From Mycobacteriales bacterium (lineage in GTDB: Bacteria; Actinomycetota; Actinomycetes; Mycobacteriales; SCTD01): 64,000 nucleotides of DNA. Positions within the stretch are counted from its first letter, which is position 1, and every line of letters begins with the position of its first letter. The DNA is taken from the NCBI GenBank assembly GCA_040902655.1, contig JBBDWV010000016.1, forward strand, positions 1 through 64,000, written 5' to 3'. Positions 1-64,000 of this stretch are shown here, one piece after another. The position numbers and the translations under genes were made by a program. The notes beneath the pieces are model-generated. The model did not search any database. It was not told where the DNA came from and saw only the letters and a list, made by a program, of their open reading frames with translations.

Positions 1-92
1 CCTACCCAGGCGGGACTCACACCCGCTGGCCTGATCCAGCTTGCAGGACGCAACACGGGATCCACCGTATTCGCCGCGATCCCCGTGGTGGT

Positions 93-230
93 GCACTTCC
101 CCTGCGCCAGAGCAGCCCGCGGAACGATCCGGGTGACGTCCCGCAGGGAAAGTGCGTGGGGAGCAGGCCACTTCCCCTGCGACAGAGCACGCGTAGGCGT
201 CGGGAGGATGGCGTACGGCAGGGGAAGTGC
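93..230. repeat. Doublet of palindromic REP-like elements (left of AbiEi-like gene)
   Basis: Two palindromic units lie head to tail. The first spans 93-155, with arms GCACTTCCCCTGCG (93-106) and CGCAGGGAAAGTGC (142-155), matching at 13 of 14 positions. The second spans 169-230, with arms CACTTCCCCTGC and GCAGGGGAAGTG (218-229), a perfect match. The units are 62-63 bp long and 13 bp apart. The same arms recur as a second doublet at 1218-1353. Size, pairing and intergenic position resemble REP/BIME or MITE-type repeats. No transposase is nearby. The remaining bases of this gene-free left end (1-92 and 231-250) hold nothing I can identify. Confidence 0.75.
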
Positions 231-250
231 GTGAGGCGGGCCACTGCAGG

Positions 251-1168
251 TCAGGCCGCGCGGCGGGCGTACCGCACGAATGCCTGGCGGATCCGCACCG
301 CGACGAGCTCCGGGTGGCGCAGGGCCTCGTCCCACGTGTAGCGCACGACCTCGAAGCCGGCCTCGCGCAGCCGGTCCTCGCGCCGCTTCTCGGCGAACAG
401 GTCCGCTGCGGTGACGTACTTCAGTGCACCGTCGGCCTCGGCGATCGTGCGGTGCGCCTCCCAGTAGTGGTCGACGCGGGCGATCGGCCCGTCCGTGTCG
501 CCCAGCACGACCTGCAGGTCGCACGGCGGCAGCCCCTGCTCGTCGAACCGGACGCGGCCGAGCGACTCGAGCGCCGACTCCGCGCGGCCGTCCGCGAACC
601 CGACCGCTCGGCGAGCTCGGTCGATGCCCGGCCAGCGTGCGCACGCCTCCAGCGCCTCGAGCAGCTCCTCAGGCGACGCGCCGCGTCGCAGCGCAGCGTC
701 GGCAGCGGCGACGCCGGCCAGATGTCCACGCGCACGAGCCAGGTCGACGGCCGTACGGCTGAGCGACGTCGCCGGCACCGCGCGCACCTCGACGACCGCC
801 TCCGGAGGGAGCGCGCGGCTGTTCCCGTGGTGCTTCGGCCGGTCGTGCTTGCGCTCGCCGAGCTGGAGCCGCGGCGGCGGCGGCCCGATCAAGGGCACCT
901 CGTGCAGCTGCGCGGCCGTCGCGCGCACCGCGACCAGGTCGACCCCGCAGACCAGGCGCTCCGCGGCGACCTGAATGACCAGCCGGGCGACCGGATCCCC
1001 CTCGTCGTACCTGCTGGTCAAGGCGTACGCGTTCGGTCGGACCCGCGTGAGCAGGCGGTCGGACCCGGGCTTCCCGAGCTGCGTCAGGGGCACCCCGTGT
1101 GCCCGCGCCTGCGCGCGGGTCACGACGCCGGCCTGGCCGCGTACCTGCTCCTGCAGCTCCTCGTACAT
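251..1168 (-). CDS. AbiEi-type / DUF559-like protein (REase-fold C-terminus)
   Basis: This 305-residue protein has an N-terminal winged-helix segment of the AbiEi antitoxin type (GVVTRAQARAHGV near residues 15-27, then a LTRVRPNAYAL turn). Its C-terminal third resembles the DUF559/Vsr-like endonuclease fold, with an acidic series in VDHYWEAHRTIAEADG and a final RYTWDEAL helix pair. Proteins of this architecture are common in actinobacterial genomes as lone genes without the AbiEii toxin, and none is visible here. I chose the internal ATG at 1168 because homologous proteins begin at MYEELQEQ; an ATG 24 codons upstream is in a repeat-rich stretch. Function is unproven: possibly a regulator or a nuclease. 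It is bracketed by palindromic repeat doublets on both sides. Confidence 0.7.
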   Translation of the reverse strand: MYEELQEQVRGQAGVVTRAQARAHGVPLTQLGKPGSDRLLTRVRPNAYALTSRYDEGDPVARLVIQVAAERLVCGVDLVAVRATAAQLHEVPLIGPPPPRLQLGERKHDRPKHHGNSRALPPEAVVEVRAVPATSLSRTAVDLARARGHLAGVAAADAALRRGASPEELLEALEACARWPGIDRARRAVGFADGRAESALESLGRVRFDEQGLPPCDLQVVLGDTDGPIARVDHYWEAHRTIAEADGALKYVTAADLFAEKRREDRLREAGFEVVRYTWDEALRHPELVAVRIRQAFVRYARRAA

Positions 1169-1217
1169 GCGGCGCAGTCTGCGCGCCGGATCGTCGTACT
1201 GCTGGCGCCGTCCACAG

Positions 1218-1353
1218 GCACTTCCCCTGCAGAACGGCACGCGCGCAGGCTCCTCGAATGCCGCGACGCAGGGAAAGTCGCCCCGCGCCGGGCACTTCCC
1301 CTGCGACAGTGCACTGCGCGCGGCATTCCGGGTGACGTCCCGCAGGGGAAGTG
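1218..1353. repeat. Doublet of palindromic REP-like elements (right of AbiEi-like gene)
   Basis: Two further copies of the palindromic unit occur here. The third spans 1218-1280, with arms GCACTTCCCCTGC and GCAGGGAAAGTCG and two arm mismatches. The fourth spans 1292-1353, with arms GCACTTCCCCTGCG and CGCAGGGGAAGTG. They are 11 bp apart. The right half of the fourth unit (GGGTGACGTCCCGCAGG) is identical to the right half of the first unit at 131-147, so the copies are related beyond the arms. The doublet fills the gap between the AbiEi-like gene start and the glyS stop codon and could also act as a hairpin terminator after glyS. Confidence 0.75.
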
Positions 1354-1389
1354 GCCCGGACCTGAGGCGCAGAAGGGCTGTACGCCGGG

Positions 1390-2754
1390 CTACAGCGGGC
1401 CGAGCTTGTCGTGGAGGTAGCGGAGCACCGCGTCCAGCGCCACCCGCTCCTGGGTCATCGCGTCGCGCTCCCGCACCGTCACGGCCTGGTCCTGCAGCGT
1501 GTCGAAGTCGACCGTGACGCAGTACGGCGTGCCGACCTCGTCCTGCCGGCGGTAGCGGCGGCCGATGGCCCCGGCATCGTCGAAGTCGACGTTCCAGTGC
1601 CTGCGCAAGTCAGCGGCCAGCGAGCGCGCCGCCGGCGAGAGGTCGGCGTTGCGCGACAGCGGGAGCACCGCGGCCTTGACCGGCGCGAGGCGCGGGTCGA
1701 GCCGCAGCACGACGCGCTTGTCGACGCCACCCTTGGCATTCGGGGCCTCGTCCTCCGTGTAGGCGTCGAGCAGGAAGGTCAGCGCGCAGCGGTCCACGCC
1801 GGCTGCCGGTTCGATGACGTACGGCGTCCAGCGCTCGCCGGACTCCTGGTCGAAGTAGTCGAGCGAGACGCCGGTGGCCTTGCTGTGCACCGTGAGGTCG
1901 TAGTCGGTGCGGTTGGCGATGCCCTCGAGCTCACCCCACTGCGAGCCCTGGAAGCCGAACTCGTACTCGATGTCGACGGTGCGCTTGGAGTAGTGCGACA
2001 GCTTCTCCGCCGGGTGCTCGAACTGCCGCAGTTTGGCCGGGTCGATACCGAGGTCGACGTACCAGGCGAAGCGCTCGTCGATCCATCGCTGGTGCCACTC
2101 CTCGTCCTCGCCGGGCTGGACGAAGAACTCCATCTCCATCTGCTCGAATTCGCGGGTGCGGAAGATGAAGTTTCCTGGCGTGATCTCGTTGCGGAACGAC
2201 TTGCCGATCTGGCCGATGCCGAACGGCGGCTTCTTGCGGGAACTCTGCTGGACGTTGGCATAGTTGATGAAGATGCCCTGCGCCGTCTCGGGCCGCAGGT
2301 AGGCCAGGCCGCTGTCGTCCTCGACCACACCGAGGTGGGTCCTCAGCAGGCCGTTGAACATCTTCGGCTCGGTCCACACGTCGCGGTTGCCGCAGTTGGG
2401 GCAGGCGATCTCGGCGAGCGGCTTGCCGGAGCCCTCCTCGAGATGGTCGGCGCGGTAGCGCTTGTGGCACGACGTGCACTCGACCAGCGGATCGACGAAC
2501 GCCTGCACGTGGCCGGAGGTCTCCCAGACCTCGCGGGCCAGGATCACGCAGCTGTCGAGGCCGACGACGTCGTCCCGGCCCTGCACGACGGCCTTCCACC
2601 ACTGCCGCTTGACGTTGTTCTTCAGCTCCACCCCGAGCGGCCCGTAGTCCCAGGACGCACGTAGTCCGCCGTAGATCTCGGAGGAGGGGAAGACCAGGCC
2701 GCGCCGCTTGCAGAGGCTGACGATCGTGTCCATGCGGTCGTTCTTGTTCGCCAT
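1390..2754 (-). CDS. glyS: Glycyl-tRNA synthetase (single-chain alpha2 type)
   Basis: This enzyme charges tRNA-Gly with glycine using ATP, in the cytoplasm. At 454 residues it has the length of the dimeric class II enzyme of actinobacteria and archaea/eukaryotes, not the alpha2-beta2 form. Visible features are an N-terminal class II core start ([21 protein letters not shown]), a zinc-binding pair of CxxC motifs (CTSCHKRY and CPNCGNRD), motif 2 ([21 protein letters not shown]), motif 3 near [11 protein letters not shown], and a C-terminal anticodon-binding domain. The start at MANKNDRMD is preferred over an ATG 12 codons upstream because it matches family N-termini. Monocistronic in appearance; the preceding gene on the same strand ends about 80 bp away. 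Confidence 0.97.
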
Positions 2755-2833
2755 GTGCGCTCCTGGTCCGGCTGGCTGTCGGGCAAGCACGTCACGCTAC
2801 CGGTGAGGGAATACTCAGGAGTTGAGCACGCCC

Positions 2834-3214
2834 TCACAGGTCGCTCGCGGCCGGTCCGGACGCCTCGCCGACGCCCACCCGGCCGGCATCGACCGCCCGC
2901 CGGCTCACGCCGGTCGTGAGGCCGTCCCCGTCGGAGGCGTGCAGCACCTCGAACGCGCTCGGCTCGTCGCGCCCGAGCGAGAGCAGCGGGGCGGCGTCGA
3001 CCTTCACGTCGTACGACGACAGGCTGCGCCGGTAGGCGCCGACACCGGCCCACTCGGTCGTGAGCACCCACTGGGTGGGGTCGTCGGCGGCCCGCCCGAT
3101 CCGCCCGCGCAGGTAGCCCGGCCGGGCGGCGAAGGCCGCGAGCGCCGCCTCGGCCCGCGGCAGGAACGACGCGGACTCCGCCCCGGGCACGTCGAACCTC
3201 GTCACGACCAGCAC
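2834..3214 (-). CDS. Antibiotic biosynthesis monooxygenase (ABM) domain protein
   Basis: This is a 126-residue protein. Its first 95 residues have the ferredoxin-like ABM pattern: a first strand (MLVVTRFDVP), a helix rich in Ala (FLPRAEAALAAFAARPGYLRGRIGRA), and a second half with WVLTTEWAGVGAYRRSLSSYDVK. ABM proteins are small dimeric cofactor-free oxygenases or heme-degrading enzymes, and many have no known substrate. The C-terminal 25 residues look disordered. Similar short ABM proteins are frequent next to glyS/uppS genes in actinobacteria, but this gives no substrate. Family assignment is good, the reaction unknown. Confidence 0.7.
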   Translation of the reverse strand: MLVVTRFDVPGAESASFLPRAEAALAAFAARPGYLRGRIGRAADDPTQWVLTTEWAGVGAYRRSLSSYDVKVDAAPLLSLGRDEPSAFEVLHASDGDGLTTGVSRRAVDAGRVGVGEASGPAASDL

Positions 3215-3264
3215 GGGTGACAGGCTAGGCGGGTCCCGCCGCTCCGCTCCTGGAGGATCCGTCC

Positions 3265-3630
3265 GTGCCGAAGTCGCGCTCCCGCCGCAAGCCGCCCCCG
3301 CGCCCCCGCGCGGCGCGGCCGCCGAAGGAGCCGCTGGTCAAGCAGCCCGCGCCCGGCGCGCGCGGCGAAGTGGAGCGGATCAGCGCGCCGATGCTGCTCT
3401 GGCTGTCCGCGCGGCCGAGGTTCTTCGTCCCGGTGCTGTCGGCGGTCCTGCTGATCGGCGGCCTGGCCGCTCCTCCCGGCTTCGGCGTGCCGCTGCTCCT
3501 GCTGCTGGTCGCGCTGGTGAGCTGGCTGTCCTACCTGTCATGGCCGGTCGTGGAGGGCGTCCAAAGGCTGCTGCGCCTCGGCACGATCGGGCTCGTCCTC
3601 GCCGCCATCGCGGGCAAGCTCAGCGGCTGA
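3265..3630 (+). CDS. Small membrane protein, DUF6703-like
   Basis: This is a 121-residue protein with a very basic, Pro-rich N-terminus (about residues 1-35, SRSRRKPPPRPRAARPPK), followed by hydrophobic segments near residues 52-70, 72-92 and 103-118. That arrangement fits a cytoplasmic basic tail with two or three membrane helices. It resembles the actinobacterial family named DUF6703, whose function is unknown. The start is GTG, preceded by a GGAGG Shine-Dalgarno at an 8-base spacing. It converges on the lytic transglycosylase gene, and the two stop ends overlap by 11 bp. Confidence 0.65.
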   Translation: MPKSRSRRKPPPRPRAARPPKEPLVKQPAPGARGEVERISAPMLLWLSARPRFFVPVLSAVLLIGGLAAPPGFGVPLLLLLVALVSWLSYLSWPVVEGVQRLLRLGTIGLVLAAIAGKLSG

Positions 3631-4582
3631 GCCGGCCGTCGTACCCGACCGGGAGCACCCGGTCCCCGTCGGTGGTCCGGTAGTAGACCTGCCAGTGGTA
3701 GTAGCCGCGGTAGGTACGCGGGTCCGCCCGCATCTGCGCGGCGTGCATCTCGATGCCGGCGACGTAGGCGTTGCTGCGGTTGTAGGCGAACAGCGCGCGC
3801 TCCATGCGCTGCGGCGCCCCGCTGGCCGCGAGGTAGCGCGCCGCTGCCCGGATCGCGTCCTGCGGGTCGTCGATGTCGCCCTCGCCGTAGATCTCCCAGG
3901 TGCCCGGCATGAACTGCATAGGCCCCTGGGCGCCGGCCGAGCTGGTGCCGCGGATCCGGCCCATCCGGGTCTCGACGAGGTGGATCGCCGCGAGGTACTC
4001 CCAGCCGACGCCGAACTCCTGCTCGGCCGCGCGGTAGTAGCCGAGCAGGACCTCGGGCGGCGGCGGCGCGACGATGCGCCAGGACGGCAGCCGCGGCTGC
4101 GCCCGGGTGAGCCGCCGCAGCGCCGCCTGCGCGTCGGTGTGGGCCACCACCACCGGGTCGAGGTCGTCCGGGACCGCGGCCAGCACGGCCGGCCGCAGCT
4201 CGCCGCGGGCGGCGAGGTGCCGGTACGCCGCCTGCTGCACCCGCCCGGCTTCCGCGACGGCCTCCTCACCGGCGTCGCGGCTGCGGATCGTCTGCTCGGC
4301 GTGGGTGATCTGCGCGGCGAGTGCGCCGGCGTCCTCGGCCATGGGCGGCGGTGGTCGGGCAGGGACCGGGCCGGTGGGCGAGGGGGACGGCGGCGACAGC
4401 GAAGGGGATGGCGACGGCGGGGGCGAGGGCGCCGGCGAGAGCAACGGCGGTGCCTGCGCGACCGGCGGCGGTGCGGGCTCGGAGCTGCACCCCGCCGCAG
4501 CGAAGGCCAGCACCAGCGCCAGCAGGGGCGACCTCATCGCGAGCTGCGGGCGAGCCACCGCCGCGACGGTGAACAGCCTCAT
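3620..4582 (-). CDS. Lipoprotein lytic transglycosylase (SLT-type)
   Basis: This is a secreted cell-wall enzyme expected to cleave the MurNAc-GlcNAc bond of peptidoglycan. The 320-residue protein starts with a hydrophobic signal ending in a lipobox-like AAAGCSS (Cys near residue 34). A Pro/Ser-rich linker of about 50 residues follows. The C-terminal catalytic domain shows the SLT signatures [27 protein letters not shown] and [21 protein letters not shown]; the first Glu of ETRMG is the expected catalytic acid. The first ATG overlaps the uppS stop as ATGA; a second in-frame ATG 15 codons later (MRSPLLAL) would give a tighter signal peptide. It sits last in a recO-uppS-transglycosylase run. Confidence 0.85.
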
Positions 4583-5379
4583 GTGACCACGTCGTTCGGC
4601 AGCGCCCCGCCGTAGCGCCGGTCCCGGGCGGCGTAGAGCTCGACCGCCTGCCACAGGTGACGCCGGTCGACATCCGGCCACAGCGTGTCGAGGAAGACCA
4701 GCTCGGCGTAGGCGGACTGCCAGAGCAGGAAGTTCGAGGTGCGCTGCTCGCCCGAGGTGCGCAGGAACAGGTCGACGTCGGGCATGTCCGGCTCGTCGAG
4801 GTAGCGCGCCAGCACCTTCGCGTCCACCCGCGCGGGATCGAGCCGGCCCGCGGCGACGTCGAGCGCGAGCAGCCGCGCAGCGTCGGCGATCTCGGCCCGG
4901 CCGCCGTAGTTGACGCACATGGTCAGAGTGCAGACGTCGTTGTCGCGCGTCAGCTCCTCGGCCTGCTCGAGCTCCTTCACGACCGAGCGCCACAGCTTCG
5001 GGCGCCGGCCGGCCCAGCGGACCCGCACGCCGAGCTCGTGCATCTCGTCGCGGCGTCGGCGGATGACGTCGCGGTTGAAGCCCATGAGGAAGCGGACCTC
5101 GTCGGGCGAGCGCTTCCAGTTCTCGGTCGAGAAGGCGTAGGCGGACACCCACCGCACGCCGAGTTCGATGGCGCCCTCCACGACGTCGAACAGCGAGGAC
5201 TCGCCGGCCTCGTGGCCGGCGTTCCGGGGCAGGCCGCGGTCCTTGGCCCAGCGCCCGTTGCCGTCCATGACGATCGCGACGTGCCGCGGCACCAGCTCGG
5301 CCGGCAGGTCAGGCGGGCGGGCCCCGGACGGGTGCGGGGTCGGCGCGCGGACGGTCCGGCGGGCAGCGGAACGACTCAT
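4579..5379 (-). CDS. uppS: Isoprenyl (undecaprenyl/decaprenyl) diphosphate synthase
   Basis: This cis-prenyltransferase extends farnesyl or a shorter prenyl diphosphate with isopentenyl diphosphate to make the lipid carrier for cell-wall polymers. The 266-residue protein has the family signature [17 protein letters not shown] with its catalytic Asp, the conserved [13 protein letters not shown] region, and the C-terminal [27 protein letters not shown] motif. The N-terminal 25 residues are a variable Arg/Pro-rich extension. The start ATG overlaps the recO stop by 4 bp (ATGA), and its own stop overlaps the downstream lipoprotein gene start in the same way. recO-uppS adjacency is typical of actinobacteria. 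Chain length of the product cannot be read from the sequence. Confidence 0.96.
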
Positions 5380-6110
5380 CAGCGCTCCACCAGCGGCAGG
5401 CTGCGCAGTCCCCGCTCCAGGTGCCACTGCAGGTGGGCCGCCACCAGCCCGCTGGCCTCGCGCCGGGTCCGCGGCTCGGTCACCTCCGCGGCATCCCAGT
5501 CGCCCGTCAGCAGGTCGACCATCAGCGTCAGCGCATCGGGGGGGGGTGAGGCCGCCCCCGACGGTCGGCAGGCCGGGCAGACGCTGCCACCCGCAGGGAC
5601 GGAGTAGGCGCGGTGCGGTCCGGGGGCCGCGCAGCGGGCGCACTCCGACAGCGCCGGCGCGTAGCCGGCGACCGACATGGCCCGGAGCAGGAAGGCGTCC
5701 AGCACCATCGAGGGATCCCGTTCGGACAGGGCCCGCAGCGCGCCGACCACCAGCAGGAAAAGCCGCAGCGAGGGCTCGCGTTCCTCCGCGGTCAGCCGCT
5801 CGGCCGTCTCCAGCACCGCGGTGCCTGCGGTGTACCGGCCGTAGTTCCCGACGAGCTTGTCGCCGTACGGCGTGAGGCTCTCGGCCTGCACGACGATGTC
5901 GAGGTTGCGCCCGGCGTAGAGCTGAAGGTCCACGTGGCTGAACGGCTCCACCGTCGCCCCGAACTTCGACCGGGTGCGCCGCACACCCTTGGCCACCGCG
6001 CGCACCCGGCCGTGCCGACGGGTCAGGAGGGTGATGATCCGGTCGGCCTCACCGAGCTTCTGGACGCGCAGGACCACGCCCTCGTCGCGGTAGAGGCTCA
6101 CCTGCGTCAC
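5379..6110 (-). CDS. recO: DNA repair protein RecO
   Basis: RecO loads RecA on SSB-coated single-stranded DNA in the RecF pathway. The 243-residue protein opens with the OB-fold start ([28 protein letters not shown]) and contains the [30 protein letters not shown] block. Its zinc-binding region has the cysteine set CARCAAPGP...CPACR (residues about 182-205). The start is a GTG ([11 protein letters not shown]), matching family N-termini; the frame is open further upstream without a better start. A run of nine G lies in the part encoding SPPPDA but the frame is intact. It shares the ATGA junction with uppS. Confidence 0.95.
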
Positions 6111-6169
6111 GCTAGTCCGGCGATTCGTTCCGGGGTGGCGCGCCGGGCCGTGACAGGCTGCCAGGCGTC

Positions 6170-7771
6170 GTGGACACTGCCTGGGCTGAGCAGCGGACCA
6201 GCTGGGCGCTTCCCCCGCAGCCCCCCGAGAAGTGGGTCGGCCGCCGCTGGGAGGGCGCCCTGTTCGGCGCGCTCGCCCTCGCGCTGGGCGTGCCTGTGCT
6301 CCGGCTGGTGACCGAGGCCAGCGGCGCGACCGGGGCACTGGTCGCCCTGCATGCCGCGGCCGGGTGCGCCGCCCTGGTCACGGCGTACGTGCTGCTGGTA
6401 CAGGCCTCGGTCACCGGCGATCCGCGGCTGCGCTGGATGGCAGCCGGCTACGCCGCGGTGTGGCCGCTGGCCATGCTGCGGTCCGCCGAGGTGGAGGGCG
6501 CCGGCAGGCTGACCGTCGAGGTCGAGCGGGGGGCGCTGCTGGGAGTGCTCTGGGCAGTGACGGTTCCTGTCATGGCGCTGACCGCGCCGTACGCGGGGCG
6601 CGGCACCGGGACCACGCTCGCTGCGCTCCAGCTGCTCGCGGCAGCGGTCGGCGCCGTCCTCCTGCTGCCCTCGCTCCCCGTGCTCGTCACAGCCGGTCAG
6701 GAACGCACGCCCGCACTGCGGGCAGCCGCGCTCGCCCTCGCACTGCTGGCTGCTGCCGCCGCTGTCCGTTGGCTGCGCAGCACCCCCCGCGGCGCCGGCG
6801 GCACCTGGACCTGGGTCGGTGCCGGCCTCGGGCTGACCGCGGTGGCCGGCCTCGTCCTGGGGATCGCGGGGCGGCGGTACGACGAGCTCTGGTGGGCGGG
6901 CCAGATCCTGCAGGCGGCCGCCCTGGTCGTGCCCGCCGCGGGGCTGTCGCTGGTGAGCGCCGCGGGCTACCGCCGGCAGAGCCGCCGCTGGCGGCAGCTG
7001 GTCAGCGAGGTCGCCGGCCTGCGGGCGGCCTCGCCGCTGCTGCCGGGGCTGTCGGTGAGTCCTGAGGACGACGACGGACTGCCCTCCGAGCCGGAGGTCC
7101 GCGAGCTCATCTCGATCGACCGGGTGAAGATCGCCCTGCAGGCGGTGGTGCAGCTCGACACCGGCGCCGTGGTCGGGTTCGAGGCGCTGGCCCGCTTCGG
7201 CGGCCGGGTGCCGACCGACCGGTGGTTCCGGGCCGCCAGTTACTACGGCCTGGGTGGTGAGTTCGAGCGGCTCACGCTGCAGGCGGCCCTGTCGCTGCTG
7301 CCCAGCCTGCCGCCCGGGGCGTTTCTCGCCGTCAACGTCTCCCCGGCAGCACTCGAGGACCCGACCGTGCTCACGCTGCTGCACGACAGCGACCTGTCGC
7401 GGGTCCTGCTGGAGGTCACCGAGCACGAGGCCGTCGCCGACTACACCCTCACGCGCACGTTGCTCGACGAGCTACGACGCCGCGGTGCCCGGATCGCCGT
7501 CGACGACACCGGCGCCGGTTTCGCCAGCCTGCGCCACGTACTGATGCTCCAGCCGGCGGTGGTGAAGCTCGACACCAGCCTGTCCCGCCACGTCCACGAG
7601 AGCGAACGCCAGCGCAAGCTGGTCACCGCGCTGCTCACCTTCGCCGACGAGGTCGGGAGCCTGGTGCTGGCCGAGGGTATCGAGACCGAGGAGCAGCTCG
7701 TCGCGCTGCGGAAGCTCGGGGTGCCCTTGGGGCAGGGCTGGCACCTGGGGGTGCCCACCGTCGTCTCCTGA
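6170..7771 (+). CDS. Membrane-bound EAL-domain c-di-GMP phosphodiesterase
   Basis: This 533-residue protein has about nine hydrophobic segments in residues 22-270 and a C-terminal EAL domain from about residue 310. The domain keeps its catalytic and metal-binding positions: GFEALARF (EAL), NVSPAAL, LLEVTEHEA, IAVDDTGAGFASLRH, VVKLD and LAEGIETEEQL, ending in GQGWHLG. It should hydrolyse cyclic di-GMP to pGpG at the membrane. No GGDEF domain precedes it. The membrane part resembles none I can name, so the input signal is unknown. The start is a GTG. It is alone on the plus strand, divergent from recO and convergent with era. Confidence 0.85.
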   Translation: MDTAWAEQRTSWALPPQPPEKWVGRRWEGALFGALALALGVPVLRLVTEASGATGALVALHAAAGCAALVTAYVLLVQASVTGDPRLRWMAAGYAAVWPLAMLRSAEVEGAGRLTVEVERGALLGVLWAVTVPVMALTAPYAGRGTGTTLAALQLLAAAVGAVLLLPSLPVLVTAGQERTPALRAAALALALLAAAAAVRWLRSTPRGAGGTWTWVGAGLGLTAVAGLVLGIAGRRYDELWWAGQILQAAALVVPAAGLSLVSAAGYRRQSRRWRQLVSEVAGLRAASPLLPGLSVSPEDDDGLPSEPEVRELISIDRVKIALQAVVQLDTGAVVGFEALARFGGRVPTDRWFRAASYYGLGGEFERLTLQAALSLLPSLPPGAFLAVNVSPAALEDPTVLTLLHDSDLSRVLLEVTEHEAVADYTLTRTLLDELRRRGARIAVDDTGAGFASLRHVLMLQPAVVKLDTSLSRHVHESERQRKLVTALLTFADEVGSLVLAEGIETEEQLVALRKLGVPLGQGWHLGVPTVVS

Positions 7772-7785
7772 GGAGGCCGCCGGCC

Positions 7786-8697
7786 TCAGAAGCCGAGCTT
7801 TTTCAGCTGCTTGGGATCGCGCTGCCAGTCCTTGGTGACGGTGACGTGCAGGTTGAGGAACACCCGCATCCCGAGCAGCGCCTCGATCTGGTGGCGCGCG
7901 GTGGTGCCGACCCCCTTGAGTCGCGAGCCGCCGCTGCCCAGCACGATCGCCTTCTGACTGTCGCGCTCGACGTGGACGGTGGCGAAGATGTCCACCAGCG
8001 GGCGGTCGTCGGGTCGGTCCTCACGCAGGTTCATCTCCTGCACGGTCACGGCCAGCGAGTGCGGCAGTTCGTCACGCACCCCCTCGAGCGCGGCCTCGCG
8101 GATCAGTTCGGCGACGAGCACCTGCTCGGGCTCGTCGGTGAGCTCGCCGTCGGGATAGAGCGCAGGGCCCGCGGGCAGCCGGGTCACCAACAGGTCGACG
8201 AGCAGCCCCACCTGGAAGTCCGACACCGCGCTGGTGGGGACGATCTCGGCCCAGTCGGCCAGCTGCGAGACCGCGAGCAGCTGCTCGCCCACCTGCTGTC
8301 GGGAGACCTTGTCGGTCTTGGTGACCACAGCGACCACCGGCGTCGTGACCTGAGCCAGCTCGGCGGCGACAAAGCGGTCACCGGGGCCGATCTTGTCGTC
8401 CGCGGTGACGCAGAAGCAGATGATGTCCACGCTGGCGTAGGTCTCCCGCACGATGTCGTTGAGTCGCTGGCCGAGCAGCGTGCGGGGCTTGTGCAGGCCG
8501 GGGGTGTCGACGAGCACGAGCTGGGCGTCGGGGCGGTGCACGATCCCACGCACGGCGTGCCGCGTCGTCTGCGGCCGGCTGCTCGTGATGGCGACCTTCT
8601 GGCCGATGATCGCGTTGGTCAGCGTCGACTTGCCGGCGTTGGGCCGCCCGACGAAGCAGGCGAAGCCGGACCGGAAAGCCGGCGCACCGGTCGTCAC
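7786..8697 (-). CDS. era: GTPase Era
   Basis: Era is a small GTPase that binds the 3' end of 16S rRNA and assists 30S assembly. The 303-residue protein has G1 GRPNAGKST, G2 around TTRHAVRG, G3 DTPGLHKP, and G4 as TKTD (VVTKTDKVS). The C-terminal KH domain shows RDSQKAIVLGSGGSRLKGVGTTARHQIEALLGMRVFLNLHVTV. The GTG start (VTTGAPAFRSGF) lies 22 bp after the preceding gene's stop on the same strand, giving an operon corC, cytidine-deaminase-like, era. Length and motifs are standard. Confidence 0.97.
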   Translation of the reverse strand: MTTGAPAFRSGFACFVGRPNAGKSTLTNAIIGQKVAITSSRPQTTRHAVRGIVHRPDAQLVLVDTPGLHKPRTLLGQRLNDIVRETYASVDIICFCVTADDKIGPGDRFVAAELAQVTTPVVAVVTKTDKVSRQQVGEQLLAVSQLADWAEIVPTSAVSDFQVGLLVDLLVTRLPAGPALYPDGELTDEPEQVLVAELIREAALEGVRDELPHSLAVTVQEMNLREDRPDDRPLVDIFATVHVERDSQKAIVLGSGGSRLKGVGTTARHQIEALLGMRVFLNLHVTVTKDWQRDPKQLKKLGF

Positions 8698-8719
8698 GGA
8701 CGGCTCTCGTCCCGGACGC

Positions 8720-9076
8720 TCACGTGGACAGCCGATGGTGCACAGCGCCGTCGTCGGCGGCCAACAGCAGGGGCACGCCGACGCCGAACTCACGCAGCAC
8801 CTCGATGTCGGCCTGCGAGACGAGCGAGCCGCCGACGACGACCGCCGCCTCGAAACTGCGGGCACCGCTGGAGGCCGCCGCGGCGATGGCCGTGCGCAGC
8901 GCGGACGTGGTCAGGGCCGGGTCGGCGTTCTCGACGGTCGCGCCCGCATAGGTGCGGCCGTCGCTGTCACGTACCGCCGCTCCCTCGGCCACCCCGGTGT
9001 GCGGCACGTGGGCACGCTGCCGGGCGCTCCGGGCCAGGGTGATGAGCTTGCTGTCCTCGGCGTCGGGATCAGGCAC
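8720..9076 (-). CDS. Cytidine deaminase-fold protein lacking zinc ligands
   Basis: This is a 118-residue protein between corC and era, where actinobacteria usually carry a gene annotated as cytidine deaminase. The fold is recognisable from the GVAEGAAVRDSDGRTYAGATVENADPALTTSALRTAI stretch, equivalent to the substrate-binding VENA segment. The zinc motif is missing: where active enzymes have CAE, this one has TSALRT, and the later PCxxC is replaced by GVGVPLLLA. It is therefore unlikely to deaminate cytidine and is probably a structural or regulatory relic with a conserved place in the operon. The GTG start overlaps the corC stop by 8 bp. Confidence 0.75.
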   Translation of the reverse strand: MPDPDAEDSKLITLARSARQRAHVPHTGVAEGAAVRDSDGRTYAGATVENADPALTTSALRTAIAAAASSGARSFEAAVVVGGSLVSQADIEVLREFGVGVPLLLAADDGAVHHRLST

Positions 9077-10355
9077 GGAAAGGGTCCTCCTGGGTGGGGT
9101 GGTCGGCCGGTCGTACGAGCACAGTGCCGATACGGTTACGGCGCCCCTTGGCGCTCTCGGCGACGAGGACCAGGCCACCGATCTCCGCGGTTGCTCCGGG
9201 AATGGGGACGCGCCCGAGTGCGACGGCCAGCAGGCCCCCCACCGTCTCGACGTCGTCGTGCGGCAACTCGACACCGTACAGCTCCTCGAGATCCTCGACC
9301 GGCAGCCGTGCGGTGACCCGGCGGGTGCCGTCCTCGAGATCCTCGACCGGCGGTGCCTCCCGGTCGTACTCGTCGGTGATCTCGCCCACGATCTCCTCGA
9401 GCACGTCCTCGATGGTGACCAGTCCGGCCGTGCCGCCGTACTCGTCGACGACGACCGCGATGTGGCCCAGCTGTGCCTGCATCTCGCGCAGCAACTGATC
9501 GATCGGCTTGCTCTCCGGCACGAAGACCGGCTCGCGCATCGCGTCCTCGACCTTCAGCGACCCCCCGCCCTCGGCCCGCTCCTTGCGGACGAGGTCCTTG
9601 AGGTAGGCGACACCGAGCACGTCGTCGGCGTTGTCCCCCACGACCGGGATGCGACTGAAGCCGCTGCGCAGGGCGAGGTTCAGCGCCTGCCGCACCGTCT
9701 TGCCACGCTCGATGGTCACGATGTCGGTGCGCGGCACCATCACCTCGCGCACGATCGTGTCGCCCAGCTCGAACACCGAGTTGATCATGTCTCGCTCGGA
9801 GCGCTCGACGACTCCGCGCTCCTGTGCGAGCTCGACCAGGTCGCGCAGCTCCGCCTCGGAGGAGAACGGTCCCTCGCGAAAGCCCTTGCCGGGGGTGAAG
9901 GCGTTACCGATGGCGATCAGCAGCCGGGGGAGCGGCCCGAAGACACGGGTCAGCGCCAGCGCGACACCGGCGCCGAGCAGCGCGACCCGCTCGGCCTGCT
10001 GGCGGCCGATCGTCCGGGGGGCGACCCCGATGAAGACGTAGCTGACAACGGTCATGGCCAGCACCGCGAGGACCACCGCCTTCGAGCCGGCGACCCGGTC
10101 GACGAAGTACGACACGACGATCCCGACGGCGGCGAGCTCGAACAGCAGGCGCAGCAGAAGCAGCAGGTTCAGCGAGCGGGGCGGATCGGTCAGCACCCTC
10201 GCCAGCCGGCCGGCGCCGTGCCGCTCCTCCCGCACCAACTCCTCGACGCGGACCCGCGACACCCGCGCGAGCGCGGCCTCGAGAGAGGCGAGCAGGCCCG
10301 CCAGCACGACGAAGCCGACCGCACTGACGAGCGGGACCACCTCGGTGCTGGTCAT
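9069..10355 (-). CDS. corC: CorC/HlyC-type CNNM transporter-associated protein
   Basis: This is a 428-residue membrane protein of the hemolysin-C/CNNM family. An N-terminal DUF21/CNNM membrane domain (about four hydrophobic segments in residues 1-160) is followed by two CBS repeats (MVPRTDIVTIERGKTVRQAL to about 300, including GHIAVVVDEYGGTAGLVTIEDVLEEIVGEI) and a C-terminal CorC_HlyC domain. The family is linked to magnesium/cobalt efflux or homeostasis; transport itself is not demonstrated for most members. The start MTSTEVV is chosen over an ATG 13 codons upstream. It is the first gene of the corC-deaminase-like-era unit, with a 138-bp divergent gap to znuA. Confidence 0.88.
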   Translation of the reverse strand: MTSTEVVPLVSAVGFVVLAGLLASLEAALARVSRVRVEELVREERHGAGRLARVLTDPPRSLNLLLLLRLLFELAAVGIVVSYFVDRVAGSKAVVLAVLAMTVVSYVFIGVAPRTIGRQQAERVALLGAGVALALTRVFGPLPRLLIAIGNAFTPGKGFREGPFSSEAELRDLVELAQERGVVERSERDMINSVFELGDTIVREVMVPRTDIVTIERGKTVRQALNLALRSGFSRIPVVGDNADDVLGVAYLKDLVRKERAEGGGSLKVEDAMREPVFVPESKPIDQLLREMQAQLGHIAVVVDEYGGTAGLVTIEDVLEEIVGEITDEYDREAPPVEDLEDGTRRVTARLPVEDLEELYGVELPHDDVETVGGLLAVALGRVPIPGATAEIGGLVLVAESAKGRRNRIGTVLVRPADHPTQEDPFRA

Positions 10356-10457
10356 GCGGACGGGTCCATGGGCGGTGGCTCGAAGCCGGAGCACCTGCTA
10401 TCGAATCGGGACGAGGACGCGGACGATAGTACGTCGGCCAACCCACATCCCCCTTGT

Positions 10458-10472
10458 TGGCAATGGTTGCCA
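10458..10472. promoter_or_regulatory. Zur-like operator upstream of znuA
   Basis: The 15-bp perfect inverted repeat TGGCAA-TGG-TTGCCA lies 21 bp before the znuA start. It fits the pattern TGnnAATGnTTnnCA of actinobacterial Zur boxes (family consensus TGAAAATGATTTTCA as I recall it). A zinc-uptake operon ending with a Fur/Zur-family gene follows directly. Binding by the encoded regulator when zinc is plentiful would block the promoter. A TTGTTG at 10454-10459 overlapping the box could be its -35 element. Confidence 0.7.
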
Positions 10473-10493
10473 TGAACTGTTAGCCTGCCGTCC

Positions 10494-11456
10494 ATGCGCA
10501 GACCTGCTCCCTCCGTGTCCCCGATCCTGGCTGCATCGGCCCTGGCAATGTTGCTGCTCAGCGCCTGCGGCCCGAGCTCTGGGAGCGAGCCGACATCCAG
10601 CAGCAGTGCCGGAAAGGCGATCAGCGTCACCGCCGGCTTCTACCCCTACGAGTTCGTGGCCGCGCGCGTGGGTGGCGAGGACGTCCAGGTCACCAACCTC
10701 ACCTCACCGGGCGGCGAGCCGCACGACCTCGAGCTCACGCCCCAGCAGGTCGCGGCCCTGAGCCGTACCGACCTGGTCGTCTACTCCCGCGGCTTCCAGC
10801 CTGCCGTCGACGAGGCCGTCGACCAGCAGGCCGCAGACCGTGCGCTGGACGTGCTGACGACGGTCGAGCTGCTCGAGGGCGACCACGACGCGCACGAGGG
10901 CGAGAGCAAGGGTGCGGACGAACCGGCGCACGAGGACGAGGGCGCCGGAGATCCGCACGTGTGGCTCGACCCGGTCCGCCTGGCCACCATCGCCGAGGCG
11001 GTCGCCGAGCAGCTTGCCGAGCGGGCGCCGGAGCGGGCCGACGGCTTCCGGCAGCGGGCCGCGGAGCTCGGCGCCGAGCTGAAGACGCTCGACGAGGAGC
11101 TGCGCAGCGGTCTGGCCGACTGCCCCCGGAAGGAGATCGTCACCAGCCACGACGCCTTCGGCTATCTGGCGGCGTCGTACGGCCTCGAGCAGGTCTCGAT
11201 CGCCGGGCTGTCCCCCGAGGACGAGGCCTCCCCGAAGCGGCTGGCCGAGGTGGCGACCTTTGCGAAGCAGAACAACGTGACCACCATCTTCTTCGAGGAG
11301 CTTGCCAGCCCGAAGGTCGCGCAGTCCCTGGCCCGGGAGGTGGGCGCCGAGGCCCAGGTCCTGAGCCCGCTGGAGGGACCGCCGGACACCGGCGACTACC
11401 TGTCGGCGATGCGGACCAACCTCGACAGCCTGCGCGCGGCGCTCGGCTGCGCGTGA
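10494..11456 (+). CDS. znuA: Zinc ABC transporter substrate-binding lipoprotein
   Basis: This is an extracellular zinc-binding protein of the cluster A-I ABC family, 320 residues. A signal peptide ends in the lipobox LLSACG (Cys near residue 25). Conserved positions follow: a His at HDLELTP, and HVWLDP (near residue 157) after a charged His-rich loop (about 126-150, DHDAHEGESKGADEPAHEDEG) typical of zinc rather than manganese members. TSHDAFGYLAASYG and VTTIFFEELASPKVA complete the site. It is the first gene of znuA-znuC-znuB-zur on the plus strand, with a Zur-like box just upstream, so zinc repression is expected. Confidence 0.93.
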   Translation: MRRPAPSVSPILAASALAMLLLSACGPSSGSEPTSSSSAGKAISVTAGFYPYEFVAARVGGEDVQVTNLTSPGGEPHDLELTPQQVAALSRTDLVVYSRGFQPAVDEAVDQQAADRALDVLTTVELLEGDHDAHEGESKGADEPAHEDEGAGDPHVWLDPVRLATIAEAVAEQLAERAPERADGFRQRAAELGAELKTLDEELRSGLADCPRKEIVTSHDAFGYLAASYGLEQVSIAGLSPEDEASPKRLAEVATFAKQNNVTTIFFEELASPKVAQSLAREVGAEAQVLSPLEGPPDTGDYLSAMRTNLDSLRAALGCA

Positions 11457-11469
11457 TCCTGAGCCGGCG

Positions 11470-12237
11470 ATGAGCCCGGTCGTCGTCGATCTCGAAGGTG
11501 GCCTGGTCAGCTACGACGGCCGGCCCGCACTGGACGCGGTCGATCTGCGCGTCCACGCCGGTGAGGTCCTGGCCATCCTCGGCGCGAACGGCTCCGGCAA
11601 GAGCACGCTGGTGCGCGCCCTGCTCGGGCTCGCCCCGCTGGCCGCCGGCCGACTCGAGCTGTTCGGCACTTCCTTGGAGCGGTTCTCCGCGTGGCCCCGG
11701 ATCGGCTACGTCCCGCAGCGCGGTGGCGCGGCCACCGGTGTCCCGGCCACCGTCGCCGTGGTCGGGGCCTGGGGGGGGGGGGGGGCCCGGGGGCCCCGCC
11801 GCCGGGGGGCCGAGGACCGCGAGGCGGTCCGCCGGGCCATCCAGGCGGTCGGTCTGACCGACCGCAGGAACGACAGCGTCGGCACCCTGTCCGGTGGCCA
11901 GCAGCAGCGGGTGCTCATCGCGCGGGCGCTGACCTGCGACCCCGAGCTGTTCATCCTGGACGAGCCGACAGCAGGCGTGGACGCCGCCTCCCAGCAGGCG
12001 CTGACCCGCACGTTGCAGGTGCTGATCGACGGGGGGACCACCGTGCTCGTGGTGACGCACGAGGTCGCCTCGCTGCAGGGGCTGTTCACCCGGGCGCTGA
12101 CCCTGGAGAACGGCCGGGTCCTGCACGACGGCGATCCGCCGGAGGCCGACCACCTGCACCTGCACGATCCCGAGCACGCCCACCCGGTGCACGAGGAGCT
12201 GCCCTACCCCCACCGGGCCGGGTTCGGGCTGCGATGA
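11470..12237 (+). CDS. znuC: Zinc ABC transporter ATP-binding protein (with anomalous poly-G stretch)
   Basis: This is the ATPase of the zinc importer, 255 residues. Motifs present are Walker A GANGSGKST, the Q-loop region YVPQRGGAATGVP, signature LSGGQQQR, Walker B LFILDEPTAGVD and the H-loop VVTHEV. Between Q-loop and signature, where relatives have a helix such as EVVxxGRxxRxG, this gene reads VVGAWGGGGARGPRRRGAED, encoded by 15 consecutive G and further G/C runs. The frame stays open, but this piece looks replaced and may be a base-calling artefact. A C-terminal His-rich tail (HLHLHDPEHAHPVHEELPYPH) could bind zinc. The stop overlaps znuB (ATGA). Confidence 0.9.
   Translation: MSPVVVDLEGGLVSYDGRPALDAVDLRVHAGEVLAILGANGSGKSTLVRALLGLAPLAAGRLELFGTSLERFSAWPRIGYVPQRGGAATGVPATVAVVGAWGGGGARGPRRRGAEDREAVRRAIQAVGLTDRRNDSVGTLSGGQQQRVLIARALTCDPELFILDEPTAGVDAASQQALTRTLQVLIDGGTTVLVVTHEVASLQGLFTRALTLENGRVLHDGDPPEADHLHLHDPEHAHPVHEELPYPHRAGFGLR
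11771..11785. repeat. Run of 15 G inside znuC, followed by further G/C runs
   Basis: Fifteen G in a row are followed by ccc, ggggg, cccc and later gggggg up to about 11810. This is far from the codon pattern of neighbouring genes and falls in a part of znuC that is normally conserved in length and helix character. Candidates are a two-colour-sequencing poly-G error, a poorly resolved assembly segment, or less likely a contingency tract able to change frame by slippage. Confidence 0.8.
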
Positions 12238-13103
12238 ACCCGCTGACCTTCGACTTCATGCAGCGGGCGCTGGTCGCAGCCTTTCTCGTCGGGTTGGCCG
12301 CGCCGGCCGTCGGCGTCTTCCTGGTCCAGCGGCGGCTCGCGCTGATGGGCGACGGGATCGGCCACGTCGCGCTGACGGGGGTGGCGCTGGGCTTCCTGCT
12401 CGGAACGGCCCCGGTGCTCACCGCGATCGTCGTCGCCACGATCGGCGCCGTCGTCATCGAGCTGGTCCGCCAGCAGGGGCGCACCGGCGGCGACGTGGCG
12501 CTGGCGCTGCTCTTCTACGGCGGCATCGCCGGCGGCGTCCTGCTCATCGGCCTGTCCCCGGGGGGCAGCAACGCGAACCTGTTGTCGTACCTGTTCGGGT
12601 CGCTGACCTCCGTGGGGCCCTTCGACGTGGTCGTCATCGCCGTCCTGTCCGGCGTCCTGCTGCTCACCCTGGCGACCGTCGGCCCCCAGCTGTTCGCGGT
12701 CTGCCACGACGAGGAGTACGCGGCCGTGGCCGGTCTCCGGGTGCGCTTCCTCAACCTGCTGCTGGCCGTGATGGCAGCGGTCACCGTGACCGTGGCGATG
12801 CGCGTGGTCGGCCTGCTGCTCGTCAGCGCCCTGATGGTCGTGCCCGTGGCCACGGCACAGCAGCTGGTCCGGGGTTTTCGCGCGACGGTCGCGGTCTCCC
12901 TGCTCGTCGGCGTCCTCGCCTCGACCTCCGGCGTGCTCGGCTCCTTCTATGTCGACACGGCCCCGGGCGCTCTCATCGTGGTCCTGGCGCTGACCGGCTT
13001 CGCGCTGGCTACGCTGGCCGGGACAGTGGTGCGGCGGAGCCGTCGCACCTCCGGCGCGACCCCTGCGGGGGTGGCACTGCTCCCGCAGGAGGAACCCAGG
13101 TGA
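12234..13103 (+). CDS. znuB: Zinc ABC transporter permease
   Basis: This 289-residue integral membrane protein has about eight hydrophobic segments and the ABC-3 family core (FLVQRRLALMGDGIGHVALTGVALGFLLG near residues 27-55; LLLVSALMVVPVATAQQL near 190). It forms the zinc channel with ZnuC. The ATG overlaps the znuC stop by 4 bp and its stop overlaps the zur start by 4 bp, so all are translated from one message. The C-terminal 25 residues are basic and cytoplasmic. Confidence 0.93.
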   Translation: MNPLTFDFMQRALVAAFLVGLAAPAVGVFLVQRRLALMGDGIGHVALTGVALGFLLGTAPVLTAIVVATIGAVVIELVRQQGRTGGDVALALLFYGGIAGGVLLIGLSPGGSNANLLSYLFGSLTSVGPFDVVVIAVLSGVLLLTLATVGPQLFAVCHDEEYAAVAGLRVRFLNLLLAVMAAVTVTVAMRVVGLLLVSALMVVPVATAQQLVRGFRATVAVSLLVGVLASTSGVLGSFYVDTAPGALIVVLALTGFALATLAGTVVRRSRRTSGATPAGVALLPQEEPR

Positions 13104-13510
13104 CCGACGAGGTCGCGCCCCTGCCCGGTCTGCGTACCACCCGCCAGCGGACCGCTGTGGCCGATGTCCTGTCCCGGGTCGACGGCTTCCGCAGCGCCCA
13201 GGACCTGCACGACCTGCTGCGCCACGAGGGCGCCTCGATCGGGCTGACCACCGTCTACCGTCACCTGCAGGCGCTGTCCGAGGCCGGCCAGGTCGACGTG
13301 CTGCACACCGGTGACGGCGAGGCCGTCTACCGGCGCTGCCCGACGGAGTCCCACCACCACCACCTGGTCTGCCGCAGCTGCGGGCGCAGCATCGAGGTGG
13401 AGGGCCCCGAGGTGGAGGCGTGGGCCACGTCGATCGCCGCCGAGCACGGTTTCACCAAGGTCAGCCACACGGTCGAGGTCTTCGGCACCTGCGCCGCCTG
13501 TGCCCCCTGA
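13100..13510 (+). CDS. zur: Fur-family zinc uptake regulator
   Basis: This 136-residue Fur-family repressor is most likely Zur, given its place at the end of the zinc operon. The N-terminal winged helix reads TTRQRTAVADVLSRVDGFRSAQDLHDLLRHEG and TTVYRHLQALSEAGQVDVL. The regulatory metal site includes ESHHHHLVCRSCGRSIEV, and a structural zinc site uses CRSC with the C-terminal CAACAP. With zinc bound it should repress at the palindrome before znuA, closing a feedback loop. Start is GTG, overlapping znuB. Confidence 0.92.
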   Translation: MTDEVAPLPGLRTTRQRTAVADVLSRVDGFRSAQDLHDLLRHEGASIGLTTVYRHLQALSEAGQVDVLHTGDGEAVYRRCPTESHHHHLVCRSCGRSIEVEGPEVEAWATSIAAEHGFTKVSHTVEVFGTCAACAP

Positions 13511-13576
13511 CGCCGACGTCCACGACGACAGAACGCTGCCTGCACCCCTGGCGCGAGGTCTCGTTGAGGAGCTGGA

Positions 13577-14073
13577 TCAGGTCTGAGCGGCCTTCCAGGA
13601 GGCGAGCAGCTCGTCCTGCAGCCCGAACATCTCCGCATGCTCCCCGGGCTCGCCGTGGTCGTAGCCCAGCAGGTGCAGCACGCCATGGGTGCACAGCAGC
13701 TGCAACTCCGATTCGGTGCCGTGGCCGGCTTCGCGGCCCTGCCGCTCGGCGACCTCCGGACACAGGACCACATCGCCCAGCACCGTGGGGCTGCTCCCCT
13801 CGTCGTCCTCCACCGGGCCGCCGTGACCGGAGCCGTGGGCGACGCCGCGTGAGCCGCGCAGGTCCAGCTCGTCCATCGGGAAGGCGAGCACGTCCGTCGG
13901 TCCCGGCTCCCCCATCCAGCGGACATGCAGCTTGGCCATCTGCTCGACGTCGACGAGCAGCAGCGACAGCTCCGCGAGCGGGGAGACACCGAGCCGGTCG
14001 AGGACGTGTCGGGCGAGCCGCACGAGCGTCTGCTCGTCGACGGCGACACCGCTCTCGTTCGCCAGCTCGATGC

Positions 14074-14077
<4 letters not shown>
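13577..14077 (-). CDS. ybeY: Endoribonuclease YbeY (rRNA maturation factor)
   Basis: This single-strand-specific metallo-endoribonuclease acts in 16S rRNA 3'-end maturation and ribosome quality control. The 166-residue protein carries the zinc motif [11 protein letters not shown] (three His) near residue 130 and the upstream block [12 protein letters not shown] Gly/His/acid-rich insert (about residues 84-97) between DVLAFPMDE and [11 protein letters not shown] is common in actinobacterial YbeY. The ATG overlaps the phoH stop (ATGA), the usual phoH-ybeY pairing. Confidence 0.95.
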
Positions 14078-15135
<1,058 letters not shown>

Positions 15136-15206
15136 GGGGTCGGCGGCTGCCGTTCGCCTGCTCTCGGGTGGGGGTCGTGGGACCTCCCAAGGCTACCCGC
15201 GCAGGC

Positions 15207-15545
15207 TCAGCCCAGCGCCCCGAGCGGACGACCACCCAGCACGTGGACATGCAGGTGGTGCACCGTCTGGCCCGCATCGTCGCCGGTGTTGGTGAGCAGC
15301 CGGTAGCCGCCGTCCAGGCCCTCGCTCTGCGCGACGGCGACCGCCGCCGCCATCACCTCGCCGAGCAGCACCGGATCAGCCTGCGCGCACGCCGCCACGT
15401 CGCTGTGGTGGTCCCGGGGCACGACGAGGACGTGCGTCGGCGCCTGCGGCGCGACGTCACGGAACGCCAGCGTCCGCCCGGTGTCCCCGACCACCTCGGC
15501 AGGGATCTCCCCCGCGACGATCCGGCAGAACAGGCAGTCGCTCAC
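15207..15545 (-). CDS. HIT family nucleotide-binding hydrolase
   Basis: This 112-residue histidine-triad protein, Hint type, has CLFCRIVAGEIPAE at the N-terminus, the HVLVVPRDHHSD segment, and the active site QTVHHLHVHVLGG. Relatives hydrolyse adenosine phosphoramidates or similar nucleotides in the cytosol. The GTG start (VSDCLFC) overlaps by 4 bp the stop of the gene before it, suggesting cotranscription with the rsmE group. The zinc-binding CxxC pair of some Hint proteins is partly present (CLFC). Confidence 0.9.
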   Translation of the reverse strand: MSDCLFCRIVAGEIPAEVVGDTGRTLAFRDVAPQAPTHVLVVPRDHHSDVAACAQADPVLLGEVMAAAVAVAQSEGLDGGYRLLTNTGDDAGQTVHHLHVHVLGGRPLGALG

Positions 15546-16096
15546 GTGCTCTCCCTCGTCCAGTACAGGCCGGCGCCTCCGGCCAGTCCGAGCAGTACCG
15601 CGAGCCCGAGCATCCACCGTACGAGGCGTTCGGGCGTGTCGGCCGGCGGGTCCGGCGGAACGCCGGCGACGGGCTCCTCGTCGGCGCCGTCGTCCGCCGG
15701 CACCGTCGGGAGAACGTCCGGCTCACGGCTGGGCGTTGCCGACGGCGACCGGCGGGCAGGTGTCGGCGAAGTGGTGGGAGGCCCGGGCCGGCTGGTGGCC
15801 GGACGAGGGGATCGGTTGCGCGCGACCGTGGGCGCGGCCGTGGCCGAGGGCGGCGGCTCGGGAGACGGCGACACCGCCTCCGGCGTCGGCTGCTGCGACG
15901 GGGCGGGCAACGGAATCAGCGGCTGGCCGGTGGCCTGCGGCGACGCCGTGGGCTGCGCCTGCGCCAGCGCCGATCCGGCAGGCACGGTGGGCACGGCGAG
16001 CAGCGCAGTGAGCGCCGCGGCCAGCCCGACGGCACCGGCCCGGCGGGTCCCACGCCGCCCCCGCGGCGGGCGGCTGCGGGAGGCGGTCAGGCCCAC
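15542..16096 (-). CDS. Pro/Ser-rich exported protein with C-terminal membrane anchor
   Basis: This is a 184-residue protein I do not recognise by family. An Arg-rich start and a hydrophobic stretch (AGAVGLAAALTALLAVP) look like a signal peptide. About 100 residues of Pro/Ser/Thr/Ala-rich, presumably unstructured, sequence follow. A C-terminal hydrophobic helix (WMLGLAVLLGLAGGAGLYW) could anchor it in the membrane. Its start overlaps the rsmE stop by 10 bp and its stop overlaps the HIT start by 4 bp, so it is translationally linked to both. Composition makes homology unhelpful. Confidence 0.65.
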   Translation of the reverse strand: MGLTASRSRPPRGRRGTRRAGAVGLAAALTALLAVPTVPAGSALAQAQPTASPQATGQPLIPLPAPSQQPTPEAVSPSPEPPPSATAAPTVARNRSPRPATSRPGPPTTSPTPARRSPSATPSREPDVLPTVPADDGADEEPVAGVPPDPPADTPERLVRWMLGLAVLLGLAGGAGLYWTREST

Positions 16097-16812
16097 CTGG
16101 ACGTCCGCGCGCTGATGACCGCGACCGCCGCGGCGCCGGCCGTGGAGGTACGCAGGACACTGCTGCCGAGCCGGACGGCCCCGGCCCCGGCCCCGGTCAG
16201 TGCGGCCACCTCGCGAACGGTCAGGCCTCCCTCCGGGCCGACGACGAGCAGGAGGTCACCGCTCGCGGGCAGGGCGACGGAGGCGAGCGGGGTCGACGTG
16301 CTCTCGTGCAGGAGCAGCGTCGGTGTGGTCGCGACCCGCGCGAGCAGCTCCTCGGTCGAGGCCCAGTGGGTGACGACGGGGTGCCGGGCCCGCCGCGACT
16401 GCTTGCCGGCCTCACGCGCGGTGGAGCGCCACCGGTTCAGCGCCCGCTCACCGCGCGGGCCGTCCCATCGAACGATGCAGCGCTCGGCCGACCACGGCAC
16501 CACCTCGTCCACGCCGACCTCGGTCGCCAGCTCGACCGCGAGCTCACCCCGGTCACCTTTGGCCAAGGCCTGCACGAGCACCAGCCGCAGGGCGGGCACC
16601 GGCTCGACGGCGCGCGCGTCCACGTGCAGGCGGACCACGTCGTGCCCGAGACCGGTGACGGTGCAGTGCGCGCGGGTCCCGCGACCGTCGGCCACGTCGA
16701 CGGCCTCGCCGATCCTGACCCGCCGGACGGTGGCGGCGTGCCGTCCCTCCGACCCGACCAGCTCGAGGTCGTCGCCGGACAGGTCGTCGCAGAGGAACAG
16801 CGGGGCCGTCAC
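16087..16812 (-). CDS. rsmE: 16S rRNA m3U1498 methyltransferase
   Basis: RsmE methylates N3 of U1498 in 16S rRNA using SAM, with a SPOUT knot fold. The 241-residue protein has an N-terminal PUA-like domain ([23 protein letters not shown]), the [28 protein letters not shown] segment, and the C-terminal SAM-binding knot ([18 protein letters not shown], then [21 protein letters not shown]). Its ATG overlaps the dnaJ stop by 4 bp, the classic dnaJ-rsmE arrangement of actinobacteria. Confidence 0.95.
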
Positions 16813-17918
16813 CTCCGGCGGCGGCCGAACAGTCCGTTCCCCTTGCCGGACACCGCCGGATGCTCCTCGCCCCGCAACCGGGCCAGATCACGCAGCAGAT
16901 CCTCCTGCTTGCCGTCGAGCCGGGTCGGCACCTCGATCCGCAGGTGGACGTGCAGGTCACCGCGACCGGTCGCCCGCAGGTGCGGCACACCGCGGGCCCG
17001 CAGGGTGAGCACCTCGTCGGGCTGGGTGCCGGGGACGATGTCGAGCGACTCGTCACCGTCCAGTGTCGTCAGCGGCACGGTGGTGCCCAGGGCGGCGGCG
17101 GTCATCGGCAGCGTGACCGTGCAGTGCAGATCGTCCCCCTCACGGGTGAAGACCGAATGCGGTCGCTCGATCACCTCGACGTAGAGGTCGCCCGCCGGAC
17201 CGCCGCCCGGGCCGACCTCACCCTCACCGGACAGCCGGATGCGCATGCCGGTCTCGATCCCGGCCGGCACCTTGACGGTGAGAGTGCGCCGGGCCCGCAC
17301 CCGGCCGTCGCCGCCGCACTCCCCGCACGGGTGCTCGATGACCGAGCCGAGCCCGCCGCACCGGGGACAGGCGCGGGTCGTCAGGACCTGGCCGAGGAAG
17401 GACCGCTGGACCTGCTGCACCTCGCCGCGCCCCTGGCAGGTGTCGCAGACGCTGGGATGGGTGCCGGAGGCGGTGCCCTGCCCGGTGCAGGTGGAGCAGA
17501 CGACGGCTGTCTCGACCGTGAGCTCCCGCTCGGTCCCGAACACCGTCTCGGCCAGGTCGCACTCGATCCGCAGCAGCGCGTCCGAACCCTGCCGCACCCG
17601 GCTGCGCGGTCCGCGGGCGCCGGCACCACCGAAGAAGGCATCCATGATGTCGCCGAGCCCGCCGAAGCCCTGGGAGAACGGGTCGCCGGCGCTGCCGGGC
17701 CCGCTGGACAGCGGGTCCCCGCCCAGGTCGACGACCTGGCGCTTCTGCGGGTCGGAGAGCACCTCGTACGCCGCGGTGACCGCCTTGAAGCGCTCCTGCG
17801 CCGCGGGGTCGGGGTTGACGTCGGGATGCAGCTGGCGGGCGAGCTTGCGGTAGGCCCGCTTGATGTCGTCGTCCGTGGCGTCCGGGGCGACGCCGAGTGC
17901 GCCGTAGTAGTCAGCCAC
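16809..17918 (-). CDS. dnaJ: Molecular chaperone DnaJ (type A)
   Basis: This Hsp40 cochaperone of DnaK is 369 residues long. The J domain has [34 protein letters not shown] with the HPD triad. A Gly/Phe region ([23 protein letters not shown]) follows, then four zinc-finger repeats: [24 protein letters not shown] and CGECGGDG, and the C-terminal substrate domains. The GTG start shares one base with the hrcA stop. The reading frame is open far upstream, but that is hrcA antisense-frame noise. The hrcA-dnaJ pair marks this as the HrcA-controlled DnaJ2 of actinobacteria. Confidence 0.97.
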
Positions 17919-18937
17919 TACGCACCCGCCAGCAGCTCGCCGACGTAGCGCGCGACCGCGCGCACCTGGCCCATGTTGCCGGCGTAGTCCATCCGGGTCG
18001 GGCCGACAACCCCCAGTCCGCCGTACGCGCCGGCGTCGGGGCCGTAGCCCACGGTCACCACAGAGGTGGACCGCAGTCCCTCCACGTTGTTCTCCTCGCC
18101 GATCCTGACGTGCACGGTCGTGGGGTCGTTGACCTCGCCCAGCAGCTTGAGCAGGACGACCTGCTCCTCCAGGGCCTCGAGGACCGGCCGGAGCGTGCGG
18201 GGGAAGTCGAGGGTGTGCCGGGTGAGGTTCGCGGTGCCGGCCAGCGCGATGCGCTCCTCCGGCTGATCGACCAGCGTCTCGAGCACCACGGACATGATGC
18301 TGGTCAGCACCGGCCGGATGGCCTCGGGCGCGGCATCCGGGAGGTCGGACAGCGCAGCCGGCACGTCGACCAGCCGGGCGCCGTGCAACCGGCTGCCGAA
18401 CACCGAGCGCAGCAGCGACACGTCCTGCTCGGACAGCGACCCCGGCAGTTCGACGACCCGCTGTTCGACCCGGCCGGTGTCGGTGATGAGCACCAGCAGC
18501 AGGCGGTTCGGTGCGAGGTGGACGATCTCTAGGTGCCGTACCGCGCTGCGCGACAGCGAGGGGTACTGCACGACCGCGACCTGCCGGGTCAGCTGGGCCA
18601 GCAGGCGCACGGAACGGCGTACGACGTCGTCCAGGTCGACCGCGCCCTGCAGGAAGGTCTCGATGGCGCGCCGCTCCGGGGCCGACAGCGGCTTGACCGC
18701 GGACAGCTGGTCCACGAACAGCCGGTAGCCCTTGTCGGTCGGGATACGACCCGCGCTGGTGTGCGGGTGGGTGATGTAGCCCTCGTCCTCGAGCGCCGCC
18801 ATGTCGTTGCGCACGGTGGCGGGGCTGACGCCGAGGCCGTGCCGCTCGGCCAGGGACTTCGAGCCCACCGGCTCGGTGGTCGAGACGAAGTCCTCGACGA
18901 TGGCACGCAGGACCTCGAGCTTGCGGTCGTCCAGCAC
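17918..18937 (-). CDS. hrcA: Heat-inducible transcription repressor HrcA
   Basis: HrcA represses class I heat-shock genes by binding CIRCE. The 339-residue protein has an N-terminal winged helix ([63 protein letters not shown]) and the GAF-like regulatory domain after it. I place the start at the GTG encoding VLDDRKLEV: it has AGAGGAGG upstream at 8 bases and matches family N-termini. Two GTG codons further upstream overlap the CIRCE element itself. It is followed by dnaJ with a one-base overlap. Confidence 0.94.
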
Positions 18938-18952
18938 GCTGCGCACCTCCTC

Positions 18953-18977
18953 TGGCACTCCTGCAACGGGAGTGCCA
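18953..18977. promoter_or_regulatory. CIRCE element (HrcA operator)
   Basis: The inverted repeat TGGCACTC-N9-GAGTGCCA is the CIRCE heat-shock operator (consensus TTAGCACTC-N9-GAGTGCTAA) with intact core GCACTC/GAGTGC and the proper 9-bp spacer. It ends 16 bp upstream of the chosen hrcA start, so HrcA should repress its own operon with dnaJ, and repression should be lifted on heat shock. Confidence 0.93.
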
Positions 18978-19213
18978 AGTGTACGGGGGTGTCCGGGGCG
19001 AGGCGGATGTCAGATCCGATGTAGGTATCGCCAGGCCATCCAGCAGTCGTGACAGACCCTCCGGTCCACGACAAGCCCATCTGGCCGGCGTCAAGCCGTC
19101 CAGCGGCCGACAAACTCCTGGTTCGGCCGTCGGCGCTCCGCCGGTGAGCCTCGCGCGGCCCCCGGTCCGCGGCTCCATGTGCTCAACGGCAGACCTGACA
19201 CAACCCTGAATGG

Positions 19214-20692
19214 TCAAGGGGTGTGCAGACTCAGGTAAGCAGGCGGACCACATCGGCCCTGTGAGCAGTTGGTGCCGGCCCGGCACTCGTGCGCACCCTC
19301 GCCAGCGGCGACCTTGATGATTGCGGTCGATCGGGCGGCCGGCGGCCTGGTCTCGTTCCCAGAGCGCGACAGCGACGGTGGCCCACTCGCTGCGGCGGGC
19401 TGCATCGGCGGGTCGGGCCAGTCGGCCCAGCAGGCGGGCGCTGCTGCGTCGAGGACCGTGTCTCGGAGTTGGCTGAGCACGTCGTGCCTGGTGGCCCAGG
19501 TGGTGCCGCCGCTGCGTGCTTCGCGGTGTGCCGCCTCCGGGTAGCGCTGCCAGCTGGGGAGCTCGAAGGTGGTACCCAGGACGAGCGTGTCGGCGGTTCG
19601 GTGAACGGTGTAGCGATGCTTGCTCCTGGGCGCCGACGCCGGCTTCGCAGTGCTTGAGGAACTCGGTTCTAAAGTCGTCGATGAGCTTGCTGTCGGGCTT
19701 GGCCGTTCCGGGCCCGATGTTGAGCAGCTTGAGGTACTCGGCGGCGACGGCCTGAGCCGGTTCTCCGGCGCTGACTCGGTCGTACAGCGCCGCCGTCTGC
19801 CAGCACTGCTCGGCGTACTCGACGTGCTGCTGGACGCGCCAGGTGAGCAGTTGATCGTCGAGCAGGTCCCAGACCAGGGTCTCGTTGGGGTGCAGCGTCA
19901 TGATGACGTCTCGGTGGGCCGCACGGATCCTGTCGAACGCAGTCGGCTCGCGCTCCTCGCTGGGGTCAGCGCCCGCCTTCCGCTGCAGGTCGGAGTCGTG
20001 CCACGCGCGCATGATCAGCTGTCCTTGCCGCCGGATGATGTGCAGCAGCAGTGCCTCTGCGCGCTTCGAAGCTCGGCGGGCTGTCTCGATCTGCTCGGCG
20101 GGCGCCTCCGACCAGCGGGGCGGCTGGGGCAGCTGGGCGAGCAGCCCGATCAGGCACTCGAGTGTGACTGGGACCTGCAGCAGGGTCTTCTCGGGCAGCG
20201 CCGGGGTGTCGAGGCGGGCGACGGTCCACTGCGCCTCGCGCCCGGTGCGTCGCTCGATCTCGGCGAGGACGAGGGTGGCGGCGTCGTGGTCGGCGACGAC
20301 GCAGAGCCGGGTGAGCTCTGCGTCTTCAACGCCGCCGAGGAGGTCCAGCTTGTCGTTGTCGCTGAGGCCCGGCCCGCTGAGCAGCGGTGGCTCGTTCGGC
20401 GGGTCCGGTTGCGACGTGCCACTGCCGCTTGAGCAGGCGCTGCCGATCGGCCGGCTGCAGCTTCTCGCGGCGCAGCAGAGCCTGGACGGCGTGGACGTCT
20501 CCGCGCTCGCTGACCGCGTCGATCAGCTCGGCGGTGAGCTAAATGCCGGGCTCATCGGCGAGGATGGCGAGCGTGGTGCTGGGGACGCGGTCGAGGGTGG
20601 CCTGCAGCGCCTGGATGATCGCGGGGCGGGCTGCGCTGCCGTCGCGGAGCAGCTGGTTGAGCAGCCGTTCGGACACCGGCCAGGGAAGTCAT
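19214..20692 (-). pseudogene. Decayed gene in the fifth position of the Wadjet operon
   Basis: Coding-like sequence continues from jetD but is spread over all frames. An ATG overlapping the jetD stop (ATGA) begins MTSLAGV, then the frame shifts to SERLLNQLLRDGSAARPAIIQALQ, which meets a TAG at 20539-20541. After it [28 protein letters not shown] reads on. Near 20410 the frame shifts to [18 protein letters not shown] and [22 protein letters not shown], which runs to about 19625. It then shifts to [21 protein letters not shown], and near 19400 to [19 protein letters not shown]. At least four frame changes and one nonsense codon are needed to join these. I recognise no family; the intact parent would have been roughly 450-480 residues, largely helical. 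Confidence 0.65.
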
Positions 20693-22032
20693 GGCGTCAA
20701 TGGTGCTGCCGGGTCAGGGCTGAGCAGTCGTCGCCCGTCGGCGCTGCCCGTTTCGTAGGGGGCTTGGCCGTTGTGGCCGAGGTCGGCCAGGAGGTCGGTG
20801 AGCATCGACTCTTCGAACACGGCGACGCCATGCTGGTGCATGACGTCTTGAAGTCGGGCGTCCCAGGGCGTCGCGGCTACCTGCCCCAGCAGGCTGATGG
20901 TGGCTCGGCCCTCTCGCGCGTGCCGCGCGTACTCGGCCGCGCTCATGCGCCACGGCTCGGCGCCGGGGATGCCGACGAGCAGCGCGCGGACGTGGTCGAC
21001 GCCGGCGACGTCGAAGTCCGCCCGGACTTTCACCGCCCAGCCTGCGCCGCCTAGGCGGCTGAGTGCGTCGATCTCGCTGGCGGCGGGGGTGCCTGATGTG
21101 CAGACGACGAACACCGGCTCGGTGTGGACGTGGTCGGCGGCGGCCGCGATGACCGATGGGTTCTCGGTGATGAACACGGTGCCGCCCGATGGCGGAGCAG
21201 CCGCCCACTGGACGTCGCGGAGCGCTCTGGGTGGCAGGGTGATGATCGCGTCGTGCGGCAGCACCCACCCTGCCGGCCGGAGACCGAGCGTGAGCAGCCC
21301 GCCGGTGAGATCGTCGAGGTCCACCGCGACTGCTGCCCAGGCGGGTCGCGTACGACTGCCTGCCGGGATGACGCCGGCGCTTATGAGCGTGGCGAGGACC
21401 AGGCCGGCGAGGCCTGTTGCCTCGTCGAGCGCGTGTGGGTTGCCGGTGGCTGTCTCCGCGAGCCGGCGCCGGTCGACCCGGCCACCGTCGGTGGGCAGTG
21501 CGGCCAATACCCGATCTGCCGTCTCGACGAGTGCGCTGGCGTCGGGGTGCGCGTGGAGGCGGGCGAGCCAGCCGGTGCGGCGCAGCCCCTCCCAGAGCTG
21601 ATCGGGCGTCACCTGCTCGTTCAGCACCGCGTGCCGGGTGAGCGCGTGGATGAGCGGGCGCAGCGTTGACTCTCGCTGCTGCTTCTCAGCGAGCGCCTTG
21701 CTGCGCTGTGCCAGCGGGCCGCCGCGGGCGTGGGCGGCGACCGCGCCGGGCGTCAGCGCCGGTCCGCGGTGGCGCAGCTGCGCGGTGAGGGCCTTGAGGT
21801 CGACGCGCTTGCGCCGACTTGTCAGGGGACGGTCTGCGATGAGCCCGAGGGCCGCTGCTCGGGCGGCCGCATCCCCTGGCGGGGTGACGTCGAGGGTGCC
21901 GGTGCTCATGTGCGGGTCGCCCCGGCGGTCTGCGGCGTCGGCGATCTGCGCCCACAGCCAGCTGATGTCGGCCTGCAGCAGCGGGCGCAGGTCGGCATCG
22001 GCACACGCGTCGTCGCAGAGCGTGCAGCTCAC
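20689..22032 (-). CDS. jetD: Wadjet JetD (TIGR02679/DUF2399 Toprim-like nuclease subunit)
   Basis: JetD is the nuclease of the Wadjet defence complex, which cuts small circular DNA after loop extrusion by the SMC-like subunits. The 447-residue protein has an N-terminal region matching the TIGR02679 type and a C-terminal Toprim-like core: the Glu of VFITENPS (residue 290), the VFVVCTSGTPAASE segment, and the Asp pair of RADFDVAG (residues 339 and 341). These are the expected metal ligands. The N-terminus has a small CTLC cysteine pair. The ATG overlaps the jetC stop by 4 bp. The plasmid-cleaving role is established for other Wadjet systems; for this one it is inferred. Confidence 0.88.
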   Translation of the reverse strand: MSCTLCDDACADADLRPLLQADISWLWAQIADAADRRGDPHMSTGTLDVTPPGDAAARAAALGLIADRPLTSRRKRVDLKALTAQLRHRGPALTPGAVAAHARGGPLAQRSKALAEKQQRESTLRPLIHALTRHAVLNEQVTPDQLWEGLRRTGWLARLHAHPDASALVETADRVLAALPTDGGRVDRRRLAETATGNPHALDEATGLAGLVLATLISAGVIPAGSRTRPAWAAVAVDLDDLTGGLLTLGLRPAGWVLPHDAIITLPPRALRDVQWAAAPPSGGTVFITENPSVIAAAADHVHTEPVFVVCTSGTPAASEIDALSRLGGAGWAVKVRADFDVAGVDHVRALLVGIPGAEPWRMSAAEYARHAREGRATISLLGQVAATPWDARLQDVMHQHGVAVFEESMLTDLLADLGHNGQAPYETGSADGRRLLSPDPAAPLTP

Positions 22033-25000
22033 GCATGCCCCGTGCTGTCGGGAGCGCCCGGGTCGCCAGGCAGGAGCTCGTCGCCGCGGATGAGCATAGG
22101 AAACGCGACGACGGTGCCGTCGGGCGCGGCTTCGAGGTCGTGGGCGTCGATGCCGTCCCAGGCGCCGGGTGCGCCGTCCCAGAGGTAGCTGGTGCAGATG
22201 AGGTCGAGGTCGAGGGCGGCGAGGTAGCGGGCGAGGCTCTCGCGTCCCTGCTCATCGACCTCGGCGGGGACCTCGTCGAGCGCTGCGAGCCGTGCGGACG
22301 TCGCCGGGCTGCGGTCGTACGCGGCGGCGACGGCGGCGAGCATGGGTGCGAGGACGACGAGCCGTCGCTCTCCGCCGGAGAGGCCGGTGCGCTGGCCCCA
22401 GCGTTCGACCTTCTCGGAGCCGGGGCGAGTGATCTCGTAGTGCACGTCGACCCACTCGCGGACATCAACACCGGCGGCGATCCGCTCGGTCATCGTCTCG
22501 CCGTCGGCGGCGTCGATGAGCGACTGCAGGGCGCGGCCGAGTTCGGCGTTCTCCTCGTCGGTGCGCAGCGCGAGGCTGGTCTTGCACGCGAGCTCGTACA
22601 CGCGCCGGGCGCTGGGTGACATGTGGTCGCTGGGGTGAACGCGGACCTGGACGCCGACTCCGGAGCTCGCGGTGGCGGATCGCATCTTCTTGTTGACCTC
22701 CTTGACCCAGTCGTGAAGTTGGGTCCAGGCGGTGCTGATGGCGTTGGGGAGCCGGCCGATGATGAACTCGCTCAGCGCCTCCTCCTCGGCTGCTGCGAGG
22801 GCTTGTTCGGCCTGCTCGGCGAGGTGCTCCGCTCGCTGCGCTGCCTGCGGTGCGGTGTACACAGTGTCGCGGCGGGTGAGCGTGTAGCTGAGCAGGTCGC
22901 CGAGCGGTTCGGCGTTGTCCAGCGCCCAGGTGCCGGCGAGTTTGGCGCGGGCGTCGTCGTACCCGATGAGCAGGGTGCGGCGCACGGTGGTCTTGCGCCC
23001 GATGATCGCGGTGCGGATCTGCTCGAGGAGGTCGTCCTCGACCAGAGGGTGCGTGCCGAGGACGACCTCGCCGACGCCCGGTGCTGCGAGATGCCGTCGC
23101 AGTGCGTGCAGCGCCGCTTCGGCGGCGGGCTGCGCCTCACGCAGGCTCGCCTCGACCGCGGCGACGTTGGTCTCGTGCTTGGCATGATCGGCGATCGCGG
23201 CCTGCAGGAGCCCGTTGATCTCGCTGAGCCGCCTGCCGATCTCGCCGTGCCGGCTGTTGGCCGTGTGCAGTTCCTCCAGCGTCTCGGTGACGCTGCTGCC
23301 GCTCTCGGCCTCCAGCGTCGCAAGCTTGCTGGCCGTCCTGGTCGCCAGCGCGTGGACGTCACGGACGTGAGCGTGCTGCCCAGGCAGCTGTGCCCGGCGT
23401 TCGTCGACGCTGGAGACACCGGCGAGCAGACGCTCAAGGGTGGCCACATGCCGGCCTGCGACGGCCGCTGCCGCGTCACGCAGCTGCTTGGCGCTGTGCT
23501 GGCCGCTCTCGGCGAGACGGGCGAGCGTGTCGAGCTCGGGTGTGAGTCCGAGGGCGACGACGTTGTCGACCCACTGGCTGCGCAGTCGCTGATGTTCGGC
23601 GTGCTCAGCGAGCGCCTTGCCAGCGAGCTCGTCGGCTGCTGACCGGTCATCTCGGGCTGTGCGTGCGGCCGCTGCCCTGCTGCCCTCGGCGGTCCGCAGT
23701 GCCTGCCGGCCCGGGAAAGTGCTGCCGGCGCTGAGCACGACGGTGCGGGTGGACAGCGTCGCCTGTGCCTGCTCGTCGAGGACGTTCGCCTGGCGGTCGA
23801 GCTCGCCGGCCTGCCGCTCCAGCTCGTCGGCCTGGGCGAGCGCGGCGGCGCGACGCTGAGCCGCCCCGATGTACTGCGCCTTCGGAGCGACCTCGCCGGC
23901 AGCGGCCCCGTCAGGGGTGCCGATGGCGGCGCCGGTCCGGAACGTGCCGTCGCGTCCGATGACCAGCTCAGAGTCGCCGCTGAGGGCGGTGGCGGTGTCG
24001 ACGAGCGCGATGCGGCGCAGTACGAGCTCTGCGACTGCAGCGTGAGGGTGCCGGTAGTCGATGCGCAGAACAGCCGCGAGGCTGTCCTGCTGCTCAGCGG
24101 CGTCGGAGTGCACCCGCCATCGGCTGGCGTTTGCTCCGTCGCTGCTCAGCCCGGCGGCCAGTACCCCGGATGCTGCCAGTGCTGCCTCGAGCCGGTCCCG
24201 CTCGGCCTGTGGCACTGCCGGCTGCCACTCGATCGCGTTGCCGAGCGCATCGCTGTCGTCGCCGACGTCGAGCCACGCCGGCCGCGGCAGCGGCAGGAGG
24301 CGTCCGCTGCGCAGCGCCTCGGCTTCCGCACGAAGGACGCCTGCCTGCCCGCGGTGCTGCTGAGCAGCTGCCTGGGCGATGCTGGCCTGCTGGCGGAGCT
24401 CCGCTGCTGCGGCGCTGACTTCTGTCTGCACCCGTGCGGCCCATTCCTCGGCGGCCTCCAGAACGGCGGCTGACTCCGCGCCGCGCTGCTCGTCGATTTC
24501 GTCCTGCTCGACGAGCCCGGCCGCAACCTCGTCAGCCGCGTCCGGGTCCTGCTCGGCCGTGATGTGGGTGCGCAGCTGCCGAACGCTGTCGGAGCTACAC
24601 CAGGCGGCAGCCGCGTCCAGGAGGCCGGCTGCGGCTGCCTTGGCCGCAGCAGTGGCGTCGACGGCGTGGACGGCGGAGCGCTCTGCGACGCCAACGGCGT
24701 GCTCCGCGGCCTTGTCGGCCTCCTCAGCGCGCTTGCGAGCCTGCTCGACCGGCTTGTGCTGGACGACGAGCATCTGGGCCCGCTCGGCTTGCTGCCGCAC
24801 GCTCTCCGCGGTCGCCTGCCACTCCTCCGCTACGGCGCGTAGCGCGGTGGGGTCTGCGCGGACGAGCAGAACCGGCCCGGGGTCGGCGACGTCCTCACCG
24901 ACGGTCAGGACCTCGGCCGGGCGGGTCTCGACCTCGACGAGCGCCGCTGCGGAGGCGCGGGTCGGGTCGCTCTCGAGAGCGCTGGCGTCGGCGGCCTCCA

Positions 25001-26201
25001 GGCTCTCGGACAGCGTCGTCAGGTTGCTGCGCAGGCCCTGGGTCTCCTGGGCGATCCCTCTAGCTGCCTGCTGCAGTGCGCGGATCTCGGCCCCGGCAGC
25101 CGCCTCCTGGGCGGTCAGCGTCTCCCGTAGCTGTGTGAGAACGCCGGCCTGCTTGTACGGCTCGCTGTTCTGCAGGGCCTCGATGTGCCCGGCGAGTTCC
25201 TGCTGTTCCTCGCCGAGCGCCGTCTGCTCAACGGTCAGGGAGGTCTTGGTGTCTCGGCTGCTGGTCAGGAGCTTCTCGTGGTGGCGCAGTTCGCCGCGCA
25301 GCTGCGTCTCTCGCCCAGCCGCGACTTCGGCGGCGCTGTGGACGGCGTTGGTCACCTCGACGACATGGCCGGCCCAGAGCTCAGCGAACTCGCGCAGCGC
25401 TGCGGCGTCGGCGCGGTCACGGGCGAACGCCTCCCGGGTCGCAGCGGAGCCCTCGAGGGCGTCGGCGGTGGCGGTGATGACGTCGTCGGCGACGCCGGGC
25501 AGCGACGCTCGCAGCGCGTCGGCGGCGCCGCGCGGCGAGACCTCGCCGAGCAGGGTCGGGTTGCGGACCTCGCGCAGGCGTGCGGCGAGCAGGTTCATCT
25601 CACCCGGGGTGCTGTGCCACAGGCGGGCCGCCATGTCGGTCACATACGCGCTGCTGTCGTCGAAGACCTGTCCGCCGAGCGCGTCGACGGACTCGGTGAA
25701 CTGCTCGACGGTGAGCGCTGCGCGCCCGGGGCCGTGGAGGCTGAGCCCGTGCAGAGGGCGACCGGGCACGGTGAACGGGATCGCCCGCACCGCCGGCGAG
25801 GCGCCCTCGGAGTACTGCAGGCGCACGCCGTAGCTCTGGAGCTCGTTGGTGTCGGGCGCGGCGAACGTGATCCAGGTGTAGCCGTAGCGGCGCTTGCCGA
25901 CGGCACCTTCGCTCATGAGCAGCTTGAGGGTGGTGTGCCGGGCCTTGCCGGCGGCGAGCTTGCCGGCGTTGAGGTCGAGCAGGTACGGCCACAGCGCTTC
26001 CAGCGCGGTGGTCTTCCCGGTGCCGTTGGGCCCGCGGATGAGCAGTCGCCCGGACTCGGCGGGCAGTTCCAGGTCGCCGTAGCGCCAGATGTTGCTGAGT
26101 CCGGCGCCGACGAGGCGCCAGCGCCCTCCGAATCGGCCGGTGTTGTCGACTGCGGGCTGCAGCGCGTTCTCGGCGAACAGCGCGGTCGCGTCGATGGTCA
26201 T
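22029..26201 (-). CDS. jetC: Wadjet JetC (SMC/MukB-like ATPase, TIGR02680)
   Basis: JetC is the SMC-like motor of Wadjet, thought to dimerise, extrude DNA loops and measure plasmid circles. The 1390-residue protein has Walker A GPNGTGKT at residues 57-64, long Ala/Glu-rich coiled coils through the middle (about 270-1150), the ABC signature LSGGE at 1274-1278 and Walker B with LDEVPAEVD at about 1308. A central segment around residues 620-790 breaks the coiled coil, as a hinge would. It matches TIGR02680 rather than the COG4913 type. ATGA overlaps join it to jetB before and jetD after, so all subunits are made from one message in order A-B-C-D. Confidence 0.92.
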   Translation of the reverse strand: MTIDATALFAENALQPAVDNTGRFGGRWRLVGAGLSNIWRYGDLELPAESGRLLIRGPNGTGKTTALEALWPYLLDLNAGKLAAGKARHTTLKLLMSEGAVGKRRYGYTWITFAAPDTNELQSYGVRLQYSEGASPAVRAIPFTVPGRPLHGLSLHGPGRAALTVEQFTESVDALGGQVFDDSSAYVTDMAARLWHSTPGEMNLLAARLREVRNPTLLGEVSPRGAADALRASLPGVADDVITATADALEGSAATREAFARDRADAAALREFAELWAGHVVEVTNAVHSAAEVAAGRETQLRGELRHHEKLLTSSRDTKTSLTVEQTALGEEQQELAGHIEALQNSEPYKQAGVLTQLRETLTAQEAAAGAEIRALQQAARGIAQETQGLRSNLTTLSESLEAADASALESDPTRASAAALVEVETRPAEVLTVGEDVADPGPVLLVRADPTALRAVAEEWQATAESVRQQAERAQMLVVQHKPVEQARKRAEEADKAAEHAVGVAERSAVHAVDATAAAKAAAAGLLDAAAAWCSSDSVRQLRTHITAEQDPDAADEVAAGLVEQDEIDEQRGAESAAVLEAAEEWAARVQTEVSAAAAELRQQASIAQAAAQQHRGQAGVLRAEAEALRSGRLLPLPRPAWLDVGDDSDALGNAIEWQPAVPQAERDRLEAALAASGVLAAGLSSDGANASRWRVHSDAAEQQDSLAAVLRIDYRHPHAAVAELVLRRIALVDTATALSGDSELVIGRDGTFRTGAAIGTPDGAAAGEVAPKAQYIGAAQRRAAALAQADELERQAGELDRQANVLDEQAQATLSTRTVVLSAGSTFPGRQALRTAEGSRAAAARTARDDRSAADELAGKALAEHAEHQRLRSQWVDNVVALGLTPELDTLARLAESGQHSAKQLRDAAAAVAGRHVATLERLLAGVSSVDERRAQLPGQHAHVRDVHALATRTASKLATLEAESGSSVTETLEELHTANSRHGEIGRRLSEINGLLQAAIADHAKHETNVAAVEASLREAQPAAEAALHALRRHLAAPGVGEVVLGTHPLVEDDLLEQIRTAIIGRKTTVRRTLLIGYDDARAKLAGTWALDNAEPLGDLLSYTLTRRDTVYTAPQAAQRAEHLAEQAEQALAAAEEEALSEFIIGRLPNAISTAWTQLHDWVKEVNKKMRSATASSGVGVQVRVHPSDHMSPSARRVYELACKTSLALRTDEENAELGRALQSLIDAADGETMTERIAAGVDVREWVDVHYEITRPGSEKVERWGQRTGLSGGERRLVVLAPMLAAVAAAYDRSPATSARLAALDEVPAEVDEQGRESLARYLAALDLDLICTSYLWDGAPGAWDGIDAHDLEAAPDGTVVAFPMLIRGDELLPGDPGAPDSTGHA

Positions 26202-27469
26202 GAGGTTGACTCCAGACTCAGCTGCTGCTGCGGACCGTCGCTGTCCGTGCCGGACGCCGAGTCATCCCTGCCGGTGATTGAGCGCGCGGGTGTGCTGGCG
26301 GGTGCGGGCCAGCGGCCGGTCGCGGGTGAGAACCACCAGGTGCGCAGGGCGTCTTCGCGGCGGCCGAGGACGCCGAGCGCCTCGAGCAGTGCCGCGACGT
26401 GCTCGGCCAGCGTCGCCGGCTCAGCCGCGAGGTCGACGCTCCACCCGCCCTTGCCCGCGGCGTATCGGTCGATGAGGACGCTGAGGTGTGCCAGGACGTC
26501 GTGCTCTGTCAGACCGCGCCACCCGGGGCCGGGCGCACCGCTCTGGGTGCCGACCTCGCCGGCGTAGTCGCACAGCAGCAGCGCTGCGTGGCCGACCGTG
26601 CCGGGGACGGGGAAAGGGTGGTCGCCGAGTTCGCGGGCGTGCCGGAACCCCTGCTCGGGGACGATGAACGCGGCGCCTTCTGCGCGTCGTTCCAGGTGCA
26701 GGCCGAACCCGGCGGCGATCTGCGCGCCGTCGTCGGCGCGGACGCGGCGGCTGAGCCAGTCGGCTTCGGACTCGTCCAGGTCGGTCACGTGCACGAGGGT
26801 GTCGTCGACGAGCTTGCGGCGCATTCGTCGCGCCGGGTCGCTCTCACACTCCAGCGCCGTGAGCCACGATCCGGTGTCGTCGCGGGGGTCGCCGGGTCCG
26901 AAGTTGGCGATGACGTGCACGAGCCGGGTGTGGTGAACGGCCAGCAGCACGGGGGCGTCCTCGTCTCGGATGAACCCGTCCACGTCGCCGTCCTCGGGGG
27001 TGACCACGCCGCGTTCGTCCAGCATCTTCAGGGCCTGGACGATCGCGCGTCGCTCGGCGATGTCTCCGGTCGTGGCGATGTCGGCGTCGGCCGCGGCGGC
27101 GCGCGCTGCGGTGACCAGGTGCGCGATGGAGCACTTGGGCGGCAGGCTCTCGGCCGCGGCGACCAGCAGGAAGAACCACGAGCAGGTGAGCGGTGCGGGC
27201 CCGTCAGTGGCCCAGGCGGCGCGGCGCACGGGTGGGCTCTTGCGCAGCCGAACCAGGTCGCGCTCGACGACCAGCACCCAGCCGAGGCGGCTGAGGATGT
27301 CGCGGATGCCGGTGGCGTTGCGGCGGACTGCGGCGATGTGCTCGTCGTCGCGGCCGCCGATTAGCCACGGCTGCACGCACAGACGGCGCAGGACGGCCGC
27401 GGCTTCCTCACCAGCGTCGGGGTTCCAGACCTTGCGTGCACGACTGGTCGCGCCTGCTGCGGTGGTCAT
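26198..27469 (-). CDS. jetB: Wadjet JetB (TIGR02678/DUF2398, MukE-like)
   Basis: JetB is the winged-helix (KITE, MukE-like) accessory subunit that bridges JetA and the JetC heads. This 423-residue protein fits TIGR02678/DUF2398: a start region VWNPDAGEEAAAVLRRLCVQPWLIGG, the DILSRLGWVLVVERDLVRLRKSP segment near residue 65, and CSWFFLLVAAAESLPPKCSIAHLV near residue 95. The end is Pro/Ser-rich and polar. The start MTTAAGATSR overlaps the jetA stop as ATGA; an earlier in-frame ATG would lie inside jetA and give a basic tail unlike the family. Confidence 0.88.
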   Translation of the reverse strand: MTTAAGATSRARKVWNPDAGEEAAAVLRRLCVQPWLIGGRDDEHIAAVRRNATGIRDILSRLGWVLVVERDLVRLRKSPPVRRAAWATDGPAPLTCSWFFLLVAAAESLPPKCSIAHLVTAARAAAADADIATTGDIAERRAIVQALKMLDERGVVTPEDGDVDGFIRDEDAPVLLAVHHTRLVHVIANFGPGDPRDDTGSWLTALECESDPARRMRRKLVDDTLVHVTDLDESEADWLSRRVRADDGAQIAAGFGLHLERRAEGAAFIVPEQGFRHARELGDHPFPVPGTVGHAALLLCDYAGEVGTQSGAPGPGWRGLTEHDVLAHLSVLIDRYAAGKGGWSVDLAAEPATLAEHVAALLEALGVLGRREDALRTWWFSPATGRWPAPASTPARSITGRDDSASGTDSDGPQQQLSLESTS

Positions 27470-29001
27470 GCGACTCCTCCGATGAGGCGGACGGGGCCGC
27501 CCGGGTCGGCCGTGGCGGTCCCGGAGCTCGGCGGCATTGCGACGCTGCCGCGGCGGTGGAACGCGATCTGCCGGTCGGGCAGCAGGATCTGCCAGGTACG
27601 CGCGCGCAGGACTCCGGTGACACCTGGCGTGTGCCACAGCGTGCAGGCCAGCCCGTCGCACTCTCCGGTGCGTGAGCTGGCCCGGGTGCGGCGGCGGGCG
27701 GCGGCGAGCACGGAGGCGTACGCGACGCGGGCTGCGCCGTCGCTGAGCTGGTCGCCTGGCTGTGCGGCGAGGACTTCGGCGACGGCGTCGCGGTGTGTGG
27801 CGAGACGCTCGGCGCGCCGCGCGGCGACGATCGCGGTCGCCTCGGTGTTGTCACGGGCTGCCGGGGCGCGGCCGCGGGCGCCGGTGCGTCCGGTGGCGCG
27901 GAGCAGCTCAGGGATCTCGACGCTGGGTCCGTCGCGCCACGCGGGGTTGCGGGTGAGGTCGGTGTCGTCGGCGGCGCCGTACAGCTTGCGCCAGCGGTGA
28001 TCGCCGAGCACGGCGAGGGTGACGGCCGTGCCGAGGTCCCGGTCGCGGACGGCCTTGGCGAGGGCGAGTGCTCGTGCCCGGGACGTCGCGGTGCCCGAGG
28101 ATGTGTGCAGGCGGCGGAGGTTGGCGTGCATGCCGGGCAGCGCGCGGACCAGGCGCAGCGCGAACCGGGCGGCGCGGCCTGTGTCGGGGCTGAACCAGGC
28201 GGCCAGGCCCGCCCAGTCCTCGGTCCGTCCGCCGCGGGACGCGGTGAGTGCGCCGCTCTGGATGAGCGCTCGTGCCTCGGAGGTGGTGACGGCGGCGTCG
28301 ACGAGGGCGCCGGCGTGGGGCTGGAGGATGTCCAGCGCTGCGGCGGCGCGGGCGGCGCCGCGCTCGAGTTCCGTCGCGACGCGGGTCGCGTAGTTGACGA
28401 GCATCTCCTTGAGCTCGCCTGTGGCTTCGTTGTCGAGGTCGAAGCGGTCCGCGAGGCCGGTGAGGGCGTCTTCGGCGCCGACGAGGGCTCCGTCGAGGTC
28501 GTCGTGGGAGGTGAACAGCTGCCCGATGTGCTCGGCGACCTCCTCCAGTGGCGCGTCGGGATTGCCGGCGAGCCGCTCGAGGCTGCGGACGACGCGCTCC
28601 AGGCTGGACAGCGGGATCTCGCGCAGCGACGGCGTGCCGGCCAGGACGTTGCGGTAGAAGCGCTGAACCTGCCGGCCGACGGGGGTGGCGGTGTAGCGCC
28701 AGTTGCGGGCTAGGAGGTCTGCGTGCCGGAGGATCTGCGAGGTGTCGGTGCGCGCCGACGCGGCGATCCAGCGGCGCAGCGACTCAAGTCGGGCCTCGAC
28801 GGTCTTGACGTCGATCGGCGTGCCGGCGGCGGTCAGCGCTGCGGCGACCTCGCCCGGGGTGAGGTCGTTGACGGAGGTCTCGAGGACGTCCATGACGGCG
28901 ATGTACTCGTCGGACTCACGGGCGAGCAGGTACGCGGTGGCGAGGCGGGCGTCGTCGACGCCGACGGACAGCTCTTCGCCGCCCGCCTTGTCTTCGCTCA
29001 T
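27466..29001 (-). CDS. jetA: Wadjet JetA (TIGR02677/DUF2397, kleisin-like)
   Basis: JetA is the kleisin-like subunit closing the SMC ring, first gene of the operon. The 511-residue protein matches TIGR02677/DUF2397: YLLARESDEYIAVMDVLETSVNDLTPGEVAAAL near the N-terminus, a helical middle (EDALTGLADRFDLDNEATGELKEMLVNYATRVATELERG), and the late WQILLPDRQIAFHRRG. I chose the ATG at MSEDKAGG; an upstream ATG adds 35 residues of atypical sequence. A short divergent gene lies 146 bp upstream, so the operon promoter should be in that gap. No recognisable regulator sits next to it. Confidence 0.88.
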   Translation of the reverse strand: MSEDKAGGEELSVGVDDARLATAYLLARESDEYIAVMDVLETSVNDLTPGEVAAALTAAGTPIDVKTVEARLESLRRWIAASARTDTSQILRHADLLARNWRYTATPVGRQVQRFYRNVLAGTPSLREIPLSSLERVVRSLERLAGNPDAPLEEVAEHIGQLFTSHDDLDGALVGAEDALTGLADRFDLDNEATGELKEMLVNYATRVATELERGAARAAAALDILQPHAGALVDAAVTTSEARALIQSGALTASRGGRTEDWAGLAAWFSPDTGRAARFALRLVRALPGMHANLRRLHTSSGTATSRARALALAKAVRDRDLGTAVTLAVLGDHRWRKLYGAADDTDLTRNPAWRDGPSVEIPELLRATGRTGARGRAPAARDNTEATAIVAARRAERLATHRDAVAEVLAAQPGDQLSDGAARVAYASVLAAARRRTRASSRTGECDGLACTLWHTPGVTGVLRARTWQILLPDRQIAFHRRGSVAMPPSSGTATADPGGPVRLIGGVA

Positions 29002-29147
29002 CGCCACGCTCACCGTCCCCGTCCGGCTCGTGGGCGCACGGTAGAGCGGAGCTGTGACACTTCTGGGCGCTTTGCCGAGGTCCGCGGCGGCGGCGCCCGC
29101 CCGCACCCCGGGGACCTGCCGAGCGCCTGGTGGAGCTCGTGGCGAAC

Positions 29148-29446
29148 ATGATGGGCCGTATGGCTGCTGCGTTCGCTCACTCGGGTCCGTGGAACATCCA
29201 CCAGTGGCTCGGGTGGGACCGCTGCGCCAACGCCCGTTGCCAGACCGAGCTCGGCGTGGACCACGTCACGCTGACCACACGGCGCATGTCCGCCGCTTCT
29301 GCTGTGTCGAGCACATCGCCGAAGGACAGGCGGCGTGGAACGACGTGCTCCACCAGGCCCAGGTCGACGGCAGCGGCGAGCAGGCAGCGCTGCACGCGCT
29401 GTTCGGCCCGCCGATCAAGGACCGAACAGGCCCACGCGCTCAGTAG
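29148..29446 (+). pseudogene. Small Cys/His protein gene broken by a frameshift
   Basis: The gene is divergent from jetA. One frame encodes MAAAFAHSGPWNIHQWLGWD followed by CANARCQTELGVDHVTL. The coding signal then moves to the -1 frame near 29275-29290 and continues as HVRRFCCVEHIAEGQAAW and ALHALFGPPIKDR to a TAG. Joined, this would be a protein of about 98 residues with a CxxxxC and a CCVEH, a plausible zinc site. No family was recognised. The shift could be a real lesion, a sequencing error, or less likely programmed frameshifting; no obvious slippery heptamer was seen. Confidence 0.5.
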
Positions 29447-29492
29447 CTCGCACCGGCACCCTGGCGGTCGAGCTGCCATAGTGCCAGATAAC

Positions 29493-29678
29493 CTACGTCA
29501 GGTAGCCCTCCGTGTGCAGGGCGATGATCTCGTTGCCGGCTTGCCAGCGGAGCTCCTCGATGAGGGCGTCCTGCTCTGCGTCGACCGCGGTCAGTCGGCT
29601 CCGCAGCTCCAGTTCCAGTCGGCGGCTCTCACCCAGGGCTCGGTTGATGCTGGTCAGGTGAAGGGCTCGTCGCCCCAC
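29493..29678 (-). CDS. Short helical protein overlapping the beta-flower gene
   Basis: This 61-residue reading frame starts at a GTG inside the last codons of the beta-flower gene, which it overlaps by 25 bp. The peptide INRALGESRRLELELRSRL and AVDAEQDALIEELRWQ has the heptad pattern of a coiled coil and normal high-GC codon use, so it looks translated. No clear Shine-Dalgarno precedes the GTG. It may be a separate small gene using translational coupling, or the displaced C-terminus of the upstream gene after a frameshift. No family was recognised. Confidence 0.45.
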   Translation of the reverse strand: MGRRALHLTSINRALGESRRLELELRSRLTAVDAEQDALIEELRWQAGNEIIALHTEGYLT

Positions 29679-29929
29679 ATCGCCGAGCCAGCTCGGTCCG
29701 CCGACGCTGAGCCGGCGCTCGCGCTGGTGGCAAACGGCGAGCCGACGCTCGCGCTGTCGGTGCTGCGGTACACGGCGCGGTCGCCCACGATGGTGGCGGC
29801 GTACCGCCCGTTGGGCGCGTAGATCTTGTTGCCGCGGCGACGCCCGACGTGACGGCCGTTGCGGTCGAAGACGTTGTCTCCGCTGAGCTTCAGCGGTGCT
29901 CCGTTCTTGATGTACAGGCGCTCGCTCAT
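29654..29929 (-). CDS. 4-fold beta-flower domain protein
   Basis: This 91-residue protein carries four short repeats of the type x-h-x-x-x-G: LYIKNGAPLKL, NVFDRNGRHVGR, KIYAPNGRYAAT and AVYRSTDSASVGS, as in proteins named 4-fold beta flower. Their role is unknown, though they often appear near mobile or defence genes. The last 30 residues are Ser/Ala-rich and end WGDEPFT. A strong GGAGGAG lies 3 bases before the ATG. The palindrome at 30011-30028 lies 82 bp upstream and may control it. The overlapping short frame downstream leaves the natural C-terminus open to question. Confidence 0.65.
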   Translation of the reverse strand: MSERLYIKNGAPLKLSGDNVFDRNGRHVGRRRGNKIYAPNGRYAATIVGDRAVYRSTDSASVGSPFATSASAGSASADRAGSAMWGDEPFT

Positions 29930-30010
29930 CTACTCCTCCAACGAGGTGATCGACGTGTCGAGCCGACCGTAGCCGCGGCCCCCGACACTTCCACGACCTT
30001 CGCCTGTACC

Positions 30011-30028
30011 TGTACATGGTCATGTACA
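30011..30028. promoter_or_regulatory. Palindromic operator-like site 1 (perfect)
   Basis: TGTACATG-GT-CATGTACA is a perfect 8-2-8 inverted repeat in the gap between the zinc-ribbon gene end and the beta-flower gene start, 82 bp upstream of the latter. The same motif recurs at 30445-30462 and, degenerated, at 30877-30894. The regular geometry suggests a dimeric DNA-binding protein site. Confidence 0.6.
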
Positions 30029-30074
30029 GCGCACGTGGCAGACCCCGGAAGAGCGGTGGCGTGGCGTGACGTGC

Positions 30075-30284
30075 TCAGCGCTTGCGCTCAGCCCACGTTC
30101 CCCGGCATTCCGGGCAGCTCCAGGCGAAGGTGCCCGGCTCGCTGGACCAGACGATGAGGCGGCGCGTCACATGTCCCGCGCCCCCGTCGTCGCAACCGCA
30201 CCTCGGGCACGGGTCGGAGACGTGCGGGCCGGATAAGTTCCGGGTGCGAACGCGCCGTGCCCGCTCTGCCCGAGCTGCAGTCAT
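30075..30284 (-). CDS. Small zinc-ribbon protein
   Basis: This 69-residue protein has a basic N-terminal stretch (TAARAERARRVRTRNL) and two cysteine knuckles, CPRCGC (residues about 26-31) and CPEC (about 57-60), the layout of a zinc ribbon. The ribbon core between them (RRLIVWSSEPGTFAWS) is beta-rich. Such proteins bind nucleic acid or act as small subunits; no specific family was recognised. It ends at RKR-stop. The gap to the next plus-strand gene (30285-30477) contains palindrome site 2. Codon use and compact motifs support it as real although short. Confidence 0.6.
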   Translation of the reverse strand: MTAARAERARRVRTRNLSGPHVSDPCPRCGCDDGGAGHVTRRLIVWSSEPGTFAWSCPECRGTWAERKR

Positions 30285-30444
30285 CACGTCGTGTCGCTGC
30301 CCTCTCACCCGCAGGGACAACCCCGGAGCAGGGGCTTCACGTTCACGCCTGGGTCGGCCACCCGACCGTTGAGCTCGCCCGGCCTGTTGTGGCGCGGCCC
30401 CGGTGGCGCCGCAGACGGTGCTGAGCGATCGGTGCGCCTGCGCT

Positions 30445-30462
30445 TGTACATGAACATGTACA
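30445..30462. promoter_or_regulatory. Palindromic operator-like site 2 (perfect)
   Basis: TGTACATG-AA-CATGTACA is an 8-2-8 inverted repeat ending 15 bp before the ATG of the 102-residue gene, so a bound protein would cover its ribosome-binding region and promoter-proximal DNA. Downstream bases (GACGAG) resemble those after site 3. Confidence 0.6.
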
Positions 30463-30477
30463 GACGAGGCTGCTCGA

Positions 30478-30786
30478 ATGCCGCCCGCCCGACGTCGACG
30501 CCGTATCGGGAAGACACCCGACGCCGCTGTCACGGCGGCCGTAACGGCAGCGCTGGAGCACATCCAAGCTCTGCCCACCGCGGCTGAGCGGGCACGGGCA
30601 GCGACCGACTTCATCGCCAGGTTCGACGAGGCCCGCAGGCAAATTGCCCTGGCCAGGGTGGCCGATGTCCGAGCAATGCTCGCCGAGAACACGCTGCGCG
30701 CCACGGCGTTGGCGCTGGACCTGAGTGTCAACGTGATCGTGCAGATCCGCGACGAAGACGACGTCCCACCCGCCACCCGGCGGTAG
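30478..30786 (+). CDS. Small helical protein with HTH-like C-terminus
   Basis: This 102-residue protein has a basic N-terminus (PPARRRRRIGK), then predicted helices (DAAVTAAVTAALEHIQAL; ARAATDFIARFDEARRQIALARVADVRAML), and a C-terminal segment NTLRATALALDLSVNVIVQI that resembles a helix-turn-helix (Ala-leu-Ser-turn pattern) of the sigma-region-4/HTH_23 kind. No catalytic motif is present. A perfect palindrome lies 15 bp upstream of the start, which suggests that this or another HTH protein autoregulates the gene. The Shine-Dalgarno is a moderate GACGAGG. I could not assign a family; the DNA-binding role is inferred. Confidence 0.6.
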   Translation: MPPARRRRRIGKTPDAAVTAAVTAALEHIQALPTAAERARAATDFIARFDEARRQIALARVADVRAMLAENTLRATALALDLSVNVIVQIRDEDDVPPATRR

Positions 30787-30876
30787 CCAGCTCCGCCAGG
30801 TGTCTGGTGCGCCAAGACGTCGTGGCCACATCAGGTGCCCCTAAAAAGTCGGACAGTACGGCGACCTCCCGTGCCC

Positions 30877-30894
30877 TGTACATGAGCATCTACG
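30877..30894. promoter_or_regulatory. Palindromic operator-like site 3 (degenerate)
   Basis: TGTACATG-AG-CATCTACG keeps the left arm exactly and six of eight right-arm positions of sites 1 and 2. It sits between two genes that converge (the 102-residue gene and the PIN gene), downstream of both, so it is unlikely to be a promoter operator. It may be a decayed copy or mark a lost gene start. Similarity to site 2 extends to the following GGGCGAG. Confidence 0.4.
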
Positions 30895-30943
30895 GGCGAG
30901 CTGACGGTTGCGCTGCTGCCTCGCGCCGCCCCGCCGAGCGCGG

Positions 30944-31522
30944 TCACAGCGGCGGGAGTCCTGCGTCGAAGGGACGCATCTGGACGTACACCTGCTGCCA
31001 GGTGAAGCCACCGGCGATCCACCCTGGCTGCGCCTGCTTGAGCACCTGCTTGGTGCTCCACAGGGCCAGCTGCCCCGGAGCAGCGCTGCGTCGCAACCAC
31101 CCCTGCTCGCGGGCAGCCCGGTCGCGGCCGTCCTGCTCGTCGATGAGGACGATGACGTTGGTCCCGGCCTGTGCGAGCGCGGACGCGTGCGCGAGCACCA
31201 TGATCTCGCCGAGGCTCTTGCGCGACCGGACCCGGGTCGCAGCGGGGACGCCGCTGATGCGGGTCACTGCCGCGGTGAACACCGAGGGGGTGAGCTCGTC
31301 GGACAGGATGCTGATGCGGCCGGACGCGGTGAGCTTGCGCCAGGTCGCGGCGACCGCGGTCGAGGAGAACAGCGGGTCCTTGGCCATGCCCTGCACCTCG
31401 GTGTCGATGCGCGCCGGCGCACACATCTGCAAGCCCACATGATCGGCGGCCTTGGCCAGCACGTTCTGCTGGCCGACGGCGAGGAAGTTCAAGACCGGCC
31501 CAGCGTCGAGCAGAACACTCAC
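30944..31522 (-). CDS. PIN-like domain protein (toxin-like RNase)
   Basis: This 192-residue protein is third in the XRE-ImmA/IrrE-PIN operon. It has PIN-type acidic positions: Asp6 in VSVLLDAGPVLNFL, Glu106 in SLGEIMVLAHASALAQ, and Asp128/Asp131 in VIVLIDEQDGRDRAARE, the order expected for a metal-dependent RNase. PIN proteins are often toxins of toxin-antitoxin loci. The C-terminus (after about 150) is helical with no further motif. The GTG start overlaps the ImmA/IrrE stop by 4 bp. Relationship to the DUF4411 PIN group found beside XRE-COG2856 genes is likely but not confirmed. Confidence 0.7.
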   Translation of the reverse strand: MSVLLDAGPVLNFLAVGQQNVLAKAADHVGLQMCAPARIDTEVQGMAKDPLFSSTAVAATWRKLTASGRISILSDELTPSVFTAAVTRISGVPAATRVRSRKSLGEIMVLAHASALAQAGTNVIVLIDEQDGRDRAAREQGWLRRSAAPGQLALWSTKQVLKQAQPGWIAGGFTWQQVYVQMRPFDAGLPPL

Positions 31523-32334
31523 GAGGAGGGCGACGGCGGCGCGAAGCCCGGCGGCAACAGCGGAGCGTCCTCGTCCCAGTCGTGACCGACCGTGGAGCCG
31601 GCATCGTCTGTCGCCGCTGAGAGCTCCAGCTCGGCGTCGAGGATCTCGGCCGGGACGCCGTACCAGGCTGAGAGCTCCGCGATGCCAAGCACACCGATGC
31701 GGTACCCCTCCGCTGCCCGGCGCATCAGGCTCTGGGGCGCGCGGGGCTGCGAAGACGCAGCCGACATCGCCTGGTACTGGCTGAGCCAGCCGTAGCGGGC
31801 CGCGACCGTCCCGGCGCGGAACCGGGACCACTGCTGGGAGGTGTCGTCGTCGATGAGCCTGGCGTCCTTGAGCTGGATTGCCGCGATGTGCGGCGAGACG
31901 CAGAACTCCTGCACCAGATGCGACAGCCACGCCTCGTCTACCGCGACGTCAGCCCCGTGCGGCGACACTGCAGCCAGCGGAAGGAGCAGGTGCCGGGCGA
32001 ACGCGTCGGCCTGGATCTCCTCGTCGCTGCGCACACCGGGCGGATGGTCCAGTTCGCGGTCCACGTCACCGGCCAGGATGTGCCCGAGCTCGTGCGCGAT
32101 CGACGACCGCTGCCTCATGGGGTGCTCGGTGATGGCTACGGCGATCACGGCCCGCCCGCTGAGCGGGTCCGCCATGGACAGGCCGTGCTCGGCGCCGTCG
32201 GCCGACATCGCCAGAACGTCACAGCCGACCGTGTCGTGGACGAGCTCGAAGAGGTCGCCCAGCGGACGAGTGCCAATCTCGAAGCGCTCGCGGAACGCCT
32301 CCGCGCGGCGGCGTGCCTCCTGTTCGTTGGTCAC
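31519..32334 (-). CDS. ImmA/IrrE family metallo-endopeptidase
   Basis: This 271-residue protein has the zinc protease motif HELGH at residues 81-85, in SSIAHELGHILAGDVD, and a downstream acidic ligand region EEIQADAFARHLLLP typical of COG2856/ImmA-IrrE. Family members cleave a partner XRE repressor and so relieve repression after damage or another signal (ImmA of ICEBs1, IrrE of Deinococcus). Here the partner is presumably the XRE protein encoded immediately before it, with which it shares an ATGA overlap. The last 30 residues are acidic and Pro/Ser-rich. The next gene encodes a PIN protein. Confidence 0.88.
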   Translation of the reverse strand: MTNEQEARRRAEAFRERFEIGTRPLGDLFELVHDTVGCDVLAMSADGAEHGLSMADPLSGRAVIAVAITEHPMRQRSSIAHELGHILAGDVDRELDHPPGVRSDEEIQADAFARHLLLPLAAVSPHGADVAVDEAWLSHLVQEFCVSPHIAAIQLKDARLIDDDTSQQWSRFRAGTVAARYGWLSQYQAMSAASSQPRAPQSLMRRAAEGYRIGVLGIAELSAWYGVPAEILDAELELSAATDDAGSTVGHDWDEDAPLLPPGFAPPSPSS

Positions 32335-32684
32335 GCCATCGCGACGCCCTGCTCGGTCAGGTACTCGTCCAGCTCCAGGTAGGCGTACAGCCGCTCCCGC
32401 ATCGCGGCCATCGGAGATGCTGTGCCGTCGGTTCGGGCTGCGATCCGGGCCCGGCGTCGGATTTGCGCGCCGGCGGTGATCGCCGCGGCGCGAACGCCGA
32501 GGAGGTCGGCAAGTACGACGATCTCGTCGCCCTTGAGCGGGCGCTGGCCCTGCTCGATGCGGGAGTACGTCGGCTGAGACACCTCGATCGCGTCGGCGGC
32601 ATCGTGCTGAGACACGCGCGCTGCCTCTCGAACCTCGCGTAGCCGACGGCCGAGCGCCACATGATCAAGCTCCATGACACTCAC
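32331..32684 (-). CDS. XRE-family transcriptional regulator / antitoxin
   Basis: This 117-residue protein carries an N-terminal HTH_3 domain (LGRRLREVREAARVSQHDAADAIEVSQPTYSRIEQGQRPLKGDEIVVLADLLGV, about residues 11-64). The rest (to LYAYLELDEYLTEQG) may be the cleavage or partner-binding tail. It heads the XRE-ImmA/IrrE-PIN operon and probably represses it. The start is taken at GTG (VSVMELD), since AGGAGG lies 8-9 bases upstream; an in-frame ATG three codons later is also possible. An imperfect inverted repeat spans the start and promoter, fitting autoregulation. Confidence 0.85.
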   Translation of the reverse strand: MSVMELDHVALGRRLREVREAARVSQHDAADAIEVSQPTYSRIEQGQRPLKGDEIVVLADLLGVRAAAITAGAQIRRRARIAARTDGTASPMAAMRERLYAYLELDEYLTEQGVAMA

Positions 32685-32717
32685 TGAATACTTCCTCCTT
32701 GGCTATTCACAGTGTCA
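32675..32717. promoter_or_regulatory. Inverted repeat around the XRE gene start (putative autoregulatory operator)
   Basis: The left arm TGACACTCACTGAAT (32675-32689) and right arm ATTCACAGTGTCA (32705-32717) are inverted copies, differing only by the CAC/G at the centre of each arm. The Shine-Dalgarno AGGAGG lies between them. An XRE dimer or tetramer bound to both arms would block transcription and translation starts of its own operon. Confidence 0.5.
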
Positions 32718-32741
32718 CAGCCCTACGACAGAAGCAACAGG

Positions 32742-33303
32742 CTCCGCTTAGACGGGCCCCCGTCATTGTGAACGCCCGCTCGACATCGTCGGGATCGGGG
32801 CCGTGCGCCCCGGTCGGCACTGGCACCAGGGTTACGCCGGCCTGCTCGGCGGCCAGCAGCGCGCCCCAGTACGTGGGCGACTCGATCAGCAGCGGCCGGC
32901 CTGGGCCGACCAGCGCCCGGAAGATTGAGCTCAGCCCGCTTTGACTCCCCGCGACGACTAGCACGTCGCGGGCGGAAGGCGGCGTGACGCCGATCGGGGC
33001 ACCGGCGGCGACCTGACCGGCGAACCACGTCTGCAGCTCCGGCAGCCCTGCAGCCGGGCACGACAGCGCCGCCTCGGACCTCGAGGCCTTGGCCAGTGCC
33101 GCCCTGACGAGACGCTCCGGGAGCAGCTCGCGACCGGGGTAGCCGGAGTGCAGCGCGATGGCGTCCGGCGCCCCGGCCCGCTGGGTGGACGACAGAGCCG
33201 ACAGCCGGGCGTGCGGCGCCCCAAGGGCAGCGGTCTGCCAGGAAAAATCAGCCGGGCGGGGCTGGCGCACCACGCGTCCGAGCCCTCGCGCACGACGGCG
33301 CAC
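32742..33303 (-). pseudogene. Truncated PLP-dependent aminotransferase (MocR/class I-II type)
   Basis: About 180 residues of a fold-type I aminotransferase are clear: IALHSGYPGRELLPERLVRAAL, SCPAAGLPELQTWFAGQVAAG, DVLVVAGSQSGLSSIFRALVGPGRPLLIESPTYWG, and VTLVPVPTGAHGPDPDDVERAF. The pattern is that of the aminotransferase domain of MocR-like regulators. It stops after TMTGARL, before the PLP-lysine half, and the next bases belong to the XRE operon promoter. The N-terminal helix-turn-helix expected for MocR is not recognisable upstream. So both ends are lost, and the 3' break marks a probable edge of the inserted island. Confidence 0.7.
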
Positions 33304-33769
33304 GCCTGCAGACCGGTACGGGCGCCCTCGTCGCGCCCCAGGAGATGCGGCCCGTCCTGCTTCGCCAGCGTCCGCTGACCCTTATCAGTGGCGGCACCCA
33401 TGACAGTGCCCTGCTGACGATCTGGGGGCAGGACGCGCGGATCTGGGGGACTCGCCCCAGGCGCACACCTCAGCGAGGTGCGTGAGCAGGAGCCGGCCTG
33501 ACGGCCGGCAATGGCTGAGGCGTGAGTCGCAGCGGATCCGCGCTACGGGCGGCCACTGTTCTGGGGGCATCAGAGGTCGCCGACGACGTCAGGCCGCCGC
33601 TGCCCACGCGGCGCCCGGCTCAACGGTCGAGGGTTGCTTCGACGCTGCCGGACAAGATGACGTCATCCGGACGACTTCGTCGTCACCGGATCACCCTGAC
33701 GCTCCGCGGACGAGAATGACGTCGCGGGGATGGCTCGGGTCAATGTCCCGGACCTGACACCGGACCGCT
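33304..33769. other. 466-bp stretch without a recognisable gene
   Basis: No frame gives a protein with convincing composition or motif. The left part may contain eroded upstream sequence of the aminotransferase gene. The right part holds a hairpin at 33665-33691. I see nothing else here. Confidence 0.5.
33665..33691 (-). terminator. Hairpin downstream of the SDR gene
   Basis: ATCCGG-ACGAC, loop TTC, GTCGT-(CA)-CCGGAT forms an 11-bp stem with a 2-base bulge. It lies about 80 bp beyond the SDR stop codon on the same strand. There is no T-run, which is common for terminators in very GC-rich actinobacteria. Assignment is tentative. Confidence 0.4.
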
Positions 33770-34615
33770 TCAGTCGTCGAAGTCGGCGTCCCGGGCGACG
33801 TGGTCCCACGCGGCCCACTCCGCGAGACGCTGCTGGTAGGTCGCCGGAGCGACGTCGGCAGCAAGCTTGCCGAGCAGCAGACGGCGTGGCGGCTGCGGGT
33901 CGTCCAGCACGGTCAGCAGCGCCTGCGCCGCCTTGTGCGGGTCACCGGGCTGGGTCCGCGCCAGCGAGCCCGACATCGCCGAACGGCGCGCGGCGAGCAG
34001 CTCGTCGTACTCCGGCATCGGGTTCGCCCGCACCATGCTGTCGCCGTTCCAGTCGGTGCGGAACGGGCCGGGCTCGACGATGGTCACCCCGATCCCGAAG
34101 CCGGCGACCTCCTGGGCCAGCGACTCCGAGAACCCCTCCAGTGCCCACTTGCTCGCGTGGTAGATGCCGGTGTTGAGGAAGCCGGCCACGCCCCCGATGC
34201 TGGAGATCTGGAACAGGTGACCGGCGCCTTGCGCGCGCATCACGGGCAGCACGGCCTGCGTGCACCACAGGGCACCGAAGACGTTGACCTCGAACTGGTC
34301 GCGGACCTCCTGCTCGCCCGCCTCCTCCACCGCCCCGGCGAGGCCGTACCCGGCGTTGTTGACCAGCACATCGAGCCGGCCGGTGAACGAGGTCGCCTCC
34401 GCGACGACCCGCTCGACCGCGGTTCTGTCCGTGACGTCCAGTGCCAGCGCGAGGGCGGTGTCGGGATGGGCAGCGACGAGGTCGTCGAGCTGGGCCGGCT
34501 TCCGGGCTGTCGCGACGACGCGGTCGCCGGCCTGCAGGGCGACGTCGGCGAACGCGCGTCCGAGGCCGCGGGACGCGCCGGTGACCAGCCAGGTGCGCGG
34601 GGGAGGAAGTGGCAT
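33770..34615 (-). CDS. SDR family oxidoreductase
   Basis: This 281-residue classical short-chain dehydrogenase has the NAD(P)-binding TGASRGLG near residue 11, NNAG in DVLVNNAGYGLAG, catalytic Ser in FQISSIGGVAGF, and YxxxK in YHASKWALEGF. An Arg after the first strand-helix (VVATARKPAQL) suggests NADP preference. The substrate is unknown. The sequence resembles the large group annotated as SDR oxidoreductases of the oxidoreductase/ketoreductase class. The start MPLPPPRTWLVTG is preferred to an upstream ATG 71 codons earlier. It is followed upstream by a 22-bp tandem repeat and the VOC gene on the same strand. Confidence 0.9.
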   Translation of the reverse strand: MPLPPPRTWLVTGASRGLGRAFADVALQAGDRVVATARKPAQLDDLVAAHPDTALALALDVTDRTAVERVVAEATSFTGRLDVLVNNAGYGLAGAVEEAGEQEVRDQFEVNVFGALWCTQAVLPVMRAQGAGHLFQISSIGGVAGFLNTGIYHASKWALEGFSESLAQEVAGFGIGVTIVEPGPFRTDWNGDSMVRANPMPEYDELLAARRSAMSGSLARTQPGDPHKAAQALLTVLDDPQPPRRLLLGKLAADVAPATYQQRLAEWAAWDHVARDADFDD

Positions 34616-34640
34616 GTCCCGGAGCAACCGGACCGGCGGG

Positions 34641-34684
34641 CCGGCTGTTCCGCCGTCAGGCCCCGGCTGTTCCGCCGTCAGGCC
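34641..34684. repeat. 22-bp unit repeated twice in tandem
   Basis: The unit CCGGCTGTTCCGCCGTCAGG plus CC occurs twice with no mismatch in the gap between the VOC stop codon and the SDR start. The second copy ends on the first base of the VOC stop codon. It is probably a local duplication; no function is evident. Confidence 0.8.
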
Positions 34685-35205
34685 TACGCCGGCGCGTCGA
34701 CCGGACCGGGGAGCAGCCGGCCGGCAGTGCCGAGACCGCTCCACCGACGCACCTCGCCGGCCAGGTCCAGCCGGTCCACCGGGGCGCTGTCCTCGTAGCT
34801 GCCCCAGTCCTCCCGCGGCAGCATCCACATCACCTCGAACTCGTTGCCGTCCGGGTCGGCACCGTAGATGCTCTTGGTCGCGCCGTGGCTGGACTCGCCG
34901 GTGTAGGCGCCGGCGTCGACCAGCGTCGCGCGGGCCTGTTCGAGTTCGTCGATGGTGTCCACCTGCCAGGCCAGGTGGTAGAGCCCGATCGCGCCGTCCG
35001 GCCTGGGGGCGGCAGCCGATCCGAGGCCGAACAGACCCAGGTCGTGGTGGTTGCCCGAGCGGGGCAGGCGCAGGAACACGGCGTTCGCCCGCGGCTCACG
35101 CACCACGACCTGCATCCCGAACACCTCCGTCCAGAACCGGAGCGAGCGCTCCAGGTCGCTGACGAACAGCACGGCGTGGTTGAGACGGACTGCGGCGACG
35201 GCCAT
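34684..35205 (-). CDS. VOC (glyoxalase/dioxygenase-like) family protein
   Basis: This 173-residue vicinal-oxygen-chelate protein has LNHAVLFVSDLERSLRFWTEVFGMQVV at the N-terminus, LYHLAWQVDTIDELEQA in the middle and DPDGNEFEVMWML at the end. The His of LNHAV, His of YHLAW and Glu of NEFEV are the usual metal ligands. The pattern resembles catechol-2,3-dioxygenase-like or methylmalonyl/antibiotic-resistance members, but the substrate is undetermined. I start it at MAVAAVRLNH; ATG codons 9 and 12 bases upstream are also possible. It is divergent from the MFS gene and in line with the SDR gene. Confidence 0.88.
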   Translation of the reverse strand: MAVAAVRLNHAVLFVSDLERSLRFWTEVFGMQVVVREPRANAVFLRLPRSGNHHDLGLFGLGSAAAPRPDGAIGLYHLAWQVDTIDELEQARATLVDAGAYTGESSHGATKSIYGADPDGNEFEVMWMLPREDWGSYEDSAPVDRLDLAGEVRRWSGLGTAGRLLPGPVDAPA

Positions 35206-35342
35206 ACCGACCATCATGGCGCTTCCCGTGGCCGATGACCCGCCAGGGCCGCATGATCTGGTCGACTTCGGGGTCCGCATGCCGGCCCCCGACCGGGGCA
35301 CGGTCGGGGTCACGGGTACGGGCGAGGGAGGCGGGACCAGAC

Positions 35343-36575
35343 GTGGGAGGCGATCAGCACCGGCCCGGCTTCCGGACCGTGCTGGCGCAGCCGCAGTTCC
35401 GCCGCCTGTGGACGGCGCGGACGGTGAGCCAGTCGGGCGACGTGTTCAGCTTTGTCGCGCTCGCGATCCTCATCTACCGGCTGACCGGCTCAGGCCTGGG
35501 CGTGGCCGGCGTCGTCGTGGCCGAGATCCTGCCGGTGCTGCTCCTGGCACCGGTCGCCGGCGTGGTCGTGGACCGGCTCCCCCGCATCCGCGTCATGGTG
35601 GCCGCCGATCTGGTGCGGGCCGCGTTCGCGATCGTGCTCGCCGCGTGGCACGACGAGCCGCTGGTGGTGTACGCGGTGGCGTTCGGTCTGTCGGCGGGCG
35701 CCGTCTTCTTCAATCCCGCGGCCCATTCGGTGCTGCCGTCGATCGTGCGCGAGCACGAGATCGTCGCGGCCAACAGTGCGACCTGGACGGCTGCGGTGCT
35801 GTCGCAGGTCGTGCTCGCGCCCGTGTCCGGTGGGCTGGTGGCCCTGGTCGGGCCGGCTTGGGCGTTCGCGCTCAACGCCGCGAGCTTCCTCGTCTCGGCG
35901 CTGGTCCTGCGCGGCCTGCGGCTGATCGAGCCGCCCGGCGACGTCGGCCGGCGGCGGTTGCTCGCCGAGGCGAAGGAGGGCGTTCTCCTGGTAGCCGGGG
36001 ACCGCCTGCTGCGGGCGCTGGCGATCGGGCAGCTGCTCGCCGCGCTGTCGGCCGGAGCGACCAGCGCGCTGCTCGTCGTGCTGGCCGCCGAGCAGTTGCG
36101 TGCTCCGGCGGATGCCTACGGGCTGCTCGTCGGAGCCATCGGTCTGGGCGCCGCACTCGGGCCGGCGTTGCTGCTGCGCCTGATTCCCGACCCCCGCCGA
36201 CCGCTGTTCGTCTTCGGTCCGTACGTGGTCAGAGGCGCGGTCGACCTCGTGCTGGCCTCCGTGCGCAATCTCCCGGCCGCGGCCGGCGCACTCGCGGTCT
36301 ACGGCGTCGCGACCTCGACCGGCGGGGTGACGTTCAACAGCCTGCTGCAGTCCCACGTCACCGACCGCACCCGCGGGCGGGTGTTCTCGCTGATGGACCT
36401 GCTGTGGCAGACCGGGCGGCTGGCCAGCCTCGGCATCGGTGGCCTGCTCGCCGATACCGTCGGCATCCGCGCCGTCTACTACCTCGGCGGCGTCCTGCTG
36501 CTCGTCGCGGCCGCCGTCGGCTTCGCCGCCACCCGCCGGCCGGGCTCCCGCAACGCCGTGCCGCGGCAAGCATGA
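35343..36575 (+). CDS. MFS transporter
   Basis: This 410-residue membrane protein of the MFS_3/enterobactin-exporter-like type has about ten to twelve hydrophobic segments. The first helix contains FSFVALAILIYRLTGSGLGVAGVVVAEILPVLLLAPVAGVVVDRLPR, where the loop VVDRLPRIRVM is the MFS signature between helices 2 and 3. The middle loop (RGLRLIEPPGDVGRRRLL) separates two six-helix halves. It is probably an exporter of a small compound or drug; the substrate is unknown. The GTG start after a GGGAGG is preferred; the frame opens 36 codons earlier with unsuitable Ser/Arg-rich sequence. Confidence 0.88.
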   Translation: MGGDQHRPGFRTVLAQPQFRRLWTARTVSQSGDVFSFVALAILIYRLTGSGLGVAGVVVAEILPVLLLAPVAGVVVDRLPRIRVMVAADLVRAAFAIVLAAWHDEPLVVYAVAFGLSAGAVFFNPAAHSVLPSIVREHEIVAANSATWTAAVLSQVVLAPVSGGLVALVGPAWAFALNAASFLVSALVLRGLRLIEPPGDVGRRRLLAEAKEGVLLVAGDRLLRALAIGQLLAALSAGATSALLVVLAAEQLRAPADAYGLLVGAIGLGAALGPALLLRLIPDPRRPLFVFGPYVVRGAVDLVLASVRNLPAAAGALAVYGVATSTGGVTFNSLLQSHVTDRTRGRVFSLMDLLWQTGRLASLGIGGLLADTVGIRAVYYLGGVLLLVAAAVGFAATRRPGSRNAVPRQA

Positions 36576-36587
36576 CGGCCGATCCCG

Positions 36588-36866
36588 CTACCGCCCGGCG
36601 GTGTTGCGCGGCTGCGGGCCGTAGTTCTTGTCCAGGACCGCGACCGCGATGAGGACGAACGTCACGGCGCGCACCAGGTACACCCACGTCCGCGCCTCGG
36701 ACTCCGGGTCGAGCACGGACAGCAACACCCGGTTCAGGGCGAACACCGCGAAGGCGAGCGAGAAGGCCATGAACAACCGGTCCCGCGTCGTGCGCCAGTA
36801 CTTCCAGAAGAAGACCGCGACGCCCAGCGAGGCCAGCATCGTGGCGCCCTGGATGAAGTCGTTCAC
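36588..36866 (-). CDS. DUF5985 membrane protein, second copy
   Basis: This 92-residue protein has three hydrophobic helices: DFIQGATMLASLGVAVFFWKYW, LFMAFSLAFAVFALNRVLLSVL and WVYLVRAVTFVLIAVAVLDKNY, with the TRDRLF turn between the first two. That is the DUF5985 pattern (function unknown). The GTG start overlaps the stop of a related gene by 4 bp, and that gene overlaps a winged-helix gene, giving a three-gene unit. The end of the MFS gene is 13 bp away on the other strand. Confidence 0.7.
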   Translation of the reverse strand: MNDFIQGATMLASLGVAVFFWKYWRTTRDRLFMAFSLAFAVFALNRVLLSVLDPESEARTWVYLVRAVTFVLIAVAVLDKNYGPQPRNTAGR

Positions 36867-37126
36867 CGGGACTCCCAGATCAGGCCGAACAGCAGGATGG
36901 AGACGCCCACCAGGCCGGAGGCGTCCCGGAGCAGGGACAGGTCCAAATCCTGCAGGACCTGGCGGTCCACGAGCAGGAGCACGTTGTTCACCGCCAGGGC
37001 GCTGAAGCACAGGCCGGCCCACAGCAGCAACCGGACCCGCCCTGCCAGGTAGCTCCGCACGAGGAGAACGGCGCACAGCAGGCTGGTGGCCGCACACAGC
37101 GTGTAGGCGACGACGGCGCCGCTCAT
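36863..37126 (-). CDS. DUF5985 membrane protein, first copy
   Basis: This 87-residue protein is similar in layout to its downstream neighbour: VAYTLCAATSLLCAVLLVRSYL, VRLLLWAGLCFSALAVNNVLLLVD and SGLVGVSILLFGLIWESR. The two probably form a heteromeric membrane pair derived from duplication. The ATG overlaps the stop of the winged-helix gene, so the three products are coupled. No function is known. Confidence 0.65.
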   Translation of the reverse strand: MSGAVVAYTLCAATSLLCAVLLVRSYLAGRVRLLLWAGLCFSALAVNNVLLLVDRQVLQDLDLSLLRDASGLVGVSILLFGLIWESR

Positions 37127-37587
37127 GAATCCCTGTCCTTCCGGAAGCGGAACGCGTCGGCGAACCGCGCCACCGGGTCCTCCTTCGAGGAGTACACGTG
37201 CCGGGTGACCGACACGCGGCGGCGCGCATAGCACTCGGCCACCGCCGCAAGGGACTGCCGCAGCCTCTCATCGAGCGGTGCGAACCGGTAGCCGTTCTCG
37301 GCCGCCTGCAGGATGCCGCGGCCGACCAGCGCATCGAGCCACGGCGTGATCGACGGCTCGGGAAGGTAGGACTCCCGGGCGAGATCGGCAGCCGTGCGGA
37401 CCACACCGCCCGCTTCGTGCACGAGCAGCAGGACCTCCAGCTGGGCCACCGTGAAGATGTACTCGTCGAGGAACGCCACGACGTCGGGCGGCAGGGGTGC
37501 CGGCGAGGTCAACGGCCCGCCCCCGCCACCCGCACGCACCGGCAGGGCAGCGGGCGACACGCTCCCTCGGCGAGGGACGATGAACAC
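37123..37587 (-). CDS. Winged-helix-like protein linked to DUF5985 genes
   Basis: This 154-residue protein has a central region VVAFLDEYIFTVAQLEVLLLVHEAGGVVRTAADLARESYLPEPSITPWLDALVGRGILQAAENGYRFAPL that fits a winged helix-turn-helix (recognition helix PSITPWLDALVGRG, then a beta wing). The C-terminus is basic (SKEDPVARFADAFRFRKD). It is likely a transcription regulator or cytoplasmic partner of the two small membrane proteins encoded after it, with which it is co-translated. Family not named. Confidence 0.65.
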   Translation of the reverse strand: MFIVPRRGSVSPAALPVRAGGGGGPLTSPAPLPPDVVAFLDEYIFTVAQLEVLLLVHEAGGVVRTAADLARESYLPEPSITPWLDALVGRGILQAAENGYRFAPLDERLRQSLAAVAECYARRRVSVTRHVYSSKEDPVARFADAFRFRKDRDS

Positions 37588-37661
37588 ATGCAGCGCATCA
37601 TGCCGCCTCGCTCCGGCCGGCGCCCCCCGCCCCCTCTGGGGACGGGGACGGTAGGCAGGGG

Positions 37662-39119
37662 TTACGCGGTGCGGGCGGCACGCGGACGGCCGGCGCCGCC
37701 GCCGCTCGGCGCACCGGAGCGGCCGGTGTAGCGCCGGCGGTCGCCCTGCGGGCGCGGGACGTACGGCGCGCGCGGCGTGACCTCGATCGGCTCCCCGGAC
37801 TCGGCCAGCTCGCGCACGGCCGGGTGGCCGGCCACGACGGTGACGGCGCTTGCCTGGACCCCCGCGCGCTCGCGCATGCGCTGGTGGTCACGCACCTGGT
37901 CGCTGGTCACCATCGACAGCACCGTGCCGCTGGCGCCGGCACGGGCGGTGCGGCCGGAGCGGTGCAGGTAGTCCTTGTGGTCCGCCGGCGGGTCGTAGTG
38001 CACGACCAGGTCGACGGCGTCGACGTGGATCCCCCGGGCGGCGACGTCGGTCGCCACCAGCACCCGGGCGTGGCCGCTGGTGAAGTTCTCCAGCGCCCGC
38101 TTGCGGGCCTGCTGGGTGAGGTTGCCGTGGATCGCCGCGGCCTGGACGCCGACCTTGCGCATCTGCAGGGCCAGCCGGTCCGCGCCGTGCTTGGTGCGTA
38201 CGAAGAACAGCGTGCGGCCGGGGCGGGCGGCGATCTCGGCGGCGATGTCGACCTTCGCGTCGCCCTGCACGGCGTAGACGCGGTGATCCATCGTGGTCAC
38301 GGTGCTGTCGGCGGAGGCGACGGCATGGACGGCCGGATCGACGAGGTACTGCCGCACCAGCTTGTCGACGCCACGGTCCAGCGTTGCGGAGAACAGCAGC
38401 CGCTGTGTGCCGTCCGCCGTCATGTCGAGCAGCTTGGTGACCGCAGGCATGAAGCCGAGGTCCGCCATGTGATCTGCCTCGTCGAGGACGGTGACCTGCA
38501 GCCTCTCGAGCGTGCACTCACGCTGCTCGATGAGGTCCTGCAGCCGGCCCGGGGTGGCGACGACGACGTCGACGCCGCGGCGCAGCTGGTCGATCTGCCG
38601 GCCCATCGAGGCGCCGCCGTAGACCGTCGTCATCTTGAGGTCGAGCGCCTGCGCCAGCGGGGCCAGGGCGTCGTGCACCTGCTGGGCGAGCTCGCGGGTC
38701 GGTACGAGGACCAGGCCGCGGGGGGTGCCGCGCAGCCGCTCGCCGCCGACGAGGCGGGCCAGCAGCGGGAGGCCGAACGCCAGCGTCTTGCCGGAGCCGG
38801 TGGCGCCGCGGCCGAGCACGTCGCGGCCCGCGAGCGCGTCGGGAATGGCGCGGGTCTGGATGGCGAAGGGCGCCTCCATCCCGCGACGGGCCAGCGCGAT
38901 GACGAGCCGCTCGGGCAGGCCGAGCGCAGCAAAGGTGGTGGGCAGATCGGGGGTGGCGGCCGCGGCGTCGGCAGCGGCGTCGAGCGCGAGCTCCAGGTCG
39001 GACCTGACGGGAGCCGGCGCCGGGCGGCTGGAGCCGGAGCGGCGGGGGCCGCGGCTGTTGCGGCCGGCGGAGGCGCCGCGGCTGGAGGAGGAACGGGACG
39101 GGGTGGGACGGCCTGACAT
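37662..39119 (-). CDS. DEAD-box RNA helicase
   Basis: This is a 485-residue ATP-dependent RNA helicase. After a Ser/Arg/Gly-rich N-terminal 60 residues come the Q motif (FAALGLPERLVIALARRGMEAPFAIQTRAIPDALAGRD), Walker A GATGSGKT, PTRELAQQ, DEAD box VLDEADHMADLGF, SATL, the RILVATDVAARGIHVDAVD-type region and motif VI HRSGRTARAG. A C-terminal basic tail (RPQGDRRRYTGRSG) may bind RNA. Likely involved in RNA remodelling, for example cold adaptation or ribosome assembly. It has a 227-bp leader between its start and hemW's stop. The start MSGRPTPSRSS is preferred to an ATG 74 codons upstream. Confidence 0.93.
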   Translation of the reverse strand: MSGRPTPSRSSSSRGASAGRNSRGPRRSGSSRPAPAPVRSDLELALDAAADAAAATPDLPTTFAALGLPERLVIALARRGMEAPFAIQTRAIPDALAGRDVLGRGATGSGKTLAFGLPLLARLVGGERLRGTPRGLVLVPTRELAQQVHDALAPLAQALDLKMTTVYGGASMGRQIDQLRRGVDVVVATPGRLQDLIEQRECTLERLQVTVLDEADHMADLGFMPAVTKLLDMTADGTQRLLFSATLDRGVDKLVRQYLVDPAVHAVASADSTVTTMDHRVYAVQGDAKVDIAAEIAARPGRTLFFVRTKHGADRLALQMRKVGVQAAAIHGNLTQQARKRALENFTSGHARVLVATDVAARGIHVDAVDLVVHYDPPADHKDYLHRSGRTARAGASGTVLSMVTSDQVRDHQRMRERAGVQASAVTVVAGHPAVRELAESGEPIEVTPRAPYVPRPQGDRRRYTGRSGAPSGGGAGRPRAARTA

Positions 39120-39346
39120 GAAGGAGGAACTCCGTTGCTGTGTGTCGAGGGCCGCGACGGTTGAGGCGCGCGGCGACAGGCCCGACGAGCGGGACGGAGC
39201 AAGGCGACCAAGCGATGCGACCAGCGGGCGAGTGCACCCGCGCAGGTGACGGTCGGACCGGTTGGTCGAACGTCTGTAGTGGTCACAACCTACCGGCTGC
39301 ACCGCACATTCCCCCGCGGCCGCTCCGGTGACCTCCGCCACCCGCG
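39120..39346 (-). promoter_or_regulatory. 227-bp leader upstream of the DEAD-box helicase
   Basis: The gap between the hemW stop and the helicase ATG holds no gene. Helicase genes of this kind often have long structured 5' leaders under cold or autoregulatory control. I see no clear hairpin beyond general GC-rich folding, so this is a location to test rather than an identified element. Confidence 0.3.
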
Positions 39347-40540
39347 TCAGTCGACGAGGTCGCGCACGACAGCGTCAGCCAGCAGCCGCCCCCGCAGCGT
39401 CAGCACCGCGCGGTCACCCTGCAGCTCGAGCAGGCCGCCCTCCGCATGCCGCTGTGCCGCCTCGCGCCCGGCCGGGTGCAGGAGTGCCAGCGGCAGTCCC
39501 TCCCGCAGCCGCAGCTCCAGCAGGATCCGCTCCACCCGCACATCCTGCCCGGTCAGCACCTCGCGACCCGCGCCCGGGGACGCACCCGCCTCCAGCCGCT
39601 GCGCGTACGCCGCCGGGTGCTTGACGTTCCACCACCGCACCCCGCCGACGTGGCTGTGCGCGCCGGGGCCGATCCCCCACCAGTCGCCGCCCCGCCAGTA
39701 GCCGAGGTTGTGCCGGCACGGATCCCCCCAGTTGCTGACCTCGTACCAGCCCAACGGTGCCAGCACCTGCTCGGCGATCAGGTAGCGGTCGGCCAGGACG
39801 TCGTCCTCGGGTGCCGGCAGCAGCCCCCTCGCCACCTGCCGGCCGAGCCGGGTGCCGTCCTCGACGATGAGCGCGTACGCCGAGACGTGCGTGGGTGCGG
39901 CAGCCGACACGGCGTCCAGCGAGGCGCGCCAGTCGTCGTCGCTCTCCCCCGGTGTGCCGTAGATCAGGTCGAGGCTGACCTGCTCGAAGCCGGCCGAGAA
40001 CGCCTCCTTCGCGGCCGCCTGCGCCCGACCCGAGGTGTGCGTGCGGTCCAGGACCCGCAGCACCGAGGACACCGCCGACTGCATGCCGAGGCTCACCCGC
40101 GTGAAGCCGCCCGCCCGCAGCGCGGCGAGGTAGCGCTCGTCGACCGAGTCGGGATTGGCCTCGGTCGTGACCTCGGCGCCCGGCGCAAGACCGAAGATGT
40201 CCCGGACCGCGCGCAGCAGCCGCACCAGATCCTCCGCCGGCAGGAGCGTCGGCGTGCCGCCACCGACGAAGACGGTGTCGACCACGGGCACGGCGTCACC
40301 GAGCACGGAGCGGGCGAGGCGCAGCTCGGCGATCGCCGCGTCGGCGTAACCGTCCTGCAGCCCGCCACCACCGAGCTCGGACCCGACGTAGGTGTTGAAA
40401 TCGCAGTAGCCGCAGCGGGACGCACAGAACGGCACGTGCAGGTAGAGACCGAACGGCCGGGTGCCGAGACCGGCAAGTGCCGGCCCGGGCAGCGCGCCCG
40501 AGGTGGGAACGGGCATCCCGGTGGGCAGGGCGCTGGGCAC
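39347..40540 (-). CDS. hemW: HemW heme chaperone (radical SAM, coproporphyrinogen oxidase-like)
   Basis: This 397-residue radical SAM protein was formerly called HemN-like and probably inserts heme into respiratory proteins. The cluster motif is CASRCGYCDFNTYVG (CxxxCxxC) after FGLYLHVPFC. It contains VFVGGGTPTLL, TTEANPDSV, QVSLDLIYGTPGESDDDWRASLDAVS and a C-terminal HemN domain (GAHSHVGGVRWWNVKHPAAYAQRL). HemW-type members lack the CNGN-type N-terminal residues of true HemN. I use GTG (VPSALP), matching actinobacterial starts; an ATG six codons upstream is possible. In relatives it commonly lies between hrcA and lepA, and here it is separated from hrcA by the island. Confidence 0.92.
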   Translation of the reverse strand: MPSALPTGMPVPTSGALPGPALAGLGTRPFGLYLHVPFCASRCGYCDFNTYVGSELGGGGLQDGYADAAIAELRLARSVLGDAVPVVDTVFVGGGTPTLLPAEDLVRLLRAVRDIFGLAPGAEVTTEANPDSVDERYLAALRAGGFTRVSLGMQSAVSSVLRVLDRTHTSGRAQAAAKEAFSAGFEQVSLDLIYGTPGESDDDWRASLDAVSAAAPTHVSAYALIVEDGTRLGRQVARGLLPAPEDDVLADRYLIAEQVLAPLGWYEVSNWGDPCRHNLGYWRGGDWWGIGPGAHSHVGGVRWWNVKHPAAYAQRLEAGASPGAGREVLTGQDVRVERILLELRLREGLPLALLHPAGREAAQRHAEGGLLELQGDRAVLTLRGRLLADAVVRDLVD

Positions 40541-40600
40541 CCAACCAGTCTGCGGCACCGGCCGACGGTCGCCAGCCGCGTGCGGTTAGCGTCCGGCCAC

Positions 40601-41209
40601 ATGGAGATCGTGCTCGTCCGCCATGCCCTGCCGGTCCGCGTCGACGCGACGGACGACGGCGGCCCAGCCGATCCGGAGCTGTCCGCCCGCGGCCACGAGC
40701 AGGCGGTACGGGTCGTGCAGGCGCTGGCCGGTGACGACGTCACCGCGCTCTACACCTCGCCGTCCCGGCGCGCGCGGGAGACGGCGGCACCGCTCGAGCA
40801 GGCGCTGCGGTTGACCGCGACCGTGGAGGAGGGGCTGGCCGAGTTCGACGCCAAGGACAGCTCCTACGTCCCCGTCGAGGAGCTCAAGGCCGCGGGTGAC
40901 CCCCGTTGGGAGGCGCTGGTGCACGGCGACCTCTACAGCCACGACGTCGACCCCGTCGCGTTCCGCGCCCATGTCGTCGGCGCTGTCGAGCGCATCGTCG
41001 CGAGGCACCCCGGTGGGCGGGCGGTGCTGTTCAGCCACGCGGGCGCCATCAACGCCGCGGCCGGGCAGGTGCTGGGGCAGGAGCGGACGATCTGGTTCCC
41101 GCCGGCGTACTGCTCGATCACCCGGATCGGTGCCGCCCGCGACGGCCGGCGGGGCATCATCAGCCTGAACGAGACCGGCCACGTGCGGGACCTGCTGGCA
41201 ACGGGGTAG
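40601..41209 (+). CDS. Histidine phosphatase family protein
   Basis: This 202-residue phosphoglycerate-mutase-like phosphatase has the catalytic VRHALP (His 8) in MEIVLVRHALPV, the second core Arg in SPSRRARETAAPLEQALRL, and the C-terminal His in AVLFSHAGAINAAAG. The active site acid Glu is in VEEGLAEFD. Substrate unknown. ATG start at MEIVLV. Divergent from hemW (60-bp gap) and in line with the PIG-L gene 10 bp downstream. Confidence 0.88.
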   Translation: MEIVLVRHALPVRVDATDDGGPADPELSARGHEQAVRVVQALAGDDVTALYTSPSRRARETAAPLEQALRLTATVEEGLAEFDAKDSSYVPVEELKAAGDPRWEALVHGDLYSHDVDPVAFRAHVVGAVERIVARHPGGRAVLFSHAGAINAAAGQVLGQERTIWFPPAYCSITRIGAARDGRRGIISLNETGHVRDLLATG

Positions 41210-41219
41210 GTGCGGTGCC

Positions 41220-41921
41220 ATGGACATCCCGAGCCGCGCCGTCGTGGTCGGCGCTCATCCGGACGACGCCGACTTCGGTGCCGGCGGGCTCCTCGCGCTC
41301 TGGGCCGGCCAGGGCTGTGACATCACGGTGGTCTGCGTCACGGACGGCGACGGCGGCGGCTTCGACGCCACCGTCCCGCGCGAGCAGGTGCCGCGAATCC
41401 GGCGGGCGGAGCAGCAGGCCGCCGCGGACATCCTCGGTGCGACGCGGTGCGTCTTCCTCGGCCGGCCGGACGGCTTCGTGGCGGCCGACCGCGACCTGCG
41501 ACGCGAGCTGACCAGGGTGCTGCGCACGGTGCGCCCGGAGGCGGTCGTCACGCACGCGCCCGAGCGCAACTACCGCTTCGTGTTCATGTACCACCCGGAC
41601 CATCTCGCCACCGGTGCAGCGACGCTGGCCGCCGTCTATCCGGACGCACGCAACGCCTTCGCCTTCCCCGAGCTGGATCTGCCGCCCTGGGAGGTCGCTC
41701 GGGTGTGGCTCTTCGGCGGCCCGGAGGACGACACGGCGGTCGACGTCACCGACGTGTTCGAGAGCAAGGTCAAGGCCTGCAGCGCGCACGACAGCCAGAC
41801 CCCGATGCTCGATCGCCCGGTCGAGGCCGAGCTGCGTGACCAGCTGCTGCGGACGGCGGGTGAACACGGGCTGCCGGACGGCCGGCTGGCGGAGGCCTAC
41901 CGCGTCGTCGACACCGCCTAA
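41220..41921 (+). CDS. PIG-L/LmbE family deacetylase
   Basis: This 233-residue zinc-dependent deacetylase has AHPDDADFGAGG (residues 12-23) with the metal ligands, and HPDHLATGAAT near residue 125, the second His. Family members remove N-acetyl groups from GlcNAc-type sugars; in actinobacteria MshB and Mca belong here, but this protein is shorter than MshB and is better seen as a general PIG-L deacetylase. The C-terminal part (SRARSKVKACSAHDSQTPMLDRPVEAELRDQLL-like, with AHDSQ) follows family usage. It begins 10 bp after the phosphatase gene; the stop overlaps the convergent DJ-1 gene end by 4 bp. Confidence 0.88.
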   Translation: MDIPSRAVVVGAHPDDADFGAGGLLALWAGQGCDITVVCVTDGDGGGFDATVPREQVPRIRRAEQQAAADILGATRCVFLGRPDGFVAADRDLRRELTRVLRTVRPEAVVTHAPERNYRFVFMYHPDHLATGAATLAAVYPDARNAFAFPELDLPPWEVARVWLFGGPEDDTAVDVTDVFESKVKACSAHDSQTPMLDRPVEAELRDQLLRTAGEHGLPDGRLAEAYRVVDTA

Positions 41922-42544
41922 TCCTTCGGCGGGACGAGCGAGCGCACCAGGTCCACGACCTGCTGCGGCGCCGTGTCCGGGCTCCCGGCGGCGTACGGCG
42001 GTGCCGGGTCGTACTCGAGGATCAGCTGCACCGCCTGGGCGATCACATCGCCGCGGAGCCGGCCCGCCAGCGCCAGCGCCATGTCGAGGCCGGCACTGAC
42101 GCCGGCGCACGTGACGTACCGGCCGTCCACGACCACACGCTCCCGCACGGCGACGGCCCCGAGGCGCGCGAGTTCGTCGAGCTCCAGCCAGTGGGTGGTC
42201 GCCCGCCTGCCGTCGAGCAGGCCGGCGCCGGCCAGGAGCAGGCTGCCGGTGCACACCGACGTCGTCCAGCTGCTGGTCCGGTCCGCCGTGCGCAGCCAGT
42301 CGCGCAGCACGTCGTCGTGCATCGCCTCGTCGACCCGTCCTCCCGGCACGAGGACGACCTCCGGCGAGGCGATGTCGTCCAGCGCGACGTCGGCGCACAG
42401 CCCGAGCCCCTGGTCGGTGCGCTTGAGACCGGGCACGCTGGCGGCGAAGACGACGGACGTGTCCGGCAGGCGGCACAGCACCTCGTACGGCCCGATCGCG
42501 TCCAGCGCGGTGATGCCGTCGAAGAGCACGATCGCGACCTTCAC
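41918..42544 (-). CDS. DJ-1/PfpI family protein
   Basis: This 208-residue class I glutamine-amidotransferase-like protein has the nucleophile elbow SVCTGSLLLAGAGLL with Cys, VVLVPGGRVDEAM upstream, and TTHWLELDELARLG. This layout is that of the isonitrile-hydratase/AraC-partner branch of DJ-1/PfpI proteins; the reaction here is unknown. The GTG start overlaps the S9 peptidase stop by 4 bp, so translation is linked. Confidence 0.88.
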   Translation of the reverse strand: MKVAIVLFDGITALDAIGPYEVLCRLPDTSVVFAASVPGLKRTDQGLGLCADVALDDIASPEVVLVPGGRVDEAMHDDVLRDWLRTADRTSSWTTSVCTGSLLLAGAGLLDGRRATTHWLELDELARLGAVAVRERVVVDGRYVTCAGVSAGLDMALALAGRLRGDVIAQAVQLILEYDPAPPYAAGSPDTAPQQVVDLVRSLVPPKD

Positions 42545-44565
42545 GTCAGCAACTCCGGGGTCGACCACTTCTCGCCGAGCACGTGCACGGCGAGAAAGGC
42601 GTGCACCGTCTGGTACCAGAGCTTGGCGTGCTGCGGCGTGAGCACCCAGTGGTTCTCGTTCGGGAAGTAGAGGAACCGGTGCAGCATCTTGTCCGGATCC
42701 TCCGCCCGCGCGCACAGGTCCCACCACAGCCGGAGCCCCTCGCCGATCGGCACGCGGTAGTCCTTGTCGCCGTGGATGACCAGCATCGGCGAGCTGATCG
42801 CGTCCACGTACCGGCTCGGGCTGTGCTCGCGGGACATCTCGGGGGTCATCTCGCGGGTCCAGTAGTAGGCCGCATCGGTGGTCGGCCCGAACTGCTCGAG
42901 GTCCCAGAGGCTGGCGTGCGTGACGACGGCGCGGAACCGGTCGGTGTGCCCGGCGATCCAGTTGGCCATGTAGCCGCCGAAGCTGCCACCCATCGCCGCG
43001 CTCCGCTCCGCATCGACTGCCGGGTGCTCGAGCGCCGCGTCGGTCAGCGCCATCAGGTCGGTGTACGGCGCGTCGCCCCAGCGACCCCAGCCCCGCCGGA
43101 CGAACTCCCGCCCGTAGCCGGTCGACAGCGCCGGGTCGGGCAGCAGCACGGCGTAGCCGCGGACCGCCATCAGCCACGGGTTCCAGCGCCACGACCAGCC
43201 GTTCCACGAGCCGAGCGGGCCGCCGTGCACCCACAGCAGCAGCGGGTGCGGACCGTCGCCCTCGGGCAGCACCAGCCAGGAGCGCAGGCTGGTGCCGTCC
43301 GCGGAGGTGGTCACCACCTCCTCCAGCGAACCGGCCGGGGCCGGGGCCGTCCGCGGGCCCTGCAGCAGCACGGGCAGCTGCTCGACGTCCCGGGCATCCA
43401 GCCGTACGGGAGCCGGTGCGGCGTCGACGGCGTCGCGCAGGGCGTAGACGTGCGCCCCGTCGGGCGAGACCGCCAGATCGGTGTAGTGGCCGCGGTCGCC
43501 GGTGAGCCGGGTGACCTCGCCGGTGCCCAGCTCGACCCGGAAGACGGGGCGGCCGCCGTGCTCGTCCGCAGTGACGAACAGCGCTGCGCCGTCCGGGGAC
43601 CAGCGGTACTCCGCGGCCCAACGATCCCAGTCGGGCGCCACGTCCCGCGGCGCCGCGGAGCCGTCGAGTGACAGCACGAACAACCGCTCGTCGACCGGCT
43701 CGTCGGGCGTGCTGCGACGCTCGACGAGAGCCGCGACCCACCGCCCGTCGGGCGAGACACGAGGATTGCCCCAGTCACTGGTGCCGTCGTCGACCAGCAC
43801 CCGGTGATCCCCGGTGGTCGTGTCCAGCGTGACGAGCGCGCTGCGCCGGCTGCCGTACGGCTCCGCGATGCCCCAGCTCGTGACCACAGTCCGGCCGTCC
43901 GGGGCCAGGTCGGCCTGCCCGCCGTGCAGGGCGCGCCCCGGCGCCGGCGTCAGGTCACGCCACGCGAGGCCTGCGTCCCCGGCCGGCAGCTCGGCGGCCA
44001 GCAGCCGGGTCTGGCCGACGCCGAGGTCGCGATCCCAGAAGCGGACGGGGTAGCCGGCATGCAGGACCGCATCGACCTTGTTGTCCTTGCGCGTCTTGCG
44101 GCGCTCCTCGTCGCTGGCCGTGTCCGTCGACGACGGCAGCGTGTCGGACAGGACCACGACGGTGCCGGCCTCCCGGGCCACCACCACACCGCCGATGCCA
44201 CCGGGCCGGCTACCGACCACGCGGGCCTCGCCCCGATGCGGCAGCAGCCACAGCTGGGTGGGCGTCTCGTCGTCCTCGCTGCCCTCGGGATCGGGACGGG
44301 CAGAGGTGAACAGCAGCTCTCCGTCGGGGGTGAAGACCGCCCCGCCCTCACCCTTCGCGCTGCGGGTCAGGCGCCGGGCCGGCCGGTCGCCGGTGGCGTC
44401 CACCTCCCACAGCGCGCCGGCGTAGCGGCTCCCGTCGGCCTCCAGCGTCGTCACCGTGGTGACCAGGCGCGTGCCGTCGGGGCTCAGCACCAGGCCGGAC
44501 AGGCGGGGCAGCGCGAGGTAGGTGTCGAGGTGGGCTTCGAGGTGGGTGTTGTCGTCGTGGCTCAC
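42541..44565 (-). CDS. S9 family peptidase (prolyl oligopeptidase type)
   Basis: This 674-residue protein has an N-terminal beta-propeller of about 400 residues with WD40-like repeats (SPDGTRLVTTV, TPDGELLF, APDGRTVVTSW, SPDGRWVAALV, SPDGAALFVTADE, SPDGAHVYAL). The C-terminal alpha/beta hydrolase has Ser in AAMGGSFGGYMANW, Asp in VIHGDKDYRVP and His in FPNENHW. Acylaminoacyl peptidase or dipeptidyl-aminopeptidase activity is expected. No signal peptide is seen, so it is cytoplasmic. It is co-translated with the DJ-1 gene downstream. Confidence 0.92.
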   Translation of the reverse strand: MSHDDNTHLEAHLDTYLALPRLSGLVLSPDGTRLVTTVTTLEADGSRYAGALWEVDATGDRPARRLTRSAKGEGGAVFTPDGELLFTSARPDPEGSEDDETPTQLWLLPHRGEARVVGSRPGGIGGVVVAREAGTVVVLSDTLPSSTDTASDEERRKTRKDNKVDAVLHAGYPVRFWDRDLGVGQTRLLAAELPAGDAGLAWRDLTPAPGRALHGGQADLAPDGRTVVTSWGIAEPYGSRRSALVTLDTTTGDHRVLVDDGTSDWGNPRVSPDGRWVAALVERRSTPDEPVDERLFVLSLDGSAAPRDVAPDWDRWAAEYRWSPDGAALFVTADEHGGRPVFRVELGTGEVTRLTGDRGHYTDLAVSPDGAHVYALRDAVDAAPAPVRLDARDVEQLPVLLQGPRTAPAPAGSLEEVVTTSADGTSLRSWLVLPEGDGPHPLLLWVHGGPLGSWNGWSWRWNPWLMAVRGYAVLLPDPALSTGYGREFVRRGWGRWGDAPYTDLMALTDAALEHPAVDAERSAAMGGSFGGYMANWIAGHTDRFRAVVTHASLWDLEQFGPTTDAAYYWTREMTPEMSREHSPSRYVDAISSPMLVIHGDKDYRVPIGEGLRLWWDLCARAEDPDKMLHRFLYFPNENHWVLTPQHAKLWYQTVHAFLAVHVLGEKWSTPELLT

Positions 44566-44626
44566 CCTGCGTGCCTACCGCATCCCGGCCGAAGACCTGG
44601 CGCATTCAGCTGGAACCCTGGCGGAT

Positions 44627-45034
44627 TCAGGCGAAGACCTGGCGCTCCCCCGGCATGGCGAACGGCTCGTCCAGGACCGCGTCGGCGTACGGCACCAGTA
44701 CGACGAGCGGGTCGGCCTCCGGCGCCTCCAGCTCGATGCGCACAGCGTCGCGCCGCTCACCGGTCTGCATGTCGATCTTGACGTCGCTGCAGATGGACGC
44801 GGCGGCAAGGGTGTCCCGGGTCGCCCGCAGTGCGGTCAGCAACAGCGCGGCCACGTGCTCCGCGCTCGGGTGCTCGCTGCCGGCGTCGACCGTCGGCCGG
44901 ACGATCTCACCCGCGGTCGTGACGGCGAGCGCGAAGGGATAGAACTCGCCGTCGTCGGACAGCATCTTGACGGCGGCCTGGACGGAGGCACCGAGCAGCG
45001 CGTCCAGGGGCGAGAGCGCCGGCTGGTCGCTCAT
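44627..45034 (-). CDS. Hypothetical protein upstream-coupled to lepA
   Basis: This 135-residue protein ([77 protein letters not shown]) has an alpha/beta pattern with no membrane segment and no cysteines apart from ASICSDV. I do not recognise a family. Its ATG overlaps the lepA stop by 4 bp, so it is made with LepA. Confidence 0.6.
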
Positions 45035-46851
45035 GTCCTGGCCGTCTCCTGGCCGGTGGACAGTGCGGCGATGAACGCCTCCTGCGGGACCTCGACCCGA
45101 CCGACCATTTTCATCCGCTTCTTGCCCTCCTTCTGCTTCTCCAGCAGCTTGCGCTTACGGGTGATGTCGCCGCCGTAGCACTTGGCCAGCACGTCTTTAC
45201 GGATCGCGCGGATGTTCTCACGCGCGATGACGCGCGCGCCGATGGCTGCCTGGATCGGCACCTCGAAGTTCTGCCGCGGGATCAGTTCGCGCAGCTTGCT
45301 CGTCATGTTGGTGCCGTAGGCGTACGCCTTGTCCTTGTGCACGATCGCGCTGAAAGCATCCACCGGCTCGCCCTGCAACAGGATGTCGACCTTCACCAGG
45401 TCGGCCGCCTGCTCGCCCGCCAGCTCGTAGTCCAGCGACGCGTACCCCTTGGTGCGCGACTTCAGCTGGTCGAAGAAGTCGAAGATGATCTCGCCCATCG
45501 GCAGCGTGTAGCGCAGCTCGACGCGGTCCTCGGACAGGTAGTCCATCCCCTGCAGGACCCCGCGCCGGTTCTGGCACAGCTCCATGACCGCGCCGACGTA
45601 GTCGCTGGGCAGCAGCACCATCGCCTTGGCCACCGGCTCGCGCACCTCCGCGATCTTCCCGCCCGGCCAGTCACTCGGATTGGTGACGACCACCTCCTCG
45701 CCACTCTCGAGTCCGACCGTGTAGACGACGTTCGGTGCGGTCGAGATGAGTGCCAGGCCCGCCTCGCGTTCGAGCCGCTCCCGGACGATCTCGAGGTGCA
45801 GGAGGCCGAGGAAACCGACCCGGAAGCCGAAGCCGAGCGCCAGCGAGGTCTCCGGCTCGTAGACCAACGCCGCGTCGTTGAGCCGCAGCTTGTCCAGGGC
45901 CTCGCGCAGCGCGGGGTACTCGCTGCCGTCGAGCGGATAGAGCCCGCTGAACACCATCGGCTTGGCGTTCTGATAGCCGCCGAGCGACTCGGCGGCCGGG
46001 TTCTTCATTGTCGTGAGAGTGTCGCCCACGCGGGCCTGGCGGACGTTCTTCACGCCGGGGATGACGTAGCCGACCTCACCGGCCGACAGGAACTCCGTCG
46101 GTTTCATCTCGGGGCTGACGACGCCTACCTCGAGGATCTCGTGGGCGTTCTGCGTCGACATCATCAGGCCGCGGTCCTTGGTGGACAGCTGACCGTCGAA
46201 GACGCGCACGTAGGTGATGACACCGCGGTAGCTGTCGTAGACCGAGTCGAAGATCATCGCTCGGGCGGGGGCGTCGACGTCACCGACCGGCGCGGGGACG
46301 CCCCGCACGATGGCGTTGAGCACGTCCTCGACACCCTGGCCGGTCTTGGCGCTGATCCGCAGCACGTCCTCGGGCTCACAGCCGATGATCTTCGCGACCT
46401 CCTCGGCGTACTTCTCCGGCTGCGCCGCGGGCAAGTCGATCTTGTTGAGCACCGGGATGATGTGCAGGTCGTTCTCGAGGGCCAGGTAGAGGTTCGCGAG
46501 CGTCTGCGCCTCGATGCCCTGCGCCGCGTCGACGAGCAGCAGGGTGCCCTCGCAGGCGGCCAGCGAGCGGCTGACCTCGTAGGTGAAGTCGACGTGGCCC
46601 GGCGTGTCGATCATGTGCAGGACGTAGTCCCGGCCGTCGTCCGCCGTCCACGGCAGCCGGACGTTCTGCGCCTTGATGGTGATCCCGCGCTCACGCTCGA
46701 TGTCCATCTTGTCGAGGTACTGCGCCCGCATCTGTCGCGCGTCGACCACCCCGGTCAGCTGCAGCATCCGGTCGGCCAGCGTCGACTTGCCGTGGTCGAT
46801 GTGGGCGATGATGCAGAAGTTGCGGATCACCGCAGGGTCGGTCGTGGGCAC
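45031..46851 (-). CDS. lepA: Elongation factor 4 (LepA)
   Basis: This 606-residue translational GTPase back-translocates or rescues stalled ribosomes. G1 [15 protein letters not shown]2 with RERGITIK, G3 DTPGHVDF, G4 NKIDLP and the C-terminal LepA domain with the basic tail [31 protein letters not shown] are all present. It is divergent from rpsT with a 150-bp gap, the common lepA/rpsT arrangement. Confidence 0.98.
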
Positions 46852-47001
46852 GTCCCATTGTCACCTACCGGACGCGCGTCGCCCCGGCGGTGACGCTGAG
46901 GCCGGCTGCTATCGTGGTGGGCGAACGCGTGCGACCACCGCTGGGCGCATGCCTGCGAGACAGCACTCCCCCACCCCCGATCGAACCGAGGACGACGCAG
47001 C

Positions 47002-47277
47002 GTGGCGAACATCAAGTCGCAGATCAAGCGCATCAAGACCAACGAGAAGGCGCGGCTGCGCAACAAGTCGGTCAAGTCCTCGCTCAAGACGGCGATCCGC
47101 AAGTACCGGGAGGCGGCCGCGGCCGGCGACACCGCCGCCGCGACAACCCTGATGCGCGACGCCAGCAAGGCCCTCGACAAGGCCGCCAGCAAGGGCGTCA
47201 TCCACGCCAACCAGGCTGCCAACCGCAAGTCCGCGATGGCCAAGCACACCGCGAAGCTGACCGGCGCCGCTTCCTAG
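47002..47277 (+). CDS. rpsT: 30S ribosomal protein S20
   Basis: This 91-residue basic protein has the bS20 pattern: [35 protein letters not shown] at the start and [22 protein letters not shown] near the end. S20 binds the 5' domain of 16S rRNA. It starts with GTG. Its stop overlaps by 4 bp the stop of a convergent gene, and a strong hairpin follows at 47293-47329. Confidence 0.98.
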
Positions 47278-47891
47278 CTACTCGCCCGCCGCCGACGGCG
47301 CCGGCCCCATCGGGGCTCCGGCGCCGTCGGTGTTTCCGGCGCCGTCGGTGTTTCCGGCGCCGTCGCTTCCGGTGCCGTCGGTTCCGGTGCCGCCGTCGTT
47401 GCGGGGGCCGCGGGCGTTGCGCGCCCTCCCGCCGGCCTTGCGCGACTCGCCAGCTTTGCCGCCCGCCGCTTCCGGCGCAGGTCGGCCCTGCGCCGCCGAT
47501 CCGGCCGGCCCGGCTCGACGCGGCCCTGTTCGAGCAGGCCCTGCAGGGCGTCGTGTGCCTTGACGACAACGGCCACCGCGAGCGGCAGCACCAGGATGCT
47601 CCAGGCGCTGGCCAGATCCGCCAGGGACAGCAGCACACCCGCGGCGATGGCGCCTTCACCGAGCGCAGCGCGCTGCCAGCCGTTGGGCGAGATGTACCGG
47701 AGCCTCAGCAGCCGCGGGTAGAGCGGCTGCTTGACCTTGGCCGGCCGATCAGCCTTGGCCGGCCGGTCAGCCTTGGCCGTCCGACCGACCTTGGCCGGCC
47801 GGTCAGCCTTGGCCGGCCGGTCAGCCTTACCGGGCCGACCGGCGGACGCGTCCGTGCGGGGGGTCACGTCCTTCGGGCGGCGCCCCCTCAC
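47274..47891 (-). CDS. Membrane protein with Lys/Pro/Arg-rich repeats at both ends
   Basis: This 205-residue protein of no recognised family has an N-terminus of five 6-residue repeats of the KADRPA type (18-bp DNA units). A hydrophobic core of two helices ([45 protein letters not shown]) and a C-terminus with PTAPET repeats and an Arg-rich end ([12 protein letters not shown]) follow. A membrane-associated protein with charged cytoplasmic tails is the simplest reading. The GTG start overlaps the holA stop by 4 bp. Confidence 0.65.
47293..47329. terminator. Strong hairpin after rpsT (inside convergent gene)
   Basis: CGACGGCGCCGG-CCCC, loop ATC, GGGG-CT-CCGGCGCCGTCG forms a 16-bp stem with a 2-base bulge, about 16 bp after the rpsT stop. 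It likely terminates rpsT. It also lies in the C-terminal codons of the convergent gene, so it is read on the other strand as Pro/Arg-rich sequence. Confidence 0.6.
47737..47827. repeat. 18-bp tandem repeats encoding KADRPA units
   Basis: About five copies of an 18-bp unit close to TTGGCCGGCCGGTCAGCC, with one copy changed to encode VGRTAK. It codes for the N-terminal basic repeats of the membrane protein and could vary in copy number by slippage. A second family of 18-bp units (GCGCCGTCGGTGTTTCCG) encodes the C-terminal PTAPET repeats at about 47320-47390. Confidence 0.75.
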
Positions 47892-48871
47892 CGACCGGCT
47901 CCGCGAGCCGCGACGACGGCCAGCAGCAACCGCTCCACGGCGTACTCCTGGTCGGCCGCCGCGCCCTTGACGTCGGCATCGGCTCCCGCGACGGCCGACA
48001 GCGCGGCGGACAGCCCCTCGGGGCGCCAGCCTCGCGCCTGGCGCTGGGTCTTCTCGACCTTCCACGGCGGCATGCCGAGCTGGCCGGCAAGTTGGTGCGC
48101 CGGCACCCGTCCGGCCGAGGCGACCACGGCCATCGACCGCAGTGTGCTGGCGAGCGCGCTGGTGACCAGCACGGGCGCCAGCCCAGTGCTCTGGCCCCAA
48201 CGGGCCAGCTCGAGCGCCCCGCCGAGATCCCCGTCGACGGCGCGATCCGCGACGGTGAAGCCGGAGGACTCGGCCCGGCCGCGGTGGTAGCGCGCGACCG
48301 CCTCGACGGTGATCGGTCCGTTGGTGTCGGCGAGCAGTTGGCCGGCCGCCGAGGCTAGCTCGCGCAAGTCGTTGCCGACGGCCTCGAGCAGGGCGGCAAC
48401 GGCCTCCTCCTCGACGCTGCGGCCGGCGGCCCGCAACTCGCGCCGCACGAAGTCCCGCCGCTCACCGAACTTGGTGATCCGCGGCGCCTCGACCCGGCGG
48501 GGCTTCAGGGCGTTCAGCGCCGTCAGCAGCGCCTTGCCCTTGGCGCCCCCGGCGTGCACCAGGACCACGTGCACGTCCTCGAGCGGGTCGGCCAGGTAGC
48601 GCTGCAGCTCGGTGGCGACCTCCTTGCCCAAGTCCTGCGCGGCGCGTACGACCAGCACCCGCCGCTCCCCGAACAGCGACGGGCTGAGCAGGTCGTCGAG
48701 GTCGCCGCGCTGCACCTCGCCCCCGACGATGTCGCGGACGTCGGCGTCCGGATCGGCCTCCCGGGCGGCGCGGACGACGTCCGAGACGGCGCGCGCGACG
48801 AGTAGCTCCTCGTCACCCACCACGAGGGTCAGGGGTATGAGAACGTCGGCGGGCACGCGCCATCGTTCCAC
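47888..48871 (-). CDS. holA: DNA polymerase III subunit delta
   Basis: This 327-residue clamp-loader subunit opens the sliding clamp. Visible are the start LTLVVGDEELLVARAVSDVVRAARE, the DDLLSPSLFGERRVLVVRAAQDLGKE segment, KFGERRDFVRRELRAAGRS with the ELRELASAAGQLLAD block, and the C-terminal helical domain with a WGQSTGLAPVLVTSALASTLRSM stretch. The start is ATG at MERWRVPADV; GTG (VPADVLIP) is possible. In actinobacteria comEC precedes holA; here a small pair lies between. Confidence 0.9.
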   Translation of the reverse strand: MERWRVPADVLIPLTLVVGDEELLVARAVSDVVRAAREADPDADVRDIVGGEVQRGDLDDLLSPSLFGERRVLVVRAAQDLGKEVATELQRYLADPLEDVHVVLVHAGGAKGKALLTALNALKPRRVEAPRITKFGERRDFVRRELRAAGRSVEEEAVAALLEAVGNDLRELASAAGQLLADTNGPITVEAVARYHRGRAESSGFTVADRAVDGDLGGALELARWGQSTGLAPVLVTSALASTLRSMAVVASAGRVPAHQLAGQLGMPPWKVEKTQRQARGWRPEGLSAALSAVAGADADVKGAAADQEYAVERLLLAVVAARGAGR

Positions 48872-49232
48872 GTCGGCCGGTCGCGGGGCGGTCGAACGCG
48901 GGTGCGGCAGCTCAGCCGGGAGCTCAGCGGGAGCTGCCGCAGGGTGGGCGACGCAAGCCCCGCGGGTCGCGACGATGGGCCGGCCCGTCCGGTCGCCCGG
49001 GGCGACGCCACCGGAGGAGCTCGACGAAACCGGGCGGGTCGACGCCGTCGTCGGTCACCGGCGGGTACGGTCGGGATCGGTGGTATTGGCCGTCAACCCG
49101 GCCCGATTCCTCTGGCCGCAGCCGTGTCGATCTACCGCCTCGATGCGCCATGAGGTGATCGCCACTGCGCTCCAGGACCGGGATGTTTCCGGCAGCCGTC
49201 GCTGAGCGGACGGGGCGGCGCACATTGAGCCG
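48872..49232. other. 361-bp gap with a strong hairpin
   Basis: No convincing gene is seen between holA and the small HTH gene. A perfect 11-bp inverted repeat, TGCGGCAGCTC (48903-48913) and GAGCTGCCGCA (48931-48941) with a 17-base loop, lies 32 bp upstream of holA. It could end transcription from the upstream pair before holA. Nothing else is evident. Confidence 0.6.
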
Positions 49233-49508
49233 TCAAGCGTTGGCCTTGTCGGCGAAGCGCTGCCGGGCGGCCTGGCGGGAGACTCCGAGAGCGACAGAGA
49301 TCTGGTTCCACGACCTGCCGCGCGCCCGCGCGGACTGCACGGCTTCGCGCAGCCGCACCTCGTCGGCGCGGACGGCGTCCGAGGCGACGGCGACGTGGTG
49401 GAGGTCGTCGATGTTGTGCGCCTCGACATCGGCCGGGTCGAGGTCGTCGGCAAGCTGCTCGAACCGCTTGGCGGCACGCTCGACCTCTTCGTCTGAGTGG
49501 CGAGCCAT
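49233..49508 (-). CDS. Small HTH protein, antitoxin-like
   Basis: This 91-residue protein (MARHSDEEVERAAKRFEQLA) has a C-terminal helix-turn-helix: ARARGRSWNQISVALGVSRQAARQRFADK, the type found in small actinobacterial regulators paired with toxins. The preceding residues (DDLHHVAVASDAVRADEVRLREAVQ) form a helical linker. I prefer the second of two nearby ATGs, since GAAGGG lies 9 bases before it and directly abuts the first. It follows a toxin-like gene by about 14 bp and probably forms its antitoxin or regulator. Confidence 0.7.
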   Translation of the reverse strand: MARHSDEEVERAAKRFEQLADDLDPADVEAHNIDDLHHVAVASDAVRADEVRLREAVQSARARGRSWNQISVALGVSRQAARQRFADKANA

Positions 49509-49521
49509 AGTGTTCATCCCT

Positions 49522-49752
49522 TCATCCGAGAAACCGCCGGAACTTCGGTCGCAGTGACATCGCGTGTATGACGACCGGGTCGTCGCCGTCCAGGTCCAGA
49601 ACCCCGACCTCCAGGAGGCGGCCATCCACCGCCGGTCCGATCAGCATCGTGAGGTCTTCCTCCATGACGATTCGGCGCATGGCGTTGCGCACCGCATGCA
49701 GCGCGTCCGCTTCCGTAACGTCGTGCCGGGGCGCCGGCTCCCCGATCCGCGC
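49522..49752 (-). CDS. Toxin-like small protein with unclear 5' end
   Basis: The frame encodes ADALHAVRNAMRRIVMEEDL, then GPAVDGRLLEVGVLDLDGDD and VVIHAMSLRPKFRRFLG. The ending IHAMxLRxKF is one I know from small actinobacterial toxins paired with HTH antitoxins (DUF4258/BrnT-like groups; exact family uncertain). A TAG stop lies at the 5' edge of the open frame (49753-49755) and no ATG or GTG precedes the HAVRNAM segment except an internal GTG. So the gene may be N-terminally truncated or use an unusual start. The HTH gene follows by about 14 bp. Confidence 0.5.
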   Translation of the reverse strand, partial: ARIGEPAPRHDVTEADALHAVRNAMRRIVMEEDLTMLIGPAVDGRLLEVGVLDLDGDDPVVIHAMSLRPKFRRFLG

Positions 49753-49950
49753 CTAGACACGGTGCCTTGTTCACCCGTAGTCCGTCAAGAAGGCTTGTCT
49801 GTCCGCTCTCGGCCGCCCCGGTCACCTTCCGCGGCTTCCGCGACGTCCCGCAGGAACGCGGTGAGGACGTCGCGGCGGAGGCGCTCGTGGGTCGAGGCGG
49901 TCGAGGGGCGGCTCGCCGCGTGCGGCGGTCCTGACGCCACCGCCGGGCGC

Positions 49951-52323
49951 TCAGCCGCCGCGTGGCACGACCACGAGCCGGCCGTCCCGGTGGGCCAGTG
50001 CGATGTCGCCGTCGAGGTCGGTACGGAAGGAGCGGGCGCCGCGCTCGACCAGCCGGTCCAGCACGTCTGCGGACGGGTGCCCGTAGGTGTTGTCGGCGCC
50101 GACGGAGGTGAGGACCACCGCGGCGCCGACCGCGTCCAGGAAGGCCTGCTCCTGATGCCTGCTGCCGTGGTGCGGGACCTTCAACACGGTCGCCCGCAGG
50201 TCCAGGTTGCGACGCAGGAGGTCGCGCTGGGCCTCGGGCTCGACGTCGCCGGTGAGCAGGACGCTGCTGGGGCCCACCTCGACCCGCAGGACCAGCGAGC
50301 TGTTGTTGGGGTCGCTGTTCGTGCCGCGAAAGGCGCGGCCGGGTGCCAGCACCGTCCACCGCAGATCGGCCAGCCGGCGCTGCTCGCCCAGCGCCGGGAC
50401 CTGGAGCGGCACGTCCGCCCGCGCCGCCCAGGCGACCACCTCCGCCGCCTGCTCCTCCGGCTCCTCCAGCGGACCCAGCTGCACGACACCCACCCGGCGG
50501 CCCCGCACGATCCCCGGCAGCCCGTCGACGTGGTCGGCGTGCAGATGGGTGATCAGGACCAACGGCACCCGGCGCACGCCGAGCCGGTCGAGGCAACCGT
50601 CGACCAGCGCCGGATCGGGCCCGGCGTCGACCACGACGGCGCTGCCACCGGAGGCGTTGAGCACGACGGCGTCGCCCTGGCCGACGTCGCAGGCGACGAG
50701 GAACCAGCCCGGCGGTGGCCACGCCGGCCGAACCGCAGCCAGTCCCGCCGTCGCGACGGCGGCGCCCAGAAATGCGGCCGTCAACGCGCGGCGCAGCCGG
50801 CGTCGGGCAAGCGCCGGTAGCACCACGGCCGTCAGCGCGGCGAGCAGCAGTGCGCCGCGACCACCGTCCGGCCAAGGCACGGCCGCACCGGGGACGGACG
50901 CCCCGAGCCTGGCGACCAGGGTCAGCCAGGCGGTCGGCAGCCAGCCGACCCACGCGACGGCCTGCGCCGCCGGCAACCACACCGGCGCGAGCAGTGCGGC
51001 GGTCACCCCCGTCACGGTGGCCGGTGCCACTGCCGGGATCGCCAGCAGGTTCGCCGGCACGGACAGCAGTCCGAGCTGGGCGCTGAACGCGACCACGACC
51101 GGGCCGCAGGCCACCTGCGCGGCCGCCGGCACCGCGATGGCGTCCGCCAGCCAGCCCGGCATCCACCGGCGCAGTTGCTCGCGCCAGCGGGGCGCCAGGA
51201 CCAGCAGACCGGCCGTCGCCAGCACCGACAGCGCGAAGCCGGGCGCGGCCGCCAGTGGCGGGCTGACCAGCACCAGCAGGATCACGGCAGCGGCCAGCGC
51301 CGGCATCGCCGTCCGGCGGGTCCCGGTGACCAGCGCCAGCAGCCCGATCACACCCATGACGGAGGCCCGCAGCACGCTCGGATCCGGGCGGGCCAGCACG
51401 ACGAAGCCCGCCAGGCCCAGCAGCGCCAGCACGCCACGCAGCACCAGACCCACCCCCAGGCCCCGGGCCAGCAACAACACCGCCCCCGTCACGATCGCGA
51501 CGTTGCTGCCGGACACCGCCGTCAGGTGCGTCAGCCCGACCGTCCGGAAGTCCTCGCGCACCTGCGCGTCGAGCCGGCTGACGTCACCGACGACGAGTCC
51601 GGGCAGCAGGCCGCGCTCGCGGGCCGGCAGCGGGTCGACCGCCCGGCGCAGCCCGGCCCGCAGGTGCCCGGCGACCCGATGCACCCGGGACGGCGCCGAC
51701 AGCACGACCGGCGGACCGCGGCCGGACAGCACCGCCGCGACGTCTTCGCCCCGCTCGGCCGGCCTCAATCGGCCCTCGACCCGGACCCGCTGGCTGGGGA
51801 GCAGCGGTAGCCACGCCGGGTCCGAACTCAGCACGACCACCGGCGTCCGCAGCCGGTGCGTGCGACCGGCTGCGGTGACCAGCTCGACCCGGAGCCGCGT
51901 GACCACCAGGTCCCGGCCGCCGGCGCCCGATGTCAGCGCACGCCGTGGGTCGGCGATGAGCACCGCCTCCATCCGCACCGCCGCCTCCCGCTCACCGAGC
52001 GCGTGCAGCGGACCACCCGTCCGCGCGCCCGTGTGCAGCCCGGTGACCACGGCCGAGGCGGCGGTGCAGCCGCAGACGGCGGCGGCGACGAGCACCCGAC
52101 CACCGCGCCGGCTGAGCAGGAGCGCCCCGGCGACCGCAGCGAGCGCCGCCCCGAGCGTGAGCAGCCAGGTGTCCGGTACCAGCCGGCCCTGCCAGGCGAC
52201 GAGCCAGACCCCCAGCGCCGACGGGACCAACCGGAGGTCGAGGGGCCCGCCCGAGCCGGGAGGCATCGTCGCGAGAGCTCCGCCGCCGGGGGCATCGCGC
52301 TGCGCACCAGCGGCGGGTCTCAT
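49951..52323 (-). CDS. comEC: ComEC/Rec2-type DNA uptake channel
   Basis: This 790-residue membrane protein translocates single-stranded DNA into the cell in competent bacteria. An N-terminal DUF4131 region and the ComEC hydrophobic core (residues about 250-520, with VSRLDAQVREDFRTVGLTHLTAVSGSNVAIVTGAV) are followed by a C-terminal metallo-beta-lactamase domain (LVACDVGQGDAVVL, LITHLHADHVDGLPG, LLTGDVEPEAQR, LKVPHHGSRHQEQ). The frame opens far upstream, but MRPAAGAQ fits family length best. No comEA gene is seen beside it. Natural competence is unproven in most actinobacteria, so the role is tentative. Confidence 0.9.
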   Translation of the reverse strand: MRPAAGAQRDAPGGGALATMPPGSGGPLDLRLVPSALGVWLVAWQGRLVPDTWLLTLGAALAAVAGALLLSRRGGRVLVAAAVCGCTAASAVVTGLHTGARTGGPLHALGEREAAVRMEAVLIADPRRALTSGAGGRDLVVTRLRVELVTAAGRTHRLRTPVVVLSSDPAWLPLLPSQRVRVEGRLRPAERGEDVAAVLSGRGPPVVLSAPSRVHRVAGHLRAGLRRAVDPLPARERGLLPGLVVGDVSRLDAQVREDFRTVGLTHLTAVSGSNVAIVTGAVLLLARGLGVGLVLRGVLALLGLAGFVVLARPDPSVLRASVMGVIGLLALVTGTRRTAMPALAAAVILLVLVSPPLAAAPGFALSVLATAGLLVLAPRWREQLRRWMPGWLADAIAVPAAAQVACGPVVVAFSAQLGLLSVPANLLAIPAVAPATVTGVTAALLAPVWLPAAQAVAWVGWLPTAWLTLVARLGASVPGAAVPWPDGGRGALLLAALTAVVLPALARRRLRRALTAAFLGAAVATAGLAAVRPAWPPPGWFLVACDVGQGDAVVLNASGGSAVVVDAGPDPALVDGCLDRLGVRRVPLVLITHLHADHVDGLPGIVRGRRVGVVQLGPLEEPEEQAAEVVAWAARADVPLQVPALGEQRRLADLRWTVLAPGRAFRGTNSDPNNSSLVLRVEVGPSSVLLTGDVEPEAQRDLLRRNLDLRATVLKVPHHGSRHQEQAFLDAVGAAVVLTSVGADNTYGHPSADVLDRLVERGARSFRTDLDGDIALAHRDGRLVVVPRGG

Positions 52324-52390
52324 CCGCCGGACGCTAGGTAGCCGTCCGGGGAACCTCGGTGCGCCGGCAGGTGGCTGTGGATGCAGGTCC

Positions 52391-52480
52391 GGCGTGTGGA
52401 CCCCGGCCCGGCGTGTGGACCCCGGCCCGGCGTGCGGCTCCAGGTCCGGCGTGCGGCTCCGGCGTGCGGCTCCGGCTCGC
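52391..52480. repeat. Short G/C-rich tandem repeats upstream of comEC
   Basis: Two copies of GGCGTGTGGACCCCGGCCC are followed by three or four shorter units of the type GGCGTGCGGCTCC. It fills most of the gap between the divergent comEC and GlcG-like genes, so both promoters must be nearby. Probably slippage-prone. Confidence 0.65.
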
Positions 52481-52531
52481 GGCCGGTGGACCCGGCTTGC
52501 GGCCGGGCCGCCCCGGCTGCTGTCATGGCCC

Positions 52532-52948
52532 GTGCTCACCCTCGACGACGCGCTGCGTCTCTGTGCCGCTGCCCGCTCCGCCGCCACCGACCTCGGGGTG
52601 CCGATGTCGTTGGCGGTGATGGATCCCGGCGGGCACCTGCTCGCCCTCACCCGGATGGACGGCGCACCGTGGGTCAGTGCCGACGTCGCGCAGGGCAAGG
52701 CCTGGACCTCGGCGGCGTACGGCGTCCCGAGTGCCGCGCAGAAGGAGAAGATGGCGCCGATGCCGGTCTTCGCCACGGCCGTGACGACGATGACGCACGG
52801 CCGCTTCACGCCGCAGACCGGGGCGGTGCCGATCTACCGCGACGGCACGCTGCTCGGCGCGCTCGGCGCCAGCGGCGGGACCGGGGAGCAGGACGAGGCC
52901 GTGTGCAGCAGCGCCGTCGCCGCGGCGGGCTTCTCGACCACCCGCTGA
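52532..52948 (+). CDS. GlcG/HbpS-like heme-binding family protein
   Basis: This 138-residue protein of the DUF336/GlcG family (LTLDDALRLCAAARSAATDLGVPMSLAVMDPGGHLLALTRMDGA; GGAVPIYRDGTLLGALGASGGTGEQDEAVC) has the alpha/beta layout of HbpS and GlcG. GlcG of Escherichia coli is encoded in the glc operon and has no firm function; HbpS binds heme. The position ahead of malate and glycolate genes supports the GlcG reading. GTG start at VLTLDD. No signal peptide is seen. It is 34 bp upstream of the malic enzyme gene. Confidence 0.75.
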   Translation: MLTLDDALRLCAAARSAATDLGVPMSLAVMDPGGHLLALTRMDGAPWVSADVAQGKAWTSAAYGVPSAAQKEKMAPMPVFATAVTTMTHGRFTPQTGAVPIYRDGTLLGALGASGGTGEQDEAVCSSAVAAAGFSTTR

Positions 52949-52982
52949 CGAGCCGGCGTCGCCGACCGGCAACCATGAGGCC

Positions 52983-54374
52983 ATGGCCATCCCGAGCGCC
53001 TCGTCCTCGATCACCGTCCGTCTGGAGGTCCCGGCCGACCCGACCTCCGTCGGCCGTCTCACCACCGCGGTCGGCAGCGCGGGCGGGATCGTCACCGCGC
53101 TCGACGTCACCGAGTCCCACCCCGACCGGATCGTCGTGGACGTCACCTGCTCCGCATCGGACCCGGCGCACGCCGAGCGGCTGACCGACGCCCTGCGCTC
53201 GGTCGAGGGCGTCACGGTCCACAAGGTCAGCGACCGCACCTTTCTGCTGCACCTCGGCGGCAAGATCGAGGTGCGGTCCAAGGTGCCGCTGCGCACCCGG
53301 GACGACCTGTCGATGGCCTACACACCCGGGGTCGCCCGGGTGTGTCTGGCCATCGCCGAGCATCCCGAGGACGTGCGGCGGCTCACCGTGAAACGCAACT
53401 CCGTCGCGGTGGTGACGGACGGCTCGGCCGTGCTCGGCCTCGGCAACCTCGGACCGGCGGCAGCCCTGCCGGTGATGGAGGGCAAGGCCGCGCTGTTCAA
53501 ACGCTTCGCCGACATCGATGCCTGGCCGCTGTGCCTGGACACCCAGGACGTCGACGAGATCGTGCGTACGGTGCAGCTGGTCGCTCCGGTCTTCGGCGGC
53601 ATCAACCTGGAGGACATCGCGGCGCCGCGCTGCTTCGAGGTCGAACGCCGCCTGCGCGAGCTGCTCGACATCCCGGTCTTCCACGACGACCAGCACGGCA
53701 CGGCGATCGTCGTGCTCGCGGCGCTGACCAACGCGCTCCGCGTGGTGGACAAGGAGCTGGCGGAGGTCCGCATCGTGCTGGCCGGAGCGGGCGCCGCCGG
53801 CTCGGCGATCGCCCGCCTGCTGCTCACCGCCGGCGCGCGCGACCTCGTCGTCACCGACATCGACGGCGTCGTGCACCCCGGCCGCGAGAACCTCGACCCG
53901 AACCTCGTCGCGCTCGCCGGGGAGACCAACCCGCGGGCAGTGACCGGGACGCTGCGCGACGCACTGGTCGGCGCCGACGTCTTCATCGGGGTGAGCGCGC
54001 CGGGGATCCTCACCGGCGCCGACATCGCGACGATGGCCGACCGCGCCGTCGTCTTCGCACTGGCCAACCCGGATCCGGAGGTCGACCCGGTCGAGGCCCG
54101 GCGTACCGCCGCCGTCGTCGCGACCGGCCGCAGCGACGAGCCCAACCAGATCAACAACGTGCTGGCGTTCCCCGGCGTCTTCCGCGGGCTGCTCGATGCC
54201 GGCGCCCGCGCCGTGGATCTCAAGATGGAGGCGGCGGCCGCCGCGGCGCTGGCCGCCGTGGTCACCGCCGAGCAGCTGAACGCCGCGTTCATCGTGCCGA
54301 GCGTCTTCGACCCCGCGGTCACCAAGGCGGTGGCGCAGGCCGTACGGGAGTCGGTGCAGGCGCGCCGGCCGTAG
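52983..54374 (+). CDS. Malic enzyme with N-terminal ACT domain
   Basis: This 463-residue NAD(P)-dependent malic enzyme turns malate into pyruvate and CO2. An ACT-type regulatory domain (SITVRLEVPADPTSVGRLTTAVGSAGG) fills residues 1-80. The catalytic part shows Tyr in MAYTPGVARV, Lys in EGKAALFKRFADIDAWPLCLD, metal ligands in FEVERRLRELLDIPVFHDDQHGTA, and the dinucleotide fold VLAGAGAAGSAIA. ACT domains on malic enzymes are typical of actinobacteria. It follows the GlcG-like gene and precedes malate synthase, fitting use of glyoxylate-derived malate. Confidence 0.94.
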   Translation: MAIPSASSSITVRLEVPADPTSVGRLTTAVGSAGGIVTALDVTESHPDRIVVDVTCSASDPAHAERLTDALRSVEGVTVHKVSDRTFLLHLGGKIEVRSKVPLRTRDDLSMAYTPGVARVCLAIAEHPEDVRRLTVKRNSVAVVTDGSAVLGLGNLGPAAALPVMEGKAALFKRFADIDAWPLCLDTQDVDEIVRTVQLVAPVFGGINLEDIAAPRCFEVERRLRELLDIPVFHDDQHGTAIVVLAALTNALRVVDKELAEVRIVLAGAGAAGSAIARLLLTAGARDLVVTDIDGVVHPGRENLDPNLVALAGETNPRAVTGTLRDALVGADVFIGVSAPGILTGADIATMADRAVVFALANPDPEVDPVEARRTAAVVATGRSDEPNQINNVLAFPGVFRGLLDAGARAVDLKMEAAAAAALAAVVTAEQLNAAFIVPSVFDPAVTKAVAQAVRESVQARRP

Positions 54375-54508
54375 CTGCCGCGTGGAAGGGCGGCGGTGCC
54401 GCGGTGCCAGACTGCACCGGTGCCCGACGTCGTGCGTGGTGCAGCCGACCGCACCTGGGTAGGCCGCCGTAGGCACGTCCGTCGTCTCGCGTCCCCGAAG
54501 GAGAACCA

Positions 54509-56116
54509 GTGAGCACTCCACCGCAGGTCCCCGGCGTCGAGGTGCGGGGCGAGTGGCGCGAGGGGTACGAACAGGTGCTCAACGAGGAGTCACTGAGTCT
54601 GCTCGCCCGGCTGCAGCGTGAGTTCGGGCCCCGCCGGCGTGAGCTGCTCGAGGCCCGCAAGCGCCGCGACGCAGAGCTGGCCGCCGGGTCGCTGCCGGAC
54701 TTCCTGCCCGAGACAGCCGAGGTCCGGGGCGGCGACTGGAAGGTCGCTCCGCCGGCCCCCGGGCTGGTCGACCGCCGGGTCGAGATCACCGGCCCGACGG
54801 ACCGCAAGATGGTCATCAACGCGCTGAACTGCGGCGCCAAGGTCTTCATGGCCGACTTCGAGGACAGCAACACCCCGACCTTCGACAACCTCGTGCAGGG
54901 CCAGCTCAACCTGCGCAACGCCTGGCTCCGGGAGATCGATTTCACCAGCCCCGAGGGCAAGTCCTACGCGCTGAAGGACGCCGTCGCGACGCTCGTCGTC
55001 CGCAACCGCGGCTGGCACCTGCCGGAGCGCCACGTGCTCGTCGACGGCGAACCGGTCTCGGGCAGCCTGTTCGACTTCTGCATGTACATGACCACGAGCG
55101 CCCGCATCGCCATCGACAAGGGCTTCGGGCCGTACTTCTACCTCCCGAAGATGGAGAGCCACCTCGAGGCCCGGTTGTGGAACGACGTCTTCCTGGCCGG
55201 ACAGGAGGCGCTGGGCATCCCGCGCGGCACGATCCGGGCGACCTGCCTGATCGAGACGATCCTGGCGGCCTTCGAGATGGAGGAGATCCTCCATGAGCTG
55301 CGCGAGCACTCCGCCGGCCTGAATGCCGGTCGCTGGGACTACATCTTCTCGATGATCAAGAAGTTCCGGACACGGGGTGCGGAGTTCCAGCTGCCGAACC
55401 GCTCCGCGGTCACGATGACGGTGCCGTTCATGCGCGCCTACACCGAGTTGCTCGTCAAGAGCTGCCACTCCCACGGAGCCCATGCCATCGGCGGCATGGC
55501 GGCGTTCATCCCCAGCCGCAAGGACGCCGCGGTCAACGACGCGGCCCTGAAGGCTGTGCGGGCCGACAAGACCCGTGAGGCCGAGGACGGCTTCGACGGT
55601 TCCTGGGTGGCACACCCGGACCTGGTGCCGATCGCCCTCGAGGTGTTCGATGCCAGGCTCGGTGCCCGGCCGAACCAGCTCGAGCGCACCCGGGAGGACG
55701 TACAGGTGACGGCCGCGCAACTGCTCGACGCGAAGGCCACACCCGGCGAGGTGACCGAGGCGGGGGTGCGCAACAACGTCAGCGTCGGCATCCAGTACCT
55801 CGAGTCCTGGCTGCGCGGCGGCGGCGCGGTCGCCATCTTCAACCTGATGGAGGACGCCGCGACGGCCGAGATCAGCCGGTCGCAGATCTGGCAGTGGGTG
55901 CACAACCAGGTGCACACCTCCGACGGCACCGCCATCACGCGGGAGTGGGTCCGGGAGGTGGAGGACGAGGAGCTCGAGAAGATTCGGGCGTCCGTCGGCG
56001 ACGAGCGCTTCGCGGCCGGCAGGTACGCCGAGGCGCGGGAGCTGTTCGAGCAGGTCGCGCTCGCCGACGACTTCGAGGAATTCCTGACGCTGCCGGCGTA
56101 CGAGCGGGTCAGGTGA
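54509..56116 (+). CDS. aceB: Malate synthase A
   Basis: This enzyme condenses glyoxylate with acetyl-CoA to make malate. At 535 residues it is the short A-type (E. coli AceB about 530), not the 720-residue G-type. Motifs include [41 protein letters not shown], a catalytic Arg/Glu/Asp set around [39 protein letters not shown], and [16 protein letters not shown] start after GAAGGAG at 8 bases. It is separated from malic enzyme by 134 bp, which may hold its own promoter, and from glcD by 4 bp. Confidence 0.96.
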
Positions 56117-56120
56117 TCCG

Positions 56121-57605
56121 GTGACCGCCGTCGCCGAGCCTGCCGTCTCCGCAGGCACCACCCGGCTGGCCGAGCAGCTCCGCTCGACGGTCGGTGCCGA
56201 ACGGGTGCTGACCGACCGGGCCCAGCTGCGCACCTACGAATGCGACGGCCTGGCGAACTTCAAGGTCACCCCCGCCGTCGTGGTGCTGGCCGAGAACCGG
56301 CAGCACGTCGTCGACACGGTGCGGTTGTGCTCGCAGGCGGGGGTGCCGTTCGTCGCGCGCGGTTCCGGCACCGGGCTGTCCGGAGGCGCCCTGCCCAGCG
56401 CCGACGGCGTGCTGATCGTGCTCTCCCGGCTGCGCCGGCTGCACCCGGTCGACGCGGACAACGCGCGCGTCGTCGTGGAGCCGGGCGTCATCAACCTGTG
56501 GGTGACACGGGACGCGACCCCGCACGGGTTGGCGTACGCCCCGGACCCGTCCTCGCAGCTGGTCTGCTCGATCGGCGGCAACGTGGCGGAGAACGCCGGC
56601 GGCGCGCACTGCCTGAAGTACGGCTTCACCGTCAACCACGTCCTGGGAGCGGAGGTGGTGCTGCCCGACGGAGAGGTGGTGCACCTCGGCGGAGCCGCAC
56701 CGGAGCACCCGGGCTACGACCTGCTCGGCGCCTTCATCGGCAGCGAGGGCACCCTCGGCGTGGCGACCGAGCTGACGCTGCGGCTGATCCGCATCCCCGA
56801 GGCCGTGCAGACGATGCTGGTCGGCTTCCGCAGCGTGGAGGACGCCGCGGCGACGGTCAGCGACATCATTGCCGCCGGAATCCTGCCCGCCGCGATCGAG
56901 ATGATGGACGCCCTCGCCATCGAGGCCGCGGAGGCCGCGGTGCGGTGTGGCTATCCGCCCGGTGCGGTGGCTGTCCTGGTCATCGAGCTGGACGGGCCGC
57001 AGGTCGAGGTCGAGTCGCAGTTCTCCCAGGTCGAGCAGATCGCGCGGAGCCGCAACGCCTTCGAGACCCGCATCGCCGCCGACGCGGCCGAGCGGGCGCT
57101 CATGTGGAAGGGCCGCAAGTCCGCCTTCGCCGCGGTCGGGCGGATCAGCCCGTCGTACTTCGTGCAGGACGGCGTGATCCCGCGGACGAAGCTGCCCGAG
57201 GTGCTCGGCGAGATCACCCGCATGGCCGACGACGTGGGGCTGCGGGTGGCGAACGTCTTCCATGCCGGTGACGGCAACCTGCACCCGCTGGTGCTGTTCG
57301 ACGACGCCGTCGAGGGGCAGGCGGACGACGCGGAGGAGCTCGCCGGCGCGATCCTGGACCTGTGCATCAGCTCCGGCGGGTCCATCACCGGCGAGCACGG
57401 CGTCGGACACGAGAAGCGCGGCAAGATGGGCAGGCAGTTCACCGCGGAGGACCTCGACACGATGCAGCTGGTGCGCTGCGCCTTCGACCCGCACGGCCTC
57501 GCCAATCCGGGGAAGATCTTCCCGACTCCCCGGCTGTGCGGCGAGCGCCCCGGCCCGCGCACCGCTGCCGACACCCACGACCCGGCACTCGGCGAGGTGT
57601 TCTGA
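56121..57605 (+). CDS. glcD: Glycolate oxidase subunit GlcD (FAD)
   Basis: This is the FAD-containing catalytic subunit of glycolate oxidase, oxidising glycolate to glyoxylate. The 494-residue protein has the FAD-binding-4 domain (residues about 30-230, PFVARGSGTGLSGGALPSADGVLIVLSRL; SIGGNVAENAGGAHCLKYG; FIGSEGTLGVATELTL) and the C-terminal oxidase domain with the GITGEHGVGHEKRG-type signature (SITGEHGVGHEKRGKMG). The GTG start is 4 bp after the aceB stop; glcE starts 2 bp after its stop. This tight spacing shows a single operon. Confidence 0.94.
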   Translation: MTAVAEPAVSAGTTRLAEQLRSTVGAERVLTDRAQLRTYECDGLANFKVTPAVVVLAENRQHVVDTVRLCSQAGVPFVARGSGTGLSGGALPSADGVLIVLSRLRRLHPVDADNARVVVEPGVINLWVTRDATPHGLAYAPDPSSQLVCSIGGNVAENAGGAHCLKYGFTVNHVLGAEVVLPDGEVVHLGGAAPEHPGYDLLGAFIGSEGTLGVATELTLRLIRIPEAVQTMLVGFRSVEDAAATVSDIIAAGILPAAIEMMDALAIEAAEAAVRCGYPPGAVAVLVIELDGPQVEVESQFSQVEQIARSRNAFETRIAADAAERALMWKGRKSAFAAVGRISPSYFVQDGVIPRTKLPEVLGEITRMADDVGLRVANVFHAGDGNLHPLVLFDDAVEGQADDAEELAGAILDLCISSGGSITGEHGVGHEKRGKMGRQFTAEDLDTMQLVRCAFDPHGLANPGKIFPTPRLCGERPGPRTAADTHDPALGEVF

Positions 57606-57607
57606 CG

Positions 57608-58795
57608 ATGACGACGGCCACCGTGGGGCGTCGCCCGGGCAGACCTGACGAGGCCGTCGGCGGAGTCGTGCCGCGTGAGGTGGTGTCACCGTCGACGGTG
57701 GCGGAGGTCGCCGAGGTGATGCGTGCGGCGGCCGCCGACCGGCTCACGGTCGTCCCGGCCGGTGGGCGCAGCAAGACGAGCTGGGCGGCGCCGCCGAGCT
57801 CGTGCGACCTGCTGCTCGACACGAGCCGGCTCGACCGGGTGGTCGAGCACGTGGCCGGTGACCTGGTGGTGGTCGCCGAGGCCGGTGTCCGTCTCGCGGA
57901 CCTGCAGGCCCAGCTCGGCGCGGCCGGCCAGCTGCTCGGGCTCGACCCGCCGGAGCCGGGCGCGACGCTGGGCGGCATCGTCAGCGCGAACGCCTCCGGG
58001 CCGCGGCGACTGCGCTACGGCACCGCGCGCGACCTGCTCATCGGTGCGACGGTCGTGCTCGGAGACGGCACCGTCGCCTCCGCGGGGGGCAAAGTGGTGA
58101 AGAACGTCGCCGGCTACGACCTCGGCAAGCTCTACACCGGCGCCCACGGCACGCTCGGCGTCGTCGTGTCGACGACCTGGCGGCTGCACCCGGTCCCGGT
58201 CGCCCGCCGCGCGGTGGTGCTCGACCTTCCGGCAGCGTCCGCGGCCGGGCCGCTGGCGGTGCGGCTGTCCCGCTCCACGCTGACGCCGTCCGCGGTGGAG
58301 CTGGTCGGCACCGCGGGCGGCGCCGGGCAGCTGCTCGTGCTGTTCGAGTCGATCGCCGAGTCGGTTGCCGCGCAGGCGTCGGCCGCCGTCACCCTGCTCG
58401 GTGGCGGCTCCGAGGTCGAGGAGTTGCCGGCCACCTTCGGCCGGCGGCCCGGCAGCCCCGACGACGTCCTGCTCCGGCTGGCCTACCTCCCGACCGCCCT
58501 GCCGGAGGTGCTCGCGGCGCTCCCGCACGGGACGGCCGTGACCGCCTCCGCCGCGACGGGTGTGGCGTATGCCGCCCTCGCCTCGTCCGACGCGGTCGAC
58601 GCCCTGCCGGCGCTGCGGGCGGCGCTCGCACGGCACGACGGGACCGCGGTCCTCCTGCGCGCACCGGAGCCGGTCCGCGGCAGGCTCGACCACTGGGGGC
58701 CCGTCGGTGACGCACTGGACCTCATGCGCAGGGTCAAGGAGCGGTTCGACCCCGAACGGCGGATGTCGCCGGGACGCTTCGTCGGAGGGCTGTAG
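57608..58795 (+). CDS. glcE: Glycolate oxidase subunit GlcE (FAD)
   Basis: This second FAD-binding subunit has 395 residues. Domain FAD-binding-4 is visible as LTVVPAGGRSKTSW, GATLGGIVSANASGPRRLRYGTARDLLIGATVVLGDGTVASAGGKVVKNVAGYDLGKLYTGAHGTLGVVV, and the end RRVKERFDPERRMSPGRFVGGL is the usual GlcE C-terminus. It forms the GlcDEF complex with its neighbours; glcF begins directly after its stop codon. Confidence 0.93.
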   Translation: MTTATVGRRPGRPDEAVGGVVPREVVSPSTVAEVAEVMRAAAADRLTVVPAGGRSKTSWAAPPSSCDLLLDTSRLDRVVEHVAGDLVVVAEAGVRLADLQAQLGAAGQLLGLDPPEPGATLGGIVSANASGPRRLRYGTARDLLIGATVVLGDGTVASAGGKVVKNVAGYDLGKLYTGAHGTLGVVVSTTWRLHPVPVARRAVVLDLPAASAAGPLAVRLSRSTLTPSAVELVGTAGGAGQLLVLFESIAESVAAQASAAVTLLGGGSEVEELPATFGRRPGSPDDVLLRLAYLPTALPEVLAALPHGTAVTASAATGVAYAALASSDAVDALPALRAALARHDGTAVLLRAPEPVRGRLDHWGPVGDALDLMRRVKERFDPERRMSPGRFVGGL

Positions 58796-60427
58796 ATGAC
58801 CGAGATCACCCCGGGCAGCGGGTCCGCCGGCGACTCCCCGCCGGCCGGTGCACCGGGCGCCTCCCGCAGCACCGAGCCGGTGCGCGGCTCGGTGGAGGAC
58901 CTGCCTGCCGGCACACCTACCGGAGCGGGCCGCGCCACCGATCAGGCATCGGCGGAGGTGGTGGGCGCCCGCCGGCCGCTCGATCTCATGCAGAACGTCG
59001 AGCTGCCCGCCAGCACCGCCGTGGCCACGGTCGGGTCGCCGGTGCCGCTCGGACTGCCCGGCCTCGGAGACCCGCAGACGCCGGCCTTCGACGACCACCA
59101 CCCGCCCGATGCCGCGCTGATCGGCGACTGCGTGCACTGCGGCTTCTGCCTGCCGACCTGCCCGACCTACGTGCTGTGGGGCGAGGAGATGGACAGCCCC
59201 CGGGGCCGCATCTACCTGATGAAGGAGGGCCTGGAGGGCGAGCCGCTCGACGCCTCGATGGTCCGCCACCTCGACCAGTGCCTGGGCTGCATGGCCTGCG
59301 TGACGGCCTGCCCGTCCGGCGTGCAGTACGACAAGCTCATCGAGAGCACCCGGGCCCAGCTCGAGCGCCGGGTCGAGCGGCCCCGCGCGGAGCGGCTGAT
59401 GCGGGCGGCGATCTACGCGCTGTTCCCCTACCCGAAGCGGCTGCGGGCGCTGCGCGGCCCGCTGCGGGCCTACCAGGCCAGTGGGCTCGGCCGGCTGCTC
59501 GCGCGCAGCGGCCTGCTCGCGCGACTGCCGGAGAGCCTGCAGGCGATGGAGTCACTGGCCCCCAAGCTGGGGCGGATCGAGCGACTGCCGGTCCGCATCC
59601 CCGCCCGCGGCACGAAGCGGCGCACCGTGGGGCTGTTGACCGGCTGCGTGCAGGGCAGCTTCTTCCCCGATGTCAACGCCGCGACGGTGCGCGTGCTGGC
59701 CGCCGAAGGGTGCGAGGTCGTGGTGCCGCCGGGCCAGGGCTGCTGCGGCGCGCTGTCCGCGCACGCCGGCCGCGAGCAGGAGGCGATCGACTTCGCCAAG
59801 CGCGTCATCGAGACCTTCGAGGCGGCCGGCGTGGAGACCGTGGTGGTCAACGCCGCCGGCTGCGGCTCCAACATGAAGGAGTACGGCCACCAACTGCGCG
59901 ACGAGCCCGGCTGGCCCGAGCGCGCCGAGGCGCTCGCCGGGACGGTCCGGGACGTGACCGAGCTGCTCGACGAGCTCGGGCCGGCCGCGCCGCGGCACCC
60001 GCTCCCGATGACGGTCGCCTACCAGGACGCCTGCCACCTGGCCCACGCGCAGGGTGTCCGGGACCAGCCGCGCCGGTTGCTCCGCGGCATCCCGGGGATC
60101 GAGCTGAAGGAGCTGGTGGAGGCCGAGATCTGCTGCGGCAGCGCGGGAACCTACAACCTGCTCAACCCCGGGCCGGCCCGTGAACTCGGCGAACGCAAGG
60201 CCGAGGCGGTGCTGTCCACCGGCGCCCAGGTCATGGTGACCGCCAACCCCGGCTGCTGGATGCAGGTCGCCACAACGCTGGCCCGGATGGGCACCCGGCT
60301 GCCCGTCGCCCACACCGTGCAGGTCCTCGACGCGTCCATCCGGGGCGTGCCGGTGGGCTCGCTGCTGTCCGCGGCCCTCGACGGGCCCGGCACCGCGCTG
60401 CCGCGCCCGGAGGCAGCACGCCACTGA
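58796..60427 (+). CDS. glcF: Glycolate oxidase iron-sulfur subunit GlcF
   Basis: This 543-residue electron-transfer subunit has two 4Fe-4S clusters, CVHCGFCLPTCP and CLGCMACVTACP, then two CCG-domain repeats (CCGALSAHAG, CCGSAGTYN). The first 100 residues before the cluster are Gly/Pro/Ser-rich and longer than in E. coli GlcF (407 residues), giving a low-complexity N-terminal extension with an internal ATG (MQNVELPAS) as alternative start. It passes electrons from GlcD/GlcE, probably to the quinone pool. Followed at 27 bp by the permease gene. Confidence 0.93.
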   Translation: MTEITPGSGSAGDSPPAGAPGASRSTEPVRGSVEDLPAGTPTGAGRATDQASAEVVGARRPLDLMQNVELPASTAVATVGSPVPLGLPGLGDPQTPAFDDHHPPDAALIGDCVHCGFCLPTCPTYVLWGEEMDSPRGRIYLMKEGLEGEPLDASMVRHLDQCLGCMACVTACPSGVQYDKLIESTRAQLERRVERPRAERLMRAAIYALFPYPKRLRALRGPLRAYQASGLGRLLARSGLLARLPESLQAMESLAPKLGRIERLPVRIPARGTKRRTVGLLTGCVQGSFFPDVNAATVRVLAAEGCEVVVPPGQGCCGALSAHAGREQEAIDFAKRVIETFEAAGVETVVVNAAGCGSNMKEYGHQLRDEPGWPERAEALAGTVRDVTELLDELGPAAPRHPLPMTVAYQDACHLAHAQGVRDQPRRLLRGIPGIELKELVEAEICCGSAGTYNLLNPGPARELGERKAEAVLSTGAQVMVTANPGCWMQVATTLARMGTRLPVAHTVQVLDASIRGVPVGSLLSAALDGPGTALPRPEAARH

Positions 60428-60454
60428 CCGAGTTCACGACCCGAGAGGCACGAC

Positions 60455-62344
60455 ATGGACAACCTCGCTGTGCTCAGCCTGCTGGCGTTGACGCCGATCG
60501 TGGTGGTGGGGGTGCTCCTCGCGGGCCTGCGGTGGCCGGCGAAATTCGCCATGCCGATCGGCTACGTCACGGTCGTGCTCGTCGCGCTGCTGGTGTGGGA
60601 GATGTCGCCCACCGCGGTGGCAGCCTCCACGGTGCAGGGCCTGCTGCTGGCCGCCACCCTGCTCTACATCGTCTTCGGGGCACTGCTGCTGCTCGAGACC
60701 CTCACCCGGAGCGGCGCGATGTCGACCATCCGCGCCGGCTTCACGAGCATCAGCCCCGACCGCCGGGTGCAGGCCATCATCGTCGGCTGGCTGTTCGGCA
60801 GCTTCATCGAGGGCGCCTCCGGCTTCGGCACACCTGCGGCCGTGGTCGCACCGCTGCTGCTCGCGCTGGGCTTCCCGGCCATGGCCGCTGTCATGGTCGG
60901 CCTGACCATCCAGAGCACGCCGGTGAGCTTCGGCGCGGTCGGCACGCCGATCCTCGTCGGGGTCAGCGGCGGGCTGAGTGGTGACGCCGCGGTCGACGAG
61001 CGGCTGTCGGTCCTGGGGGTCGACCTGCCGGGCTACCTCGACCAGGTCGCCCTGCAGGTGGCGCTGCTGCACGCCGGGGTCGGCACGCTCATCCCGCTGG
61101 CGCTGGCCTGCATGCTGACCGGCTTCTTCGGCTCGCGCCGGCGGTTCGCCGACGGCCTGGGCATCTGGCGCTTCGCGCTGTTCGCGGCCTTCGCGATGAC
61201 GATCCCGTACGTGCTGGTCGCCGCGATCCTCGGCCCGGAGTTCCCGTCGCTGCTCGGCGGACTGACCGGGCTGGCCGTCGTCATGTTCGCGTCCAGCCGC
61301 GGCTTCCTCATGCCGAAGGACCCCTGGGACTTCCCGCCGCGGGAGCGCTGGGCACCGTCCTGGATGGGCAGCCTCTCGCCCAAGACCGAGGACGTCGCTG
61401 CCCGGAAGATGAACATCTGGCTGGCCTGGACGCCGTACATCGTCGTGGCAGGCCTGCTCATCCTGACGCGCACCGTGGACAGCGTGATGGAGTTCCTCAT
61501 CACCGACTGGCGGATCGTCAACGTCGAGGGCATCTTCGGCACGACCGTCAGCCAGCCGCTGCAGCCGTTCTTCCTGCCCGGCTTCCTGTTCATCGTCACC
61601 TGCCTGATCACCTACGGGCTGCACCGGATGCGGCCGGCCGACATCGCCGCCACGTGGCGGGTGGCCGGCAGCCAGCTGGCCGGGGCAGCCGTCGCGCTGC
61701 TGTTCGCTCTCCCGCTGGTGCGGGTGTTCATCAACTCGGGCGAGGCCTTCAACGACTCCGACCTGGCCTCCATGCCGCTGACCCTCGCGCAGGGCGCAGC
61801 GACCGTCGCGGGCGGCGCCTGGCCGGCCTTCGCGCCGTGGATCGGCGCCCTGGGCGCGTTCGTCGCCGGGAGCAACACGGTGAGCAACCTGATGTTCTCG
61901 CTGTTCCAGTTCTCCACCGCCGAGCAGATCGGCGTCGTACCGGAGACGGTCGTCGCGACGCAGGCGGTCGGCGGTGCCGCCGGGAACATGATCACCGTGC
62001 ACAACATCGTGGCGGCCTCGGCCACGGTCGGTCTGATCGGCCGCGAGGGTGACCTCATCCGCAAGACGGTGCTGCCGACGATCTACTACTGCCTGCTGGC
62101 AGGAGGGTTGTCCCTGGTGGCGATCTACGGCCTCGGGGTGAACCTCAGCACGCTGTGGCTGCTGGTCCTGCTGGGCGCGATCGCCGGGCTGATCGTCGGC
62201 ATGCGGCGCTCGCCCGGACGGCCCAACCCCGAGCTGGTGGGCGCCGGCTCGGCCGGCCCGGACACCGGCGACGGCCGGCAGCACACCGACAGCGAGCACA
62301 CCGACCTGGTGCCGGATCCGGGCAAGAACCCGGACCGCGACTGA
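60455..62344 (+). CDS. L-lactate/glycolate permease (LctP/GlcA family)
   Basis: This 629-residue integral membrane protein imports lactate and in relatives such as GlcA also glycolate. About twelve to fourteen hydrophobic segments are seen, with the family signature [28 protein letters not shown] and [21 protein letters not shown], and [22 protein letters not shown] later. Context decides between names: it is the last gene after glcDEF, so glycolate is likely, while convergent lutCB suggests lactate. The family does both, so I leave the symbol blank. Confidence 0.93.
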
Positions 62345-62354
62345 GAACCGAGCC

Positions 62355-62972
62355 TCAGTCCTCCACGACCACCACTTCGAGCCGGCGGGGGCCGTGCACA
62401 CCCTCGACCCGCTCCAGCTCGATGTCACTGGTCGCCGACGGCCCGCTGACAAAGGTCAGCGGGCGCAGCGGGTCCAGCCGCGCCAGCGCCTCCGGGACGG
62501 TGCCGACGATCTGCCCGACCGGCACGACGCAGACGTGCAGGTCAGGCACCAGCGTCACGGCGCGCCGGCCCTGGTCGGGCGAGCCGTCCAGCACCAGCGT
62601 GCCGGTCTCGGCGATCGCCACGGCGCAGGCCGTGACCACGGCCCCGGTCCGGTCCAGGGCCTGCACGTCCAGTGGCGGGTCGTCCACGACAGCCCCCGGG
62701 ACCCAGTCGGCAGGAAGGCCCGGCGGCACGACCACCGACGGCGACCCGTGCTCGGCCAGTGCCGCCGCGACGGCCTGCGGAACGGCCTCACGGGAGGCCC
62801 GCCGCACGCCGGCACGGTAGTCACGCAGCCGGTCCTCCAGCAGCTCGACCAGCTCGGCAGCGCCGGGGAGGTGGTCGCCGGCGGGCCGGTAGTCCCGCGG
62901 CACCGACGGCACCTCGGGGTCGGCGCCGAGCGCGCTGCGCACCCGGGCCAGCACCTGTTCGCGGGCGCTCAT
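62355..62972 (-). CDS. lutC: Lactate utilization protein LutC (LUD domain)
   Basis: This 205-residue LUD-domain protein is part of the LutABC L-lactate-oxidising complex. It shows VVPPGLPADWVP, IAETGTLVLDG, VPDLHVCVVPVGQIVGTVPEAL, FVSGPSATSDIELERVEGVHGPRRLEVVVVED, the typical LutC end. ATG at MSAREQV overlaps the lutB stop by 4 bp. Convergent with the permease gene. lutA must lie beyond the window if the operon is complete. Confidence 0.9.
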   Translation of the reverse strand: MSAREQVLARVRSALGADPEVPSVPRDYRPAGDHLPGAAELVELLEDRLRDYRAGVRRASREAVPQAVAAALAEHGSPSVVVPPGLPADWVPGAVVDDPPLDVQALDRTGAVVTACAVAIAETGTLVLDGSPDQGRRAVTLVPDLHVCVVPVGQIVGTVPEALARLDPLRPLTFVSGPSATSDIELERVEGVHGPRRLEVVVVED

Positions 62973-64000
62973 CCGCGCTCCCGGGCCCACCAGTCGCGGA
63001 AGGTCTCCTCCGGCGGTACGGGCAGCTCACGGCTCGAGGTCCACCTCGCGAGGGGGAAGGGCAGGGCCGGCAGCCGCCCGGACCGGCGGGCCAGCAGCCG
63101 CCCGATGCGGCTGGCGCGCTGCGCGCGTACCCACCGCTTCGATCGGGCCATCGTCCAGGCCGCCGCGGCCATCGCCACCGCCTCGGCCGACGGGACCGGG
63201 TGCTCCTCGGCCCGCGCCTCGACGTGCTGCGCCCGGAGCTCGACCAGCAGCCGCGGGATGTCGATCTTGACGGGGCAGGCGTCGAAGCAGGCGCCGCAGA
63301 GGCTGGAGGCGTAGGGCAGCGAGGCGTTGTCCTGCACCCCGGTCAGCTGCGGCGACAGCACCGCGCCGATCGGTCCGGGATAGACCGAGCCGTACGCGTG
63401 TCCCCCGGTCCGCTCGTAGACCGGGCAGACGTTCAGGCAGGCCGAGCAGCGGATGCAGTGCAGCGCGGAGCGACCGACCTCGTCGGCGAGCGTCGCGCTG
63501 CGGCCGTTGTCCAGCAGCACCAGGTGCAGCTCCTGCGGGCCGTCGCCGGGAGTGACGCCGGTCCAGGTCGAGGTGTACGGGTTCATCCGCTCGCCGGTGG
63601 AGGAGCGCGGCAGCAGCTGCAGGAAGACCTCGAGGTCACGCCAGGTCGGCACCAGCTTCTCGATGCCCATCACCGTGATGAGCGTCTGCGGCAGCGTCAG
63701 GCACATCCGCCCGTTGCCCTCCGACTCCACCACCGCGAGAGTGCCGGTCTCCGCGACCGCGAAGTTGGCGCCGCTGACGGCGACCCGGGCGGACAGGAAC
63801 TTCGCGCGCAGGTGCCGCCGCGAGAGGGCCGCCAGCTCGGCCGGGACATCGCTCAGGTCGGCCGGCACCTCGGTGCCCAGGCCAGGCATCTCGCGCCGGA
63901 AGATCTCGCGGATCTCGGCCCGGTTGCGGTGGATCGCCGGGACCAGGATGTGGCTGGGCCGGTCGCGACCCAGCTGGACGATCAGCTCGGCGAGGTCGGT
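62969..64000 (-). CDS. lutB: Lactate utilization protein LutB (partial, N-terminus outside window)
   Basis: This iron-sulfur LUD protein oxidises L-lactate with LutA and LutC. 343 residues are present; the frame stays open to the last base of the window and relatives are about 470 residues, so roughly 120 are missing. LUD part: GANFAVAETGTLAVVESEGNGRMCLTLPQTLITVMGIEKLVPT. Clusters: CIRCSACLNVCPVY and CGACFDACPVKIDIP. C-terminal part WTMARSKRWVRAQRASRIGRLLARRSG and TFRDWWARERG are typical. Its stop overlaps lutC. Confidence 0.92.
   Translation of the reverse strand, partial: TDLAELIVQLGRDRPSHILVPAIHRNRAEIREIFRREMPGLGTEVPADLSDVPAELAALSRRHLRAKFLSARVAVSGANFAVAETGTLAVVESEGNGRMCLTLPQTLITVMGIEKLVPTWRDLEVFLQLLPRSSTGERMNPYTSTWTGVTPGDGPQELHLVLLDNGRSATLADEVGRSALHCIRCSACLNVCPVYERTGGHAYGSVYPGPIGAVLSPQLTGVQDNASLPYASSLCGACFDACPVKIDIPRLLVELRAQHVEARAEEHPVPSAEAVAMAAAAWTMARSKRWVRAQRASRIGRLLARRSGRLPALPFPLARWTSSRELPVPPEETFRDWWARERG

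Follow-up and report, generated by a model that had tools for sequence, protein, structure and literature searches.

Three clustered palindromes in a Wadjet-containing defence island as candidate operators of a local regulator

A private cluster of palindromes

A palindromic element of 18 letters, TGTACATG-NN-CATGTACA, formed by 8-bp arms around a fixed 2-bp spacer, occurs three times among small genes in the genome of a Mycobacteriales bacterium. Since it is exclusive to one locus of the assembly and shows background counts elsewhere, it is a private, clustered element and not a widespread regulon. In our preferred reading, to which we give a probability of about 0.4, the palindromes would be operators of a local dimeric regulator, the likeliest binder being a 102-residue protein encoded beside them.

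The window, that is, the whole stretch of 64,000 nucleotides that was analysed, contains two exact copies and one degenerate copy, none of them assigned to a strand. Site 1 (30011-30028) reads TGTACATG-GT-CATGTACA, lies 81 bp 5' of the start of a beta-flower-like gene and, once its flanking C and G are counted, constitutes a 20-bp palindrome (CTGTACATG-GT-CATGTACAG). Site 2 (30445-30462) reads TGTACATG-AA-CATGTACA, lies directly in front of the likely ribosome-binding site (GACGAGG) of the 102-residue gene and is separated by 15 bp from the ATG of this gene. Site 3 (30877-30894) reads TGTACATG-AG-CATCTACG; its two changes both fall in the right arm, leaving the left arm unaltered, and it falls where the 102-residue and PIN-like genes converge, with no recognisable gene downstream. 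Three near-identical dyads are packed in this manner into 884 bp, and the central dinucleotide differs from site to site (GT, AA and AG). A mismatch search returned the very coordinates given in the original prediction, whose statement that sites sit just upstream of gene starts stands for the 102-residue gene, measured from site end to ATG, and only loosely for the beta-flower gene. The same bases can also be read as two 6-bp palindromes (TGTACA) spaced 12 bp apart and flanking TGNNCA. In the sequences adjoining the sites, 7 of 10 positions match in two comparisons (about 1.3% each for random 10-mers), a post hoc observation that is suggestive of a palindromic element slightly longer than 18 bp. 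The outer stems that RNA folding placed beyond the palindrome did not rise above those of shuffled sequences, and the outer complementarity counted by hand was near chance. The start-to-start distance is 434 bp between sites 1 and 2 and 432 bp between sites 2 and 3, a near-equal spacing that exists despite unrelated sequence in both intervals and for which no explanation was found.

The rarity of the element is manifested at every scale of search. With up to three mismatches, the window holds the three sites and a single overlapping register shift at 30005, in keeping with the earlier claim that no further full copy is present, and dinucleotide shuffles of the window gave a mean of 0.04 matches at this threshold. 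When the search was extended to the whole assembly (3,558,883 bp, or 3.56 Mb, in 62 contigs), sites 1-3 were the only matches with up to two mismatches, about 0.05 being expected from base composition; at three mismatches, five more places were detected outside the cluster, one each on five contigs, where base composition predicts about one. The looser pattern TGTACA-N6-TGTACA, with one mismatch allowed, returned sites 1 and 2 only. Chance recurrence of the palindrome was rejected by a third-order Markov simulation: of 300 simulated windows, a single one had a perfect 8+8 palindrome with a second copy at most 1.5 kb away, and the real window contains exactly one such pair, constituted by sites 1 and 2. 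Searches and simulation together uphold the description of the motif as non-random, confined to its locus and perfectly dyadic with a fixed 2-bp spacer. The genome-wide distribution, clustered at one locus, contradicts the regulon that had been envisaged, as no site with up to two mismatches lies outside the 0.9-kb stretch and none was found at other promoters.

In other genomes the motif is not enriched. In 399 genomes from the same order, the number of matches per genome with up to two mismatches was similar to that of a reversed-pattern control. The exact palindrome is present in 1 of 24 family genomes, the present one, and a search of its 23 family relatives recovered neither the palindrome nor the 102-residue gene, an outcome to be expected of a private regulator-operator pair. 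In the GTDB genomes (257 Gb), the exact motif occurs in 97 stretches, not far from the figure of about 60 that a rough estimate of chance gives for 16 fixed bases and equal base frequencies. Twelve actinobacterial loci with the exact motif were inspected; the site falls within a long ORF in most of them, and several represent nearly the same coding stretch, common to Microbacterium, Lentzea and Isoptericola. The near-chance count and the mostly intra-ORF position of the actinobacterial sites rule out a widespread motif. Two multi-copy loci (L048 and L021) both proved to be hexanucleotide microsatellites made of tandem TGTACA arrays, and a literature search for the palindrome sequence as an operator returned nothing relevant.

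Genomic setting and neighbouring genes

Judged from gene content, the setting of the palindromes is a genome-specific insertion, a defence island. This assignment derives from the fact that the flanking blocks, dnaJ-hrcA at one end and DEAD-box-hemW at the opposite end, keep their gene order in relatives, while the relative loci with hrcA and DEAD-box on one contig carry neither Wadjet genes nor the small genes discussed here. The interval in the present genome holds JetA, JetB and JetC, all very strong PADLOC matches to type II Wadjet, and a fourth gene (20689-22032), which its location alone marks as JetD. Wadjet is an anti-plasmid defence system. After the Wadjet genes come the small genes and then an XRE gene, an ImmA-type peptidase gene and a PIN-like gene. 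The location in a defence island, already proposed in the original prediction, is borne out by Wadjet together with the CapH/CapP-like XRE and ImmA genes. The interval from hrcA to DEAD-box/hemW (18958-37662) is a variable insertion spot in the family, occupied here by the type II-like Wadjet.

The 102-residue gene (30478-30786, plus strand) has a positive codon-usage score and encodes a basic helical protein of 11 kDa with a pI of 11.2, which is the leading, still unproven, candidate for binding the palindromes. No family match was obtained in Pfam, NCBIfam or PADLOC, those in PHROGs were insignificant, and the comparison with PDB sequences gave no match up to E 10. Likewise, no convincing relative was recovered from the family, 395 class genomes, plasmids, phages or viral contigs; matches with E values of 0.003-0.009 were discarded because none was a convincing protein once read. 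From the single sequence, AlphaFold predicts a helical hairpin (pLDDT 86) with no clear helix-turn-helix, both runs (no alignment) placing one long uninterrupted helix in the protein, and a fold search with this single-sequence model gave no significant match. Inspected by eye, the C-terminal half (AMLAENTLRATALALDLSVNVIVQI) looks like a helix-turn-helix, a resemblance that the AlphaFold model does not support, and the segment LDLSVNVIVQI resembles the second half of such a motif.

Downstream of site 1 lies the beta-flower-like gene (29654-29929, minus strand), with a weak match to Pfam PF21784 (E 0.006). Relatives of this gene, which are 53-59% identical in other actinobacteria and 53% identical on mycobacterial plasmids, are not accompanied by the palindrome, so the element does not travel with it. 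A 61-residue ORF recognised by its codon-usage score (29493-29678, minus strand) overlaps the 3' end of the beta-flower gene and is possibly co-transcribed with it. A 69-residue ORF (30075-30284, minus strand) and the 102-residue gene point away from each other on either side of site 2; the ORF combines a weak zinc-ribbon match (CPRC...CPEC) with a negative codon-usage score, and its status as a gene is doubtful. Other observations concern the small genes and their relatives. At 29130-29446 (plus strand), a small gene containing cysteines (GWDRCANARCQTELGVDHVTL...RRFCCVEHIAEGQ) is broken across two reading frames; since its relative in L141 is uninterrupted, the copy in the window is, by this comparison, a pseudogene or has an assembly error in it. 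In locus L142, a long inverted repeat (GCAAGGTAGGTCCGGAC...GTCCGGACCTACCTTGC) precedes the beta-flower relative and a related sequence ending in TTGGCGGATT lies after it (1370-1430 and 1915-1980), and this relative is possibly a repeat-bounded unit. On Mycobacterium intracellulare plasmids, beta-flower relatives are found directly after hadA/kasB (L267, 3992-4270; L268, 1992-2270).

Beyond site 3, the PIN-like gene (30944-31522) was identified by motif and has no Pfam match, the ImmA-type peptidase gene (31519-32334) matches PF06114 and the PADLOC capP model, and the XRE gene (32331-32684) matches the PADLOC capH model. This trio (30944-32684) recurs across several actinobacterial families. 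The PIN-like gene is present in 16 of 395 class genomes, the present one counted, and at 13 loci with PIN-like relatives, most of them with an adjoining ImmA-type gene, the best match to the palindrome has 5-6 mismatches. The XRE promoter of the window carries another dyad, (C)TGAATA-n-TATTCAG, which is also found in L251, the best trio relative (53% identity in the PIN-like protein); immediately 5' of the XRE start it reads CTGAATgacaaggaagggttTATTCAG in L251 and TGTGAATAgccaaggaggaagTATTCAG in the window. In both, the dyad sits around the XRE ribosome-binding region (window 32676-32730). This second dyad is likely the true XRE operator. The XRE protein had been named in the original prediction as a possible binder of the 18-bp palindrome, a proposal that now looks unlikely given that trios elsewhere have no palindrome and that a different conserved dyad occupies the XRE promoter.

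A local operator set and its alternatives

The preferred reading involves a dimeric DNA-binding protein that would act on this small gene cluster alone. Bound to site 2 as a dimer, it would mask the promoter or start region of the 102-residue gene, whose repression would amount to autoregulation; from site 1, a dimer would govern the pair of beta-flower and 61-residue genes; and the weaker site 3, about 430 bp off, might add cooperative binding or DNA looping. We infer protein binding to the sites, the identity of the 102-residue protein as the binder and repression as the effect. The sites, their symmetry, their exclusivity in the genome and their position relative to genes are direct observations. 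Support for a local operator set comes from site 2, as the gene that starts 15 bp after it scores as coding and specifies a basic helical protein, and from site 1, located within the upstream region of a second small gene. The clustering of the dyads at a single locus, the separate dyad at the XRE promoter, which leaves the 102-residue protein as the local candidate, and the precedent of RptR (see below) speak for it as well. Several facts count against it: the 102-residue protein lacks a recognised DNA-binding domain and has a long uninterrupted helix in AlphaFold models made with no alignment, no sigma-70-like promoter was found at site 1 or site 2, site 3 has no downstream gene, and relatives of the beta-flower and PIN-like genes occur elsewhere without the palindrome. 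The most specific form of the proposal, in which the orphan would define a new family of small helical repressors outside the known helix-turn-helix classes, reading the 18-bp (or paired TGTACA) palindrome, controlling beta-flower-type genes in a Wadjet island and looping about 430 bp, is a long shot.

The absence of a recognised DNA-binding domain also leads to the idea that the operators serve, in place of the 102-residue protein, a regulator whose gene lies in another part of the genome or on the element that introduced the island, and a perfect 8+2+8 dyad would fit many dimeric regulators. A host regulator, however, normally has more sites, and none with up to two mismatches exists in the rest of the assembly; the nearest alternative, XRE, has its own conserved dyad, and XRE-ImmA-PIN trios elsewhere do not carry the motif, which makes this origin of the regulator rather unlikely. 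If the palindromes were instead recombination or cassette-boundary sequences, for example serine recombinase crossover sites, they would delimit two single-gene segments of about 415 bp. The near-equal spacing (434 and 432 bp), about one small ORF per interval, the symmetric arms around a 2-bp core and the position inside a genome-specific insertion would all agree with it. Serine recombinases cut at the central dinucleotide, yet the dinucleotides here are unlike one another; moreover, no recombinase was recognised among the genes scanned around the sites, beta-flower and PIN-like relatives elsewhere are not flanked by the motif, and the two segments have no common sequence beyond the sites, so that such a role is improbable. 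The dissimilarity of the segments also ruled out a tandem duplication of units of about 430 bp.

Two further explanations do without a DNA-binding dimer. A period-6 structure is visible in each site (TGTACA-TGNNCA-TGTACA), TGTACC precedes site 1, and tandem TGTACA arrays yield the motif in unrelated DNA, as in L048 and L021; the sites might then be functionless remnants of an imperfect hexanucleotide repeat. This also has a low probability, as it does not account for three separate copies 430 bp apart in DNA of 72.5% GC, nor for copies of about three units in which both arms are conserved and the centre is variable. Action in RNA, as a short 5'-leader hairpin affecting translation or mRNA stability, would be in line with the folding of sites 1 and 2 into 8-pair stems with a 4-base loop and with the contact between site 2 and the likely ribosome-binding site. 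Nevertheless, the folds did not stand out significantly from those of shuffled sequences (z -1.6 to -0.7), the comparison with Rfam families gave no match, and the changes in site 3 break the stem with no compensation, all of which makes a hairpin function very improbable.

As a local operator set, the trio of palindromes would constitute a real, local and ordinary-looking regulatory feature, with a regulator that is unproven and possibly new. Its significance is modest because nothing outside the locus has yet been tied to the palindromes. A compact orphan protein beside a perfect private operator nonetheless provides a directly testable pair, and the locus could give the first functional handle on a small gene of the beta-flower type.

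Comparison with known regulatory systems

Few cases (RptR, CapH/CapP, CapW and CapK/CapS) have been worked out that show how the genes of a defence island are kept silent. Classical dimeric repressors of the cI, TetR and GntR types employ dyad operators of 15-20 bp with a fixed spacer, often as several sites of differing quality, one of them beside the regulator's own start. The palindromes described here share with these operators the dyad length, the fixed spacer, the unequal sites and the location of one site at the start of a candidate regulator, but, apart from XRE, no member of such families was recognised among the proteins scanned around the sites.

The XRE and ImmA genes, 1.5 kb from the sites, match the PADLOC models of capH and capP, an XRE repressor and an ImmA-like protease according to a secondary account (Lau et al. 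2022, as cited in PMC13373217). The likeness ends at the DNA, since the XRE promoter here has (C)TGAATA-n-TATTCAG and not TGTACATG, and the trio relatives have no palindrome. A further resemblance is offered by RptR, a small helical dimer encoded by the first gene of a defence island. It acts on a set of three repeated palindromes to repress its own promoter, is the repressor of type I restriction-modification/DarTG defence islands and could not be placed in any family by its sequence at the time of its first study (PMC12255303). Both cases present a small helical protein in a defence island, three repeated palindromes and no family by sequence. The RptR sites, however, are 6-bp TAGCTA palindromes arranged as 9-bp direct repeats in one promoter (PMC12255303), whereas those described here are 18-bp palindromes about 430 bp apart, and RptR and its site are widely conserved (PMC12255303), unlike the 102-residue protein. 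PDB sequence and fold searches, the latter with the single-sequence model, gave no significant match. RptR would be best regarded as a working parallel to the 102-residue protein and not as its relative.
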